From: Salvelinus alpinus
Taxonomy: Eukaryota > Chordata > Actinopteri > Salmoniformes > Salmonidae
NCBI RefSeq assembly: GCF_045679555.1
Contig: NC_092096.1
Coordinates: 24,525,055-24,589,054, forward strand
Reading direction: 5' to 3'
Length of the DNA stretch: 64,000 nucleotides
Both the position numbers and the translations under genes were made by a program. Under the pieces are notes generated by a model. The model saw only the letters and a list, made by a program, of their open reading frames with translations. It did no database searches and was not told the origin of the DNA. The first letter of the stretch is position 1, and every line of letters begins with the position of its first letter. Shown piece by piece: positions 1 to 64,000 of this stretch.

Positions 1-215
1 TGTAGTTTTAAGAAACTCAACACCTTGTACTTTTAGTCTATTTCCTGGTCAGATCATGTATTCCAAAAAATGTTGCAGCCACATTTTTGTCAAATTCACC
101 ACTAGCCAGAAAGCCAGAACAAAGATATATGTTTTCAAAGAGCAAAAATACTGCCTACTAAGTAGGAAGATAATTGTGATAAAGTATGATGTGTACTGTT
201 TTTGTTCATCTGTAG

Positions 216-3200
216 GGGGACAGAGGTAGAAGGGGTAAGAATGGATCACCCGGGACTCCAGGAGCTAAAGGGAAACTTGGAATAGAGGTATGGTGAAATA
301 TAACTTGCCCTAGGCATTGTTTGCCTTCCTATGGTTATCATGTAACATAATGGATGCTTTCTGTTTCTCAAAGGGTCCACCTGGTCTACCTGGTATGAAA
401 GGAGAAAAGGTAAGACATTAGCCTGCTTGGTGGTGGTGTTGTTGTTGTCGTTGTCATGTTGTATATGAGGAGATAATAACATTAGCATTCACTTCTTCTT
501 GTTCCCAACAGGGTGAAAGTATCCCGGGGGAACCAGGCGCCAGGGGTGTGGTTGGGATCACAGGTCGCAGGGTGAGACGGAACAATGGACTTAATTACCT
601 CAGAGAGATGGAATTAACCTCAGAGAGAGATCCGAGGCAGCATTGTAAAAAATCACAACAGGATGGCACAATATGCACACATTTACACTGAACATAAATA
701 TAAACGCAGCATGTAAAGTGTTGGTCCCATGTTTCATGAGCTGAAATAAAAGATCCCATACATTTTCCATATGCACAAAAAGGTTATTTCTCTCAAATTT
801 GGTGCACAAATTTGTTTACATCCCTGTTAGTCAACATTTCTCCTTTGCCAAGATAATCCATCCACCTGCCAGGTGTAGCATATCAAGAAGCTGAATAAAC
901 AGCATGATCATTACACAGGTGCACCTTGTGCTGGGACAATAAAAGGCCACTCTAAAATGTGCAGTTTTGTCACACAACACAATGCCACAGATGACTCAAG
1001 TTTTGAGTGTGCAATTGGCATGCTGACTGCAGGATTGTCCACGAGCTGTTGCCAGATAATAACATTTCTCTACCATAAGCCGCCTCCAATGTCGTTTTAG
1101 AGAATTTGGCAGTATGTCCAACCGGCCTCACAACCGCAGACCACTTGTATGGCGTTGTGAACAGGGTGCCCCATGGTGGCAGTGGGGTTAAGGTATGTTA
1201 TGGTATGGGCAGGCATTTTATCTATAGCAATTTGAATGCACAGAGATACCCTGATGAGATCCTGAGGCCCATTGTTGTGCCATTCATCCGCCACCATCAC
1301 CTTATGTTTCAGCATGATAATGCACGCACGGCCCCATGTTGCACGGATCTGTACACAATTCCTGGAAGGTGAAAATGTCCCAGTTCTTCCATGGCCTGCA
1401 TACTCACCAGACATGTCCCCCATTGAGCATTTTTGAGACGCTCTGGATCAACGTGTACGACAGCGTGTTCCAGTTCCCACCAATATCCAGCAACTTCGCA
1501 AAGCCATTGAAGAGCAGGACAACATTCCACAGGCCACAATCAGCAGCCTGATCAACTCTATGTGAAGGAGATGTGTAGCGCTGTATGAGGCAAATGGTGG
1601 TCACACCAGATACTGACTGGTTTTCTGATCCACGCTCCTACTTATTAGTTTTTTGAAGGTATCCGTGACCAACAGATACATATCTGTATTCCCGGTCATG
1701 TGAAATCCATAGATTAGGGCCTAATTAATTAATTTAAATTGACTGATTTCCTTATATGAAGTGTAACTCAGTAAAATCTTTGACATTTTAGCATGATGCA
1801 TTCATCTTTTTGTTCAGTATAATATTTGTGATGTGTTTGTTTGTGACAGGGTGAAAAGGGCATTGCAGGAGTCTTAGGAGCCCCAGGACACACTGTGAGT
1901 TAACATCATCACCTTTCATGACATGAACAGTCCAGAGGAGGCCGGTGGAAGAAGTTATAGAAGGACGTGCTCATTGTAATGTCTGGAATGGAATAAATGT
2001 AACGGAGTCCAACGTGGTTTCCATATGTTTGATGTGTTTGATACTATTCCATTTAGTCCATTCCAGCCATTATAATGATCCTGTCCTCCTATAGCTCCCC
2101 CCACCAGCCTCCTCTGGTACAGGACATTTGTTTCATAGCTACCTTTACCTTTGACCTCTTTTACTTAGGGTCCAAAGGGCTTCCCGGGCAGCAAAGGAGC
2201 AAAGGTACGTTGACGGTTACTTCTTTGATGGCATGATCATTTTGGTAGACTATATTTTTAAAATGTATGCGATTGAGTGGGTCTTACTAAATACTTTGAT
2301 ATTTTAGATTTTCATACACTCATACTTCCATTCAGGTTCTCCAGATACTTTAGATATTTTTACTTCAGAGACAGTTTTAAAGATGGTTTTGACAGCCCGG
2401 TGTTTCAGCGTTCAGTCAAATTCTCTGCTCGTTCTATTGAAGTGTCATAACTCTAGTCACTTCTGTCTCTTCAATCCCTATTTAGAACCCTCTTTAGAAC
2501 CCTCTTTAGAACCCTCTTTTTGAAACATGTTTCTACACTCACCATGTGGCCAGTCTATTTCAATTAACTTCAGTCCATTTTTCTGTGTATATAGGGATGT
2601 GGACAATGAAAAGACAATGTTTTTATGTAACTACCTGATACAGCCATATAGTATATCGTTTGTGTTTTCTACACACAGACTTCAAATAAATTGTGTCTCA
2701 TAAGCCCATACAGGCTGGGCACCATCTGGTGTATGACACTAAAATACAAATACTGTCAATCAATCAATTATTGTATGAATGTTATAAGCCATTGATTCCT
2801 TTCATAAAATATATTTTCACAGGGTGACAGAGGTTTAACAGGAATACAAGGAGAAAGGGTAAGCCAAACATGACATAAGTACTACACAAATAGTGTTTTG
2901 TATATGATTAATTCATATATGATGTACGTTCTTTATGTTTAGGGAAGCCCCCTCCAAATCCAGGGACCGAGAGGCTACAAGGGCTTAAAAGGAGAAGGGG
3001 TGAGAAACAAGTCCCCTAAAACAAGTCCTCCACGATGTATTTTGAATTCTAGTTTTAGTTCCAGAGCAATCCTCATTAAAGAAAATGTTATTTTAGAGAG
3101 ACAGCTTTTGCATTTTCGCTTTGTGTGTTTTTCCCTTTTAAGACGCTGTTTATTTGTTGTTCTGTTTGTTTGGTTGTTTGTTTCAGGGAGAGCGAGGCTC

Positions 3201-4501
3201 CCCAGGTTTCGATGGAGATAAAGGAGAGAAGGGCGAGGATGGGCCCCCGGGGTTCAAGGTGCTTCCTAATGATTGATGACAGAACATTTTATGTGGAAAA
3301 AGAGGGAGAAACAAAGATTGTTAATAGATGTAAAGAAAGAGAGACAAACAACAACAGAAAAAGAAAATACATTTCCCAAAACATGGAAGACAATGCACAT
3401 AGTGTTTTCACATTCAGCTTTTTGTTTGTTCTACATCTGAAGGGCCTCAAAGGAGAGGCAGGGGCCAAAGGAGCCATGGGGCTGTTTGGGGCCCGTGGAC
3501 CAGTGGGCCAAAAGGTCAGTAGGAAATAAAGCATGTATCAATCTACAGGCTACATGGAACCACTGTTATCAGATCTATGCTTCTTACGTGTATGCTCACT
3601 GTTGTTCTGTGCTTCCAGGGAGATACTGGCGAGCCTGGAGTCAATGGAGAAGTGGTGGGTATTTATCTAACACACTTTAACAGTTTAATATATTAACAGT
3701 GTCTGTATAACTGTATATATACTATGGTGGCTTGGCATGTGGTCAAAAACAGGCTTTGTTGATTGGCTTGTTGTTGTCACAGGGTCGTAACGGGGACGAT
3801 GGATTGGATGGAGCCACAGGAGCCAAAGGAGACATGGGACTCCAGGGACAGAAGGGAGATCAGGTGAGGAGAGTGTGGCACAGAGCATAGAATTTAGAGA
3901 CAAGACAAATAGAACCTGTCATCTGTGATTCATTATACAGTAATTCTGTTCTGTTCCGTTCTGGTATTCTATTCCTAGGGTGACAGAGGTGAACCTGGCT
4001 TACCGGGGGATACTGGGCAGACAGGAGAGAAGGTGAGGGCTTGATCATAATGTATTAGGCATGTTAATGAGATAGTAATGCAATGATCAAAGGTAACTCT
4101 TGGTGTCGGTTGTGGTTGCTGCACAGGGATTCCGAGGCCTACCTGGACGCATAGGAAGCACTGGGCTAGATGGAGAAAAGGTGAGTTGCCTGCTGTGGGA
4201 TTCAATACAATAATCACAACAACACAATGTGCTCCAGGAAGCATCGTCAGTACCACTGACCAACAAAAGTAAATGTTTACAGTAGTGCCAACTAGCTGCC
4301 ATACGCTGCATACAATTTAGTATACGGTTCAATTGTCTGACCTAGTAGGCCACAGTCAGACTATGGTCAATAGTTGCACAGTTTTAGACACAGTTTCAGT
4401 GAAAATGTAAGTATTTAATTGTTGTTTGACACAGGGAGAGATGGGTATTCCTGGAACCCCAGGACATCCAGGGCTTAATGGACTCACAGGACGGAAGGTA
4501 G

Positions 4502-4595
<94 letters not shown>

Positions 4596-5013
4596 ACACC
4601 CACATCCACATCCACATCCACATCAAAATCATTCTCAGTAATCTTCTGAAAAGTGTTGATTGTGATGTTTTGTGTTGATGTGTAGGGTGAAAAAGGGGAC
4701 GGGGGTATCAATGGAGTAGAGGGAGCACCAGGACTAATAGGAGAGAAGGTTTGTTGAAATCACATGTAAAACAATATTGAAATGATGACTTAATAGTCTA
4801 TGTACTACAGAAGAATGTGGAAATATTCATATAGTTCTTGAAGAATTATGTTTTTCTCCCATCATGCACCATTCATGTTGTCCCTGTCTTGTGCAGGGCG
4901 CCACTGGTTTCCCAGGGTTCCCTGGGTTTAAGGGGTCAGCAGGGACACCAGGAAATGATGGAGTGGGGGGGCGACCAGGACGTAATGGGTCCAAGGGAGA
5001 GACAGGAACCAAG
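216..5013 (+). CDS. col7a1: col7a1-like collagenous exons, first block (16 exons)
   Basis: Every exon starts with a full Gly codon (phase 0), so skipping any one of them would keep frame and the Gly register. Triplets rich in GEK, GDR and GPP are seen, with small imperfections: exon 512-571 encodes 20 residues with a broken triplet near G-E-S-I-P-G, and exon 2943-2999 encodes 19. The longest, 4897-5013, encodes 39 residues. Introns hold a Tc1-like copy, a MITE and a CA repeat. The donor after 4748 is GTTTGT, weaker than the others. Confidence 0.9.
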
Positions 5014-8000
5014 GTAGATTGAGGTTGCCTTCCAGTCAAGGTTATTATAGTAAACAAAAACTGAAACTAAAATAAAAAAATAAAAATTGAAAAACTTTAT
5101 AGTAAATTGAAATACAAATAAAAAACATTTGAAAAACTAAAACTATACTGAAACTATCATATTTGCCTGCAAAACTAACTAAAATAACTAAACTTTAGGC
5201 AAAAATCTAATTTCAAATGGTGTTTTCGAGCTTCTGAATCTGAAGGTATAGGCCTAGCTTGTGCATCACTAGCCATCACTTGCTAACAGGGAAGAAATCC
5301 AAGTGCGAGCACGGAGCGTGAGTGGGCCAAGCTAGAACAGCTTGTGAAGTTAATGGAGCCCTTCGCAATCCACACCGACCAACTTCAAACTGACAGCCAA
5401 ACTGATTTGGTGTCGTGCCCTCTCAACCTTGAGGCACACTTGCAGTCAACTACTGTTGCAAAACAGTTGGCACAGGTCCTCCTGAAGTCACTGCATGAGT
5501 GCTTCGCATGCATACTGAATGGCAGCCAACTTCAATCCAACCCCTGCAGCAGCTTGCCTGATGGACACAAGTGTGTCTCTGGCACTTCGCTCAACAGAGA
5601 TGGAAGGCAGAAGAATCTTTTGTACTTCTTTTGTACGTGCAAATCAGAGAGTACAGCCGTGGACCAGCAGGACCCCAGGAAGAATCCAGCAAGCATCTTG
5701 ACCACAGTGCTTCAGTAATATAGCTTCCTCGCATCGAAGATTGTGTCTGAGGTCACGGTTCAGTCGGAGGGTCAAGCTGACAAGGCATTAAGTGCCCGGT
5801 GTGAGCTGCGGAAATACCTGGAAGAGGTAAAGGAGGGCATGTTTACAGAAACTAAATCCTCTAGAAATGAAATAGAAAAGTTTTTATCAAACTGAACATA
5901 AATAGAAACTAGTAAATCAACTCTGAAAATGAACTGAAACTAAACCGAATTTCAAATAAATATCTAAAAACAAATATAAATAAAAACTAATCTTAAATCG
6001 CCAAACTATAGTAACCTTGCTTCCGGTAACCTATTGTATATTAGTGTCATGGAAGCACAATTTTGTGTGTGTCTGTCTGTCTGTCTGTCTGTAGTGTGGC
6101 GTACAGCAGGTCAGCCACCAGAGGGAGACTCGTCGAGGCCTGGTGACAGACGGAGTATACATGGCTCCATCTGTTGGACGATGGCGATGGCTCCATCTGC
6201 TGGACGTGCCAGGTCTCGACGGGCTCTCCGGCCAGGACTAATTGGGGCTGATTGGGAGTTGGTGAGTAATCAAGGGCTGATTGCTCACCAGCTGTGCAAG
6301 GCCCATAAAGCTGCCAGAAGGGCAGCACACAAGGGAGTGGGGGAAGAAAGGCCTCCCGTATAGTTGGGGACGGTTGCAGAGGTATGAGGAGGGAGTTCAG
6401 TTTTTGTGCCCGACAGGATACAACAAGACCCGGAGCCCAAAAGACGGTATCCCGGAGAGGGTCTCATAGGGGAAACATATCCTTTTCTTTTTGATTTATT
6501 ATTTAAATTAACACCCTTGAAACCGAGTTTATCCTACTCTGTCCGTGTCTGATCTGTGTAAACGTCTTGACCAAACCCCCTGGTCTCCTACAAGTGGTGG
6601 AGAATGCGGGCATTCTGATAACGTGGTCAGATCAGGGTTGACGTTTACACAGCATCGGCATGGACGAGTTGATAGCTCAGTTCGTCCGGACCCAACAAGC
6701 ACAACAGGCGGTTCAGGAACGAACACTGGAGGAACAGCGACTACAAAACGTCCGCGTCGTTGAGGAAATCAGGAAGCTGCAAGGAGGAGTGTCTCCTGAA
6801 TCACATCCCAACCAGTTTTTAATCAAGCTAACGGAAGACGATGACATTGAAACATACCTCTGTACGTTTGAACGGACAGCGCTACGGGAAGGATGGCCAA
6901 GGCCGAAGTGGGCTAGTCTGCTGGCCCCGTTCCTCTCTGGGAAAGCCCAAAAGGTGTACAGTCGAGTGGGAGGATCCAAACTTGAAAGCCGCCGCAAACC
7001 AAGTGATAGCGGTGGATGGACAGCTACTTCCGGGGGTGAGTGACTGGCGATACCCCCATTTCCAAATCAAGAATAACCTTTTATATATCAGGTGTCGCGC
7101 CAACAGGGGGAACTTCGAGAGGTATTGTTGCTGACCCGACGGTATGTGGGAACCATTCTTCATCTGGCCCACACCCAGCTGTTGGGGGCGCACCTGGGAA
7201 TGGAGAAGACTAGGGAACGGATTGCCGCCCGGTTCCACTGGCTGGGATGAGGAGGGCCGTGGAAGACTACTGTCGCCGCTGCCCGGAGTATCAACTCACT
7301 ACCCCGAAAGCCCACTTCCGAAACCCATTGGTCCCCCTACCGATCATTGGGGTGCCCTTTGAACGCATCGCCATGGACATAGTGGGACCCCTGGTAAAAA
7401 CAGCACAAGGACACCGGTACATCCTGGTGATAGTAGATTATGCCATCCCGTATCCCGGGGCCATTCCCCTACGGCCGGGTGGGCATCCCAAACGAGATCC
7501 TGACAGACCAAGGTACTGAGTTTATGTCCCGCCTAAGGAAAGAGTTGTGTGCTCTCCTGCAGATCAAGCAGATCCGGACCTCCGTCTTTCACCCGCAGAC
7601 GGATGGGCTCATCGAGCGCTTCAATAAAACGCTCAAACAAATGCTGCGGAAGGTCATCGAGCAGGACGGGAAGAACTGGGACCAGCTACTACCCCACCTA
7701 ATGTTCTCAATCCGAGAAATACCCCAGTCCTCCACTGGGTTTTCCCCTTTCGAACTCCTCTACGCGCCCAAGCCCAGGTCTACAATCGGGGAGCCCAGCC
7801 CAGAGAATTCCAGGTGGGAGACAAGGTGTTGGTCTTAATCCCCACGGCTGAAAGTAAGTTCCTGGCAACATGACATGGGCCATACGAGGTGATCGAGAAG
7901 TTGGGACCTGTCAATTACCGCGTACGGCAGCCGGGGAGACGGAAACCCCAACAGATTTACCACGTGAACCTGTTGAAGTGGCACGAGAGGACAGCCTTGG

Positions 8001-11000
8001 CCGTGTTATGGTCGGGACCCAGGACGCCAACGGTACCAGTGGTGGTCCCGAGCAATGAGGACCTCGACCGGCCCAGAAGCAAGGGCTCAGGGAGCTCGTC
8101 GATCGGAACACAGCGGTGTTCTCTGAGAAGCCGGGCCGCACGACCCTCTTTGAACACCACATCCGTACCCGGCCCGGGGAAACGGTACGTAAGAGGCCAT
8201 ATCGGATTCCGGAGGCCCGAAGGAAGGCCGTGAAACAAGAAGTGGAGGCTATGCTGAGGATGGGGGTCATTGAAGAGTCCCACAGTGCATGGTGCAGCCC
8301 CATCGTGTTGGTGGCCAAACCGGATAGTTGCCTCCGCTTCTGTAATGATTTCCGGGGTGTGAACGAAATAAGCTTATTCGATGCCTACCCCATGCCGAGG
8401 GTGGACGAGCTCATCAACCGATTGGGAAAGGCCTGGTACATCAGCACCCTTGACCTGACCAAAGGATATTGGCAGGTACCGTTGGCAGCCTCCTCCCTGG
8501 AGAAGCCTGCGTTCTCGACACCAGACGGTTTGTATCAGTACCGAGTGCTCCCGTTCGGTCTTCACGGAGCCCCGCCCACATTCCAGCGACTGATGAACAG
8601 AGTGCTTCAACCCCACCAGCAGTACGCAGTGTTCTATCTGGATGATATCATCATCCACAACCAAGGTTGGGAAAAGCACCTGACGCGCCTCCAGGCGGTG
8701 CTGGACGCGCTCAGACAAGCCGGGTTGACCGCAAACTCCAAGAAATGCAAACTAGTGTTTGAGGAGGTGGAGTACCTGGGGTATTTGACCGGATGGGGGA
8801 ACATCAAGCCCCAGGAGAGGAAGGTTCACGCGGTACGTGACTGGCCCGTTCCACGCACCAAGACACAGGTCAAGTCCTTCCTGGGACTGGCAGGATACTG
8901 TAGCCGGTTTATCCCCAACCTTGCGGCTATAGCTTCCCCCCTCACCGATCTAACCAGGGCCCGTCTCCCGAAAACAGTGAAATGGACGGACGAGACAGAA
9001 GCGGCGTTCAGCCGTCTGAAGGAAGCTCTGTGCTCCCATCCGATTCTCGTAACGCCCAATTTCCAGGTGCCGATGGTGGTCCAGACGGATGCATGTGATA
9101 CGGGACTAGTGGCCGTTCTGTCCCAGATACACGATGGGGAGGAGCACCCCATCATGTACATCAACAAAAATCTCAATTGTTGAGAAAGAGTGTCTAGTGG
9201 TGAAGTGGGCGCTAGAAACTCTCAAGTATTACCTGTTAGGTACCCACTTCACCCTGGTCACGGACCATGCTCCCAAGGTCTGGATGGCCAGGGGAAGGGA
9301 CACAAACGATCGGGTCACCAGGTGGTTCTTGTCCCTTCAACGCTTCTCTTTTTCTATTGTGCACAGGTCAGGGGCGAAGCATGGAAACGCGGATGCCCTA
9401 TCGAGAAGGGAGACACGTCGCACTGATGACAGTCCTCTCCCAGAGCTAGGGGGGGGCGTACAGAGCTAAGGGGGGGGGGGGGGCGTACAGCAGGTCAGCC
9501 ACCAGGGGGAGACTCATTGAGGCCTGGTGACAGACGGAGTATACATCACGAGGCGATGGCTCCATCTGCTGGAGGTGCCAGGTATCGACGGGCTCTCCGG
9601 ACAGGACTAATTGGTGCTGATTGGGAGTTGGTGAGTAATCAGGGGCTGATTGCTCACCAGCTGTGCAAGGCCCATAAAGCTGCCAGAAGGGCAGCACACA
9701 AGGGAGTGGGGGAAGAAAGGACTGCCGTATAGTTGGGGACGGTTGCAGAGGTATGAGGAGGGAGTTCAGTTTTTGTGCCCGACAGGATACAGCAAGACCC
9801 GGAGCCCAAAAGACGGTATCCCGGAGAGGGTCTCATAGGGGAGACATATCCTTTTCTTTTTTATTTATTATTTAAATTAACACCCTTGAAACCGAGCTAA
9901 TCCTACTCTGTCCGTGTCTGATCTGTTTAAACGTCTTGACCAAACCTCCTGGTCTGTCACAGTCAGTCTGCCCCAGTCAGTCTGCCCCAGTCAGTCTGCC
10001 TGTCTGCCTGTCCTTCCTTCATGCATAACAACCACAGCCCACCAACCCCAAAACCCAGTTTTACCCAGTCAGAGTGCACATTAAAATATCCACTTTCCAC
10101 AAAAGTTACAAAAATCAACAAAAAAAACACACATCATGATGATTAGATAAAACAAGCCTGATTCTATCAGGCACAATGTCCACCTAGCAGAATGCCTGTC
10201 AGATATGTAGATAGACAGGCAGTAGACAACATTCCTATGTATAGCAACGCATAGGAAGGAATAGAAGCATAATTAAGACACAGAAATGGGTCTATTTTCT
10301 GATGCGGCGGGAACACTAACCAAACCTCTATGCTAATGGCTCCTTTCAGCCACAATTAGCAGGCTCTTTATGTTGATAGCAGAGAAGGGATGGAAAGGAC
10401 GTAATGATGTTCCAAGGGGACGTTTTATCACAAAACATCTGGATATGTTAGATATTTATAGGATAACTAGAGAGGTAAGCCTAATGATCGGGTTGAGCTT
10501 TATTTAGGCAACTACGTAGTAGGAAAGTACGTAGTAGGGTAGTACGTAGTAGGGAAGTACGTAGTAGGGAAGTACGTAGTAGGGAAGTACGTAGAAGGGA
10601 AATAGGTAGAAGGGAAGTAGGTAGAAGGGAAGTAGGTAGAGTACGTATTAGGGAAGTACGTATTAGGGAAGTACGTATTAGGGAAGTACGTATTAGGGAA
10701 GTACGTATTAGGGAAGTACGTAGTAGTGAAGTACGTAGTAGTGAAGTACGTATTAGGGAAGTACGTAATAGTGAAGTACGTATATGGGAAGTACGTAATA
10801 GTGAAGTACGTATTTGGGAAGTACGTATAGTGAAGTACGTATTAGGCAAGTACGTAATAGTGAAGTACGTATTAGAGAAGTACGTAATAGGGAAGTACGT
10901 AATAGGGAAGTACGTAATAGTGAAATACGTAATAGTGAAGTACGTAATAGTGAAGTACGTAATAGTGAAGTACGTAATAGTGAAGTACGTATTAGGGAAG

Positions 11001-14000
11001 TACGTATTAGGGAAGTACGTAATAGTGAAGTACGTAATAGTGAAGTAGGTAGAAGGGAAGTAGGTAGAAGGGAAGTAGGTAGCAGGGAAGTAGGTAGAAG
11101 GGAAGTAGGTAGTATTGAAGTACGTATTAGGGAAGTACGTATTAGGGAAGTACGTAATAGTGAAGTACGTATTAGAGAAATACGTAATAGGGAAGTACGT
11201 ATTAGGGAAGTACGTATTAGGGAAGTACGTATTAGGGAAGTACGTAATAGGGAAGTACGTAATAGGGAAGTAGGTAGAATGGAAGTAGGTAGAATGGAAG
11301 TAGGTAGAATGGAAGTAGGTAGAATGGAAGTAGGTAGAAGGGAAGTAGGTAGAAGGGAAGTAGGTAGAAGGGAAGTAGGTAGAAGGGAAGTAGGTAGAAG
11401 GGAAGTAGGTAGAAGGGAAGTAGGTAGAAGGGAAGTAGGTAGAAGGGAAGTACGTATTAGGGAAGTACGTATTAGGGAAGTACGTAATAGTGAAGTACGT
11501 AATAGTGAAGTACGTAATAGTGAAGTACGTAATAGTGAAGTACGTAATAGTGAAGTACGTATTAGGGAAGTACGTATTAGGGAAGTACGTAATAGGGAAG
11601 TACGTAATAGCGAAGTACGTAATAGCGAAGTACGTATTAGGGAAGTACGTAATAGTGAAGTACGTGTTAGGGAAGTACGTAATAGTGAAGTACGTATATG
11701 GGAAGTACGTAATAGTGAAGTAGGTATTAGGGAAGTACGTATTAGGGAAGTACGTAATAGTGAAGTACGTATTAGCGAAGTACGTAATAGCGAAGTACGT
11801 ATTAGGGAAGTACGTAATAGGGAAGTACGTAATAGGGAAGTACGTATTAGGGAAGTACGTAATAGTGAAGTACGTATTAAGGAAGTACGTAATAGTGAAG
11901 TACGTAATAGTGAAGTACGTAATAGTGAAGTACGTATTAGGGAAGTACGTATTAGGGAAGTACGTAATAGTGAAGTACGTAATAGTGAAGTACGTATTAG
12001 GGAAGTACGTATTAGGGAAGTACGTATTAGGGAAGTACGTAATAGTGAAGTACGTAGTAGTGAAGTACGTAGTAGTGAAGTACATGTCCCTCTTATAATA
12101 CTATATCATTTTTGTATAATGGAATTTAGATTGAAGGAAGTTGTCGGTTTGTATTTATATGTGAGAGAGTGTGTGTCTATCTGTGTGTGTGTGTCTATCT
12201 TTGTGTGTGTTTGTCTATCTGTGTGTGTGCTTATCTGTGTGCCTGCCTGTTTGTGCATGTGCCTGTGAGAGCACATGTGCGTGGGCTCACTAGCACGCGC
12301 AGCACCTGTGTGAGTAAGAGCGGTCTCCATTTTGCTGTGTTGTCCCAGGGAGAGAGGGGCAGGAGAGGCAGAGGGAAGCCTTGTCAGACAGGACCACCTG
12401 GAAGTCCGGGACAAAGAGGAGGCAGTGTAAGCTACTTCATAGACCAGACACATAACACTCACACACATGTTGTTGTTCATGTATCAATACCTAATGGGAG
12501 TTACTGTCACGAGGCTGGGTGACAGTAATAATTGCTGTGATAATAACCACTGTGTCTTTTCCAGGGAGAGCTCGGAAACGAGGGACTAAAGGGAGAAAAA
12601 GGGGAACCCGGACTCTCTGTAAATACATCTTACTTATTCCCACACACACGTTTGACACCTGCCTGGCCTAAGACATATTTATATTGACAGACAGCTTGGT
12701 TGAAGACAGGGTCTAAGCAACACTCTGCTCTCTCTGTTCTCAGGCCGAGGAGGTGAAGGAGCTGGTCAACCAAGAGGTTGTGAACCAGTGCGGTGAGTGT
12801 TTCTGTGTGCATGCAGGTCTGTGTGGCTGTGTGTCTGTTCTACATTCTAAAACTCCCACTGCTGCGGCATGGCACCCCTGTGTGTTCTGCCATCTGGTGT
12901 GCCCTCTCTGTGGAATGGCCCGTTGAGAGAGGGGACACCGTGACCGACCGGAGTCATTCACAAACACCAGACTCATAAACCATCATGCCACACACCAGAA
13001 CCCAGAGGGCCCTACAACCACAGGGTCAAACGCATCTTTAGTTGACACCTCCACAACTTTGAGGAGAAAGGCATTGTTGCCTTATCCGTAGTCAACATAT
13101 CATATCAAATGTATCATATCAAATTTCCTCCATTAGTTTCCAGGCGAGGTGTGAATGCCTGGCTATGAAATTGTCAATTTAATCCAGTAAAAGCCTCTTT
13201 AAGGCAGGCTCATGTTTATTCAATGGTAGGGGAACACTGACTATTCTGTCTGTGGTTGTTGCAGGGATGGACTTGAAGTTTATGGTGAAGTCCAAGGACC
13301 CGGATGCTGAGAGCATGTTGTTTGAGAGGGATCCAGACGAGCCTATATCCATCTTCACTCGCAGCCTACCTGAGGATGAGATGGGAGAGGAGAAAGAGGA
13401 CAAGAAAAGACTTGAAAAGGAGCTGGTAGGATCAACCACTCCTCCCCCCATCCCCCTGCGAGAGGAGGGGACCCCAGGTGATGACAACCTTACCGGTAAG
13501 TCAAAGTTAGAAGTTTGTGCCGTATCTGGTGTAGCGGTCCAAGCTCCCGACCACATATATGCCCCTGGTCCCGATGCCCCTTGTCCCTAGGTGAGACCCT
13601 CGCTGAGACCAATCTAATATCCTATCCATCTTTTTACTAACCTCCAGAGTTGACCCCAACCCTGAAGCTAGACTCTCCATTCTGAATGCTTTATTACTGT
13701 GAGTAGACGAGGACAAAGACAGAGGGAAAGAGAGAGAGAGGCAGAAAGAAGCAATCAAAGCAGTGTTATCGCGGGTCATTATCCTAGCCAGCCCTAGGCT
13801 ACTGGGCTTCTCATCCCATTTGAATCCCTATTTCAGGTTCCATTGAACCAAAGAGATCGGAAATAATCAAAGGCTCACATTGCCCCTGTCAATGTCAATG
13901 TTACTATTGTTATGTGTAATCCTGCGCCCGGGATCGTGACATCTAGCTTAAGGTATATACATATGACCTGAGTTCCAAAATATTTTATCTTTTCAAATGC

Positions 14001-14876
14001 TCTGAGCATTTAATTGAACTTACCTGGTGTGCCAGATGGGCGGCGTTTTCACTTTTGGGAGTATTACATTGATTCCATTACACCAGACTTGATTTTCCTG
14101 ATTAAAAAAAAGTTAAATAAGAATAAAATACAAACTCCATGATCTCCCCGTAAATGCAGTGTAATTTACATGCAAAATGTATCAGTCACAGACAAACATC
14201 CGACTTGGAGATAACGGACATTCGTAGACATTTCCATCTTTCATTAGTCTTCTTGGTCATAAATCCTTTCCTCCATGTCTCCCTGGTCATCCTCCAGTAT
14301 GAACCTATAGAGAGTCAGTATAACAGACCAAGTCAGTCAGACAGACTTAAGTGGGTCAGTGCCGATTCTGCAGACCACGGCTGTATTCCAAATGACACTC
14401 CATTCCCTGTATAGTGTAATACTTATGACCAGGGCCAATAGAGTTTACATTTTTTCAAGGGCCCTGTGTGTTGATTAGAGGAGTGGGACGCAGCAGGCCC
14501 CACTTAGTGATAAATGTTTGAATCTGCCTGTCTGTAAGCTAATGAGTTCTCTCGGCCTTCAGACTCTGGAGCCAACAGGGGAGCGGATTGGGGACTGAGG
14601 CACCGGAGAAGAAGGGTTCGGGGAGTTGGGCCACGCTCATCAGGTGAATGAATGGAACTTGTTTTCCTTTCCATCTCTCTCTTTTCTCTCTCCGTCTTTC
14701 CTCTTCCTCTTGTTCCCGCTTCTTCCTCTCCTCTTGTCATTTTGATTCTTTTTTTTTTCTTGCACTCTCTCGCTTTCACTCCCTCCCCCCTCTCTCTCTC
14801 TTTCCCCCTCTCTCCCTCCCGCTCTCTCTTTCCCTCTCTCCCTCTCTCTCTCTTTCTACCCCCCCTCTCTCTCTCT

Positions 14877-14922
<46 letters not shown>

Positions 14923-15814
14923 CCCCCTCTCTCTCCCCTCTCTTTCTCTCCCCCCTCTCTCTCTCTCTCTTCCTCTCTCTCTCCCCTCTCTCTCTTTCTC
15001 TCTTCCTCTCTCTTTCTCTCTCTCTCTTCATCTCTCTCTCTCTCTCTCCATTTTTTTTCTCTCTCTCTGCCTCTCCCTCTCTCTTATATTAGTCTTTAAT
15101 GAGGAGTGTATGGGGCACAATGCGGGATGAGAAAGATAAGAGTGTGTTGATGTGCGCGTGCTAGAAGTTATGAATGAATGTGCAACCCACATTGAAAGGC
15201 AAAACTATTAAAAAACATTATTCACTTAATTAATGGAAGATCTAACAATGACTCATACGCTTGATATCACAGCACAATGAACATTATTTATTTGGTTACC
15301 ACAAAGGATTTTAATTCACTGAGGATAATATTCCTAATTCTATGTGTTTTTGAATGTGTTCACTCTTGTCAAACATGCCTCAGAAAAGCTTTTCTTAATT
15401 CTCTGATACTTAACTCCTATAATTTAGTGATTAGCCTGGTCCCAGATCTGTTTGTGCTGTCTAGCTCCTACAGTCATCGTCATGTTTGGCACAAACAGAT
15501 CTGTGACCAGGTTATATTATCTCTACTTTGCTTTAGACTTGACCCCTGACCCCTGCCTGCAGCCCATGTCAGAGGGGGGATGTTGGGAGTATGTCCTGCT
15601 GTGGTACTACCACCTCCGCTCCGGGGAGTGCCGGCCGTTTGTCTATGGAGGTTGTGAGGGCAACCACAACCGCTTCAACACCAAACACGATTGTCAGAGG
15701 TGGTGTGGGAAAGAGAGGAGAGGTAGGGAATTACTTGATGCCGGTAGTAGTCTCCAGGTTAGAGGTGACGAGGAGGAATCCCTCAGTTTACGGGGGACAT
15801 CTGGGGGGAGGTGA
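216..15814 (+). CDS. col7a1: Collagen type VII alpha-1-like chain, 3' part of gene (5' end outside window)
   Basis: Secreted anchoring-fibril-type collagen. Visible exons, all bounded by AG/GT: 216-287, 374-409, 512-571, 1850-1894, 2169-2204, 2823-2858, 2943-2999, 3187-3258, 3443-3514, 3619-3654, 3783-3863, 3979-4032, 4127-4180, 4435-4497, 4686-4748, 4897-5013, 12349-12426, 12565-12618, 12744-12792, 13265-13495, 14563-14643, 15537-15814. The first 18 encode Gly-X-Y repeats and begin with a Gly codon; lengths of 36, 45, 54, 63 and 72 nt are typical of short collagen exons. A non-collagenous tail and one Kunitz domain follow. Type VII fits best: the helix is followed by a short helical segment with Cys, then an acidic linker, then Kunitz, with no von Willebrand A domain between. 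Type XXVIII also ends in Kunitz but has a second VWA domain there, which I do not see. The 5' VWA and fibronectin III regions lie off the window. Confidence 0.8.
686..1820 (+). mobile_element. Degenerate Tc1-like DNA transposon
   Basis: Its left end reads ACTGAACATAAATATAAACG and its right end is the inverted match TTTTTGTTCAGTAT. Between them are remnants of a Tc1 transposase in + orientation, such as the stretch around 1190-1330 translating to [20 protein letters not shown] and QHDNART. Much of the catalytic region is deleted and the frame is broken. It lies in a collagen intron and resembles a family abundant in salmonids. Confidence 0.85.
1933..2116. mobile_element. Short inverted-repeat MITE (hAT-like)
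   Basis: The ends CAGAGGAGGCCGGTGG and CCACCAGCCTCCTCTG are inverted copies with one mismatch, 184 bp apart. The interior repeats TCCATTCCAG-type sequence in both orientations. The flanks gaacagtc and gtacagga match at about 5 of 8 bases, which would fit an aged 8-bp target duplication. The family is common in salmonid introns. Confidence 0.75.
4503..4592. repeat. (CA)n microsatellite directly after a collagen 5' splice site
   Basis: About 45 CA dinucleotides begin 5 bases after the donor of exon 4435-4497, followed by CCACAC and CCACAT variants to about 4625. Confidence 0.95.
5037..6019. mobile_element. Non-autonomous hAT element with transposase remnant
   Basis: The terminal inverted repeats are CAAGGTTATTATAGTA and its inverted match ACTATAGTAACCTTG. 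It is flanked by an 8-bp target duplication with one change: cttccagt (5029-5036) and cttccggt (6020-6027). The interior at about 5300-5800 (+) translates in pieces to a BED/hAT-type transposase fragment ([40 protein letters not shown]) with frameshifts. The ends are AT-rich with many AAAACTGAAACT repeats. It cannot encode a working enzyme. Confidence 0.85.
6095..6592 (+). repeat. 5' LTR of gypsy element
   Basis: It begins about TGTGGCGTACAGCAGG and ends TGGTCTCCTACA. It matches the 3' copy throughout, apart from a block of about 20 bases near 6160-6185 that is missing from the 3' copy and scattered substitutions. A preceding (TGTC)n run blurs the left edge. Confidence 0.85.
6660..7043 (+). 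pseudogene. gypsy gag fragment
   Basis: A reading frame from ATG at 6660 begins [16 protein letters not shown]. It continues through an [16 protein letters not shown]-type capsid start to about residue 100, then runs into unrelated sequence and stops. The nucleocapsid zinc knuckle and the protease expected next are absent. The start sits about 70 bases after the 5' LTR. Confidence 0.8.
7050..8010 (+). pseudogene. gypsy integrase, interrupted
   Basis: Pieces in shifting frames include the zinc-binding region (YCRRCPEYQ, second Cys of the pair replaced by Tyr), the core start [15 protein letters not shown] and [16 protein letters not shown], and the C-terminal part [20 protein letters not shown]. 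The core has a deletion between [13 protein letters not shown] and VGIPNEIL and another after FELLY, so it is inactive. It lies before the reverse transcriptase, not after it. Confidence 0.85.
8060..9430 (+). pseudogene. gypsy reverse transcriptase and RNase H
   Basis: The frame from 8116 encodes a long, largely intact [22 protein letters not shown], the [14 protein letters not shown] block, [13 protein letters not shown] and the active-site Y-L-D-D at residues 174-177, then the thumb and connection. It stops at 9181-9183. RNase H continues in another frame ([33 protein letters not shown]) to about 9430. One frameshift or indel near 9175 separates the two. Confidence 0.9.
9481..9961 (+). repeat. 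3' LTR of gypsy element
   Basis: It begins after a run of about 15 G at GGCGTACAGCAGGTCAG and ends TGGTCTGTCACA. The same CGTACAG motif occurs once more just upstream (9457), after a shorter G run, so the polypurine tract and LTR start look duplicated. CAGTCAGTCTGCC tandem copies follow the end. Confidence 0.85.
10503..12085. repeat. 15-bp minisatellite, about 105 copies, core TACGTA
   Basis: The unit is GAAGTACGTAATAGT with variants GTATTAGG, GTAGTAGG and GGTAGAAGG. TACGTA is palindromic and holds one CpG per unit. Because 15 is a multiple of three, long frames stay open on both strands (about 480 and 530 codons of 5-residue repeats); this is a by-product of the repeat, not evidence of a gene. 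Runs of the GGTAGAAGG variant (11046-11110, 11270-11450) form homogeneous blocks. It lies in the collagen intron. Confidence 0.98.
12086..12348. other. Intron end with GT-rich simple sequence
   Basis: TGTGTGTCTATCT-type repeats fill about 12160-12260, just before the acceptor of exon 12349-12426. No gene is seen. Confidence 0.6.
12349..12618 (+). CDS. col7a1: col7a1-like last two collagenous exons
   Basis: Exon 12349-12426 (26 residues) contains [15 protein letters not shown], an imperfection with a lone Cys that could form an interchain disulfide. Exon 12565-12618 (18 residues) is regular and ends GEKGEPGLS. Both are phase 0 and join directly to the first block across a 7.3-kb intron full of transposons and a minisatellite. 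No further Gly-X-Y exon was found in that intron, so the helix may be shorter here than in mammals, or exons were lost with the insertions. Confidence 0.85.
12744..14643 (+). CDS. col7a1: col7a1-like C-terminal non-collagenous linker (3 exons)
   Basis: Exon 12744-12792 encodes [16 protein letters not shown], a short amphipathic segment ending in Cys directly after the triple helix. The type VII tail has the same arrangement. Exon 13265-13495 encodes an acidic, Pro-rich stretch (about 77 residues) with [12 protein letters not shown]. Exon 14563-14643 (27 codons, with an Arg run) is a weaker prediction. It has AG/GT borders and phase 1 at both ends, so it can be included or skipped without changing frame, and the phase-1 donor at 13495 also fits the Kunitz exon directly. 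Confidence 0.7.
14673..15086. repeat. Polypyrimidine (CT)n tract
   Basis: About 400 bases are almost pure C and T on the + strand, with blocks of (CT)n, CCCCTCT and TTTCTCT. It lies in the intron before the Kunitz exon, right after the optional exon 14563-14643. Such mirror-symmetric purine/pyrimidine DNA can form triplex (H-DNA) structures. Confidence 0.95.
15434..15513. mobile_element. Short hairpin MITE next to the Kunitz exon
   Basis: CCTGGTCCCAGATCTGTTTG and the inverted GCACAAACAGATCTGTGACCAGG flank a loop of about 30 bases. A second member is at 48345-48437. It ends 23 bases before the Kunitz-exon acceptor. Confidence 0.8.
15537..15814 (+). CDS. col7a1: col7a1-like terminal exon: Kunitz/BPTI domain and stop
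   Basis: The exon encodes a Kunitz domain from DPCLQP to CQRWC, with the six-Cys pattern and the family core [13 protein letters not shown]. In type VII this domain is removed in part by BMP1-type proteases during fibril assembly; that is family knowledge. The residue at the usual reactive-site (P1) position is within the GGCWEY stretch and is not the Lys or Arg of a classic trypsin inhibitor. After the domain the frame stays open for about 30 codons, to a TGA at 15812-15814. A GTAGGG at 15722 could be a donor, but the nearby poly(A) signal favours read-through as the true end. Confidence 0.85.
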
Positions 15815-15965
15815 ACCAACAGCCGGAGGGTTACTGGCTTCAATATCCCATGTGCTATCTAGCGCCTTTGTGCCTTTGAGCATGGCACTTTACCCCTAAT
15901 TGCTCCAGAGGCAGGCTGGGTACTGTGACAGCAAAAAAATAAGGACTTTTCAGTCCAAATGGACC

Positions 15966-15971
15966 AATAAA
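15966..15971 (+). terminator. Poly(A) signal AATAAA for the collagen gene
   Basis: AATAAA lies about 150 bases after the stop codon of the Kunitz exon, giving a short 3' UTR. It is the first canonical signal after the stop. Confidence 0.6.
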
Positions 15972-16085
15972 GCAAATATTGTATTCTATTGGAATACCTA
16001 CAAAAGATTTGGGAAGCAGAGGAGAGGTAGGGAACCGCTAGGGATGACTAGGGAATGACAAGAGGAGATTTGGAAATGAGACATA

Positions 16086-16987
16086 TACACTACCGTTCAA
16101 AACTTTGGGGTCACTTAGAAATGTCCTTATTTTTGAAAGAAAAGCAAATTTTTTGTCCATTAAAATAACATAAAATTGATCAGAAATACAGTGTAGACAT
16201 TGTCAATGTTGTAAATGAGTATTGTAGCTGGAAATGGCTGATTTTTAATGGAAAATCTACATAAGGGTACAGAGGCCCATTATCAGCAACCATCACTCCT
16301 GTGGAACAATGGCACGTTGTGTTAGCTAATCCAAGTTTATCATTTTAAAAGGCTAATCGATCATTAGAAAACCCTTTTGCAATTATGTTAGCATAGCTGA
16401 AAACTGTGGTTCTGATTAAAGAAGCAATAAAACTGACCTTCTTTAGTCTAGTTGAGTATCTGGAGCATCAGCATTTGTGAGTTGGATTACAGGCTCAAAA
16501 TGGCCAGGAACAAATAACTTTCTGCTGAAACTCGTCAGTTTATTCTTGATCTGAGAAATTAAGGCTCTTCCATGCGAGAAATTGCTAAGAAACTGAAGAT
16601 CTGGTACAACGCTGTGTACTACTCCCTTCATAGAACAGCGCAAACTGGCTCTAACCAGAATAGAGTGGGAGGCCCCCGTGCACAACTGAGCAAGAGGACA
16701 AGTACATTCGAGTGTCTAGTTTGAGAAACAGATGCCTCACAAGTCCTCAACTGGCAGCTTCATTAAATAGTACCCGCAAAACACCAGTCTCAACGTCAAC
16801 AGTGAAGAGGCGACTCTGGGATGCTGGCCTTCTAGGCAGAGTTGCAAAGAAAAAGCCATATCTCAGACTGGCCAATAAAAATAAAAGATTAAGATGGGCA
16901 AAATAACACAGACACTGGACAGAGGAACTCTGCCTAGAAGGCAGCATCCCGGAGTCGCCTCTTCACTGTCTTTTGAATGGTAGTGTA
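16086..16987 (+). mobile_element. Internally deleted Tc1-like transposon
   Basis: The ends TACACTACCGTTCAAAACT and CTTTTGAATGGTAGTGTA are inverted repeats. The interior from about 16500 encodes the N-terminal helix-turn-helix part of a Tc1 transposase in broken frames (for example SLRNRCLTSPQLAASLNSTR). A deletion then joins it to an inverted copy of sequence near GGCATGCTG-type motifs at 16930-16960. The DDE catalytic part is missing. Confidence 0.9.
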
Positions 16988-17822
16988 CATATATTCAAAA
17001 TATGTCCATTGTGACAACTAGCATGTCCGTTGACAACTACCAACAGTACATTTCCTAAAAGAAAATGCAGCACTTGAATGCACCATCAATCAAGGCCAAG
17101 GTTGGTATTCAGGAATAGAAGGGGTCAAAGATGGAGGGAACCAATCAGACTAGCCAGAGCTGGCACTAGAAAAGAGAGAGGTGATCTAGACAGCCATTGT
17201 GAATCTTGGGATAAACATGGGCAAACACCAGACAGCCGGGTCAAACACATTATTTGAAGTGCACTTGATTTAGCTTGCCGTTTGACAAATGTATTTGACA
17301 TCAGTCTGGCACACACAAATGCAATCTCAAAAGAGGGGCAGTACGCTATTGTTGCATTACATAACACATTCATTGTTTCTTCACAGGTCTTGAGCCTAGA
17401 AGGTGAGAGAGAGCCGCCAATCAAGACAATTCTTATTTTTGTAAATGCCAGTGTAAAATGTTCTAATTTTTGTGCAGATCTGTTTTTTAAATATTTAAAG
17501 TAAACTAATGATTATCCACACTTGAGAGAAATGCCCATATAGAGCAGAGCTGCATGGGTTTCATATATTTGCATAATCATTTGAAATGCTTTATCTGTGC
17601 CTGTTTGAGCTTGCCAGGCTTAATAACCCAATAGAAAAGTCCCAAAACTGCAAAACCCTGCCCATCTGGGACTCCAGGCAGTCTTAAGCTAACGCTCAAA
17701 TTATTTTTCAAGTATTTTAACCCAGGTCTAATACAGGTATTATATTTTCTATGGACTATGACAATTATAGTTGACTCACCATGTGAATGTTATGAATGTG
17801 TTCTTTCATGTTGTAATCAAAA
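16988..17822. other. Intergenic, no feature recognised
   Basis: Between the Tc1 remnant and the next minisatellite. No conserved exon or repeat structure is apparent on either strand. Confidence 0.5.
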
Positions 17823-18963
17823 GGTAGCCTGCACATTCTATAGTACTATAGTATAGCACATTCTATAGTACTATAGTATAGCACATTCTATAGTATAGCA
17901 CATTCTATAGTACTATAGTATAGTGTAGCACATTCTATAGTACTATAGTATAGCACATTCTACAGTACTATAGTATAGCACATTCTATAGTACTATAGTA
18001 TAGCACATTCTATAGTACTATAGTATAGCACATTCTATAGTACTATAGTATAGCACATTCTATAGTATAGCACATTCTATAGCAGTATAGTATAGCACGT
18101 ACTATAGTATAGTGTAGCACATTCTATAGTACTATAGTATAGCACATTCTATAGTACTATAGTATAGCACATTCTATAGTATAGCACATTCTATAGTACT
18201 ATAGTATAGCACATTCTATAGTACTATAGTATAGCACATTCTATAGTATAGCACATTCTATAGTACTATAGTATAGCACATTCTATAGTACTATAGTATA
18301 GCACATTCTATAGTATAGCACATTCTATAGTACTATAGTATAGCACATTCTATAGTACTATAGTATAGCACATTCTATAGTATAGCACATTCTATAGTAC
18401 TATAGTATAGCACATTCTATAGTACTATAGTATAGCACATTCTATAGTATAGCACATTCTATAGTACTATAGTATAGTATAGCACATTCTATAGTACTAT
18501 AGTATAGCACATTCTACAGTACTATAGTATAGCACATTCTATAGTACTATAGTATAGCACATTCTATAGTACTATAGTATAGCACATTCTATAGTACTAT
18601 AGTATAGCACATTCTATAGTATAGCACATTCTATAGCAGTATAGTATAGCACGTACTATAGTATAGTATAGCACGTACTATAGTATAGCACATTCTATAG
18701 TACTATAGTATAGCACATTCTATAGTACTATAGTTTAGCACATTCTATAGTACTATAGTATAGCACATTCTATAGTACTATAGTATAGCACATTATATAG
18801 TACTATAGTATAGCACATTCTATAGTACTATAGTATAGCACATTCTATAGTACTATAGTATAGCACATTCTATAGTACTATAGTATAGCACATTCTATAG
18901 TAGTATAGCACATTCTATAGTAGTATAGCACATTCTATAGCAGTATAGCACATTCTATAGTAC
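17823..18963. repeat. AT-rich palindromic minisatellite (TATAGTACTATAG core)
   Basis: Units of about 25 bp contain the perfect palindrome CTATAGTACTATAG followed by TATAGCACATT. Shorter units lack the palindrome. Rare variants (TACAGT; AGCAGTATAG with CACGTACTATAG) recur at 17961/18515 and 18081/18635, exactly 554 bp apart, which reveals an internal duplication of about 554 bp. Confidence 0.97.
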
Positions 18964-18994
18964 TACTTCTAATTGCATAATTTGTTCGAGTTGT

Positions 18995-19160
18995 TTTTAA
19001 CACTTCAACCCTGATACTACTGATAGAGTTCAACCCTGATACTACTGAAATCATTTTTAACACTTACACCCTGATACTACGAAAAAATTGTTTTTAACAC
19101 TTAAACCCTGATACTACTGAAAGAGTTTTTAACACTTAAACCCTGATACTACTGAAAGAT
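18995..19160. repeat. Short tandem repeat, ACCCTGATACTACTGA
   Basis: Four to five imperfect copies of TTTTTAACACTTAAACCCTG followed by ATACTACTGA, with variable spacing. Confidence 0.8.
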
Positions 19161-19240
19161 GTTTATTGTATTGGTACATGATTCTACACCAATGCCACTG
19201 TTAATGTGAGTATTTACTGTTTTAATGTGTGTCATTAAAT

Positions 19241-19688
19241 CACAACAATGAGTCTAGGACGTTCCTTTACCACTGTGTGTGTCAGTGAATCACAACAATG
19301 AGTCTATGACGTTCCTTTACCACTGTGTGTGTCAGTGAATCACAACAATGAGTCTATGACGTTCCTTTACCACTGTGTGTGTCAGTGAATCACAACAATG
19401 AGTCTATGACGTTCCTTTACCACTGTGTGTGTCAGTGAATCACAACAATGAGTCTATGACGTTCCTTTACCACTGTGTGTGTCAGTGAATCACAACAATG
19501 AGTCTATGACGTTCCTTTACCACTGTGTGTGTCAGTGAATCACAACAATGAGTCTATGACGTTCCTTTACCACTGTGTGTGTCAGTGTATCACAACAATG
19601 AGTCTATGAAGTTCTTACCACTGTCTGTGTCAGTGAATCACAACAATGAGTCTATGACGTTCCTTTACCACTGTGTGTGTCAGTGAGG
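19241..19688. repeat. 50-bp minisatellite, about 9 copies
   Basis: Copies begin CACAACAATGAGTCTATGAC at 19241, 19291, 19341, 19391, 19441, 19491 and 19541. Later copies have small deletions. The copies are nearly identical, suggesting recent expansion. Confidence 0.97.
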
Positions 19689-21335
19689 GTCGGTGCCCTT
19701 TAAGATGAGGGAGGACAATTATTTTTATTACAGCATATTGTAAGACTTTCATTCATATTCCATTCACCCTACTACTACATGATACTCAGATTTTCCCTGT
19801 ACCCATCATGAGGTTGCTACAACCTAGCCCATGAATGAAAGTTTACAACGTAGGTGCACACAGGTCGAGAGAAAGATTTGAGGTGACAGACAGTAACACA
19901 CAGACAGACAGTGACACATTCAATACTAGCTGATCTACGGTGTAATCATTAGTCCAACAGTTGCAAATTAGAGTTCAAATTCAGGTATATTTATCCCCGT
20001 TCAATTCCGTATGCTTCTGTTTAAAAAACGTTTTTCAACAGAATCGGCGGAATGAATACACCCTTGATCACATGCAAACAGCACGAAAAATAGCCACATA
20101 CAAACAGCTTGTTGTCTTCCTTCTCGCATCTATGCACACTCCTCCTTTCACCTTTTCCCTTTGCTTGTGGACTTCAATTAACAACACATCAGCTGTATGT
20201 GACCAGGCGAAAAAACCTTTCCAAGCCAAACCTTCATATCACGACCGCTACACACAGCCTACACCATTGTCACCATATGAGCTGAAGTAACATCATAGAA
20301 CTAACGTGTTAGTAAACCCGCTACAATCGTGCAGTAACGTTAGTGTACCGTCAGTAAGCAGTTTAGCAGTTACACCGGTGGGTCCCAGTGGCAATAAATG
20401 TGTAAAACCAAAAGCTTGGAAAACAGAAAGGAAAACGCTGAACACTGTTGCTCATGCTTCCAGGTGATATTTAGAACAACGTTGCTATATGAGCAGCAGT
20501 GTGCAGCGTTTTCCTTCCTGTTTTCCATGAGTTTGTCTACAACTCCAGCACCTGCGGAAAGTACCTGGATGTGCGTTTGTTCTTCAGCTTTTGTACATAA
20601 AACCAAAAGCTTACCTTGACATGTAAGACTTCCAGTGTTGGATAGTCATAGCAAGCTAGCTAACATAGCATCCCTATGTTTGAGCCGGGTATTTGAGTAG
20701 GCTAAACTAGCTAGCTTGCTGCATTTGCTAGCTAAGTAAGTGAAGTGAAAGTGAAAAAAAGGACAAAATATAACTATCTCTCTATCTCTTGCTGCTCCTT
20801 CATTTTTATATAAATTAATTTGTTAAGAACTGTTCAACTATTGTCTTGCGCTCTCTTTTAGACAACTAGTCGCCACATTTTATGCTTTTATGCACTGCAG
20901 TGCTAGCTAGCTGTAGCTTATGTTTTCAGTTCTCGATTCATTCTCTGATCCGTTGATTGGGTGGACAACATCTCAGTTCATGCTGCAAGAGCTCTGATAG
21001 GTTGGAGGATATCCTCCGGAAGTTGTCATAATTAATGTGTAAGTCTAAGGAAGGGGGTGAGAACCATGAGCCTCCTAGGTTTTTGAAGTCAATGTACCCA
21101 GCGGACGGAAGCTAGCTGTCCTCTGGCTACACCATGGTGCTACCCTACAGAGTGCTGTTGAGGCTACTGTAGACCTTCATTGCAAAACAGTGTGTTTTAA
21201 TCAATTATTTGGTGACGTGAATATATTTTGTAGTTTTATCTGAAAAGGATAACTTTTTCAATGTTTCACAATTTAAAATTTTCCTGAAATTCACTGAGGA
21301 TGGTCCTCTCCTTCCTCCTCTGAGGAGCCTCCCCT
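19681..21335. mobile_element. Non-coding interspersed repeat, probable DNA transposon
   Basis: From GAGGGTCGGTGCCCTTTAAG to CTCCTCTGAGGAGCCTCC there is a stretch of about 1.6 kb that I recognise as a repeated salmonid sequence. The right end, read inverted (GGAGGCTCCTCAGAGGAGG), resembles the CAGTGGAGGCT ends of small hAT-type elements. The left end matches only partly, so class and edges are uncertain. No transposase is visible. Confidence 0.55.
20418..20598. mobile_element. 181-bp insertion with long hairpin and 14-bp target duplication
   Basis: AAAACCAAAAGCTT occurs at both 20404-20417 and 20599-20612. Between them GGAAAACAGAAAGGAAAACG starts an arm of about 38 bases that pairs with the later CGTTTTCCTTCCTGTTTTCC (ending near 20527), around a loop of about 28 bases. 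About 70 bases of unrelated sequence follow. It sits inside the larger repeat 19681-21335. Confidence 0.75.
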
Positions 21336-22398
21336 GGTGTGTGTGTGTGTACGTGCATACGTGTGTGTATGTGCATAAGTGTGTGTGTGTACGTGCATGT
21401 GTACATGCGTGGGTGCGTGTCGTGACCTATTTTTTACACTTGTATTTGGACGGCTACTTTGAATCTTGGCTAAGTAACTGTTCTAAATGCTGCCGTGTTG
21501 GCTCTCTCTCAGGACTCTCTCCCTGCTTGGGCCACTGAATTCCCTATTGAGAGAATCTCTCTCCAACCCACACACATACACTCACTCTCTCTTTCCCCCG
21601 CTCTTCTCTCACTTTTTGTCTCTCTTCTCACAATTATCATATTCTCCCCTTTCCCAAAACTCTCTCCATCCCTCCTTTCCTCCTAGCTCACATTACACAA
21701 CCCTGTCACCTACCGTACATAAAGCACCAGTATCCCACCAGGCTTAAGGCTAAAACACCCGGGGGTGGCTGACTACCCACCTGCCTGCCTGCCTTGCCAC
21801 CTCTCTCTACTACATATGTCCCCGCAACAGGGGGTGACATCATGCAGGCTGAGGGCCAGAAGAGAGCCCAGCAAGGTAACAGAGGGCTGTATTTGTCAGA
21901 GGAGAGGACACACCGTCTACGCTCGGTAGCAGGGGAATCCTGGTTGAAATAGATTGGTTGGATGGAAGGGGGTTGGTAAAGGAACAGACTTGACTTATTA
22001 ATTTTACAATATTGTTACGTTCCCAGCTGACAAATTCAAAATTACATTCACAACAAAGGGATCTAACAAAGACAAATCACTTTGACAACTAAAACAAACC
22101 AGAAAGGGGTTCTGAAAGTCACCCATGTGGTGCCCAATGAAAGTTGATAAAGCCTCTAGTAAGGGTCTCTAAAAGACACCCACCAAAGATGCCCACTAGG
22201 TTTGCCTCCGAAAAGCCAAACTAAAATAAAAACCCACAACATCTTAGGATAGGGAATAAAAATAATATGAAACAAAATATACAGGGGAAAACCCAAAACT
22301 CAGGCTTCTTTCAAACTTAAATAGGTTGAGCTCGAAATTGCGCCCCAGCTGATGTGAAGTGTAGCTCTCCCAACATCTCTCAAGCTCAACTGGAGCAC
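21336..22398. other. Intergenic, simple-sequence stretches only
   Basis: (GT)n with TACGTG variants at 21337-21420 and CT-rich sequence at 21560-21700. 22000-22380 precedes a minisatellite and may belong to the same unclassified repeat. No exon is seen. Confidence 0.5.
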
Positions 22399-22622
22399 TG
22401 GGCCAGCCACTCTTAAATATCACCTGGGCCAGCCACTCTTAAATATCACCTGGGCCAGCCACTCTTAAATATCACCTGGGCCAGCCACTCTTAAATATCA
22501 CCTGGGCCAGCCACTCTTAAATATCACCTGGGCCAGCCACTCTTAAATATCACCTGGGCCAGCCACTCTTAAATATCACCTGGGCCAGCCACTCTTAAAT
22601 ATCACCTGGGTTAGCCACTCTT
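22399..22622. repeat. 26-bp minisatellite GGCCAGCCACTCTTAAATAT
   Basis: About 8.5 nearly identical copies ending CACCTG. Two further copies reappear at about 23160-23214, after an inserted block of about 530 bp, so the array was split by an insertion. Confidence 0.95.
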
Positions 22623-23157
22623 GAAACCTCCTAAGGATCGGACCCTTTTTTTAAATTTTCGCCTAAAATGACATCCCCAAATCTAACTGCCTGTAGCTCA
22701 GGACCTGAAGCAAGGATATGCATATTCTTGACACCATTTGAAAGAAAACACTTTGAAGTTTGTGGAAATGTGAAATTATATAACACATTGGATCCGGTAA
22801 AAGATAATACAAACAAAAAATCATGTGTTTTCTATTTTTCTACCTTTGAAGAGAAAGGCCATACATTGAAATAGGATTCCAGGTGTAATTTAGATGTTGT
22901 CCACCAGACAGCAGCAGTGTGTGTGCTAAGTTTCAGACTGATCCAGTGAAGAATTACATCACTACACAAGTCTGTCAGGAGTTTGCCCAAATGTGCCGAA
23001 TTGGTCAATTAATACATTTTCAAGTACATAACTATAGAGAACATACAAAATGCTATGGTAAAAAAATATATATGTTTACACACTCCCAGGAATGTCATGC
23101 ATGATGGATCACTAGATTCCCTACAGAAAATACACTAACCTTCACACATCTGTATTA
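22623..23157. mobile_element. Unclassified interspersed repeat inserted in minisatellite
   Basis: About 530 bp interrupt the 26-bp array. The block starts near AAACCTCCTAAGGATCGGAC and includes CTGCCTGTAGCTCAGGACCT. I recognise it as a repeated salmonid sequence but cannot assign it to a class: no open transposase or clear inverted ends. Confidence 0.5.
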
Positions 23158-23214
23158 CCTGGACCAGCCACTCTTAAATATCACCTGGGCCAGCCACTCC
23201 TAAATATCACCTTG

Positions 23215-23826
23215 GCCAGCACAGGTGAAACACCTCCCGACTAACGAGACGGACAAGCCAGCACAGATGTAACACCTCCCGACTAACGAGATGGACAAGC
23301 CAGCACAGGTGTTACACCTCCCGACTAATGAGATGGACAAGCCAGCACAGGTGAAACACCTCCCGACTAATGAGATGGACAAGCCAGCACAGGTGAAACA
23401 CCTCCCGACTAACGAGATGGACAAGCCAGCACAGATGTAACACCTCCCGACTAACGAGATGGACAAGCCAGCACAGGTGTTACACCTCCCGACTAATGAG
23501 ATGGACAAGCCAGCACAGGTGAAACACCTCCCGACTAACGAGATGGACAAGCCAGCACAGGTGTTACACCTCCCGACTAACGAGATGGACAAGCCAGCAC
23601 AGGTGTTACACCTCCCGACTAATGAGATGGACAAGCCAGCACAGGTGAAACACCTCCCGACTAACGAGATGGACAAGCCAGCACAGGTGTAACACCTCCC
23701 GACTAACGAGATGGACAAGCCAGCACAGGTGTTACACCTCCCGAGTAACGAGATGGACAAGCCAGCACAGGTGTAACACCTCCCGACTAACGAGATGGAC
23801 AAGGCAGCACAGGTGTAACACATACT
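23215..23826. repeat. 42-bp minisatellite, about 14.5 copies
   Basis: The unit contains GCCAGCACAGGTGTTACACC then TCCCGACTAACGAGATGGAC. Variants (GTGAAAC, GTGTTAC, ATGTAAC; AACGAG or AATGAG) alternate. Since 42 is divisible by three, a 211-codon frame is open on the minus strand with 14-residue Cys-containing repeats. I treat this as a repeat artefact. Confidence 0.97.
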
Positions 23827-23982
23827 TACTAACAAGGTGACACCAATCGGTGCACCCTATGTGCTAACATGCTGCCTCAAAATATAAATGAAAAAAACTA
23901 AACCGGTAACAAAAAAACAAACAAACAAACAAAAAAATATATATATATAGTCAAAGGAATAAGTCAAATCTGTTCCATGACA

Positions 23983-25999
23983 CAGTACCTTCAGAAAGTA
24001 TTCATACCCCTTGACTTATTCCACATTTTGTTGTGATACAGCCTGAATTCAAAATGGTTTAAACAGATTTTTTTTCACTATTTTTTTCACTATACACGAT
24101 ACCAAATAATGACAAAGTGAAAACCTTTATTTCGTTTTTTACATTTTTGTCAATTTTTTTAAATGAAATATTTTTTTTAAAGATCTAATTTGCATAAGTA
24201 TTCACACCCCTGAGTCAATACTTTGTAGAAGCGTCTTTGGCAGCGTTTACAGCTGTGAGTCTTTCTGGGTAAGTCTCTAAGAGCTTTCCACACCTGGATT
24301 GTGCAATATTTGTCTATTATTCTTTTCAAAATTCTTCAAGCTCTGTCAAATTGGTTCTTGATCATTGCTAGACAACAATCTTCAGGTCTTGCCATATACC
24401 TATAAGTAGATTAAAGTCCAAACTGTAACTGCCACTCAGGAACATTCACTGTCTTCTTGGTAAGCAACTCCTCCAGTGTATATTTGGCCTTGTGTTTTAG
24501 GTTATTGTCCTGCTGAAAGGTGAATTAAATCTCCCAGTGTATGGTGGAAAGAAGACTGAACCAGGTTTTCCTCTAGGATTCTGCCTGTGCTTAGCTCCAT
24601 TCCATTTATTTTTTAACCTGAACAACTCCCCAGTCCTTAATTATTACAAGCATACCCATAACATGATGCAGCTACCACTATGCTTGAAAATATGAATATG
24701 GAGAGTGGTACTCAGTAATTTGCTGTATTGGATTTGCCCGAAACATATCACACTGACTAGATCTGTCACTTCGTTCACAGTCGCTGCTGTCCTTGTCTGT
24801 TCCTAAGGCTAGAACTGAGATGGGGAAACAATATTTTTCCCATAATGCCCCTTCATCCTGGAACATGCTTCAAAAGATATTCAAGTTAGGGGAGTTAGTG
24901 TCCTTGCCTGTTTTTAAGACTCTGATCGATAACACTGTTTGTGATAGCTGCAGTTGTTTCTAATATTCAATTGTATCCGTAACTTGTGACACTTTGTATT
25001 TTGGAAGTATTTTTTCATGTACACGCTGCTATTTCCCTGTTTTGCCTTCTTGCCAGGTCACCCTCGCAAAAGAGGTTCTTAACCTCAATGGGTCTTACCT
25101 GGTTAAATAAAGGTTAAATTAAAAATTAAAAAACGTATTCAGGACCAAAGGTTTATTGGTTTTCCACATTTTTACCAGTACTACTTCAGTTAGCCTTGTT
25201 GCAAACAGGACGCATGTTTTGGAATATTTGTATTTTGTACAAGCTTCCTCCTTTTCACTCTGTCAATTTGGTTAGTATTGTCGAGTAACTACAATGTTGT
25301 TGAACCATCCTCAGTTTTCTCCTATCACAGCCGTTAAACTCTGTAACTGTTTTAAAGTTACCTTTGGCGTCATGGTGAAATCCCGGAGCGGCTTCCTTTC
25401 TGAGTTAGGAAGGAGTCTGTATCTTTGTAGTGACTTGGTGTATTGACACACCATCCAAAGTTTAATTATTAACTTCACCATGTACCATGTAGGTCAAATG
25501 TAATATGTAAAATGTATGTAAACGTAACCAAAAAGCTGTAAAAACAACCAAAAATATATTTTTGTCATCCGAAGATGGGGGTTGATGGATGGGTTGATTA
25601 AAAAATAATAATAATAATAATACAAACGTCACGATGCTCAAAGGGATATTCAATGTCTGTTTTTTTATACCAATCTACCAATTGGTGCCCTTCTTCTTCT
25701 ATTGGAAAACCCCCTGGTCTTTGTGGTTGCATCTGTTTGAAATAGTGTTTTAATGGGTCCATGCAATTTATTATGTGACTGATTAAGCACATTTTTACTC
25801 ATGAACTGGTTTAGTCTTGCCATAACAAAGGGGTTGAATACTTATTTATGTATTAATTTGTAAACATTTTGACAAACATAATTCCACTTTGATTTATGGG
25901 GTATTGTGTGTAGGCCAGTGACAAAACAATCTAAATGTAATCCTGTAACAACAGAATGTGGAAAAAGACAAGGGGTGTGAACACTTTCTGAAGGCTCTG
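23983..25999 (-). mobile_element. Tc1-like transposon with two nested insertions
   Basis: The ends CAGTACCTTCAGAAAGTATT and ACACTTTCTGAAGG are inverted. The body matches the element at 52027-53684, with transposase remnants on the minus strand and no long frame. About 24740-25125 interrupts it and ends with the SINE- or LINE-like tail TTACCTGGTTAAATAAAGGT. About 25485-25635 is a second interruption with (AAT)n. All parts are degenerate. Confidence 0.8.
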
Positions 26000-27050
26000 C
26001 ATCTGTCACTGAGCAGACCCTTTTATCGAAAGCGCCTTACAGTTTGTGACTCGTGTTAATTGAAGTCATTGCTTTAGCACCATGCTCTTACCAAGGGGTC
26101 ACACAGAACCGAGTGAATTAACAGCAGCAGAGGTCAACCCTTCTATAAAGCATGCATGATGACATCTTTCCTGAATTAAGCCTTTTGATACAATCACCTC
26201 AAAACCAAAGACGGACGAGGGTTTATCCAGCATAATGGGCACCAACCATATGGGCACACAGTGTGGATGAGCCTGCCTGCTGAGATGAACGCTGTCCGTG
26301 CCTATACATTCACCCAAGTCACGACTCGGTTCGGACGCTACAGACGTTTTAGTGAGAAGACCGATTTTTGGGATGTCTCCTGGTCTGATACACAGCGCTG
26401 TAGCTCTGCGGTTGAAAGTGGCGGAAAAAATGACATCTTTACCTTAAACTGACGGATTATGTTAATTAGATACTCCTAAGGATAGGAGATAAACTCAAGG
26501 AACTTTAATTGAAAGCTCATGAAGTGGACCTGTTGTTTACCTCATGGAATATTCCAAGACATCTCTTAGTTTCCTCTATCCTTCCTCATGCCTACTCTGA
26601 TCTGTGCAACGCCTACCCTATAGCCTACCCTTTAGCCTGTAAAAACAAGATAACCTCCTAAAAAGTTATTTTTAATACAAGTATTTATTTGTATTGATTG
26701 GCAGATATTTTTTAATCAAGACAATCAAGGCCCAGAGGTAAACATCTGAAAATATTGTTCGGAAGGTTGTGCACTGCGCATAGAAGCATGGTGCGCGTGG
26801 AGCTGTCCATGGTGCTGAATGCCATAGCATCAACAAGTAGTGAGCGTTTCATTTTCTAGGCTACTCACGAGCGCTATGTTGAAACTATTGGAAAAACATG
26901 ACATTGGCTGACACAATCTGGTTAAAACGTTTGAAACTGCAAATAGCTTTGTAGGATAAATCGGATGTGTTACAAAAGTGTCAGAAGGGGTGACGAAATG
27001 GATCCTTGCAAGGGGGTGTCAACGCATCAGAGTCAGTGTGTGATCTTTGA
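26000..27050. other. Intergenic region upstream of ucn3, no feature recognised
   Basis: Single-copy-looking sequence, with no array or recognisable transposon. Regulatory elements of ucn3 could lie here, but none can be assigned by eye. Confidence 0.45.
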
Positions 27051-27059
27051 GAGAGAAGA

Positions 27060-27260
27060 GACCAAAAATGTCAACCCTATGACGTTAGTTCTGGCGCACG
27101 AATGAATTCCGAACGAATGGACGTGCGAGCCAAATTCGTGATCAGAAGACGCGGAAAGAACAAGGCGAGAACGAGGTTGGGAGATCAGGGAAGCCCGAAT
27201 TTTAAAACGCTGGGATTACCAATATTTTATAGCCTATTCAATTGTTATCTAGGGTGTTTT
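27060..27260 (+). promoter_or_regulatory. ucn3: Putative ucn3 promoter
   Basis: TGACGTTA (27080-27087) is a CRE-like site. AATATTTTATAG (27221-27232) is a plausible TATA region, about 100 bases upstream of the first exon's donor. Cyclic-AMP control through CRE sites is common in CRF-family genes; that is family knowledge. The transcription start is inferred, not seen. Confidence 0.4.
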
Positions 27261-27332
27261 TCTTTGTTTGTACTAGTCACATGTGACTTTCTGGCGGAAA
27301 CTGTCTTCTAGAATTACAGTGCACGGAACTTG

Positions 27333-27653
27333 GTAAGTTATTTTTTGATCTGGCATATTTCCGTGTGCTCAAATCATGAATGTAGTTAAATATTTCAATA
27401 TTATTCACTTAATGTTTTGATCGGATCAGACATTTTTAAACCATAAAGTGTTGCTTTATATAATTTACAATAGGGAAGGCAATAACGCGTAAAACTGATC
27501 TACTCTTTTGGACTATTGTCTTTACGCATGGTGAACATGGAGAGGGTTCTATTTGTCAGATATATGGGAACTTTTAAAGTTTAGTGACCAATAAACGAAC
27601 GGTTTTCTCTCTCTCTCTAGTACTAGTACTCTCTCTCTCTCCAATCGCTTAGG
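27333..27653 (+). other. ucn3: ucn3 5'-UTR intron
   Basis: The donor CTTG|GTAAGT (exon ends 27332) and the acceptor after a CT-rich tract, CTTAG|GAC, lie just before the ATG. A single intron in the 5' UTR, with the whole precursor in exon 2, is the usual CRF/urocortin gene structure. Confidence 0.65.
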
Positions 27654-27658
27654 ACATC

Positions 27659-28120
27659 ATGATGCCGTTCCTAAGAACCCTGGTTGTGCTGGCTGTCCTC
27701 TGCGCGCCAACCTCCAGCCTCTGTCTCAGACTGTACCAGAGCGACTCCAACCTCCTCTGTGACGATGACATACTAGCTGAGGTCCAGACGAACGACGTTC
27801 CCAGTGAAGAGTTCCCAGTGTCGGAAAGCTGGGGCTCCCTCTTCAAATCCGGAGACACTCTCTCCTCCGTAGAGTCGCGGGAGAAAAGGACGTCGACTTA
27901 CCCCGCCAACTACAGGTTTCTCAGTCAGACGCAGCTAAGGAGTAAGATGTTTCAGAACAGCATAAATAATGACCGGCTAAGCAAGTTTACCCTCTCTCTA
28001 GATGTGCCCACCAACATCATGAACATTCTCTTTGACATCCAAAAGTCCAAGAACCTGCGCGCAAAAGCGGCCGACAACGCGCGTCTGATGGCGCAGATTG
28101 GACGAAGGAAGAGACAGTAG
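27659..28120 (+). CDS. ucn3: Urocortin-3 prepropeptide
   Basis: 153 codons in one exon. Residues 1-22 form a signal peptide (MMPFLRTLVVLAVLCAPTSS). A propeptide follows, with an REKR convertase site at 74-77. The mature peptide is residues 110-147 (38 residues), starting FTLSLDVPTNIMNILFDIQ and ending LMAQI. Gly148 is the amide donor and RRKR at 149-152 the cleavage site. FTLSLDVPTNIM is diagnostic of urocortin-3/stresscopin rather than CRF, urotensin-1 or urocortin-2. The peptide is a secreted agonist of CRF receptor type 2. A second ATG follows immediately, so translation may start one codon later. The mature N-terminus follows a single Lys (SK|F), as in mammalian TK|F. Confidence 0.96.
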   Translation: MMPFLRTLVVLAVLCAPTSSLCLRLYQSDSNLLCDDDILAEVQTNDVPSEEFPVSESWGSLFKSGDTLSSVESREKRTSTYPANYRFLSQTQLRSKMFQNSINNDRLSKFTLSLDVPTNIMNILFDIQKSKNLRAKAADNARLMAQIGRRKRQ

Positions 28121-28973
28121 ACTATCTCTCCGACGGTTGAAGCCGCTACCCTGATTATCCATTACATATTAGATTTTCACTCTGACAAATACGTATTGCT
28201 GGAAGTTTTATTTGTCCTCAAATTGAACTTTCAGATGCAGTATTTGTGAGAATTTTTTTTTCTCCTGTGGTTATAATCTAGCAAATTTAAATACGAAACA
28301 TAGGGATTATTGAGATGGACTTTTCTGAAGTACAATTGGAGTGTTTACTGTACAGGCCTATTCTATTTTAAAATCCCTGAAATTGAAGAAAATCAAAAGA
28401 CAATTCGAGATTATTTTGAACAAGTCTACTCACTGAATGATTTTCATTTCTGTTCAGAATATACATTTCAATTAGTTAAAATGAAAGTACTTTCAAGATA
28501 AGGTTAGGCCCTATAAAGCTATACAACTTCTAGTCTTCCACTGGAGTGTTAAAGATCGAACCAGGAAATGTGGTATAATGAGAGGGGTCTTTGAAATTAG
28601 ATAAGGCAAATGAGGAAATATGTAAATTGTACATGCATAAAATCAGTGGGTAACCTGTAATTAGCCTGAAATGGTTTGCATTTCCTCTCATTTGTGCCCG
28701 CGTTTTATAGGAAAAGCAAGACATGCATATGCTTGAAATACAGGACAGAACGGTACAATACAAATTATGTGAACAAATTGCATTCATTGAAATTCGCACG
28801 CATTTTGCGGCATAATTAGTGTAAAGAGAAGCGAGTTAGACTATATACCTTTGTGAATAGACGCTAGAATGTGAAATGTTTATGAGTTATTTCAAGGTAA
28901 ATGCATGGTAGCCTCAATGTTTGATCATCAAATGTCTGTTATTTTTTATACACAAAGGGATTATTTTTCCTCA

Positions 28974-28979
28974 AATAAA
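28974..28979 (+). terminator. ucn3: Candidate ucn3 poly(A) signal
   Basis: AATAAA within TCAAATAAAAGCAG, about 850 bases after the ucn3 stop. It is the first canonical signal seen downstream, so the 3' UTR would be long and AT-rich. Confidence 0.45.
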
Positions 28980-29160
28980 AGCAGATGAATTAAACGTTGT
29001 CTTCAATAACGGCCATTTTCACATTTAGAAGGTGTTGTAATTTAGGTGTTAGGCATAATCAAGTCAGTCAGTCAGCCAGCCAATGGAAAACAACAGCTTT
29101 GTCTATATGAACTATGAATATATTATCGGCCCTATATATGCTATAGCTTTCAGGTGTGTT

Positions 29161-29264
<104 letters not shown>

Positions 29265-29510
29265 GGGAGTCCATTACATTTCCTCGTCTCTAAATATTTT
29301 AGAGGCATTTAAATATGTGTTTTATTATGACATTGTATTATATTAAAAATTGCATTTATTATGACAAGTGAGCCTATATGCAAACTTGAATGTGTGAACC
29401 AGCTTCAGGTTAGGATTTTCTGTCATGAATCTTGTTCTTGAGGCAGCTCTGCAGAGTGGTCACTAGCTGGCACAGCCACAAAGTCGAAAGATCTGATTTT
29501 ATACCTAACC

Positions 29511-30115
29511 CCAGTGGCGACCCCTCATTCAGGGCAGGTGGGGCAGAGCCCCACTTGTTTTGAGCCCCACATGCCTGTTTTGCATGTTATTTTGGCATTA
29601 ATACTTATCCGATAGCAGTTTTCAAACAATGTAAAAAAATATGTATATCATTGAGTTAATAAAGCTGCATACAAACATGGTCTATTTTTTGTTTTCTAGA
29701 GTAAGGCAGCTACAAAATGCAGGTGTTTCAGGCTAGCTCAGTGCTTTCTGTGGTGGGGCAAGCCAGCAGGAAATACGGACTGTTGCGTCGTGATTGGCTC
29801 AGTGTTCTGTCACTCATGGGGACATCCCAGTAACTTTGAGAAAACACACTTTATATCAGAGTTGTCTCAAAATGGCTATGCATATTCATGACATGAGGCT
29901 AGTAGCATAGCATCTCTCTCGATTGAATACAGGAGGGTGAAGTCAACAACCCTCGTCGAATATTCAAAATAAGATTACAATAATGACATGCATTAATACA
30001 CCAATCCAAACAAAGGATAGGCAGGAGCTAGACAGCCCGCTGTGCCTCTTTGTGGACAATGACTCCCATTGTTGGGGCAGAGAGACATGTATCTTGTCAG
30101 TATATCCATAATCTT
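29511..30115. mobile_element. Interspersed repeat starting CAGTGGCGACCCCTCATTCA
   Basis: About 600 bp beginning with a sequence I recognise as repeated in salmonids (GGGCAGGTGGGGCAGAGCCCC). CAGTGG at the start suggests a hAT-type end, but the right edge is unclear and no coding remnant is visible. Confidence 0.5.
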
Positions 30116-30159
30116 TGCTACAATTAAATTACATTTCAATTGATGGCTGCTGTGATGGC

Positions 30160-33130
30160 ACACTGTGGTATTTCACCCAATAGATATGAACGTTTATCAA
30201 AATTTGTGGGTCTGTGTAATCTGAGGGAAATATGTGTCTCGAATATGGTCAGACATTTGGCAGGAGGTTAGGAAGTGCAGCTCAGTTTCCACCTCATTTT
30301 GTGGGCAGTGTGCCCATAGCCTATGACGGCCTCTCGCAATAGCAAGGCTATGCTCACTGAGCCTGTACATAGTCTAAGCTTTCCTTAATTTTGGGTCAGT
30401 CACAGTGGTCAGGTATTGGTGTTTTACATTGTACACGGAGGATGCTTTTGTGAATTCTTGGTTGGTGAGTGGACCTCAGACCTCACAACCACAAAGGGAA
30501 ATAACTGATTCAAGTATTTTTAGCCAGATCCTAATTGGGAGGGTGTAGAGGCCCTTCTTGCCTTGTCTCTCAGATTGTTCACAGCTTTGTGGGAGTTACC
30601 TTGTGGTGCTGATGTTTAGGATGAGTTATGTATAATTTTTTGTGTGCTCTACGGCAATAGTGTCTAGATGGTATTTGTGGTCCTTGCAACTGGACCTTCT
30701 TTTGGAACAGCATTATTTTTGTCTTACTGAAATTTACTGTGCAGAAGATCTAGGTGCTGCTGTAGACCCTCCTTGGTTGGGAACAGAAGCACCAGATCGT
30801 CAGCAAACAGTAGACATTTGACTTCAGATTCTAGTAGGGTGAGACCGGGTGCTGCAGACTGTTCTAGTGCCCTCGCCAATTTGTTGATATATATGTTGAA
30901 AAGGGTGGGGCTTAAGCTGCATCCCTGTTTCACCCCACGGCCCTGTGGAAAGAAATGTGTGTGTTTGCCAATTTTAACTGCACACTTGTTGTTTGTGAAC
31001 ATGGATTTTATAATGTCGTATGTTTTTCCCCCAACACCACTTTCGATCAATTTATATAGCAGACCCTGAGTCAAAAGCATGAGAAGACTTTGCCTTTGTT
31101 TTGGTTTGTTTGTTTTCCAATTAGGGTGTGCAGGGTGAATACATGGTCTGTCGTACAGTAATTTGGTAAAAGCCAATTTGACATTTTCTCAGTACATTGT
31201 TATCACTGAGGAAATGTATGAGTTTGCTGTTAATGATAATGCAGAGGATTTTCCCAAGGTTGCTGTTGACGCATATCCCACGGTAGTTATTGGGGTCAAC
31301 TTTGTCTCCACTTTTGTGGATTGGGGTGATCAGTCCTTGGTTACAAATATTGGGGAAGATGCCAGAGCTGAGGATGATGTTAAAGAGTTTATTTATTACC
31401 AATTGGAATTTGTGGTCTGTATATTTTATCATTTCATTTAGGATACCATCAACCCCATAGGCCTTTTTGGGTTGTATATTGTCCTGTAGTTCATTCAATG
31501 TAATTGGATAATCCAGTGGTTTCTGGTAGTCTTTAATAGTTGATTCTAAGATTTGTAATTGATAATGTATATGTTTTTACTGTTTGTTCTTTGTTATAGG
31601 GCCAAAAAGATTGGAGGTGGTTTATCCATACATCACTGTTTTGGATAGATAACTCCTTGTGTTGTTGTTTGTTTAGTGTGTTTCAATTTTCCCATAAGTG
31701 GTTAGATTCTATGGATTCTTCAATTACATTGAGCTGATTTCTGACGTGCTGTTCCTTCTTTTCCCTAGTGTATTTCTGTGTTGTTTTAGTGATTTAACAT
31801 AGTTAAGGCGTAGGCTCAGGTTTTCTGGGTCTCTATGTTTTTGGTTAGATAGGTTTCATCTAACCATTTGTCTTGTTGTTAATTTTCTTAGGATGTCTGC
31901 TTGACATTTTAAGATTTGATAGGGAAGCTAAAAGGTCAAATATACTGTTTACACGGAACCCAAACCGGCTGCGCGCGTGCGCCATTGTGCATACATTTAT
32001 TTTGCCCTCCCACACCAAACGCGATCACGACACGCAGGTTAAAATATCAAAACAAACTCTGAACCAATGACATTAATTTGGGGACAAGTCGAAAAGCATT
32101 CAACATGTGTGGCAATTTAGCTAGTTAGCTTGCCCTTGCTATCTAACGTTAATTTGTCCTATTTAGCTAGCTTGCTGTTGCTAGCTAATTTGACCTTGGA
32201 TATAAACATTGAGTTGTTATTTTAACTGAAATGCACAAGGACCTCTACTCCACCAATTAATCCACACATAAAATGGACAATCGAATCGTTTCTAGTCATC
32301 TTTCCTCTTTCCAGGCTTTTTCATCTTTGAACTTATATGGTGATCGCATCTAAACTTTCATTGTATTACCACGACTACCGGCAAAACAGTTTGTCTTTCA
32401 GTCACCCACGTGGGTATAACCAATGAGGAGATGGCACGTGGGTACCTGCTTCTATAAACCAATGAGGAGATGGGAGAGGCAGGACATGCAGCGCGATCTG
32501 CGTCAAAAATAGGAATGAGTTCTATTTTAGCCCTTGGCGTCGCAGACGCTCGTTAGCGCGCGCAAGCAGTGTGGGTGCAATAATTGAATAACATGGATTT
32601 CTAAATATATTTTGCGACGCTCGCGCACGCGACGTGTCCGGTCTGGTCATAATGTTATGCTTTCTACTGCCAAGTTTACACCATATTTGTGAGGGAATAT
32701 TTTCACCTCCAGGTAGGTGTTTGTCCCCCTGTGTGCTGAGAGTGTCAGGTTCTTGTCCAGTTCTGGCATTTAGGTTGCCACAAACTAGTACATGTTCCTG
32801 GGCCTGAAAATGGTTGATCTCCCACTCTAGGATGGAGAAGCTGTCATCGTTAAAGTATGGGGATTCTATTGGGGGGATATAGGTAGCACACATGAGGACA
32901 TTATTCTCTATTTAGAAAATGTCCTTATTCATTTCTAGCCAGATGTAAAATGTTCCTGTTTTTACTCATTTAATAGAGTGGGTTATGTCTGCTCTATATC
33001 AAATGAGCATACCACCTGAGTCTCTTCCCTGTTTCACACCTGGTAGTTCAGTGGTTGGGAATACCAGCTCTCTGTAACCTAGAGGTCAACCAATGGGTCT
33101 TCTCCTCTATACCATGTTTCTTTTAGGATG
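30160..33130 (-). mobile_element. Non-LTR retrotransposon (LINE), degenerate
   Basis: Minus-strand remnants in order are an endonuclease piece (about 32893-32660: HVLVCGNLNARTG), RT N-terminal part (31498-31121: GVDGILNEMIKYT, LITPIHKSGDKVDPNNYRGI) and RT core (31080-30724: GRGVKQGCSLSPTLFNIYIN, then the FADDLVLL active-site box). There are frameshifts and an in-frame gap between the two RT pieces. A repeat at about 31935-32655 is nested inside. The last 3' part is at 30270-30500. A related 3' fragment is at 62340-63350. The clade was not resolved by eye. Confidence 0.8.
31935..32655. mobile_element. Repeat nested within the LINE, probable DNA element
   Basis: About 720 bp separate LINE RT from LINE endonuclease sequence. 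The ends are GC-rich and roughly inverted: AACCCAAACCGGCTGCGCGC on the left, and GCGCACGCGACGTGTCCGGT on the right. Short TTAGCTAGCT repeats lie inside. No coding remnant is seen. Confidence 0.5.
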
Positions 33131-33523
33131 ATAACACATATTTTTTATAACTAAACACATATAGACCATAGCCTGAAATTTCAAATGGAAACAAATGAGT
33201 CATAGTGGGTAGAACAAATAAGGAGGTGGGCAGAGCCAAGCACGAGCTAGCGAGATCCTATTGACGCGTTCTTGCAGACATCTGCATATTTCCGTTAGGG
33301 AACCCCTCCTCTGTGAAGTACACATGTAACATAGCTAAATTCGCCTTTGCACTCCTAAACAACGCAATTTTTACAAACTTTTGCAAAGGGTAAAGTCTAC
33401 AATACCTAGTCCACTCTGTTCATTACAGATTTTAGTTTTGGGAACAGTATTGATTACATTTTTCATCGATGAGAGAATTTGCAGAATGGCAGCCAAAATC
33501 CATCTCTTTCCATCTTCTCCCAG

Positions 33524-33752
33524 GCTCCTGAGTGGCACAGTGGTCTAAGGCACTGCATCTCAGACCCTAGAGGGGTCACTACAGACTCCCAGGTTCGAAT
33601 CCAGGCTGTATCACAACTGACTGTGATTGTGAGTCCCATAGTGCGGCGCACAATTGTCCCTGCGTTGTCTGAGTTTGGCTGGTGTAGGCTGTCATTGTAA
33701 ATAAGAATTTGTTCTAAACTGACTTGCCTGGGTAAGTTATATTTATTTTTTA
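33524..33752 (+). mobile_element. tRNA-derived SINE
   Basis: A-box-like GAGTGGCACAGTGGTCTAAG and B-box GGTTCGAATCC mark a Pol III promoter about 60 bases apart. The tail ATAAGAATTTGTTCTAAACT is typical of fish SINEs. An inverted tail of the same kind occurs at about 39490-39540. Confidence 0.85.
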
Positions 33753-34115
33753 TCTCCCACTGCCGGCCAGTGGGCTTCCTCTCACTACCATATGTGGTAG
33801 TGTGTGGAAACGCCAAGCAGATGCTTCACATTTATATGTCCGGTGAAACATTTGTCTCATTGTTCTATCTGTGATGGCACTTTCTGTATTTCTGTATTTC
33901 CAATTTCTTTGATTAAGTCTGTGCTCCTGCTCTTTAGGCCAAAGGGAGATGACCTCAGACCTTGTATATTCCAGGATGAGATAGTAATAGCGTTGTATTC
34001 CATAGTGTCCAGTCTTGTTTTCGTGTGATTTATGCTCAGACCACTACAGTAGGTGTGAGCAGATCATGTTGAGTATCTGATACATACTTTAGGTCACAGG
34101 ATGGGGCAAACCATC
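33753..34115 (-). mobile_element. Further LINE 5' fragment (tentative)
   Basis: Sequence between the SINE and the hAT element looks like the upstream part of the same LINE (endonuclease/5' region, minus strand), but no frame longer than about 60 codons survives. Confidence 0.35.
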
Positions 34116-34123
34116 ATCTATGC

Positions 34124-35265
34124 CAGTGGTCACCAACCAGTCGATCGCGATCGACTTGTCGATCTCCAAGGCATTGTGTTCCTTTTTTTTTATTAGTCTC
34201 GGGCTGTTGGTGGTAGGTGCAGCCATTTCAGCTGCCCTGGCGCCAGGTAGGCAAACTGTTGCCATTTCATGTGTCTGAAGGTACAAACTCCCATCACTTC
34301 CCGTGGGCCTAGAGAGGAAATCAAGTGCACTATGCTAACGCTGGCCAATCAGATTGCTCAGATGACCGAGTCTGTAGTAAGGTAGCAGGCATAAAAGAAA
34401 GCTATGGCAAAATTGATACTGTGAGATTTCAAAACATTTAAAACCATGACTAGAGTGAAACTAACAACGAATACAGCAAAGAGCTGCTGTTTTTATGAGT
34501 GAGTTCATGTTTAAGTTCTTTCTCAGCACTGTCAACACTTTGTATTCAGCACTTTTATAACCCATAAAATGTGCGTTCTTCCTATTTCCACTCAACGCTA
34601 CAACAATCAGTGCAGCAGTAATGAATGAGTAGGAAAGTGTATTGATAGGCTGGCGTTGTTGTTATTATTAGCGGCTTGGGTCTTTTTTTAATATCGAGGA
34701 ATATTTCACTTTCTCTGTTCATAGGAGTAACAACATGAATTTGTGCATGAGACAGAAGTAATGCAGTGCAACTCGAGTTTCGCCATCATCTGGAAGACGG
34801 TGTCCCTTTTTGGTCAGTGTCAGTGGAGGAAAGGGAGAGCGGAGGGATGTTGAGAGACGGACCCTCAGTCTGCTGCTCTCTCACTCAGATGCAGGCACCA
34901 TCAGCTCAGTAAAATAAAAAGCAAATTATTTAAATGTATGCTCACTCAGCTGTGCCTCACAAGTAATACAACAATGGATCTATTACCGGTGGGATCATAT
35001 AGCCTACCTCAAATTTTGAAATATAATTTCCCCGAACAACAATGCATTGGCAGGTCAATTCAAGCAAAGCCAGTATGCCGTGATAATGTATTGGGCCTAT
35101 AGCTTACTGCACAAACCTCATTGCTACAGTACTGTTTTTAATTGGTTAATGTTGCATATGCTTACATTTTTTAGGTCATGTTAATAAAAACATCAGAGCG
35201 GTAGATCTCGGCATGCATTTTGACTCAGAAAGTGATCTTAACTCAGGAAAGGTTCTTGACCACTG
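34124..35265. mobile_element. hAT-type DNA transposon copy with perfect 8-bp target duplication
   Basis: The ends CAGTGGTCACCAACC and GGTTCTTGACCACTG are imperfect inverted repeats. The flanks atctatgc (34116-34123) and atctatgc (35266-35273) are identical, the 8-bp signature of hAT insertion. The interior starts with the GTCGATCGCGATCGACTTGTCG motif, partly palindromic. No intact transposase. The right edge is about 45 bases from the copg2 CRE. Confidence 0.85.
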
Positions 35266-35273
35266 ATCTATGC

Positions 35274-35431
35274 TCAGCTTACTACTCCCCCTGCTGCAAA
35301 TCATTAAATTTGACGTCATTTCCGTCGACATGGACACAGACAGGAAAGTTGCAGTTGGCGACGTGGAAGTGACTAGTCGTCTGTTGTGAGGCTGTACACC
35401 AACCACACTGATCCACAAACATTCCGTAACA
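35274..35431 (+). promoter_or_regulatory. copg2: copg2 core promoter and 5' UTR
   Basis: A perfect palindromic CRE, TGACGTCA, lies at 35311-35318 and runs directly into ATTTCCG, an inverted ETS core. GGCGACGTGG (about 35357-35366) is an ACGT-core element of the kind bound by CREB3-family/XBP1 factors that drive secretory-pathway genes. No TATA box is seen, which fits a housekeeping gene. Start site not determinable. Confidence 0.6.
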
Positions 35432-38400
35432 ATGATAAAGAAATTTGACAAGAAGGACGAAGAGTCTGGTAAGATAAATTAAGTGTAAAGAAATCAATAT
35501 AGCTACTTGGAAATAGGTAACGTTTTTTTGCCAACTAGTTACCGCTGACGTTAGCTAGCTAGTAGCTAGCATTCTAGCTAGGTAACGTTAACTACACTAA
35601 GTTTGTATTCGTTTGGTGGATATTTTTTTGTTGTCAAATAGATGTCTGTCTTTGTTGATCACACTAGCTATATGTGTCTATTTGTTGAGCAGATATGTAA
35701 ATTGCCTGCTAGAGACGCTTTAAGCTAGCTATCTGTCAAATTAGCTTGCAAACTAGCTAACGTTAGTTGGTTATGAAGACTAAGTTAACTGTGCCTAGTA
35801 AAAAATACACTTCTTTGGCTGTGCCGTGTAAAATTTGATAAGAGATTCAATATCTAGTTGGCTACATGTGTCTATCGATGTACCGTATACTGGTAGTTAG
35901 CTACCTAATTTAGTTCATTTAAAAACTGTCAATGTCGTCTTGCTCACTCAAGTTTGTTGACCATAACTAGACGAGGTTTAAGCTACTACTTAAGTTATCT
36001 AGTTACGAAATCCACATTCAACACGATATAGTAATGACGCATAGTAAGCGAACTACCTAGTTAGTCTTTATAGTTCCAATATAATCCAATTTTGTCTTAA
36101 TGTGGCTATTTTCTCTTCGCTGCAACAATTAGGAAGTGGCTCTAACCCTTTCCAGCATCTTGAAAAGAGTGCAGTGTTGCAAGAGGCTCGTATTTTCAAC
36201 GAGACTCCGATCAACCCCAGAAGATGTCTCCACATCCTCACCAAGATCATTTACCTACTCAACCAGGTGAGAAACAAACCCATAACATGCAAACCAATTG
36301 TTTTGCATGTAAACCCTTTGATATTAACAGAAGATGTTTCTATGTTCTGTCTAGGGGGAGCACTTTGGAACTATGGAGGCGACCGAGGCCTTCTTCGCAA
36401 TGACCAGGCTCTTCCAGTCCAATGATGTGAGAATAAGTTATTGCTTTGGGTTTAATTAAATTATTGCTGATCATACAAGTAAACAACATTATCGACAGAA
36501 CATACCGCAACATAAACAATACATGATGACATAAACTCACAAACTAACCTCAAACAAGTCCAACTAGTGCCATTAAATGAGTATTCAATGAGTAGTGTTG
36601 TAATTGACGTATTGTAGAGATGTGGACCGTAGTGTTTATGTATAGCATTATCTGTTTTTGAAAATGTCTCTCTGTATTCCTTCAGCAAACCCTGAGAAGG
36701 ATGTGCTACCTTACCATCAAGGAGATGGCCAACATCTCTGAGGATGTCATCATTGTCACCAGCAGCCTGACCAAGGACATGACTGGCAAGGAGGATGTGT
36801 ACAGAGGACCTGCCATCAGAGCTCTCTGCAGGATCACGGATGTCAGTCTGTCTCTCTGTCTCTCTCACTCTCTCTCCCTCCCTGTCTTTGTGTCTTTCCC
36901 TCTCGGTCTGTCTGTTTCTCTCCCTGATTTTTATTAGTCTGTGTTTTCTTTTTGTTTCCATTCTGATAGCTGAACAGTATTATTTAATTTTTTACATCCA
37001 GCTTACATTGTGTTATTGTAATTGGACTAAACCTATGCTTTTTGGTCAATAAACTCAAGCCCTACTTTGTAACTCTGTCCCACAGACCACCATGCTGCAG
37101 GCCATTGAGAGATACATGAAACAGGCCATCGTTGACAAAGTGCCCAGTGTGTCCAGCTCTGCCCTGGTCTCCTCTCTGGTAAGAAATTAGCCACACTGCG
37201 CCTGGATGTCTCAAGGTGACTGTGTCATTTGCAAGTACTCCCATTGCTTTGTGGGTAATGTATTTTGTGGTTTCTGTGTGTCTGTAGCACATGGTTAAGA
37301 TGAGCTACGACGTGGTGAAGCGCTGGGTGAACGAGGCACAGGAGGCAGCTTCCAGTGACAACATCATGGTCCAGGTGGGTTACACACACTCTGATAACCT
37401 GTTCATTAGGCACCAAGCAGAAGAAAGAACCTATGTTTTACTGTTATCTTCACTCATTCAATATGAAATACACTGAAAAAGGTTTTGATATGTTGTTCCC
37501 TAATGAACACAACCCGGGTAAGTTGAAAGAGAATCACTTCCACTGTGACCTCTCTGTGATTCCCCCCCAGTACCACGCCCTGGGCCTGCTGTACCACCTG
37601 AGGAAGAATGACCGACTGGCCGTATCCAAGATGCTCAACAAGTTCACCAAGTCTGGCCTCAAGTCCCCCTTTGCCTACTGCATGCTCATCCGCATCGCCA
37701 GCAAGCTGTTGGAGGAGACCGAGGCAGGGTAGGTAGCACCATGGAAGCACTGCCACGTAGACCGAGGCAGGGTAGATGGCACCGTGGAAGCACTGCCACG
37801 CAGAACGAGGCAGGGTAGATGGCACTGTGGAAGCACTGCCACGCAGACCGAGGCAGGGTAGATGGCACTGTGGAAGCACTGCCACGCAGACCGAGGCAGG
37901 GTAGATGGCACTGTGGAAGCACTGCCACGCAGACCGAGGCAGGGTAGATGGCACTGTGGAAGCACTGCCACGCAGACCGAGGCAGGGTAGATGGCACCAT
38001 GGAAGCACTGTCACGCAGACCGAGGCAGGGTAGGTGGCACCGTGGAAGCACTGTCATGTAGACCGAGGCAGGGTAGGTGGCACCGTGGAAGCACTGCCAC
38101 GCAGACCGAGGCAGGGTAGGGGGCACCATGGAAGCACTGTCATGCGGACCGAGGCAGGGTAGGTGGCACCGTGGAAGCACTGTCACGCGGACCGAGGCAG
38201 GGTAGGTGGCACCGTGGAAGCACTGTCACGTAGACCGAGGCAGGGTAGGTGGCACCGTGGAAGCACTGTCACGTGGACCGAGGCAGGGTCGGTGGCACCG
38301 TGGAAGCACTGTCACGCGGACCGAGGCAGGGTAGGTGGCACCGTGGAAGCACTGTCACGCGGACCGAGGCAGGGTAGGTGGCACCGTGGAAGCACTGTCA

Positions 38401-41400
38401 CGTAGACCGAGGCAGGGTAGGTGGCACCGTGGAAGCACTGTCACGTAGACCGAGGCAGGGTAGGTGGCACCATGGAAACACTGTCACGCAGACCGAGGCA
38501 GGGTAGGTGGCACCATGGAAGCACTGTCACGCGGACCGAGGCAGGGTCGGTGGCACCGTGGAAGCACTGTCACGCGGACCGAGGCAGGGTAGGTGGCACC
38601 GTGGAAGCACTGTCACGCGGACCGAGGCAGGGTCGGTGGCACCGTGGAAGCACTGTCACGTGGACCGAGGCAGGGTCGGTGGCACCGTGGAAGCACTGTC
38701 ACGCGGACCGAGGCAGGGTAGGTGGCACCGTGGAAGCACTGTCACGCGGACCGAGGCAGGGTAGGTGGCACCGTGGAAGCACTGTCACGCGGACCGAGGC
38801 AGGGTAGGTGGCACCGTGGAAGCACTGTCACGTGGACCGAGGCAGGGTCGGTGGCACCGTGGAAGCACTGTCACGCGGACCGAGGCAGGGTAGGTGGCAC
38901 CGTGGAAGCACTGTCACGCGGACCGAGGCAGGGTAGGTGGCACCGTGGAAGCACTGTCACGTAGACCGAGGCAGGGTAGGTGGCACCATGGAAGCACTGT
39001 CACGTAGACCGAGGCAGGGTAGGTGGCACCATGGAAACACTGTCACGCAGACCGAGGCAGGGTAGGTGGCACCATGGAAGCACTGTCACGCGGACCGAGG
39101 CAGGGTAGGTGGCACCATGGAAGCACTGTCACGCGGACCGAGGCAGGGTAGGTGGCACCATGGAAGCACTGTCACGCAGACCGAGGCAGGGTAGGTGGCA
39201 CCGTGGAAGCACTGTCACGCGGACCGAGGCAGGGTAGGTGGCACCATGGAAGCACTGTCACGCGGACCGAGGCAGGGTAGGTGGCACCATGGAAGCACTG
39301 TCACGTAGACTCAGGCAGGGTAGATAAACACTGTCATGGACTGTTTACTTGAATGTGTTTTCTAGTCTGTCTACAGTGGGTTGGTGTCTAGTATTCCCTT
39401 TCATTGATATGTATAGTTTTTATTCAACATCAGGGGGAAGTGATCTGTGTAGTGACCTCATGCATTTTTTAATTTTAATGATTTAACCTTTTATTTAACT
39501 AGGAAAGTCAGTTAAGAACAAATTTCTTATTTACAATGACAGCCTACCAAAAGGCAAAATGCCTCCTGCGGGGACGAGGGCCTGGGATTAAAACAAATAA
39601 AATAAATACAATATAAATATAGGACAAAACACACATCAAGACAAGAGACAACACTACATAAAGAGAGACCTAAGACAGCAACATAGCAAGGCAGCAACAC
39701 ATGACAACACAGCATGGTACAGAAGCAACATAACAACATGGTAGCAGCACAAAACATGGTACAAACATTATTGGGCTCAGACAACAGCCCAAAGGGCAAG
39801 AAGGTAGAGACAACAATATATCACACAAAGCAGCCATAACTGTCAAAGTCCATACACATGGCAGCGGAGGACACAGAATGCACAGTGTCAAATTTTACTT
39901 TATAAACATATTTGGTATATTTTTGTCGTCTTGTGTGTGTGTGGCATTGTAATACAGATGGTTGGCTATTTTCTGTTTGCAGACATGACAGCCCCCTGTT
40001 TGACTTCATTGAGAGCTGTCTGAGGAACAAGCATGAGATGGTGGTGTATGAGGCAGCCTCGGCCATAGTCCACATGCCCAACTGTACTGCCAGAGAGCTG
40101 GCCCCCGCTGTCTCTGGTGAGTCTCTGTAATTACAGCCATTTTGGTAAATACACCTTACTTTCTAGTGTCCACATGTGGGTACCTACCTGAAAAAATTGA
40201 TATTAGAGGTTGTAGTATCCTATGAACCTAGTACCTCTGGTTTTACCACTTGACTGTCTGTTATTGTGTTTCTCTCCAGTCCTGCAGCTGTTCTGCAGCT
40301 CTCCCAAAGCAGCCCTGAGATACGCAGCTGTCAGGACCCTCAACAAGGTGGGTCTCCACTTCTCCATGCTCTTCATTACTCTGAGTTACCTGTGTTTTAC
40401 ATTGAGTATACTGTATTTACAACCGCATTCCGCTGTTTGTCCACCAGGTGGCGATGAAGCACCCGTCGGCCGTGACTGCGTGCAACCTGGACCTGGAGAA
40501 CCTGATCACTGACTCGAACCGCAGCATCGCCACGCTGGCCATCACCACACTGCTGAAGACAGGCAGCGAGAGCAGTGTGGACCGCCTCATGAAACAGATC
40601 TCCTCCTTCGTCTCTGAGATCTCTGACGAGTTCAAGGTGAGGAGGAGGATGAGTTTTAGTTTAATGTGTAGTTTCTCCTCAATGATATGCTCTTGTTTTT
40701 CCCCTCTACAATACTCTAGTTTAATAATTTAGGCATTTAAATAGTTGGATAATCTATTAGAATACACTCAATATGTAATCCCCCCCAAAAAATATATTTG
40801 TCGGAAGTTAAACTATATTTTAAACAAACCACAACTACTTTAATCTATTTCCAAATGGGATATTATTTCACCAAAGTGAAGTCCTATCCTCTGACTGCTG
40901 AGTGTGTTTCAGGTGGTGGTTGTGCAGGCCATCAGTGCCCTGTGTCAGAAGTATCCCAGAAAGCACAGCGTCATGATGAACTTCCTGTCCAACATGCTCC
41001 GAGACGACGTGAGTGGAACACCCTGACTGAGCAGCCTAATGTCTTTTGTCACTGATGTGTAGGACAAGAGAACCTATTGAAGGACATTTATGTTTCACTG
41101 ACATGAAACCATCTGGACTACAGACAAACAGGAGCTCTTTGGCCAACTCTGGCACATTTACATTGATATGACCACTCAGTTTTCTGATTTTATGTACCAC
41201 TGTCCCTGAAACATAAATTCTTTCAATGATGCCTCTCCTCTCAGGGTGGCTTTGAGTACAAGCGGGCCATCGTGGACTGCATCATCAGCATCATCGAGGA
41301 GAACCCAGAGAGCAAGGAGACGGGGCTGGCCCACCTGTGTGAGTTCATCGAGGACTGTGAGCACACGGTGCTGGCCACCAAGATCCTCCACCTGCTGGGC

Positions 41401-42086
41401 AAGGAGGGCCCGCGCACGCCCTCGCCATCCAAGTACATCCGCTTCATCTTCAACCGCGTGGTGCTGGAGAGCGAGGCCGTCAGAGCCGGTGAGAAATGGG
41501 GGAGTGTGTGTTTTAACCCCTGCTGGCCTGGAGTTGTCAATAGCATGTGTGTTTGAGAGACAGAGTTGTGTGTGTCTGGGTGCAACATGAATGGTAGTTC
41601 TGATAAGTCTGTTGGGATTGGCTCCACTAACTGGTGACATCACCAACCATGAAAGGATCAATTCATTAATATGAAGACAAATGGTATTTGCGCCTGGCTT
41701 TTCAACAGAAACTCACTGTTAATCATAAAGGGTTTAAACTAATGTGAGTTACCACGTTGTTGTAGTTTATACACATTGTGTATTAACTAAGCTCCTTTCT
41801 CGCCCCTGTAGCTGCGGTCAGTGCTCTGGCTAAGTTTGGAGCCCAGAATGATGACCTTCTCCCCAGTGTGTTAGTCCTGATGCAGAGGTAGAGACAGCCT
41901 TTCACTGGCTCCCGGTCATAATGATCCATTCCCTGTGTGGTTACCACTCTAAAGTGTGTTGACGTATGGTGTGTGTTACTAGGTGTATGATGGACAGTGA
42001 CGACGAGGTGAGGGACAGAGCCACCTTCTACATGAACGTGCTGCAGCAGAAGCAGAAAGCCCTCAACGCTGCCTACATTTTCAACG
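35432..42086 (+). CDS. copg2: copg2 trunk exons (1-14)
   Basis: These encode the adaptin-type HEAT solenoid that packs against zeta-COP and binds Arf1-GTP (family knowledge). Landmarks: [20 protein letters not shown] (exon 4), [20 protein letters not shown] (exon 6), [20 protein letters not shown] (exon 8), [20 protein letters not shown] (exon 11) and the 244-nt exon 12 with [20 protein letters not shown]. Exon 7 ends at 37728 in the middle of a Gly codon (GG|A), where the intronic 43-bp array begins. Confidence 0.95.
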
Positions 42087-45000
42087 GTGAGAACACACAC
42101 TGCGCTCCTAGTCTCCTAACTTGAGAACACTAGAGTGTGTGGACATATCTGGTCCAATTCAGGAAGTAAGGTTGTGTTCTTTGATTGTGGTCCCTCAAAC
42201 TCTCTCAGTGAATCGACATGTGCAGAGAATTAATTTTTCTCCATCGAACATTTATTCATTTTGAGGTATTTCCTTTATTGAACCGTCTGTCTCCTCCTGT
42301 CAGGTCTGTCGGTGTCTGTCCCGGGTCTCGAGAAGTCCCTCCACCAGTACACCCTGGAGCCCACAGAGAAGCCCTTCGATATGAAGTCGGTTCCCCTGGC
42401 CAACACACCCATCACAGAGCAGAAGACCGAATTCGCTCCTGTGGCCACTAGCAAGCTTCCAGAGAAACCAGGCCCGACGCGCCAAGACATCTACCAGGGT
42501 ACAGTCACCTTACTTGAAACTATCATGGCAAGACATGGCGTTATCACAAGGAAAAAAAAGAATTTCTGAAGTAAAAGGACCCACTCACATTTATTTTCCA
42601 AGCTATAGCACATAGTATTTTGCATGGAAACACGTTCTTAATGAACCATAGAATTCAGTCTGCTAAGAGTTATTAGCCATGGAAAACCAAATATCATAGT
42701 AGCAGTAGTTGTGATACTAGTATTGTGGCATCAACAACTTCAGAGCAGCAAAAACTTGAGGGCAGCTATAATATTGTGGTAGTTAGGACTAGGGGTGGAT
42801 TCAGCTATAATATTGTAGTAGTTAGGACTAGGGGTGGATTCAGCTATAATATTGTAGTAGTTAGGACTAGGGGTGGATTCAGCTATAATATTGAAGTATC
42901 TAGGACTAGGGGTGGATTCAGCCTATAATATTGTAGTAGTTAGGACTAGGGGTGGATTCAGCTATAATATTGTAGTAGTTAGGACTAGGGGTGGATTCAG
43001 CTATAATATTGTGGTAGTTAGGACTAGGTGTGGATTCAGCTATAATATTGAAGTATTTAGGACTAGGGGTGGATTCAGCTATAATATTGTAGTAGTTAGG
43101 ACTAGGGGTGGATTCAGCTATAATATTGTGGTAGTTAGGACTAGGGGTGGATTCAGCTATAATATTGTGGTAGTTAGGACTAGGTGTGGATTCAGCTATA
43201 ATATTGTAGTAGTTAGGACTAGGGGTGGATTCAGCTATAATATTGTAGTAGTTAGGACTAGGGGTGGATTCAGCTATAATATTGTGGTAGTTAGGACTAG
43301 GGGTGGATTCAGCTATAATATTGTAGTAGTTAGGACTAGGGGTGGATTCAGCTATAATATTGTAGTAGTTAGGACTAGGGGTGGATTCAGCTATAATATT
43401 GTAGTAGTTAGGACTAGGGGTGGATTCAGCTATAATATTGTGGTAGTTAGGACTAGGGGTGGATTCAGCTATAATATTGTAGTAGTTAGGACTAGGGGTG
43501 GATTCAGCTATAATATTGTAGTAGTTAGGACTAGGTGTGGATTCAGCTATAATATTGTAGTAGTTAGGACTAGGTGTGGATTCAGCTATAATATTGTAGT
43601 AGTTAGGACTAGGGGTGGATTCAGCTATAATATTGTGGTAGTTAGGACTAGGTGTGGATTCAGCTATAATATTGTAGTAGTTAGGACTAGGTGTGGATTC
43701 AGCTATAATATTGAAGTATTTAGGACTAGTGGTGGATTTGGAACTGGGCCTCTCCTCTAATCTCTCCTCCTCCTGTCAACAGAACAACTGGCAGCCATTC
43801 CAGAATTCCAGGGCCTGGGTTCTCTCTTCAAGACGTCGGAGGCGGTGCAGCTGACCGAGGCGGAGACTGAGTATGTGGTGCGCTGCGTCAAGCACACCTT
43901 CGCCAGACACATGGTGTTCCAGTTCGACTGCACCAACACGCTCAACGACCAGCTCCTGCAGAAGGTAGGGCTACACTGGTGACTGGTGCGCTGTAGGAAG
44001 TTCACGGCTCCTAGAATGCACAGCGATTGTCAATGTGTGGAGGTTTAGTTGGGTGCAAAATGGCTGCAGTGGCATCACCCCAAATCCCTCCTTACACTGT
44101 AGATATCTTTGAGCAGTTTGAAAAGCATAATCCTATTCAATTAATTTTATAAAGCTTTATTGTCCATTCAACTGACAGTAGACAGAAACGTGGCTTTGGT
44201 GCCTCACATTTAAAATCTACAACACTGACATTAAGACACAGGACTACATGTATAGAAATGTATTAAGTGGAAGTCCACTTGTTGTCCTTCAGGTTATGGT
44301 TCAGATGGAGCCGTCGGAGGCCTACGAGGTTCTCCACTACGTCCCTGCTGCTAACCTGCCCTACAGCCAGCCTGGCTCCTGCTACAGCCTGGTCAGACTG
44401 CCTGAAGATGACCCCACCGCAGGTTACTTTTATTAAACCTGTGTGTGACTGTGTGTGAGGGAGAGAGAGAAATAAGCCGTTTTCATGAGGGCAACTCAGA
44501 AGTGCTTAGTGTGACGTCAGTGTTGTAACTCTGTTAATACCCTTCTCAGAACTAAAGAATCTGAATGGTTTTCCATTGAGAGAGAAAAGCACTTATCTGC
44601 TGGCCTTCTTCAAACACTAAGGACACTTACTTACATCACGTAGCCTAGTCATGTAATGTCTGCACTGTCGATGTCATATTAAATGTGTTGTCTGCTCTCC
44701 AGTGTCCTGTACGTTCAGCTGTACTCTGAAGTACCTGGTGAAAGACTGCGACCCCAACACAGGAGAGCCCGATGACGACGGCTACGATGACGAATATGTG
44801 GTATGAGCTCAATATAAAACCTATTTTAAAAATTTAACTCATTTATCCCAAAAATAATTATATCTTGTTTACCGTCATTTGCCTAAATTCTCTATTCTCC
44901 CCTTTTTCTACCTTCTCTGCTCTCCTCCCCCCCCCCCCCCCCCCCCGTGTGTGTGTCAGCTGGAAGACTTGGAGGTGACCGTAGCAGACCACATCCAGAA

Positions 45001-48000
45001 GGTGTTGAAGCCTAACTTTGCCGCAGCCTGGGACGAGGTGGGAGACGACTTTGAGAAGGAGGAGACGTTCGCCCTGGCCTCTGTCAGAACGTTAGACGGT
45101 AATTATTTCAATCGGGATCTTTGGATTTATCACCACAACATTGAAACAGTGTACATTCTGTGAGCTGTTTTAGAGCAGTGGTTCCCATACATAGAAATAT
45201 CATCATTAACAGTTGTATTGATTTTCTCCATACTTTTCTCTCTCCATTGTGACTCACTTAAAGCCTTTTGAGCTTGTTTGTGAGGCATCAAATGGGCTAT
45301 TTCTGACCATAATTCAGTCTTTAAATAGAACCCAATGGAACTGGCCTCGTGAAAGTGTTTGAACTATGTATTTAACCCAGGTCTGGAGTTGGAACTGGCC
45401 TCGTCAAAGTGTTTGAACTATGTATTTAACCCAGGTCTGGAGTTGGAACTGGCCTCGTCAAAGTATTTGAACTATGTATTTAACCCAGGTCTGGAGTTGG
45501 AACTGGCCTCGTGAAAGTGTTTGAACTATGTATTTAACCCAGGTCTGGAGTTGGAACTGGCCTCGTCAAAGTGTTTGAACTATGTATTTAACCCAGGTCT
45601 GGAGTTGGAACTGGCCTCGTGAAAGTGTTTGAACTATGTATTTAACCCAGGTCTGGAGTTGGAACTGGCCTCGTGAAAGTGTTTGAACTATGTATTTAAC
45701 CCAGGTCTGGAGTTGGAACTGGCCTCGTCAAAGTGTTTGAACTATGTATTTAACCCAGGTCTGGAGTTGGAACTGGCCTCGTCAAAGTGTTTGAACTATG
45801 TATTTAACCCAGGTCTGGAGTTGGAACTGGCCTCGTCAAAGTGTTTGAACTATGTATTTAACCCAGGTCTGGAGTTGGAACTGGCCTCGTCAAAGTGTTT
45901 GAACTATGTATTTAACCCAGGTCTGGAGTTGGAACTGGCCTCGTGAAAGTGTTTGAACTATGTATTTAACCCAGGTCTGGAGTTGGAACTGGCCTCGTCA
46001 AAGTGTTTGAACTATGTATTTAACCCAGGTCTGGAGTTGGAACTGGCCTCGTCAAAGTGTTTGAACTATGTATTTAACCCAGGTCTGGAGTTGGAACTGA
46101 CTTAACGTTAAATGATCTGGTTAATTATCATCATCTTATGACACTGCTACATACTTAAAGCAGAGTGAGTAATATGTGTATTTGGACACAGGCACACTGA
46201 AGGCAGGTTGTATCTAGGGTGCTACAGTGTGTCAAGTAAAATCTGCAAGTTGTCTCTGTCGGGGCTGGTGGTAACGTTTCTGTCGGGGCTGGTGGTAACG
46301 TTTCTGTCGGGGCTGGTGGTAACGTTTCTGTCGGGGCTGGTGGTAACGTTTCTGTCGGGGCTGGTGGTAACGTTTCTGTCGGGGCTGGTGGTAACGTTTC
46401 TGTCGGGGCTGGTGGTAACGTTTCTGTAGGGGCTGGTGGTAACGTTTCTGTAGGGGCTGGTGGTAACGTTTCTGTAGGGGCTGGTGGTAACGTTTCTGTC
46501 GGGGCTGGTGGTAACGTTTCTGTCGGGGCTGGTGGTAACGTTTCTGTAGGGGCTGGTGGTAACGTTTCTGTCGGGGCTGGTGGTAACGTTTCTGTCGGGG
46601 CTGGTGGTAACGTTTCTGTCGGGGCTGGTGGTAACGTTTCTGTCGGGGCTGGTGGTAACGTCTCTGGCCATTCAAAATCCCATGGTACTTATTGTAAGAG
46701 TAGGGGTGTTCACCCCGGTGTCAACGCTAAATTCCTAACCTGGACTCCTTCCATCATGGCCACCTAATCATCCCCCTCATTCCTAGTTGGCATATATCAC
46801 ACCTCTCCTCGTACATCACTCCTCACCTCTCCTCGTACATCACTCCTCACCTCTCCTCGTACATCACTCCTCACCTCTCCTCGTACATCACTCCTCACCT
46901 CTCCTCGTACATCACTCCTCACCTCTCCTCGTACATCACTCCTCACCTCTCCTCGTACATCACTCCTCACCTCTCCTCGTACATCACTCCTCACCTCTCC
47001 TCGTACATCACTCCTCACCTCTCCGCCTGTTAGCTGTTGTGTGGTGAACGTTCTGGCACAACAACGGTTGCTGTGCATCACCCAGGTAGAGCTGCAACAC
47101 TGACGCTGGATGAGTTTCCCTTTACTATATAAAGTCCTTAGACTACCTCAGTTGGTAGAAAAGTTTCCCTTTACTATATAAAGTCCTTAGACTACCTCAG
47201 TTGGTAGAAAAGTTTCCCTTTACTATATAAAGTCCTTAGACTACCTCAGTTGGTAGAAAAGTTTCCCTTTACTATATAAAGTCCTTAGACTACCTCAGTT
47301 GGTAGAAAAGTTTCCCTTTACTATATAAAGTCCTTAGACTACCTCAGTTGGTAGAAAAGTTTCCCTTTACTATATAAAGTCCTTAGACTACCTCAGTTGG
47401 TAGAAAAGTTTCCCTTTACTATATAAAGTCCTTAGACTACCTCAGTTGGTAGAAAAGCGCTGTGTAAATCCAATCAATCATTATTATTTGTATACAATCA
47501 CTTATGTGTTATGTGGGGAATATTTCCTGAATTAAAATCACTTGGAGCTGATTTCCTGGAGTGTGTATACTTGGAGCCAAGTACCACCACCTGCGGGCCA
47601 AATTCAGCCCGCGGTCCGCCAGATGGGGGAAGCCTCCTGTTGAGACTGTTGGTCACATCTCCCTGTTCCCTGTCGTCTCTGTAGAGGCTGTTGGTAACAT
47701 CATCAGTTTCCTGGGCATGCAGCCCTGCGAGCGTTCAGACAAGGTCCCAGAAAACAAGAACTCACACATCCTCTTCCTTGCCGGTGGGTGTTTTATTTAT
47801 TTATTGTATCTTGATTTTAATTAATTATTGTTTTGCTTTGTGAATTGTATTGTAGGCTCATTCTGTACCCTTTATTGCCGTAAATATGTTAAGTTCAGTT
47901 TCTAACCTTGACACGGCAGCTTGTTCAACTTCCTGTCACTAGTGTGATGGAAGCAAGCCCCCCATGGTATGAATGACAGTTTCTGTCCCTCCCCTTCCTC

Positions 48001-48134
48001 CAGGTGTGTTCCGGGGGGGTCATGACGTGCTGGTTCGCTCGCGCCTGGCCATGGCAGACGGTGTGACTATGCAGGTGACGGTCCGCAGCTCGGATGAGAC
48101 TGTTGTTGACATCATCCTAGCCTCCGTGGGCTAG
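35432..48134 (+). CDS. copg2: Coatomer subunit gamma-2 (COPI coat)
   Basis: Structural subunit of the COPI coat on Golgi-to-ER vesicles. Coding exons: 35432-35468, 36133-36266, 36355-36426, 36686-36841, 37086-37178, 37288-37374, 37571-37728, 39983-40116, 40280-40347, 40448-40636, 40913-41008, 41245-41488, 41812-41887, 41983-42086, 42304-42498, 43783-43964, 44293-44422, 44703-44800, 44960-45098, 47685-47783, 48004-48134. All phases match. The sum is 2622 nt, 873 residues plus stop, close to the family length of about 871-874. The N-terminus [20 protein letters not shown] and the RPSK/HSVMM-type residues fit paralogue 2 rather than 1. The HEAT-repeat trunk covers about residues 1-545, a Pro-rich linker about 575-612, and the ear domain about 613-873. 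The C-terminus is VDIILASVG. No frameshift or missing segment. Confidence 0.97.
37729..39325. repeat. 43-bp minisatellite made of the copg2 exon-7/intron-7 junction, about 37 copies
   Basis: Exon 7 ends GACCGAGGCAGG|GTAGGT. Each intronic unit repeats GACCGAGGCAGGGTAGGTGG, followed by CACCGTGGAAGCACTGTCAC, so each carries the last 12 exon bases plus a donor-like GTAGGT, GTAGAT or GTCGGT. The first seven or so units have GTAGATGG; later ones have GTAGGTGG. The array ends near 39325 with a degenerate unit. The period is 43, so the frame shifts each unit. Confidence 0.97.
39476..39850 (-). mobile_element. Interspersed repeat with inverted SINE-like tail
   Basis: It starts with TTTTATTTAACTAGGAAAGT and AACAAATTTCTTATTTACAA, the reverse of common fish SINE/LINE tails. 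A GC block (CCTGCGGGGACGAGGGCC) and ACAACAC-rich sequence follow. It lies in copg2 intron 7 after the array. Confidence 0.6.
42304..48134 (+). CDS. copg2: copg2 linker and appendage exons (15-21)
   Basis: These encode the flexible linker ([20 protein letters not shown]) and the ear domain, which binds ArfGAP2/3-type partners in the family. Landmarks: [16 protein letters not shown] (exon 16), [20 protein letters not shown] across exons 18-19, [20 protein letters not shown] (exon 20) and [14 protein letters not shown] (exon 21). Exon 19 is preceded by a run of about 20 C, and the 2.6-kb intron before exon 20 holds four different minisatellites. Confidence 0.95.
42767..43737. repeat. 39-bp minisatellite in copg2 intron 15, about 25 copies
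   Basis: The unit is TTCAGCTATAATATTGTAGT then AGTTAGGACTAGGGGTGGA. Variants are GTGGTAG, GAAGTAT and TAGGTGTGG. One copy has an extra base at about 42920. A 295-codon frame of 13-residue repeats is a by-product of the period. The array ends 45 bases before the exon-16 acceptor. Confidence 0.97.
44927..44946 (+). repeat. Homopolymer C run in a copg2 polypyrimidine tract
   Basis: About 20 C sit between CTCTCCT and GTGTGTGTGTCAG, directly before exon 19. Length variation here could change acceptor strength. Confidence 0.85.
45337..46100. repeat. 54-bp minisatellite in copg2 intron 19, about 14 copies
   Basis: The unit contains GTTTGAACTATGTATTTAAC, CCAGGTCTGGAGTTGGAACT and GGCCTCGTCAAAGT. Copies differ mostly as GTCAAAG or GTGAAAG, otherwise nearly identical. 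Confidence 0.97.
46254..46668. repeat. 24-bp minisatellite, about 17 copies
   Basis: The unit is TCTGTCGGGGCTGGTGGTAA then CGTT, with a TCTGTAGG variant clustered in the middle of the array. Same copg2 intron as the neighbouring arrays, with an unrelated unit. Confidence 0.97.
46796..47022. repeat. 24-bp minisatellite CCTCTCCTCGTACATCACTC, about 9.5 copies
   Basis: Virtually identical copies of a pyrimidine-rich unit. It starts about 130 bases after the previous array and does not share its sequence. Confidence 0.97.
47113..47456. repeat. 49-bp minisatellite, 7 copies
   Basis: The unit contains GTTTCCCTTTACTATATAAA and GTCCTTAGACTACCTCAGTT. Copies are identical, suggesting very recent expansion. 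Each contains a TATATAAA motif. It ends in AAGCGCTGTGTAAATCCAAT, a sequence common near fish repeats. Confidence 0.97.
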
Positions 48135-49116
48135 AGGGCGCCAGCGGGACATGTTCACCAACAGGCCGTGGGAATACAAGGGCGTTTTCTCCACTTTTTC
48201 CCATTCACAATATTCTCTACGCAATGTCCTCCCCTGCTTTATGTCGTTGGAATGTGTCTTGTGTTTTTGGGTAGTCTGAGATGGAATACATTATGGTGAG
48301 GTGTGTGTACTACTGGCACCCTTCAACACAACTCATCTCTGTAGACTGGCCCCAGATCTGTTTGTGCTGTATAACCAACTCCAATGGTCATTCATAGGTG
48401 TTGGCAAGGCAGCACAAACAGATCTGGGACCAGGCTAGTGTCATTAATGGCCCACATTTTATTATATCTATTAAATGTTGACCATGGACGTACTGAATTA
48501 TTGTTACAAGCTTTATTTAAAACTCCTTTTATTTCCTCCATCCATAATTATTTTCCTTGGGTTGCAACCTGTTATGAATTACATCAATTTGTCATAAACA
48601 ACACATAGATTGGACCCCAAAGATGAGATTACCTTAGGAAATCTTACTGGAAGCATGAAAGATCACCCATGTCCCTACAGCAGTAGTTGATCCATTTAGT
48701 GCTGTCATTTTGTTCATAGCGAGTAGCAGGAGACAGTATCTGTCGAACGTGGCTTGGCGCTTTTATGACATACCAGGAATGGATTCAAGATTACTCTGTG
48801 TCATATCAGCTATGATTCAATGTGCACAGTTCTCATCCAGGTTTGAGGTTTTTCAATTATGGGTGTTTGTTCACGACCCACCCAGTCAGAGCTGAATCTT
48901 CACAATTTTTTCCACAATGGGAGATGTGAAAATTTGTGTTCATTAGGCACCAAATGGAAGAAAACACTGAAACAGGGCTGAACTCCAATAAGTAATGCAT
49001 GTTTTTGTTTTCCTATTGCAAAATGTTTTAACCTTCCCGTTGTGAGCCCGAATGAACATGACCCAGGTTATGCTCGCAGATGTCAAGTTCAGATTGTCTA
49101 ATGCTGGTGAGTTGGC
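48135..49116. other. copg2-mest tail-to-tail intergenic region and 3' UTRs
   Basis: Less than 1 kb separates the two stop codons. ATTAAA near 48470 is a possible copg2 poly(A) signal. No clear minus-strand AATAAA for mest was identified, so the two 3' UTRs may overlap. Confidence 0.5.
48345..48437. mobile_element. Short hairpin MITE in the copg2 3' flank
   Basis: CTGGCCCCAGATCTGTTTGT and the inverted ACAAACAGATCTGGGACCAG flank a short loop. Same family as 15434-15513. It lies in or just after the copg2 3' UTR. Confidence 0.8.
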
Positions 49117-52100
49117 TCAGAAGGCGTTGATGAAGCTGAAGTAGGCATTGAGGAAGCCAGTAGGGTCCTCCAGCTGGGGATAATGGCTGATGTGTTCATC
49201 TAGAACCGACACAGTAGACCTCTGCACCAGTTTCCTGAAGGACAATGACAACATTGGGTTGGGACGGACAAGAGGACTTATTCATACAAAAGGAATACAT
49301 GCGTTCTGTAACACCCAAATGAATAATGGGGGATATATACAGAAAACCAAATACTTTGTCTACTACTGTATATACAGAATTTAAGCATTTGTCTCTGGGC
49401 TCTAATCAATCAGTTCCTGTTTAGCCGACATCCGCATAGTGGTGGAATTGCATTAGAGCTGTCAAACACAAACAGCTCCTAGCATTATACCTAAAGCGCA
49501 CATTGCCATTGGCTGCACGGAGTTCCATTTAGAGAAATTCCATGCAGCCTTGTTTACAATTCCGAACACTGGAATGTGAAATCTAGCTACAGAGCCATTA
49601 GGCTGATAGAAATCCTTTTCTGTAATGATTTTCAATTTTAGCGACATTTCTATATAGCCAACACTTTCTCGTTCTGGTCAGTCATCTTCAATCGAGTCAG
49701 ACGTGGGTTCAAATCTTCCCTTATGTGGTGCATTACATCAGTCTCTACAAATCCCACACAACTCACGGCCAATGGTGGTGCATTGTGTCTTGATTCACAA
49801 GTAAGGTTCGTCTCTTTTCCCTCTGATGCTTTGGATTGAATGTTGAGTAACTTTAAAGTTAAAAATATATATTTTTGCGAAATCCTACAGTGGCTGAGTG
49901 GAATTGTCACTGGCTTGCAGAGCAAGATAATGGTTGAAAGCCCGAGTGGTTCTGTAGCTAAGGTTATAGCCTCAATATATCCTCCTGTGGCACAGAGGCT
50001 ACAGACCGACAGGTACAAAGAACATACTTGTTTTCTGCTTTTTCGGACTACAACCTTATGTTGAAGGAGACAAAGACGTCATGAAAGATGGTGGCATAAG
50101 AGAAAGACGTCTGCCTCTCAGTGGAGAGGTTGTGGGCTCCAATCCAAGCAGAGTCCATGGGGAAAGACTTGGCAGGGACCGTAAGATATTCTGGGGTGGT
50201 AATTATCAGTGCGAAGCGTTGGTTGGACAAATGGTGAGAGAGTCAAAAGAAGGATCTATCCAGATGGGTCCAAAAGAAATGATCAAACCGGACCAGCTGA
50301 AACTTGACACGGACCAGTTCAAGTATGGTGGTGGAGGAAGGTAGCAACCGAGAGGGGAGAATTGAGTAGAGTTCAAGGCAAGCAGAAGCAAAGACTAAAC
50401 AATATATTTTTTCAAGATTTAACCATGGTGTTTCTGGTGAATTATTGCATAACCATCTGCATTTATATCTCTGAATACAGGGACCATGCGTCCTCTTCGC
50501 TCCCCATCTCAGAGATGAAGGGTGGTCCTCTTCAATCCAGAGCCGGGACTGGGATTCCAACCAGCAACCTCATCTGTGTGAGGCAGGGAGCATCCACCAG
50601 CACCACAGACCCCTTCACACTAACTAGGAAACACTTATTAAAAAGGTAGACATCTGAAGAGAGTAGGTTCATGTTAAAAACGACATTGGATGGGATTTGA
50701 ATCCATGACCTTGGTGATGCAAGGCAGTGACAATTACTGTTAGTACGATAAACTGCTCTGACAAAGATGCATTTAACATTCTACACAACCTATGGACTGA
50801 GCTTTGAGCCCAAAAATACTTCTACAATATACTTTGTCTGTGTGTGGGACTTGAATACCCTTTCTGGTATTTTTGCAGACAGTAGAAGGAATGCACAGGC
50901 TTGTGCGCCAACAACAAGAGAAGAGGTACTACCTTATGTACCTTAGGACAAAATAAATGCTCGACACGCCATAGAAAGTGTATTTGTATTAAATTAATAT
51001 CACGTTTTAGACGTCGATGAAACATTAGATCCTATTTCAGTTGAATGCATTCAGTAGTACAACTGACTAGGGATCCCCTTTTCCCTTATTTGAGACAGGA
51101 AAAAACAGGAGGACATTGTGCCTTAGACACTCACCGTAAACACCCCCATCATGTGGTTGTACATGATACTACAGCTCTTCATATGGAAAGACAGCATTTA
51201 CCATGCAAGCTCAACCCTAGCAAAACTCATTGAATATTCCTACACTCACAAATGTAACTACCCAATGCAAGTGAATGGCAATTATCCAGTGCATGTGAAT
51301 GAAACTCTCACTAACACCTTAAATAACTCAATGCATGTCAATTGGATAAGAGTATGGAAGAGGTGCACTTACTGGTAAAGGAAGATGAATTGGGGGTGAG
51401 GGTTGACTGGATCCAGGGGTCCATAGATCATATGAACTGAAAGACAAGGAGGGAGAGAGATGACGTGGAGGAGTGGGATTTTCTTCTTTTTGTTTGCCTT
51501 CCAATGACAGGTTAGTCAATTAGCATCTAACTAAATCCACATGCCTTCTCATAACAATCAAATGTTACAATGCATCTAGTGATGACACACCGAAACGCTT
51601 TGCGGTGAGATGTTGAACAGGATTCTATGGGGATGGGGCCCATGTGTAGTAGGGAGGGAGGTGTGGATCACACCGATCACGCCACTACCAGCTAACCTTA
51701 ATGGGGCACAGATGGGCTAATAAACTCCTGGGAGGTATTAGTCTGCACTAAGTAGCTTAGCCTCACTGACTGACTCGCTGGTCACCTCATAGTCTAAACC
51801 AGAGGGGAGTTTTACCGCTTACAGTCACTGTACAACGGCATTCAGAACTTCAGTGTACTAACTGACATGGCACTGTAGCTTGTTTTTGTGCAGTTTCATA
51901 GTAGGCACACACCTACCTATTGCAGGAAATCAACATCAACAGATAGAACAGCAGTGATGGAGTTGAATGAATGACAGACAGTACATCATGATCTTAAAAC
52001 TTCCTGCCATTGCCCTTCTGTCATTACAGTACCTTCAGAAAGGATTCACAGTCCTTGACTATTTACACATTTTCTTGTGTTTCATAATGTTGATTAAAAT

Positions 52101-55100
52101 AGGTTTGTCATTTTTTGTCAACGAACTATCCAAAATACTCATGTTAATGTGTGGTAATGGTAAGTAAACAGTAATATATTTGGATAAGAAAGGTATTCAA
52201 CCCCCTGAGTCAATATATGCTATGATCACCTTTGGCAGTGATTACAGCTGTGAGTCTTGCTGGGTATGTCCAAGAGTTTTGCAAGCCTGGATTGTACAAT
52301 ATTTGCCCATTATTCTTTTAAAAATTCTTCAAGCTCTGTCAAGTTCGATGTTGATCATTGCTAGACAGCCATTTTCAAGTCTTGCCATAGCTTTTCAAGT
52401 CGATTTAAGTCAAAACTGTAACTAGGCCACTCAGGAACATTCAATGTCATCTTGGTAAGTAACTCTAGTGTAGATCTGGCCTTGTGTTTTAGGTTATTGT
52501 CCTGCTGAAAGGTGGATTTATCTCCCAGTGTCTGTTAGAAAGCAGACTGAATCAGGTTTTCCTCTAGGATTTTGCCTGTGCATAGCTCTATTCCATTTTT
52601 TTCATATCCTAAAAAACTCCCTTGTCCTTGCCGATGACAAGCATACCCATAACATGATGCAGACACCACCATGCTTGAAAATATAAAGAGTGGTACTCAG
52701 TGATGTGTTGGATTTAGCACAAAAGTAATGCTTTGTATTCTGGACAAAAAGTTAATTTCTTTGCCACATCTTTTGCATTATTACTTTAGTGTTAAATGTA
52801 GTAGTTAGTTAAATGTAACAAATGTAAATTAAATGTAACACTAAGGGTGTGTTCATAAATTCACTCTGGCTATCTACTTCGATTTCAGAGCGCTCTCGTC
52901 TGCGTGTGCCAGAGCGCAGAATAATTGATGCATTTACAAACCCTCAACACCTATTGAATATGGCCGGTGCAAACAGGATGCATTTTGAAATATTTTTATT
53001 CTTAACAGGCTTCCTTGTTTTCACGCTGTAATTTAGGTTAGCATGGTGGAGTAACTACAGTGTTTTTGATCCATACTCAGTTTTCACCTATCACAGCCAT
53101 TTAACTCTAACTGGTTTAAAAATCCCCATTGGCCTCATGTTGAAATCCCTGAGCGGTTTCCTTCCTGTCCATCAACCGAATTAGGAAGGACACCTGTATC
53201 TTTGTAGTTGCTGGGTGTACTGATACACCATCCAAAGTGTGATTAATAACTTCACCATGCTCAAAAGGGGCAATCAGTCTGCTTTTTAAAAATGCCTTCA
53301 TCTACCAATAGGTTTTCCAATGCCTTCTTTGCAAGGCATTGGAAAACCTCCCTGGCCGTTGTCGTTGAATTTGTGCTTGAAATTCACTGTTCGACTGAAG
53401 AACCTTACAGATAATTGTATGTGTGGTGTACAGAGACGGGGTAGTCACTCAAAAATCATGTTACCACCATTATTGCACACAGAGTGATTCCATGCAACTT
53501 ATTATCTGACTTGTTAAGCACATTGTTATCCTATACGTTATTTAGGCTTGTCATAACAAAGGGATTGGGGTAATGCGTGTAGATCAGTGACACAAAATCT
53601 ACATTTAATCCATTTTAAATTTAGGCTGTAACAACAAAATGTGGGAAAAGTCCAGGGGTGTGAATACTTTCTGAAGGCACAGTATATCACTCATCTATAT
53701 GAGATTATATATATGTTTTGTTTTCATTCAGTTATCAAAGGTTCAATCATAACTTGAGACACTCTTGTGTAGCAGACTTCACATAAACCGAGCATTGATG
53801 TTTCAATCATTGCTCAGCAACTAGACAGACAGTACTCACCAGGGATGAAAGTAGAGGTGAGAGCACCAACCCATCTGTCTCGGTGCTCGTCCCTCTGGTT
53901 AATAAACTGCAGGATACTAGGAGGAGAAGGGATATGCATTCTTATTACCATCACTATTAATCACAGATCAATCAGTCCATCACTGTATAGGGAGAAATGG
54001 GGAACTAGCTTTATGTTAATAAATTCAATCAAAACAAAAGTACAAGGGTTGACAGCATAATCTATGCAGGTGGAAACAATTCTCTGTTTATATACAGTAT
54101 GTTAGAATTTAGATGGAAAATGTGCAAATTTTTTCAGTGCAATTTGGTTTGATTGGGTTAAAATAATTTTTTGAAATCAATTTCTTTCACCTATAACAAT
54201 GTATCAAATAACACCAAATTTGACTAGCCATGTTAGTTTGAAATGAGTCAGAGATCTGTCTAGTGACTACTGGTCCCGTGTGGCTCAGTTGGTAGAGCAT
54301 GGCACTTGCAATGCCAGGGTTGTGGGTTCATTCCCCACGGGGGGACCAGGATGAATATGTATGAACTTTCCAATTTGTAAGTCGCTCTGGATAAGAGCGT
54401 CTGCTAAATGACTTAAATGTAAATGTACTCTATTCCGTATGTATAGGTATTTGACTAGTGAGGTCTGAAAACAGTGTATGGTACAGTACCTGTCCATGAC
54501 CAGGTTCCCATCATTGAAGCGGACCCCTGTCCACATGTCCAAGAACTCAGCGTCTGTGGGCTGGGTGTAAGGACCAAACACGTCCCCAAGCCTGACACGA
54601 AACCAAGAGTAAACAGGGTAAATGCTACATCTTTACAGTACATGAAATATGTTCACTCAAACTCAGTTGAGTGCTGGTTAGGTAACGTTAATCCTCCATG
54701 TTTTTACTGTTTGTTTCGCCAGCTATGCTTTGCAGCGAATATAAATACCTTCATAACATTTAAATAAAATGTGTTCATCTATGAAACAGTAAAAATGGTT
54801 GAGGGGTTTATAATTTAGCTGAATGGACATAACTAAAGCTGTACTACTTGTGCCTAGTTAACTTGACAACAATGTTCTTACTGTAAATGTCATTACGGTT
54901 ACATGCACACATTAATGTGGTTATTGTGCATAGTCATTAATATAATAGTTCGATTCAAACGTTTACATGCTTTGCAAGAATAACGATCTCTCTAATAATC
55001 ATGTATACATGGACACGTCGGAAATCAGATTACCCGATGGCACTCTGACAAATGCCGAAAATCGCCAATCAAAATAAACGTTCTACCACCGCGACCGCGT

Positions 55101-58100
55101 TATTTTTTGGGAAGCATATTTGACATATAAAGCTTGTATGTGAAAACTACGTATGAAGCCGAAACCACAGAGACACGCCGTCAGAATTTGCGTGCGAGAG
55201 TAGAGTGCGTCAATTCACATACACAGCATCGCATATGCCAATTTAATGGTCATTACATAACAAACAGTTGTATTTGTTATGTTCGCTATGTGCCCTTGTG
55301 AATTAATGTGTTCCTTTTGATTAACCTTATGTCCTACAGGAGCCACCGTACATGCCTAATCTAAACAGTTATGTTAGCTCACGAATGTGAGGAGTTGTTG
55401 CTCATACACCCGAGCAGATTTTAAAGAATTTATCTTGTCTCATTCGTTCTACACAACAGTATTCTCTCTTGAAATCAGAGTTCCTCGAGTTTCCCAGCCC
55501 TAGCCTGCCTAAGCTAAGTTATATTCCTGTGATGGAAATCAACACAGGTAGGCATAACGTTAGTTTTCAAATATGCATTATTTGACACGGGCAGTTAAAT
55601 GTAACACTATGGGTGTGTTCATAAATTCACTCTGGCTATCTACTTCGATTTCAGAGCGCTCTCGTCTGAGTGTACCAGAGCGCAGAATAATTGATGCATT
55701 TACAAACCCTCAACACCTATTGAATATGGCCGGTGCCAGTAAATCTCGGCAAAAAATGCGTAATTAAATTGTTGCCAGCATCACAGTCACCAATGCTCTG
55801 GATAACATGAAAACAGCCAAACCAGCTCTGCAAGGGCGAGTAAAATGGTCAGAGTGAGGTTCTCATTTTTGTCTGGAAGTAGCTAGCCAACGGCTTGGGT
55901 GCTTGACTGCCGTTGTGAGGTCAGAACGCTCGGATCAACCCTACTCCTCGGCCAGAGCGTCCAGTGTGCTCTGAATTTACGAACGCCCAGAGCGCACTGA
56001 GTGAATTTACGAACACACCGTAAATAGACACTTTGGGTGTGTTCGTAAATTCCATCTGGAGTGGCAGAGTGCATTCATAAACACAGGGTGTTGTCAGATT
56101 ATAATAAACAAACATAACTTGTAACTTTAATACTGAGGTATGACTGTGCATGTAAAGGTAATGTATTTGACTGCAGATAATTCAAATTACACAATGAAAA
56201 AAGATATCAATGACTGAGCCCCTTGTTCTAACACTGTTATAGCTTGAGCTCATGTGTCTCTTCTGTGTCCATATTAAAGATTCAAGAGATGTGTACAGTA
56301 GGAGGAAACGTATACAGTATGTGAGAACACAGGCATGTACCCTTTAGAGAACACCATGTAGTTGGTGAGACGGGTCAGCACCGGAGAGAGGAAGCTGGAG
56401 TCCTTGAGGAGCTGTGTGGGAGACAGCATGGCGATGATCCAACAGAACAACAATAAGCAGTCATAATGCTCAGAGAACAGTCAGATAATCCAGAATATCC
56501 ACAGTAAATGTTGACTAACCTTCTGAAGGAATCTGGGATGGTGTGTTTCTGGGAATATGCCTGTTCAAGAAAAAGTTGTTTACTTACATTAAATATTTCA
56601 TAACCAAACATGGCAAGTTAACAGTAAGACAAAGGCTATCAAAGCAATGTGTCACTTTGTCATGAAGTTGTTGACCAGTAATCTACTTTGTACACATGAA
56701 GTGGTCCTTGCTATGATCCTTGGGACGTTTAAAATGGTTAGTGTAGGGGTTTAGGGGAACAATGAAAAAATGCAGTGGAACTGGCTTCGAGGTCCAGAGT
56801 TGAGTTTGAGGGGGTAAGAGTTTAGGGTAGGGACATCCCAAGGATTCCGGATAGCACTAACCCATAGGAAACTATTGTGGTATAGTGTGTATGACTCGGA
56901 GTAGAGGAATTTGTAAGAACAGAAAATCACTGATTTGAATGAGGGGTTAAACCAATGGTGAGCAACTCTGTGCAGGATTTAGTGGAAAAAAATATCGAAT
57001 TGGGCTGCCTGTGTAAATGCAGTCTTAGTAAAAAAATTAATTATAATAATCGGACAAGACAGGTGAGTTTACACCAGCTGCCCATCGTTGTCTAATCAGG
57101 CTCTGATTGGTTACAGGTTGTCCGCTACAAAACATAAAAATACACAAGTCTTTTCTCCTCACTTCACCAGCACTGTTCATTGGGTATCATGGCTGCTAGT
57201 ACTGGCTCAGGGTAAGATGGTGGCAAGAGCAATGTTACTTTCATCACATTGAGTATGTTGTTTAACGGTCAACCTCTGTCTGTAGGTGCCTCCTTGCTTT
57301 GCTGTTCATTGCTATCCTTATCAACAAGGTAAGAGCAACATTAAAGTACTGTTTGCTTGAATTGTTTTTGGAAGTCTTATCTGAAGTTAACATTTAGTTT
57401 GTTCCTTCCCCAGTTGATAGGACCATCTTTCTCCACCCTCTTTGAGCGCGACACTGGTCGTCTGAGTGCGACACTGGTCGTCTATGAGCGCGACACTGGT
57501 CGTCTATGAGCGCGACACTGGTCGTCTATGAGCGCGACACTGGTCGTCTGAGTGCGACACTGGTCGTCTATGAGCGCGACACTGGTCGTCTATGAGCGCG
57601 ACACTGGTCGTCTATGAGCGCGACACTGGCCGTCTATGAGCGCGACACTGGCCGTCTATGAGCGCGACACTGGCCGTCTATGAGCGCGACACTGGCCGTC
57701 TATGAGCGCGACACTGGCCGTCTATGAGCGCGACACTGGCCGTCTATGAGCGCGACACTGGCCGTCTATGAGCGCGACACTGGCCGTCTATGAGCGCGAC
57801 ACTGGTCGTCTATGAGCGCGACACTGGTCGTCTATGAGCGCGACACTGGTCGTCTATGAGCGCGACACTGGTCGTCTATGAGCGCGACACTGGTCGTCTA
57901 TGAGCGCGACACTGGTCGTCTATGAGCGCGACACTGGTCGCCCGGTGAGGTGTCTTTCCAATTCCAGAGCCCGGTGAGGTGTCTTTCCAATTCCAGAGCC
58001 CGGTGAGGTGCCTTTCCAATTCCAGAGCCCGGTGAGGTGCCTTTCCAATTCCAGAGCCCGGTGAGGTGCCTTTCCAATTCCAGAGCCCGGTGAGGTGCCT

Positions 58101-61100
58101 TTCCAATTCCAGAGCCCGGTGAGGTGTCTTTCCAATTCCAGAGCCCGGTGAGGTGCCTTTCCAATTCCAGAGCCCGGTGAGTTGCCTTTCCAATTCCAGA
58201 GCCCGGTGAGGTGCCTTTCCAATTCCAGAGCCCGGTGAGGTGCCTTTCCAATTCCAGAGCCCGGTGAGGTGCCTTTCCAATTCCAGAGCCCGGTGAGGTG
58301 CCTTTCCAATTCCAGAGCCCGGTGAGGTGCCTTTCCAATTCCAGAGCCCGGTGAGGTGCCTTTCCAATTCCAGAGCCCGTTGAGGTGCCTTTCCAATTCC
58401 AGAGCCCGTTGAGGTGCCTTTCCAATTCCAGAGCCCGTTGAGGTGCCTTTCCAATTCCAGAGCCCGGTGAGGTGCCTTTCCAATTCCAGAGCCCGGTGAG
58501 GTGCCTTTCCAATTCCAGAGCCCGGTGAGGTGCCTTTCCAATTCCAGAGCCCGGTGAGGTGCCTTTCCAATTCCAGAGCCCGGTGAGGTGCCTTTCCAAT
58601 TCCAGAGCCCGGTGAGGTGCCTTTCCAATTCCAGAGCCCGGTGAGGTGTCTTTCCAATTCCAGAGCCCGGTGAGGTGTCTTTCCAATTCCAGAGCCCGGT
58701 GAGGTGTCTTTCCAATTCCAGAGCCCGGTGAGGTGCCTTTCCAGTTCCAGAGCCCGGTGAGGTGCCTTTCCAATTCCAGAGCCCGTTGAGGTGCCTTTCC
58801 AGTTCCAGAGCCCGTTGAGGTGCCTTTCCAGTTCCAGAGCCCGGTGAGGTGCCTTTCCAATTCCAGAGCCCGGTGAGGTGCCTTTCCAATTCCAGAGCCC
58901 GGTGAGGTGCCTTTCCAATTCCAGAGCCCGGTGAGGTGCCTTTCCAATTCCAGAGCCCGGTGAGGTGCCTTTCCAATTCCAGAGCCCGGTGAGGTGCCTT
59001 TCCAATTCCAGAGCCCGGTGAGGTGCCTTTCCAATTCCAGAGCCCGGTGAGGTGCCTTTCCAATTCCAGAGCCCGGTGAGGTGCCTTTCCAATTCCAGAG
59101 CCCGGTGAGGTGCCTTTCCAATTCCAGAGCCCGGTGAGGTGCCTTTCCAATTCCAGAGCCCGGTGAGGTGCCTTTCCAATTCCAGAGCCCGGTGAGGTGC
59201 CTTTCCAATTCCAGAGCCCGGTGAGGTGCCTTTCCAATTCCAGAGCCCGTTGAGGTGCCTTTCCAATTCCAGAGCCCGTTGAGGTGCCTTTCCAATTCCA
59301 GAGCCCGTTGAGGTGCCTTTCCAATTCCAGAGCCCGGTGAGGTGCCTTTCCAATTCCAGAGCCCGGTGAGGTGCCTTTCCAATTCCAGAGCCCGGTGAGG
59401 TGCCTTTCCAATTCCAGAGCCCGGTGAGGTGCCTTTCCAATTCCAGAGCCCGGTGAGGTGCCTTTCCAATTCCAGAGCCCGGTGAGGTGCCTTTCCAATT
59501 CCAGAGCCCGGTGAGGTGCCTTTCCAGTTCCAGAGCCCGGTGAGGTGCCTTTCCAGTTCCAGAGCCCGGTGAGGTGCCTTTCCAGTTCCAGAGCCCGTTG
59601 AGGTGCCTTTCCAGTTCCAGAGCCCGGTGAGGTGCCTTTCCAGTTCCAGAGCCCGGTGAGGTGCCTTTCCAGTTCCAGAGCCCGGTGAGGTGTCTTTCCA
59701 ATTCCAGAGCCCGGTGAGGTGTCTTTCCAATTCCAGAGCCCGGTGAGGTGTCTTTCCAATTCCAGAGCCCGGTGAGGTGTCTTTCCAATTCCAGAGCCCG
59801 GTGAGGTGTCTTTCCAGTTCCAGAGCCCGGTGAGGTGTCTTTCCAGTTCCAGAGCCCGGTGAGGTGTCTTTCCAGTTCCAGAGCCCGGTGAGGTGTCTTT
59901 CCAGTTCCAGAGCCCGGTGAGGTGTCTTTCCAGTTCCAGAGCCCGGTGAGGTGTCTTTCCAGTTCCAGAGCCCGGTGAGGTGTCTTTCCAGTTCCAGAGC
60001 CCGGTGAGGTGTCTTTCCAGTTCCAGAGCCCGGTGAGGTGTCTTTCCAGTTCCAGAGCCCGGTGAGGTGTCTTTCCAGTTCCAGAGCCCGGTGAGGTGTC
60101 TTTCCAGTTCCAGAGCCCGGTGAGGTGTCTTTCCAGTTCCAGAGCCCGGTGAGGTGTCTTTCCAGTTCCAGAGCCCGGTGAGGTGTCTTTCCAGTTCCAG
60201 AGCCCGGTGAGGTGTCTTTCCAGTTCCAGAGCCCGGTGAGGTGTCTTTCCAGTTCCAGAGCCCGGTGAGGTGTCTTTCCAGTTCCAGAGCCTGGGGAGGT
60301 GTCTTTCCAGGGTGGAGAAGACCCTTTACTGCACCATTGGTGCCCCGGCTCTATCAAGATTCCTTGGCATGAGCAGAACAACCAGGAACCAGCAGTCAGG
60401 TTCTGATATCTTCTGGTTTATGTTCATGATTTCTTAGTATTGACGCAACTTCATGAATAATCAGTTTTCTTGTTGGCTACAACCATGGTTCTTCCCAGGC
60501 TAAGGGTGGTGTCTGGTTGGAGTCTTCCCAGGGTGTATTTGTCTGGGTACCATCGGTATGGTCACTACATGGCTACTAGGTAAGGTTGTTACATCTTTCT
60601 GATGTGTTGCAGCTTTAACACTTATTTTTCTATTCCTGGCTAGCAGCTCTGTATTAACCTGGATCCTGATATAATTTGGCTATGATGCTCTACAACCTTG
60701 AATAAATGACTTTAAAATGTTTTTGTCTGGCTTGCTTTGTACATTTTACTTAAGTATGGTTTATGTTACCTGTAGCCAATCAGGAAAAGGCCTGAAACTG
60801 TACTCTACCTCCATTGGACAAACAGAGGCTGTTGATGGTCAAGTGTCCAGTCCTGTTGTGGTCACTCCTGTGAGATACAAAGATGGGGTCAGTTGGGAAC
60901 AGCTCTATAGCATCCACCATATTTCACCTTCCTGTGTTGGGTAATGGAAGGGAAAACACTAGACTATTGAGATGCAGCCCTATTATGTCAGAGTGCTTTC
61001 AGTGATGATGGTTCCTCCAGGATTGGCTTCCAAGCCCAACCTTGACCATTAGTATTGGAAATGCAAACTGACACACGCTCAGTGTTTAGGGGCAACTTCA

Positions 61101-63664
61101 TTGTACTTCGTGCAGCAGTGCTGAGCTCACCTGTAGAGCAGTTCCAGGGCCACAGTGTCTCCATAGTCATGGGAGAGCAGGTTGAGCCTCTGCTCCGTCA
61201 GACCCAGGTAGGACACCAACGCCTCCACAACACTAGCCTGCTCAAATATGGAGTAGCGGTGGGGCCTCTGTCAGGGAGAAATGTCAGTATAGGTGAGCAC
61301 CTTAGCTAGAACAAAATGTGCATATTTCAATCATGTTTTTGTTCATGCAATTTTCCTACTGGTCTACTTTCCTGTAGTGTATAGGTTAGCATTACTTGCC
61401 ATTCCTCAGTTATTGGCAATTGTTTGCTTGCTTTGTCATTACAGTTGGCACTGTTTGTGGGTTAATATGTACGTCTCTCTCCCTGGTACATTTCCCTGGC
61501 ATTCTAACCGATGCCTCAAAGGCCGTTTCGCCCACAATTCAAGTCTGTCATAGCCTGCGACTCACCGGTTTGTCACTGAAGCCAAAACCAAGAAAGTCCA
61601 GAGCAATGACCCGGTTAAAGCGCCGATTCAGGGGCTCCCATATCTGTAATACAGAAACACACCTGGCATTCAGACACCTGGGTCATGTTCATAAGGCACA
61701 AAAAAATGACATGAACCTGGGTACTACCTGAACTTGTCCAAAAAGGGATGCTTGTTTTCATGTCCGGTTGCAAAACAATTTGCTACGGTGTGCCCTATTG
61801 AACATGGCTCTGTTGACAATATACCATCTGAGAGTGTGGAATAAGAATTATCCCAGCAAACCAATTGATCTGTGCATAACATTTTATAGATAAGCCCCTT
61901 TCTCTCATCAGCGTACCTTGTACCAGTCCAGGCTGGAGGTAGGGAAGCCATGGAGGAGAATGACCACATCAGAGCTGCCTACAGCACCATAGGTCTCTGG
62001 TAGAGGAAAAAGTACAGCATACACATTGTTCATCACGTACCATGACCTGCTACACGCACCACGAAAATATGTTACATAGGTCAAAGTAAAGGGCTAAAAC
62101 TGGTGCTTGGAACTTGCCATTGTAAAGTGCAAATGATTACTGATCTGAACATGGGCTCCAACTTCTAGCAGTCCAGACTGTTCACTGTACTGATGAAGGA
62201 GCCACTAGATGGCTACAGTAGTCTGCATCACTGCATGCATCTCAATAATGTAATGAGACGCTAATTAAAGCTCTGTTTCTTTATTTCGCCCACATTCATG
62301 TGTGACAACTGGACAGGTGAAATAAATGCTTACTCCGCTCCTGTCAAATCAATGTGCTTTATTGGCATGACTTAACAAAGTACATATTGCCAAACGCTTA
62401 CTTTAGAGATTTACAATATTAACATAATTAAAATAATATTGTCAACGTGACAACAGTAACAACAATAATAAAGTGTCAAAATAACCATACATTGAACAAT
62501 AACAATGGCATAGAGGACATGTGCAGGTTGGTTGGTCTATCAGACACTGTCCCTCAACTTATGGCAGGCAGCAATGTAGTGCGCTGCCAACCCACAGCTC
62601 TCTGCGTCCTCCCCCAACAGGACGGGTAGCCTACTCTCATCAGAGAGGTCTTTGAAACCTTGAAGAAGGGTTTCAAATTTGGGGTAATTCCACTCAAATT
62701 GTTATATATTTTTGACATTTTGTCAGGAAATGCAGCTCTGTCTCGGGTTTTGCTGTGGTGCAGTGGTTGCACAGCCTTTCCTCTACAGGGAGCCAGGTTT
62801 TCCTGTGTCTACCCTTCTCAATGGCAAGGCTGTGCTCACTGAGCCTGTACTTTGTCAAGGTTTTTCTAAGGTTTTGATCAGAAACCATGGTCAAATAGTT
62901 TGCTGCGGTGTACTGTCAATTTAGGGCCAGATAGCACTGCGTTTTGTGCTTTGTGTTTCCCAATAAGTAATGTAGTTTTGACTGTTGTAATTTGGTTTAT
63001 TCTGATTGGATGTTCTGGTCCTCAGCCCCAGGACCAGCTGGATGAGGGGACTCTTGGCATTGCAGGGCTTGGTAATAATATGAGAGGGGGTCACTGTATT
63101 TTAGATGTTTCCAAAACTTAATTGCTCTTGTTTTTAGTTTGTATTATTAGTGGATATTGGCCTAATTCTGCCCTGCGTGCATTGTTTGTAGTTTTCCTCT
63201 GGACATGTTGGTGAATCTTACAGAACTCTGCATTCAGGTTTCAATGGGGTGTTTGTCCCATTGGGGGAAATCTTGTTTTGCAAGTGGACCCCACACCTCG
63301 CTGCCATAAAGTGCAATTGGTTCAATGACACATTCAATTAGTCTTTAAAAATCAGTACAGTGCACCACTATCAGGTATGTGCAGGGGCTAGGGAGATGGA
63401 TTCATAAGCAAGTTCAATTTGAAATGTATGATGTTTGGACGTATTTAACCTGAATCAAATGAGAACACACCCTATCCCTCCATTCTACTCTTACTGATGC
63501 CAAATCTTACCTCTGTAGAATATATTGTTGCTCCTGAAAGTGAAGAATGCTCCGGCAGAGCGCCAGGTCAGGAGGGCTGGAGACAGTTGGGGAGGGGGGA
63601 TGTGCAGGTAGACTGCCAGCAGAGGAATGCACAGCAAGCCCACAAGAAGCCACCATTCCCTCAT
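49117..63664 (-). CDS. mest: Mesoderm-specific transcript homologue, alpha/beta-hydrolase fold
   Basis: Coding exons in transcript order: 63664-63511, 61996-61917, 61643-61566, 61267-61131, 60867-60809, 56560-56520, 56411-56341, 54591-54490, 53916-53840, 51436-51373, 49234-49117. All phases join, 981 nt, 326 residues plus stop, the length of the short human isoform. Residues 1-20 ([20 protein letters not shown]) form a membrane anchor or signal. HGFPTSS at 67-73 is the oxyanion-hole region, SHDYGD at 136-141 the nucleophile elbow, and [13 protein letters not shown] near 300-312 carries the late Asp/His. [16 protein letters not shown] is typical of the family. ER-associated; substrate not firmly known. 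In mammals it is imprinted, but nothing in this sequence speaks to imprinting here. Confidence 0.96.
49680..50757. repeat. Cluster of degenerate tRNA-like segments
   Basis: Pol III box-like pairs recur. Plus strand: TGGCTGAGTGG (49891) with GGTTGAAAGCC (49932), and TGGCATAAGAG (50092) with GGGCTCCAATCC (50133), each about 40 bases apart. GGGTTCAAATC stands alone at 49705. Minus strand: GGTTGGAATCC (50562-50552) with TGGTGCTGGTGG (50605-50594), and GGATTCAAATCCC (50704-50692). None folds into an obvious intact tRNA. They lie in the last mest intron. Confidence 0.4.
52027..53684 (-). mobile_element. Tc1-like transposon in a mest intron
   Basis: The ends CAGTACCTTCAGAAAGGATT and AATACTTTCTGAAGGCACAG are inverted. 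The body matches 23983-25999 in the same order. About 52790-52980 is a nested fragment of the GGGTGTGTTCATAAATTCAC family (see 55611). No intact transposase frame. It ends about 155 bases from mest exon 9. Confidence 0.85.
54272..54426 (+). mobile_element. tRNA-derived SINE (HpaI/SmaI-like)
   Basis: A box TGGCTCAGTTGGTAGAGC and B box GGGTTCATTCC define the tRNA part. The tail contains GTCGCTCTGGATAAGAGCGT and CTGCTAAATGAC, a well-known fish SINE 3' sequence. It lies in the mest intron 64 bases from exon 8 and is antisense to mest. Confidence 0.92.
55611..56020. mobile_element. Non-autonomous DNA element with 20-bp inverted ends
   Basis: The ends GGGTGTGTTCATAAATTCAC and GTGAATTTACGAACACACCG are inverted with two mismatches. 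The interior repeats AGAGCG motifs in both orientations. Another left-end fragment starts at 56036, and a partial copy lies inside the Tc1 element at about 52848. No coding remnant. Confidence 0.85.
57060..57188 (+). promoter_or_regulatory. Promoter-like region of nested + strand candidate gene
   Basis: E-boxes CAGGTG (57060) and CAGCTG (57075), an inverted CCAAT box TGATTGG (57104-57110) and a TATA-like ACATAAAAATA (57131-57141) are spaced as in a TATA promoter. The start would fall near 57165 and the 5' UTR would be about 20-25 bases. Inferred from arrangement only. Confidence 0.4.
57189..60706 (+). CDS. Candidate small secreted-protein gene nested in a mest intron, broken by minisatellites
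   Basis: Exon 57189-57211 and exon 57286-57328 have good donors (GTAAGA, GTAAGA) and acceptors and join in phase to encode [20 protein letters not shown] plus NK, a strong signal peptide. Exon 3 starts at 57414 (after CCCCAG) with [16 protein letters not shown]. It then enters a 22-bp array that shifts frame and gives TGA at 57507-57509, so the predicted protein is only 53 residues. After the arrays, a possible exon 60311-60399 follows TCTTTCCAG and is open in two frames. Another starts at 60499, and AATAAA is at 60701-60706. I do not recognise the family. It could be a pseudogene of a short secreted protein, or transcribed with the array spliced out. Confidence 0.4.
57444..57940. repeat. 22-bp minisatellite GAGCGCGACACTGGTCGTCTAT, about 22 copies (unit shown as GAGCGCGACACTGG + TCGTCTAT)
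   Basis: The first copies show GAGTGCG deletions; the middle block has GGCCGTC instead of GGTCGTC. The unit starts from the third exon of the nested candidate (GAGCGCGACACTGGTCGTC encodes ERDTGR). CpG-rich: four CpG per unit. Confidence 0.96.
57941..60310. repeat. 29-bp minisatellite, about 81 copies
   Basis: The unit is CCCGGTGAGGTGTCTTTCCA followed by GTTCCAGAG, with TGCC/TGTC, AATTCC/AGTTCC and CCGT/CCGG variants in blocks. Triplets of the CCCGTT variant at 58377, 58406 and 58435 recur at 59247, 59276 and 59305, exactly 870 bp (30 units) later, showing a higher-order duplication. The minus strand has no stop in the unit, so all three minus frames stay open for over 600 codons. Confidence 0.98.
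60701..60706 (+). terminator. Poly(A) signal of nested candidate gene
   Basis: AATAAA in CTTGAATAAATGAC, on the + strand, about 100 bases before mest exon 5 (antisense). It is the only canonical signal after the candidate's last exon. Confidence 0.4.
62340..63350 (-). mobile_element. LINE 3' fragment in mest intron 1
   Basis: On the minus strand a stretch translates to [20 protein letters not shown] and [20 protein letters not shown], the C-terminal part of the same LINE type as 30160-33130. Several frames are needed. TTATTGGCATGA at 62360 begins its 3' end. It is in the same orientation as mest. Confidence 0.75.
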
Positions 63665-63735
63665 CTTTCCTTTGGTAGGAGGGCCGGTCTCGCATTCCGC
63701 ACTCTGGCAGACAACACTGGGGTCACGTCACGACA
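63507..63735 (-). promoter_or_regulatory. mest: mest start region with overlapping upstream ATG
   Basis: The main start (MREWW) is at 63664. An upstream ATG at 63695-63693 opens a frame out of phase with mest that overlaps its start; on the unspliced strand it runs to about 63507. A possible acceptor, TGACCCCAG|TG, at 63717 suggests the 5' UTR is spliced from an exon farther upstream. GTGACGTGACC just beyond it (read on the minus strand) is a CRE-like element. Confidence 0.45.
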
Positions 63736-64000
63736 TTTCATTTAGGCTACTATCACCCTTTAACATGAATGGTCTACAAGTACCAGACCTATTGTGTGAT
63801 CATTTTATGTGACACCCCGCTACTTACTGTCTATTCATACATTCTTGAAGCAACATAGTCGGCAAAACTAGACTTTGGAATATCGTCAAACTAGTGGGCT
63901 ACATGTAAACGTCACGGTCTCCTTGCAACAATAGGCTATACTATCATTATGTTTAAAAAAATAAATCATTAGCCTACCTCTTGGAATTTTTTTAATTCTT

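What the first reader, a model, noticed from the sequence alone, without database searches (positions are those of the whole stretch)
37717..39325. A minisatellite that multiplies a 5' splice site about 37 times
The last 12 bases of copg2 exon 7 plus its GTAGGT donor form part of a 43-bp unit that continues through the intron for 1.6 kb. The intron therefore begins with a tandem series of near-identical exon ends and donors. Only the first can give the normal protein: any downstream donor keeps the in-phase TAG right after GAGGCAGGG, so the product would be truncated or degraded. The array could act as a sponge for U1 snRNP or create variable use of donors, and its length should vary between individuals. 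It probably arose by slippage across the exon-intron boundary.
Basis: partly seen in the sequence, partly recalled or inferred. Interest (0 to 1): 0.75.

Follow-up and report, generated by a model that had tools for sequence, protein, structure and literature searches.

The report
Minisatellite repeating an exon's splice site
In a fish genome, probably of the salmon family, a short tandem repeat has copied the end of a gene's exon, splice signal included, dozens of times into the next intron; the same arrangement turned up in three other genes of this genome, giving natural test cases for how cells choose the right splice site.

Summary
The array is real: 43 bp x 37.4 copies, 37716-39323. It starts 13 nt inside a copg2 coding exon and includes its GTAGGT donor; gamma-COP fixes the junction. 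A 24-base piece of the unit has no match elsewhere in the 2.37-Gb genome with up to 2 mismatches. Any downstream donor keeps the in-frame TAG at 37730. The copies are not equal: of the 36 decoys in units 2-37, 24 match the true donor and 12 are weaker; the six nearest are all +5A. Donor columns are no better conserved than the rest (3/9 vs 9/34 variable, p=0.69), so a selected U1 sponge is unsupported. Most likely it is a neutral slippage product whose first donor wins by position. The kind is known: human F7 intron 7 and ABCA7 intron 18. What I add: of 25 other donor-bearing arrays whose flanks I read, four (three genes: a T-type calcium channel at two loci, pcyt2, il10) begin inside a confirmed coding exon. 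The pcyt2 and il10 paralogs have a single donor there. Donor use in RNA was not testable.

The parts
37571..37728 (+). copg2 coding exon (158 nt); its last 13 bases are the first part of repeat unit 1
   Evidence: gamma-COP alignment 5a1u 194-290; exon length
37729..37734 (+). authentic 5' splice site AGG|GTAGGT; best U1 pairing energy of the array (-11.3 versus -10.8 for the other GTAGGT copies)
   Evidence: U1 5' end and donor matrix recalled
37730..37732 (+). in-frame TAG, upstream of every decoy donor
   Evidence: 7 of 37 decoys printed; the stop precedes all
37716..39323 (+). 43-bp minisatellite, 37.4 copies, each with a copy of the 13-nt exon end and a donor-like GT
   Evidence: TRF, unit table
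37759..38016 (+). units 2-7: all six donors are GTAGAT (+5A, weaker)
38017..39306 (+). units 8-37: 24 donors GTAGGT, 5 GTCGGT, 1 GTAGGG; the first full-strength decoy, at 38030, would give a 459-nt exon
39307..39336 (+). degenerate last unit (10-nt deletion, GTAGAT)
   Evidence: local alignment
39983..40116 (+). next copg2 coding exon (134 nt); acceptor AG at 39981-39982

Best explanation
A minisatellite arose by replication slippage or unequal exchange across the exon end and the start of the intron in copg2 and then expanded into the intron. The repeated donors are passengers. Splicing still uses the first, authentic donor because position decides: it is made first and defines the exon (oriented scanning, exon definition); in copg2 the six nearest decoys are also weak, and full-strength decoys begin only 301 nt downstream. 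Rare use of a decoy would leave the in-frame TAG in the mRNA, which would be degraded. Shown: the anatomy, the strength classes, the stop, that the unit is confined to this locus, and recurrence of the arrangement in the genome. Inferred: first-donor use, decay of the mRNA, slippage.
For: Array and exon overlap. Donor scores by a recalled matrix: 7.67 for GTAGGT, 6.47 GTAGGG, 3.86 GTAGAT, 3.64 GTCGGT. Donor columns vary like the others: 3 of 9 versus 9 of 34, p=0.69, as for passengers. [quoted passage not shown] ABCA7: the GT of unit 1 is the donor; two frameshift isoforms at 14 and 2%, the second read by me as single-unit retention (PMC5954066, passages and Discussion). [quoted passage not shown] Same arrangement in three further genes, with single-donor paralogs for pcyt2 and il10. 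Minisatellites fill 9.7% of 200 kb sampled (23 arrays) and 15% of the window (11 arrays), so such overlaps are to be expected here.
Against: No RNA data were in reach, so first-donor use is not shown in this fish. No array-free copg2 could be compared: no second copy was found by protein or DNA (the first look of that tool is loose), and no other species was available. The weak block next to the exon (a run of six placed at random: 1 in 31, post hoc) could hint at selection. The three other genes show no such block, but they were found by patterns that demand intact donors.
Confidence: 0.75

Rival explanations
1. Array length tunes expression: longer arrays give more decoy use (degraded mRNA) or more skipping of the next exon, as ABCA7 VNTR length raises exon 19 skipping.
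For: ABCA7: exon 19 skipping rises strongly with length and expression falls (PMC5954066). In copg2 both routes would break the product: the next exon is 134 nt, not a multiple of 3, and the in-frame TAG is at 37730.
Against: In ABCA7 the VNTR-unit retention did not change with length. No RNA or length data for copg2. No conservation of the donor copies.
Confidence: 0.2
2. The array is a selected sponge for U1 snRNP or a platform for splicing factors.
For: 25 of 38 sites pair with the U1 5' end as well as, or nearly as well as, the true donor.
Against: Donor columns are not more conserved than the rest (3/9 vs 9/34); 12 of 36 decoys are weakened; one intron is not expected to titrate abundant U1 (general knowledge).
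Confidence: 0.03
3. Assembly artefact that inflated or collapsed a short repeat.
For: Tandem arrays are often mis-sized in assemblies (general knowledge); the copy number rests on one assembly.
Against: 19 distinct unit types, neighbours more alike than distant units; exon-end arrays at four more loci of the assembly; single-donor paralogs in the same assembly.
Confidence: 0.02

Closest known systems
Human F7 (factor VII) intron 7 37-bp VNTR
   Same: The authentic donor lies in the first of a series of near-identical repeats. In patients +5G>A in that first donor leads to exon skipping and use of a downstream cryptic donor; the same +5A is what units 2-7 carry here (review PMC6627357, passages; the original, PLoS Genet 2006 e138, was not held).
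   Different: Other gene, unit and copy number; the first-donor rule rests on experiment there and is untested here.
Human ABCA7 intron 18 25-bp VNTR
   Same: The array abuts the exon and the first GT of the array is the authentic donor; use of the next unit's donor keeps one unit and shifts the frame (PMC5954066, passages and Discussion).
   Different: There the repeat is described as starting with the GT; here 13 exon bases belong to the unit. A length effect on the next exon is known only there.
Exon-edge repeats in rainbow trout irak3 introns
   Same: Salmonid gene with coding exon pieces repeated in neighbouring introns (PMC6763605, passages).
   Different: There 15-17 nt of an exon start, four copies, at the acceptor side, and repeats of a whole exon.
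Internal tandem repeats of human genes in segmental duplications
   Same: Minisatellites that may lie at exon-intron boundaries and alter splicing (PMC2812944, passages).
   Different: About half lie in coding exons; boundary cases are linked to novel introns; on average 30-bp units repeated 4 times.

Membership tests
Exon-boundary VNTR carrying the 5' splice site (F7/ABCA7 kind) | Authentic 5' splice site lies in the first unit of a minisatellite | tested here: met
Exon-boundary VNTR carrying the 5' splice site (F7/ABCA7 kind) | Intronic units carry further donor-like sites | tested here: met
   38 GT-bearing sites in all, 25 of them GTAGGT
Exon-boundary VNTR carrying the 5' splice site (F7/ABCA7 kind) | Copy number varies between individuals | not testable with these tools
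   one assembly; by analogy two near-identical T-type channel loci differ, 13 vs 6 donors
Exon-boundary VNTR carrying the 5' splice site (F7/ABCA7 kind) | Only, or mainly, the most upstream donor is used | not testable with these tools
   no RNA data
Exon-boundary VNTR carrying the 5' splice site (F7/ABCA7 kind) | Use of a downstream unit disrupts the reading frame or brings a stop | tested here: met
   TAG at 37730 precedes every decoy (7 of 37 decoys printed)
Selected U1 sponge | Donor positions kept more than other unit positions | tested here: not met
   3/9 vs 9/34 variable columns, p=0.69
Recursive splice sites (acceptor next to donor) | Pyrimidine-rich acceptor before the donor in each unit | tested here: not met
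   0.50 pyrimidine before units 2 and 11 versus 0.80 and 0.70 at the two real acceptors (only these unit positions and unit 1 were printed)

The most novel reading that the evidence does not exclude
Salmonid genomes hold a whole class of genes, perhaps on the order of a hundred, in which a minisatellite has captured an exon end with its donor; these arrays keep many equal donors at 26-53 nt spacing and their copy number sets how much of the transcript is spliced productively, making tandem-repeat length a widespread quantitative switch for gene output after the salmonid genome duplication.
Probability: 0.15. Interest if true: 0.8.

Novelty: new member of a known kind. Interest (0 to 1): 0.55.

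Why it matters
How the spliceosome picks one 5' splice site among equal neighbours has, as far as I recall, rested on engineered constructs and a few human loci. This genome offers a natural series: 26, 43, 47 and 53-nt spacing; 6 to 38 sites; equal donors (pcyt2: 26 CAG|GTGAGT sites, with the 42 nt before the first two identical) or partly weakened ones (copg2); and single-donor paralogs as controls (pcyt2, il10). Counting junctions in existing RNA-seq would test position against strength directly.

Tried and rejected
U1 sponge: unsupported. RNA fold hiding the decoys: predicted accessibility is lower at all 37 other sites than at donor 1 (at most 0.016 versus 0.038), but folding is no stronger than in shuffled sequence (z=-0.32 for four units; z=0.47 at the exon end), so I do not rest on it. 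Selection for the weak block of units 2-7: 1 in 31, post hoc, absent in the other genes; left open. Higher-order structure: the longest runs of unit types that recur are of three. Rfam: no match at gathering scores in 36000-46000. Genome-wide excess of tandem donors: not shown; matches versus reversed-pattern control were 1059 vs 1725 for CAGGTAAGT, 5493 vs 1950 for CAGGTGAGT, 1360 vs 2066 for AAGGTRAGT. A second copg2: not found; a search with a gamma-1 peptide did not complete. Short exon peptides: the T-type channel, pcyt2 and L047 peptides had no Pfam match at E 0.1; pcyt2 joined to the next exon reached 20.3 bits against a Pfam cut-off of 21; so the channel and pcyt2 rest on PDB matches. 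The il10 exon alone had no PDB match at E 1; joined to the next exon it matched IL-10. Possible exons at L038, L051 and L062 were put to no database in a form that was answered. Papers seen as passages but not leaned on: PMC2423196, PMC11830802, PMC4039745. Ten paper listings: no title or abstract start in them reports this array (copg2 was a term only); the library lacks most subscription journals.

Full report
What is there. The window holds a gamma-COP gene on the + strand (PDB 5a1u, E 5.3e-258 over a string of window frames). A 43-bp minisatellite of 37.4 copies, 95% match, spans 37716-39323. Its first 13 bases are the last 13 bases of a 158-nt coding exon (37571-37728), and the donor GTAGGT at 37729 lies in unit 1. 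The exon joined to the one at 39983 aligns to gamma-COP with no gap (E 1.4e-49), which fixes both splice sites. After unit 37 comes a degenerate unit (39307-39336). A 24-mer of the unit with up to 2 mismatches is found 36 times in the 2.37-Gb genome, all in this array, control 0.

The donors are not all alike. Of 38 sites 25 are GTAGGT (the real one included), 7 GTAGAT, 5 GTCGGT, 1 GTAGGG. The six units next to the real donor are all GTAGAT, so the nearest full-strength decoy is at 38030, 301 nt away, and would make a 459-nt exon. The TAG at 37730 lies in frame before every decoy (7 of 37 printed). Twelve of 43 unit columns vary: 3 of the 9 donor columns and 9 of the other 34 (p=0.69). Decoys thus decay like the rest of the unit. 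Neighbouring units differ by 1.7 bases on average, all pairs by 2.8, as local duplication would give.

Background. In 200 kb of the same genome (20 stretches of 10 kb, one on each of contigs C1-C10 and C12-C21) I found 23 arrays with period 10 or more, 5 or more copies, 200 bp or more and 85% or more matches, 19,413 bp in all, 9.7%. By the same filter the window has 11 arrays, 9,572 bp, 15%. In a genome this rich in minisatellites some will cover exon ends.

The same thing elsewhere in the genome. I searched for three copies of a strong donor at short spacing. Each list shows only its first places (100 by my count, about 100 in the others), all on contigs C1-C3. They hold 25 different arrays, and I fetched the upstream flank of each. 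By eye, in 7 (L035, L046, L048, L054, L058, L059, L061) the array runs beyond the flank, so its start was not seen. Of the 18 visible starts 4 lie inside a confirmed coding exon; only those with a suggestive frame were put to a database, so 4 is a lower bound. (1, 2) A T-type calcium channel exon (31 aa, PDB 7wli alpha-1I, E 2.1e-11, ending exactly at the donor) at two near-identical loci on C2, one on each strand: 26-bp unit with 16 exon bases, 13 and 6 CAG|GTAAGT donors (downstream flank 694 identical, 9 different, 36 gapped positions; upstream 251 of 251 after N letters were removed). Whether the two loci are a real inverted duplication or an assembly duplicate is open. (3) pcyt2 (27 aa, PDB 3elb, E 3.7e-10; next exon at C1:22916803-22916880): 47-bp unit, 26.8 copies, 41-42 exon bases plus the donor, 26 CAG|GTGAGT sites. 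(4) il10 (two exons joined: Pfam IL10 E 7.9e-9; PDB 1lk3 E 6.4e-7): 53-bp unit, 7.1 copies, 7 AAG|GTGAGT sites. Four more (L038, L047, L051, L062) are possible but unproven.

Paralogs. The second pcyt2 has the same exon (ending [28 protein letters not shown]) with a single donor GTATGT and no array at it. The second il10 has EANDELETSLLDEGILHHLK and a single donor, though its intron holds other minisatellites. So these donor arrays are specific to one paralog; that the paralogs date from the salmonid genome duplication is inference. Read in the exon's frame, all six intronic il10 units say Asp-Glu-Gly, as does the single-donor paralog, while the functional exon beside the array says Asp-Lys-Glu. 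The array seems to keep an earlier state of the exon, which supports copying from exon to intron.

How it works. Best supported: slippage across the boundary, neutral expansion, first donor used by position. [quoted passage not shown] the original was not held). In ABCA7 the first GT of a 25-bp VNTR is the donor; two frameshift isoforms stand at 14 and 2%, the second, as I read it, being single-unit retention, unaffected by length, while exon 19 skipping rises with length (PMC5954066, passages and Discussion). [quoted passage not shown] copg2, with its first full-strength decoy at 301 nt, fits. That paper's masking of decoys by G-triplets concerns about the first 50 nt of introns, so here it would bear on unit 2 only. 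In pcyt2, il10 and the channel gene equal donors lie 26-53 nt away; if the first is used there too, neither distance nor strength protects it. RNA data would decide.

Scale. If about 300 of 7,912 pattern matches were representative, 4 loci in 25 arrays would mean about a hundred such loci. This is a rough guess: lists run by contig, two of the four loci are near-identical, and the patterns cover few donor types and would not have caught copg2. Matches are not in consistent excess over reversed-pattern controls, so I claim recurrence, not enrichment.

Verdict. The copg2 array is a new member of a known kind; its recurrence in one genome, with single-donor paralogs as controls, is what raises the interest.

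Noticed in passing
L043 (C2:116579000-116581770) and L040/L044 (C2:116426950-116428900): T-type calcium channel exon end repeated as a 26-bp unit CTGCTCCTTCCTRCAG|GTAAGTTGAC, 13 vs 6 donors at two near-identical loci. Each unit looks like a recursive splice site (pyrimidine-rich CAG next to a perfect donor), so splicing into the array could be self-correcting.
   Followed up: partly
L053/L055 (C1:22915088-22916348): pcyt2 exon end plus donor repeated 26.8 times at 47 bp; 41-42 of 47 bases of the unit are coding-exon sequence; the paralog on C2 (L065/L066) has one donor and no array at it.
   Followed up: yes
L060/L063 (C2:1298640-1299015): il10 exon end and donor repeated 7 times at 53 bp; intronic units keep an Asp-Glu-Gly reading that the single-donor paralog (L068) shares and the functional exon beside the array lacks.
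   Followed up: partly
window 42763-43738: Another copg2 intron minisatellite (39 bp x 25) ends 44 bases before the exon at 43782.
   Followed up: no
window 10505-12083, 45336-47457, 57439-60309: Many further minisatellites (15 to 54-bp units, up to 106 copies); 15% of the window by the filter.
   Followed up: partly
window 30724-31188 (-): Reverse-transcriptase fragment (Pfam RVT_1, E 2.3e-16).
   Followed up: no
window 61908-63727 (-): Reading frames that look like mest on the opposite strand (name recalled; frame 63491-63727 had no Pfam match).
   Followed up: no
window, left part (about the first 13 kb): Collagen-like Gly-X-Y frames in the raw translation; no search was made.
   Followed up: no
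L067 (C12:60752600-60755200): The second il10 locus has a 31-bp array of 57 copies, 100% match, close before the next exon.
   Followed up: no
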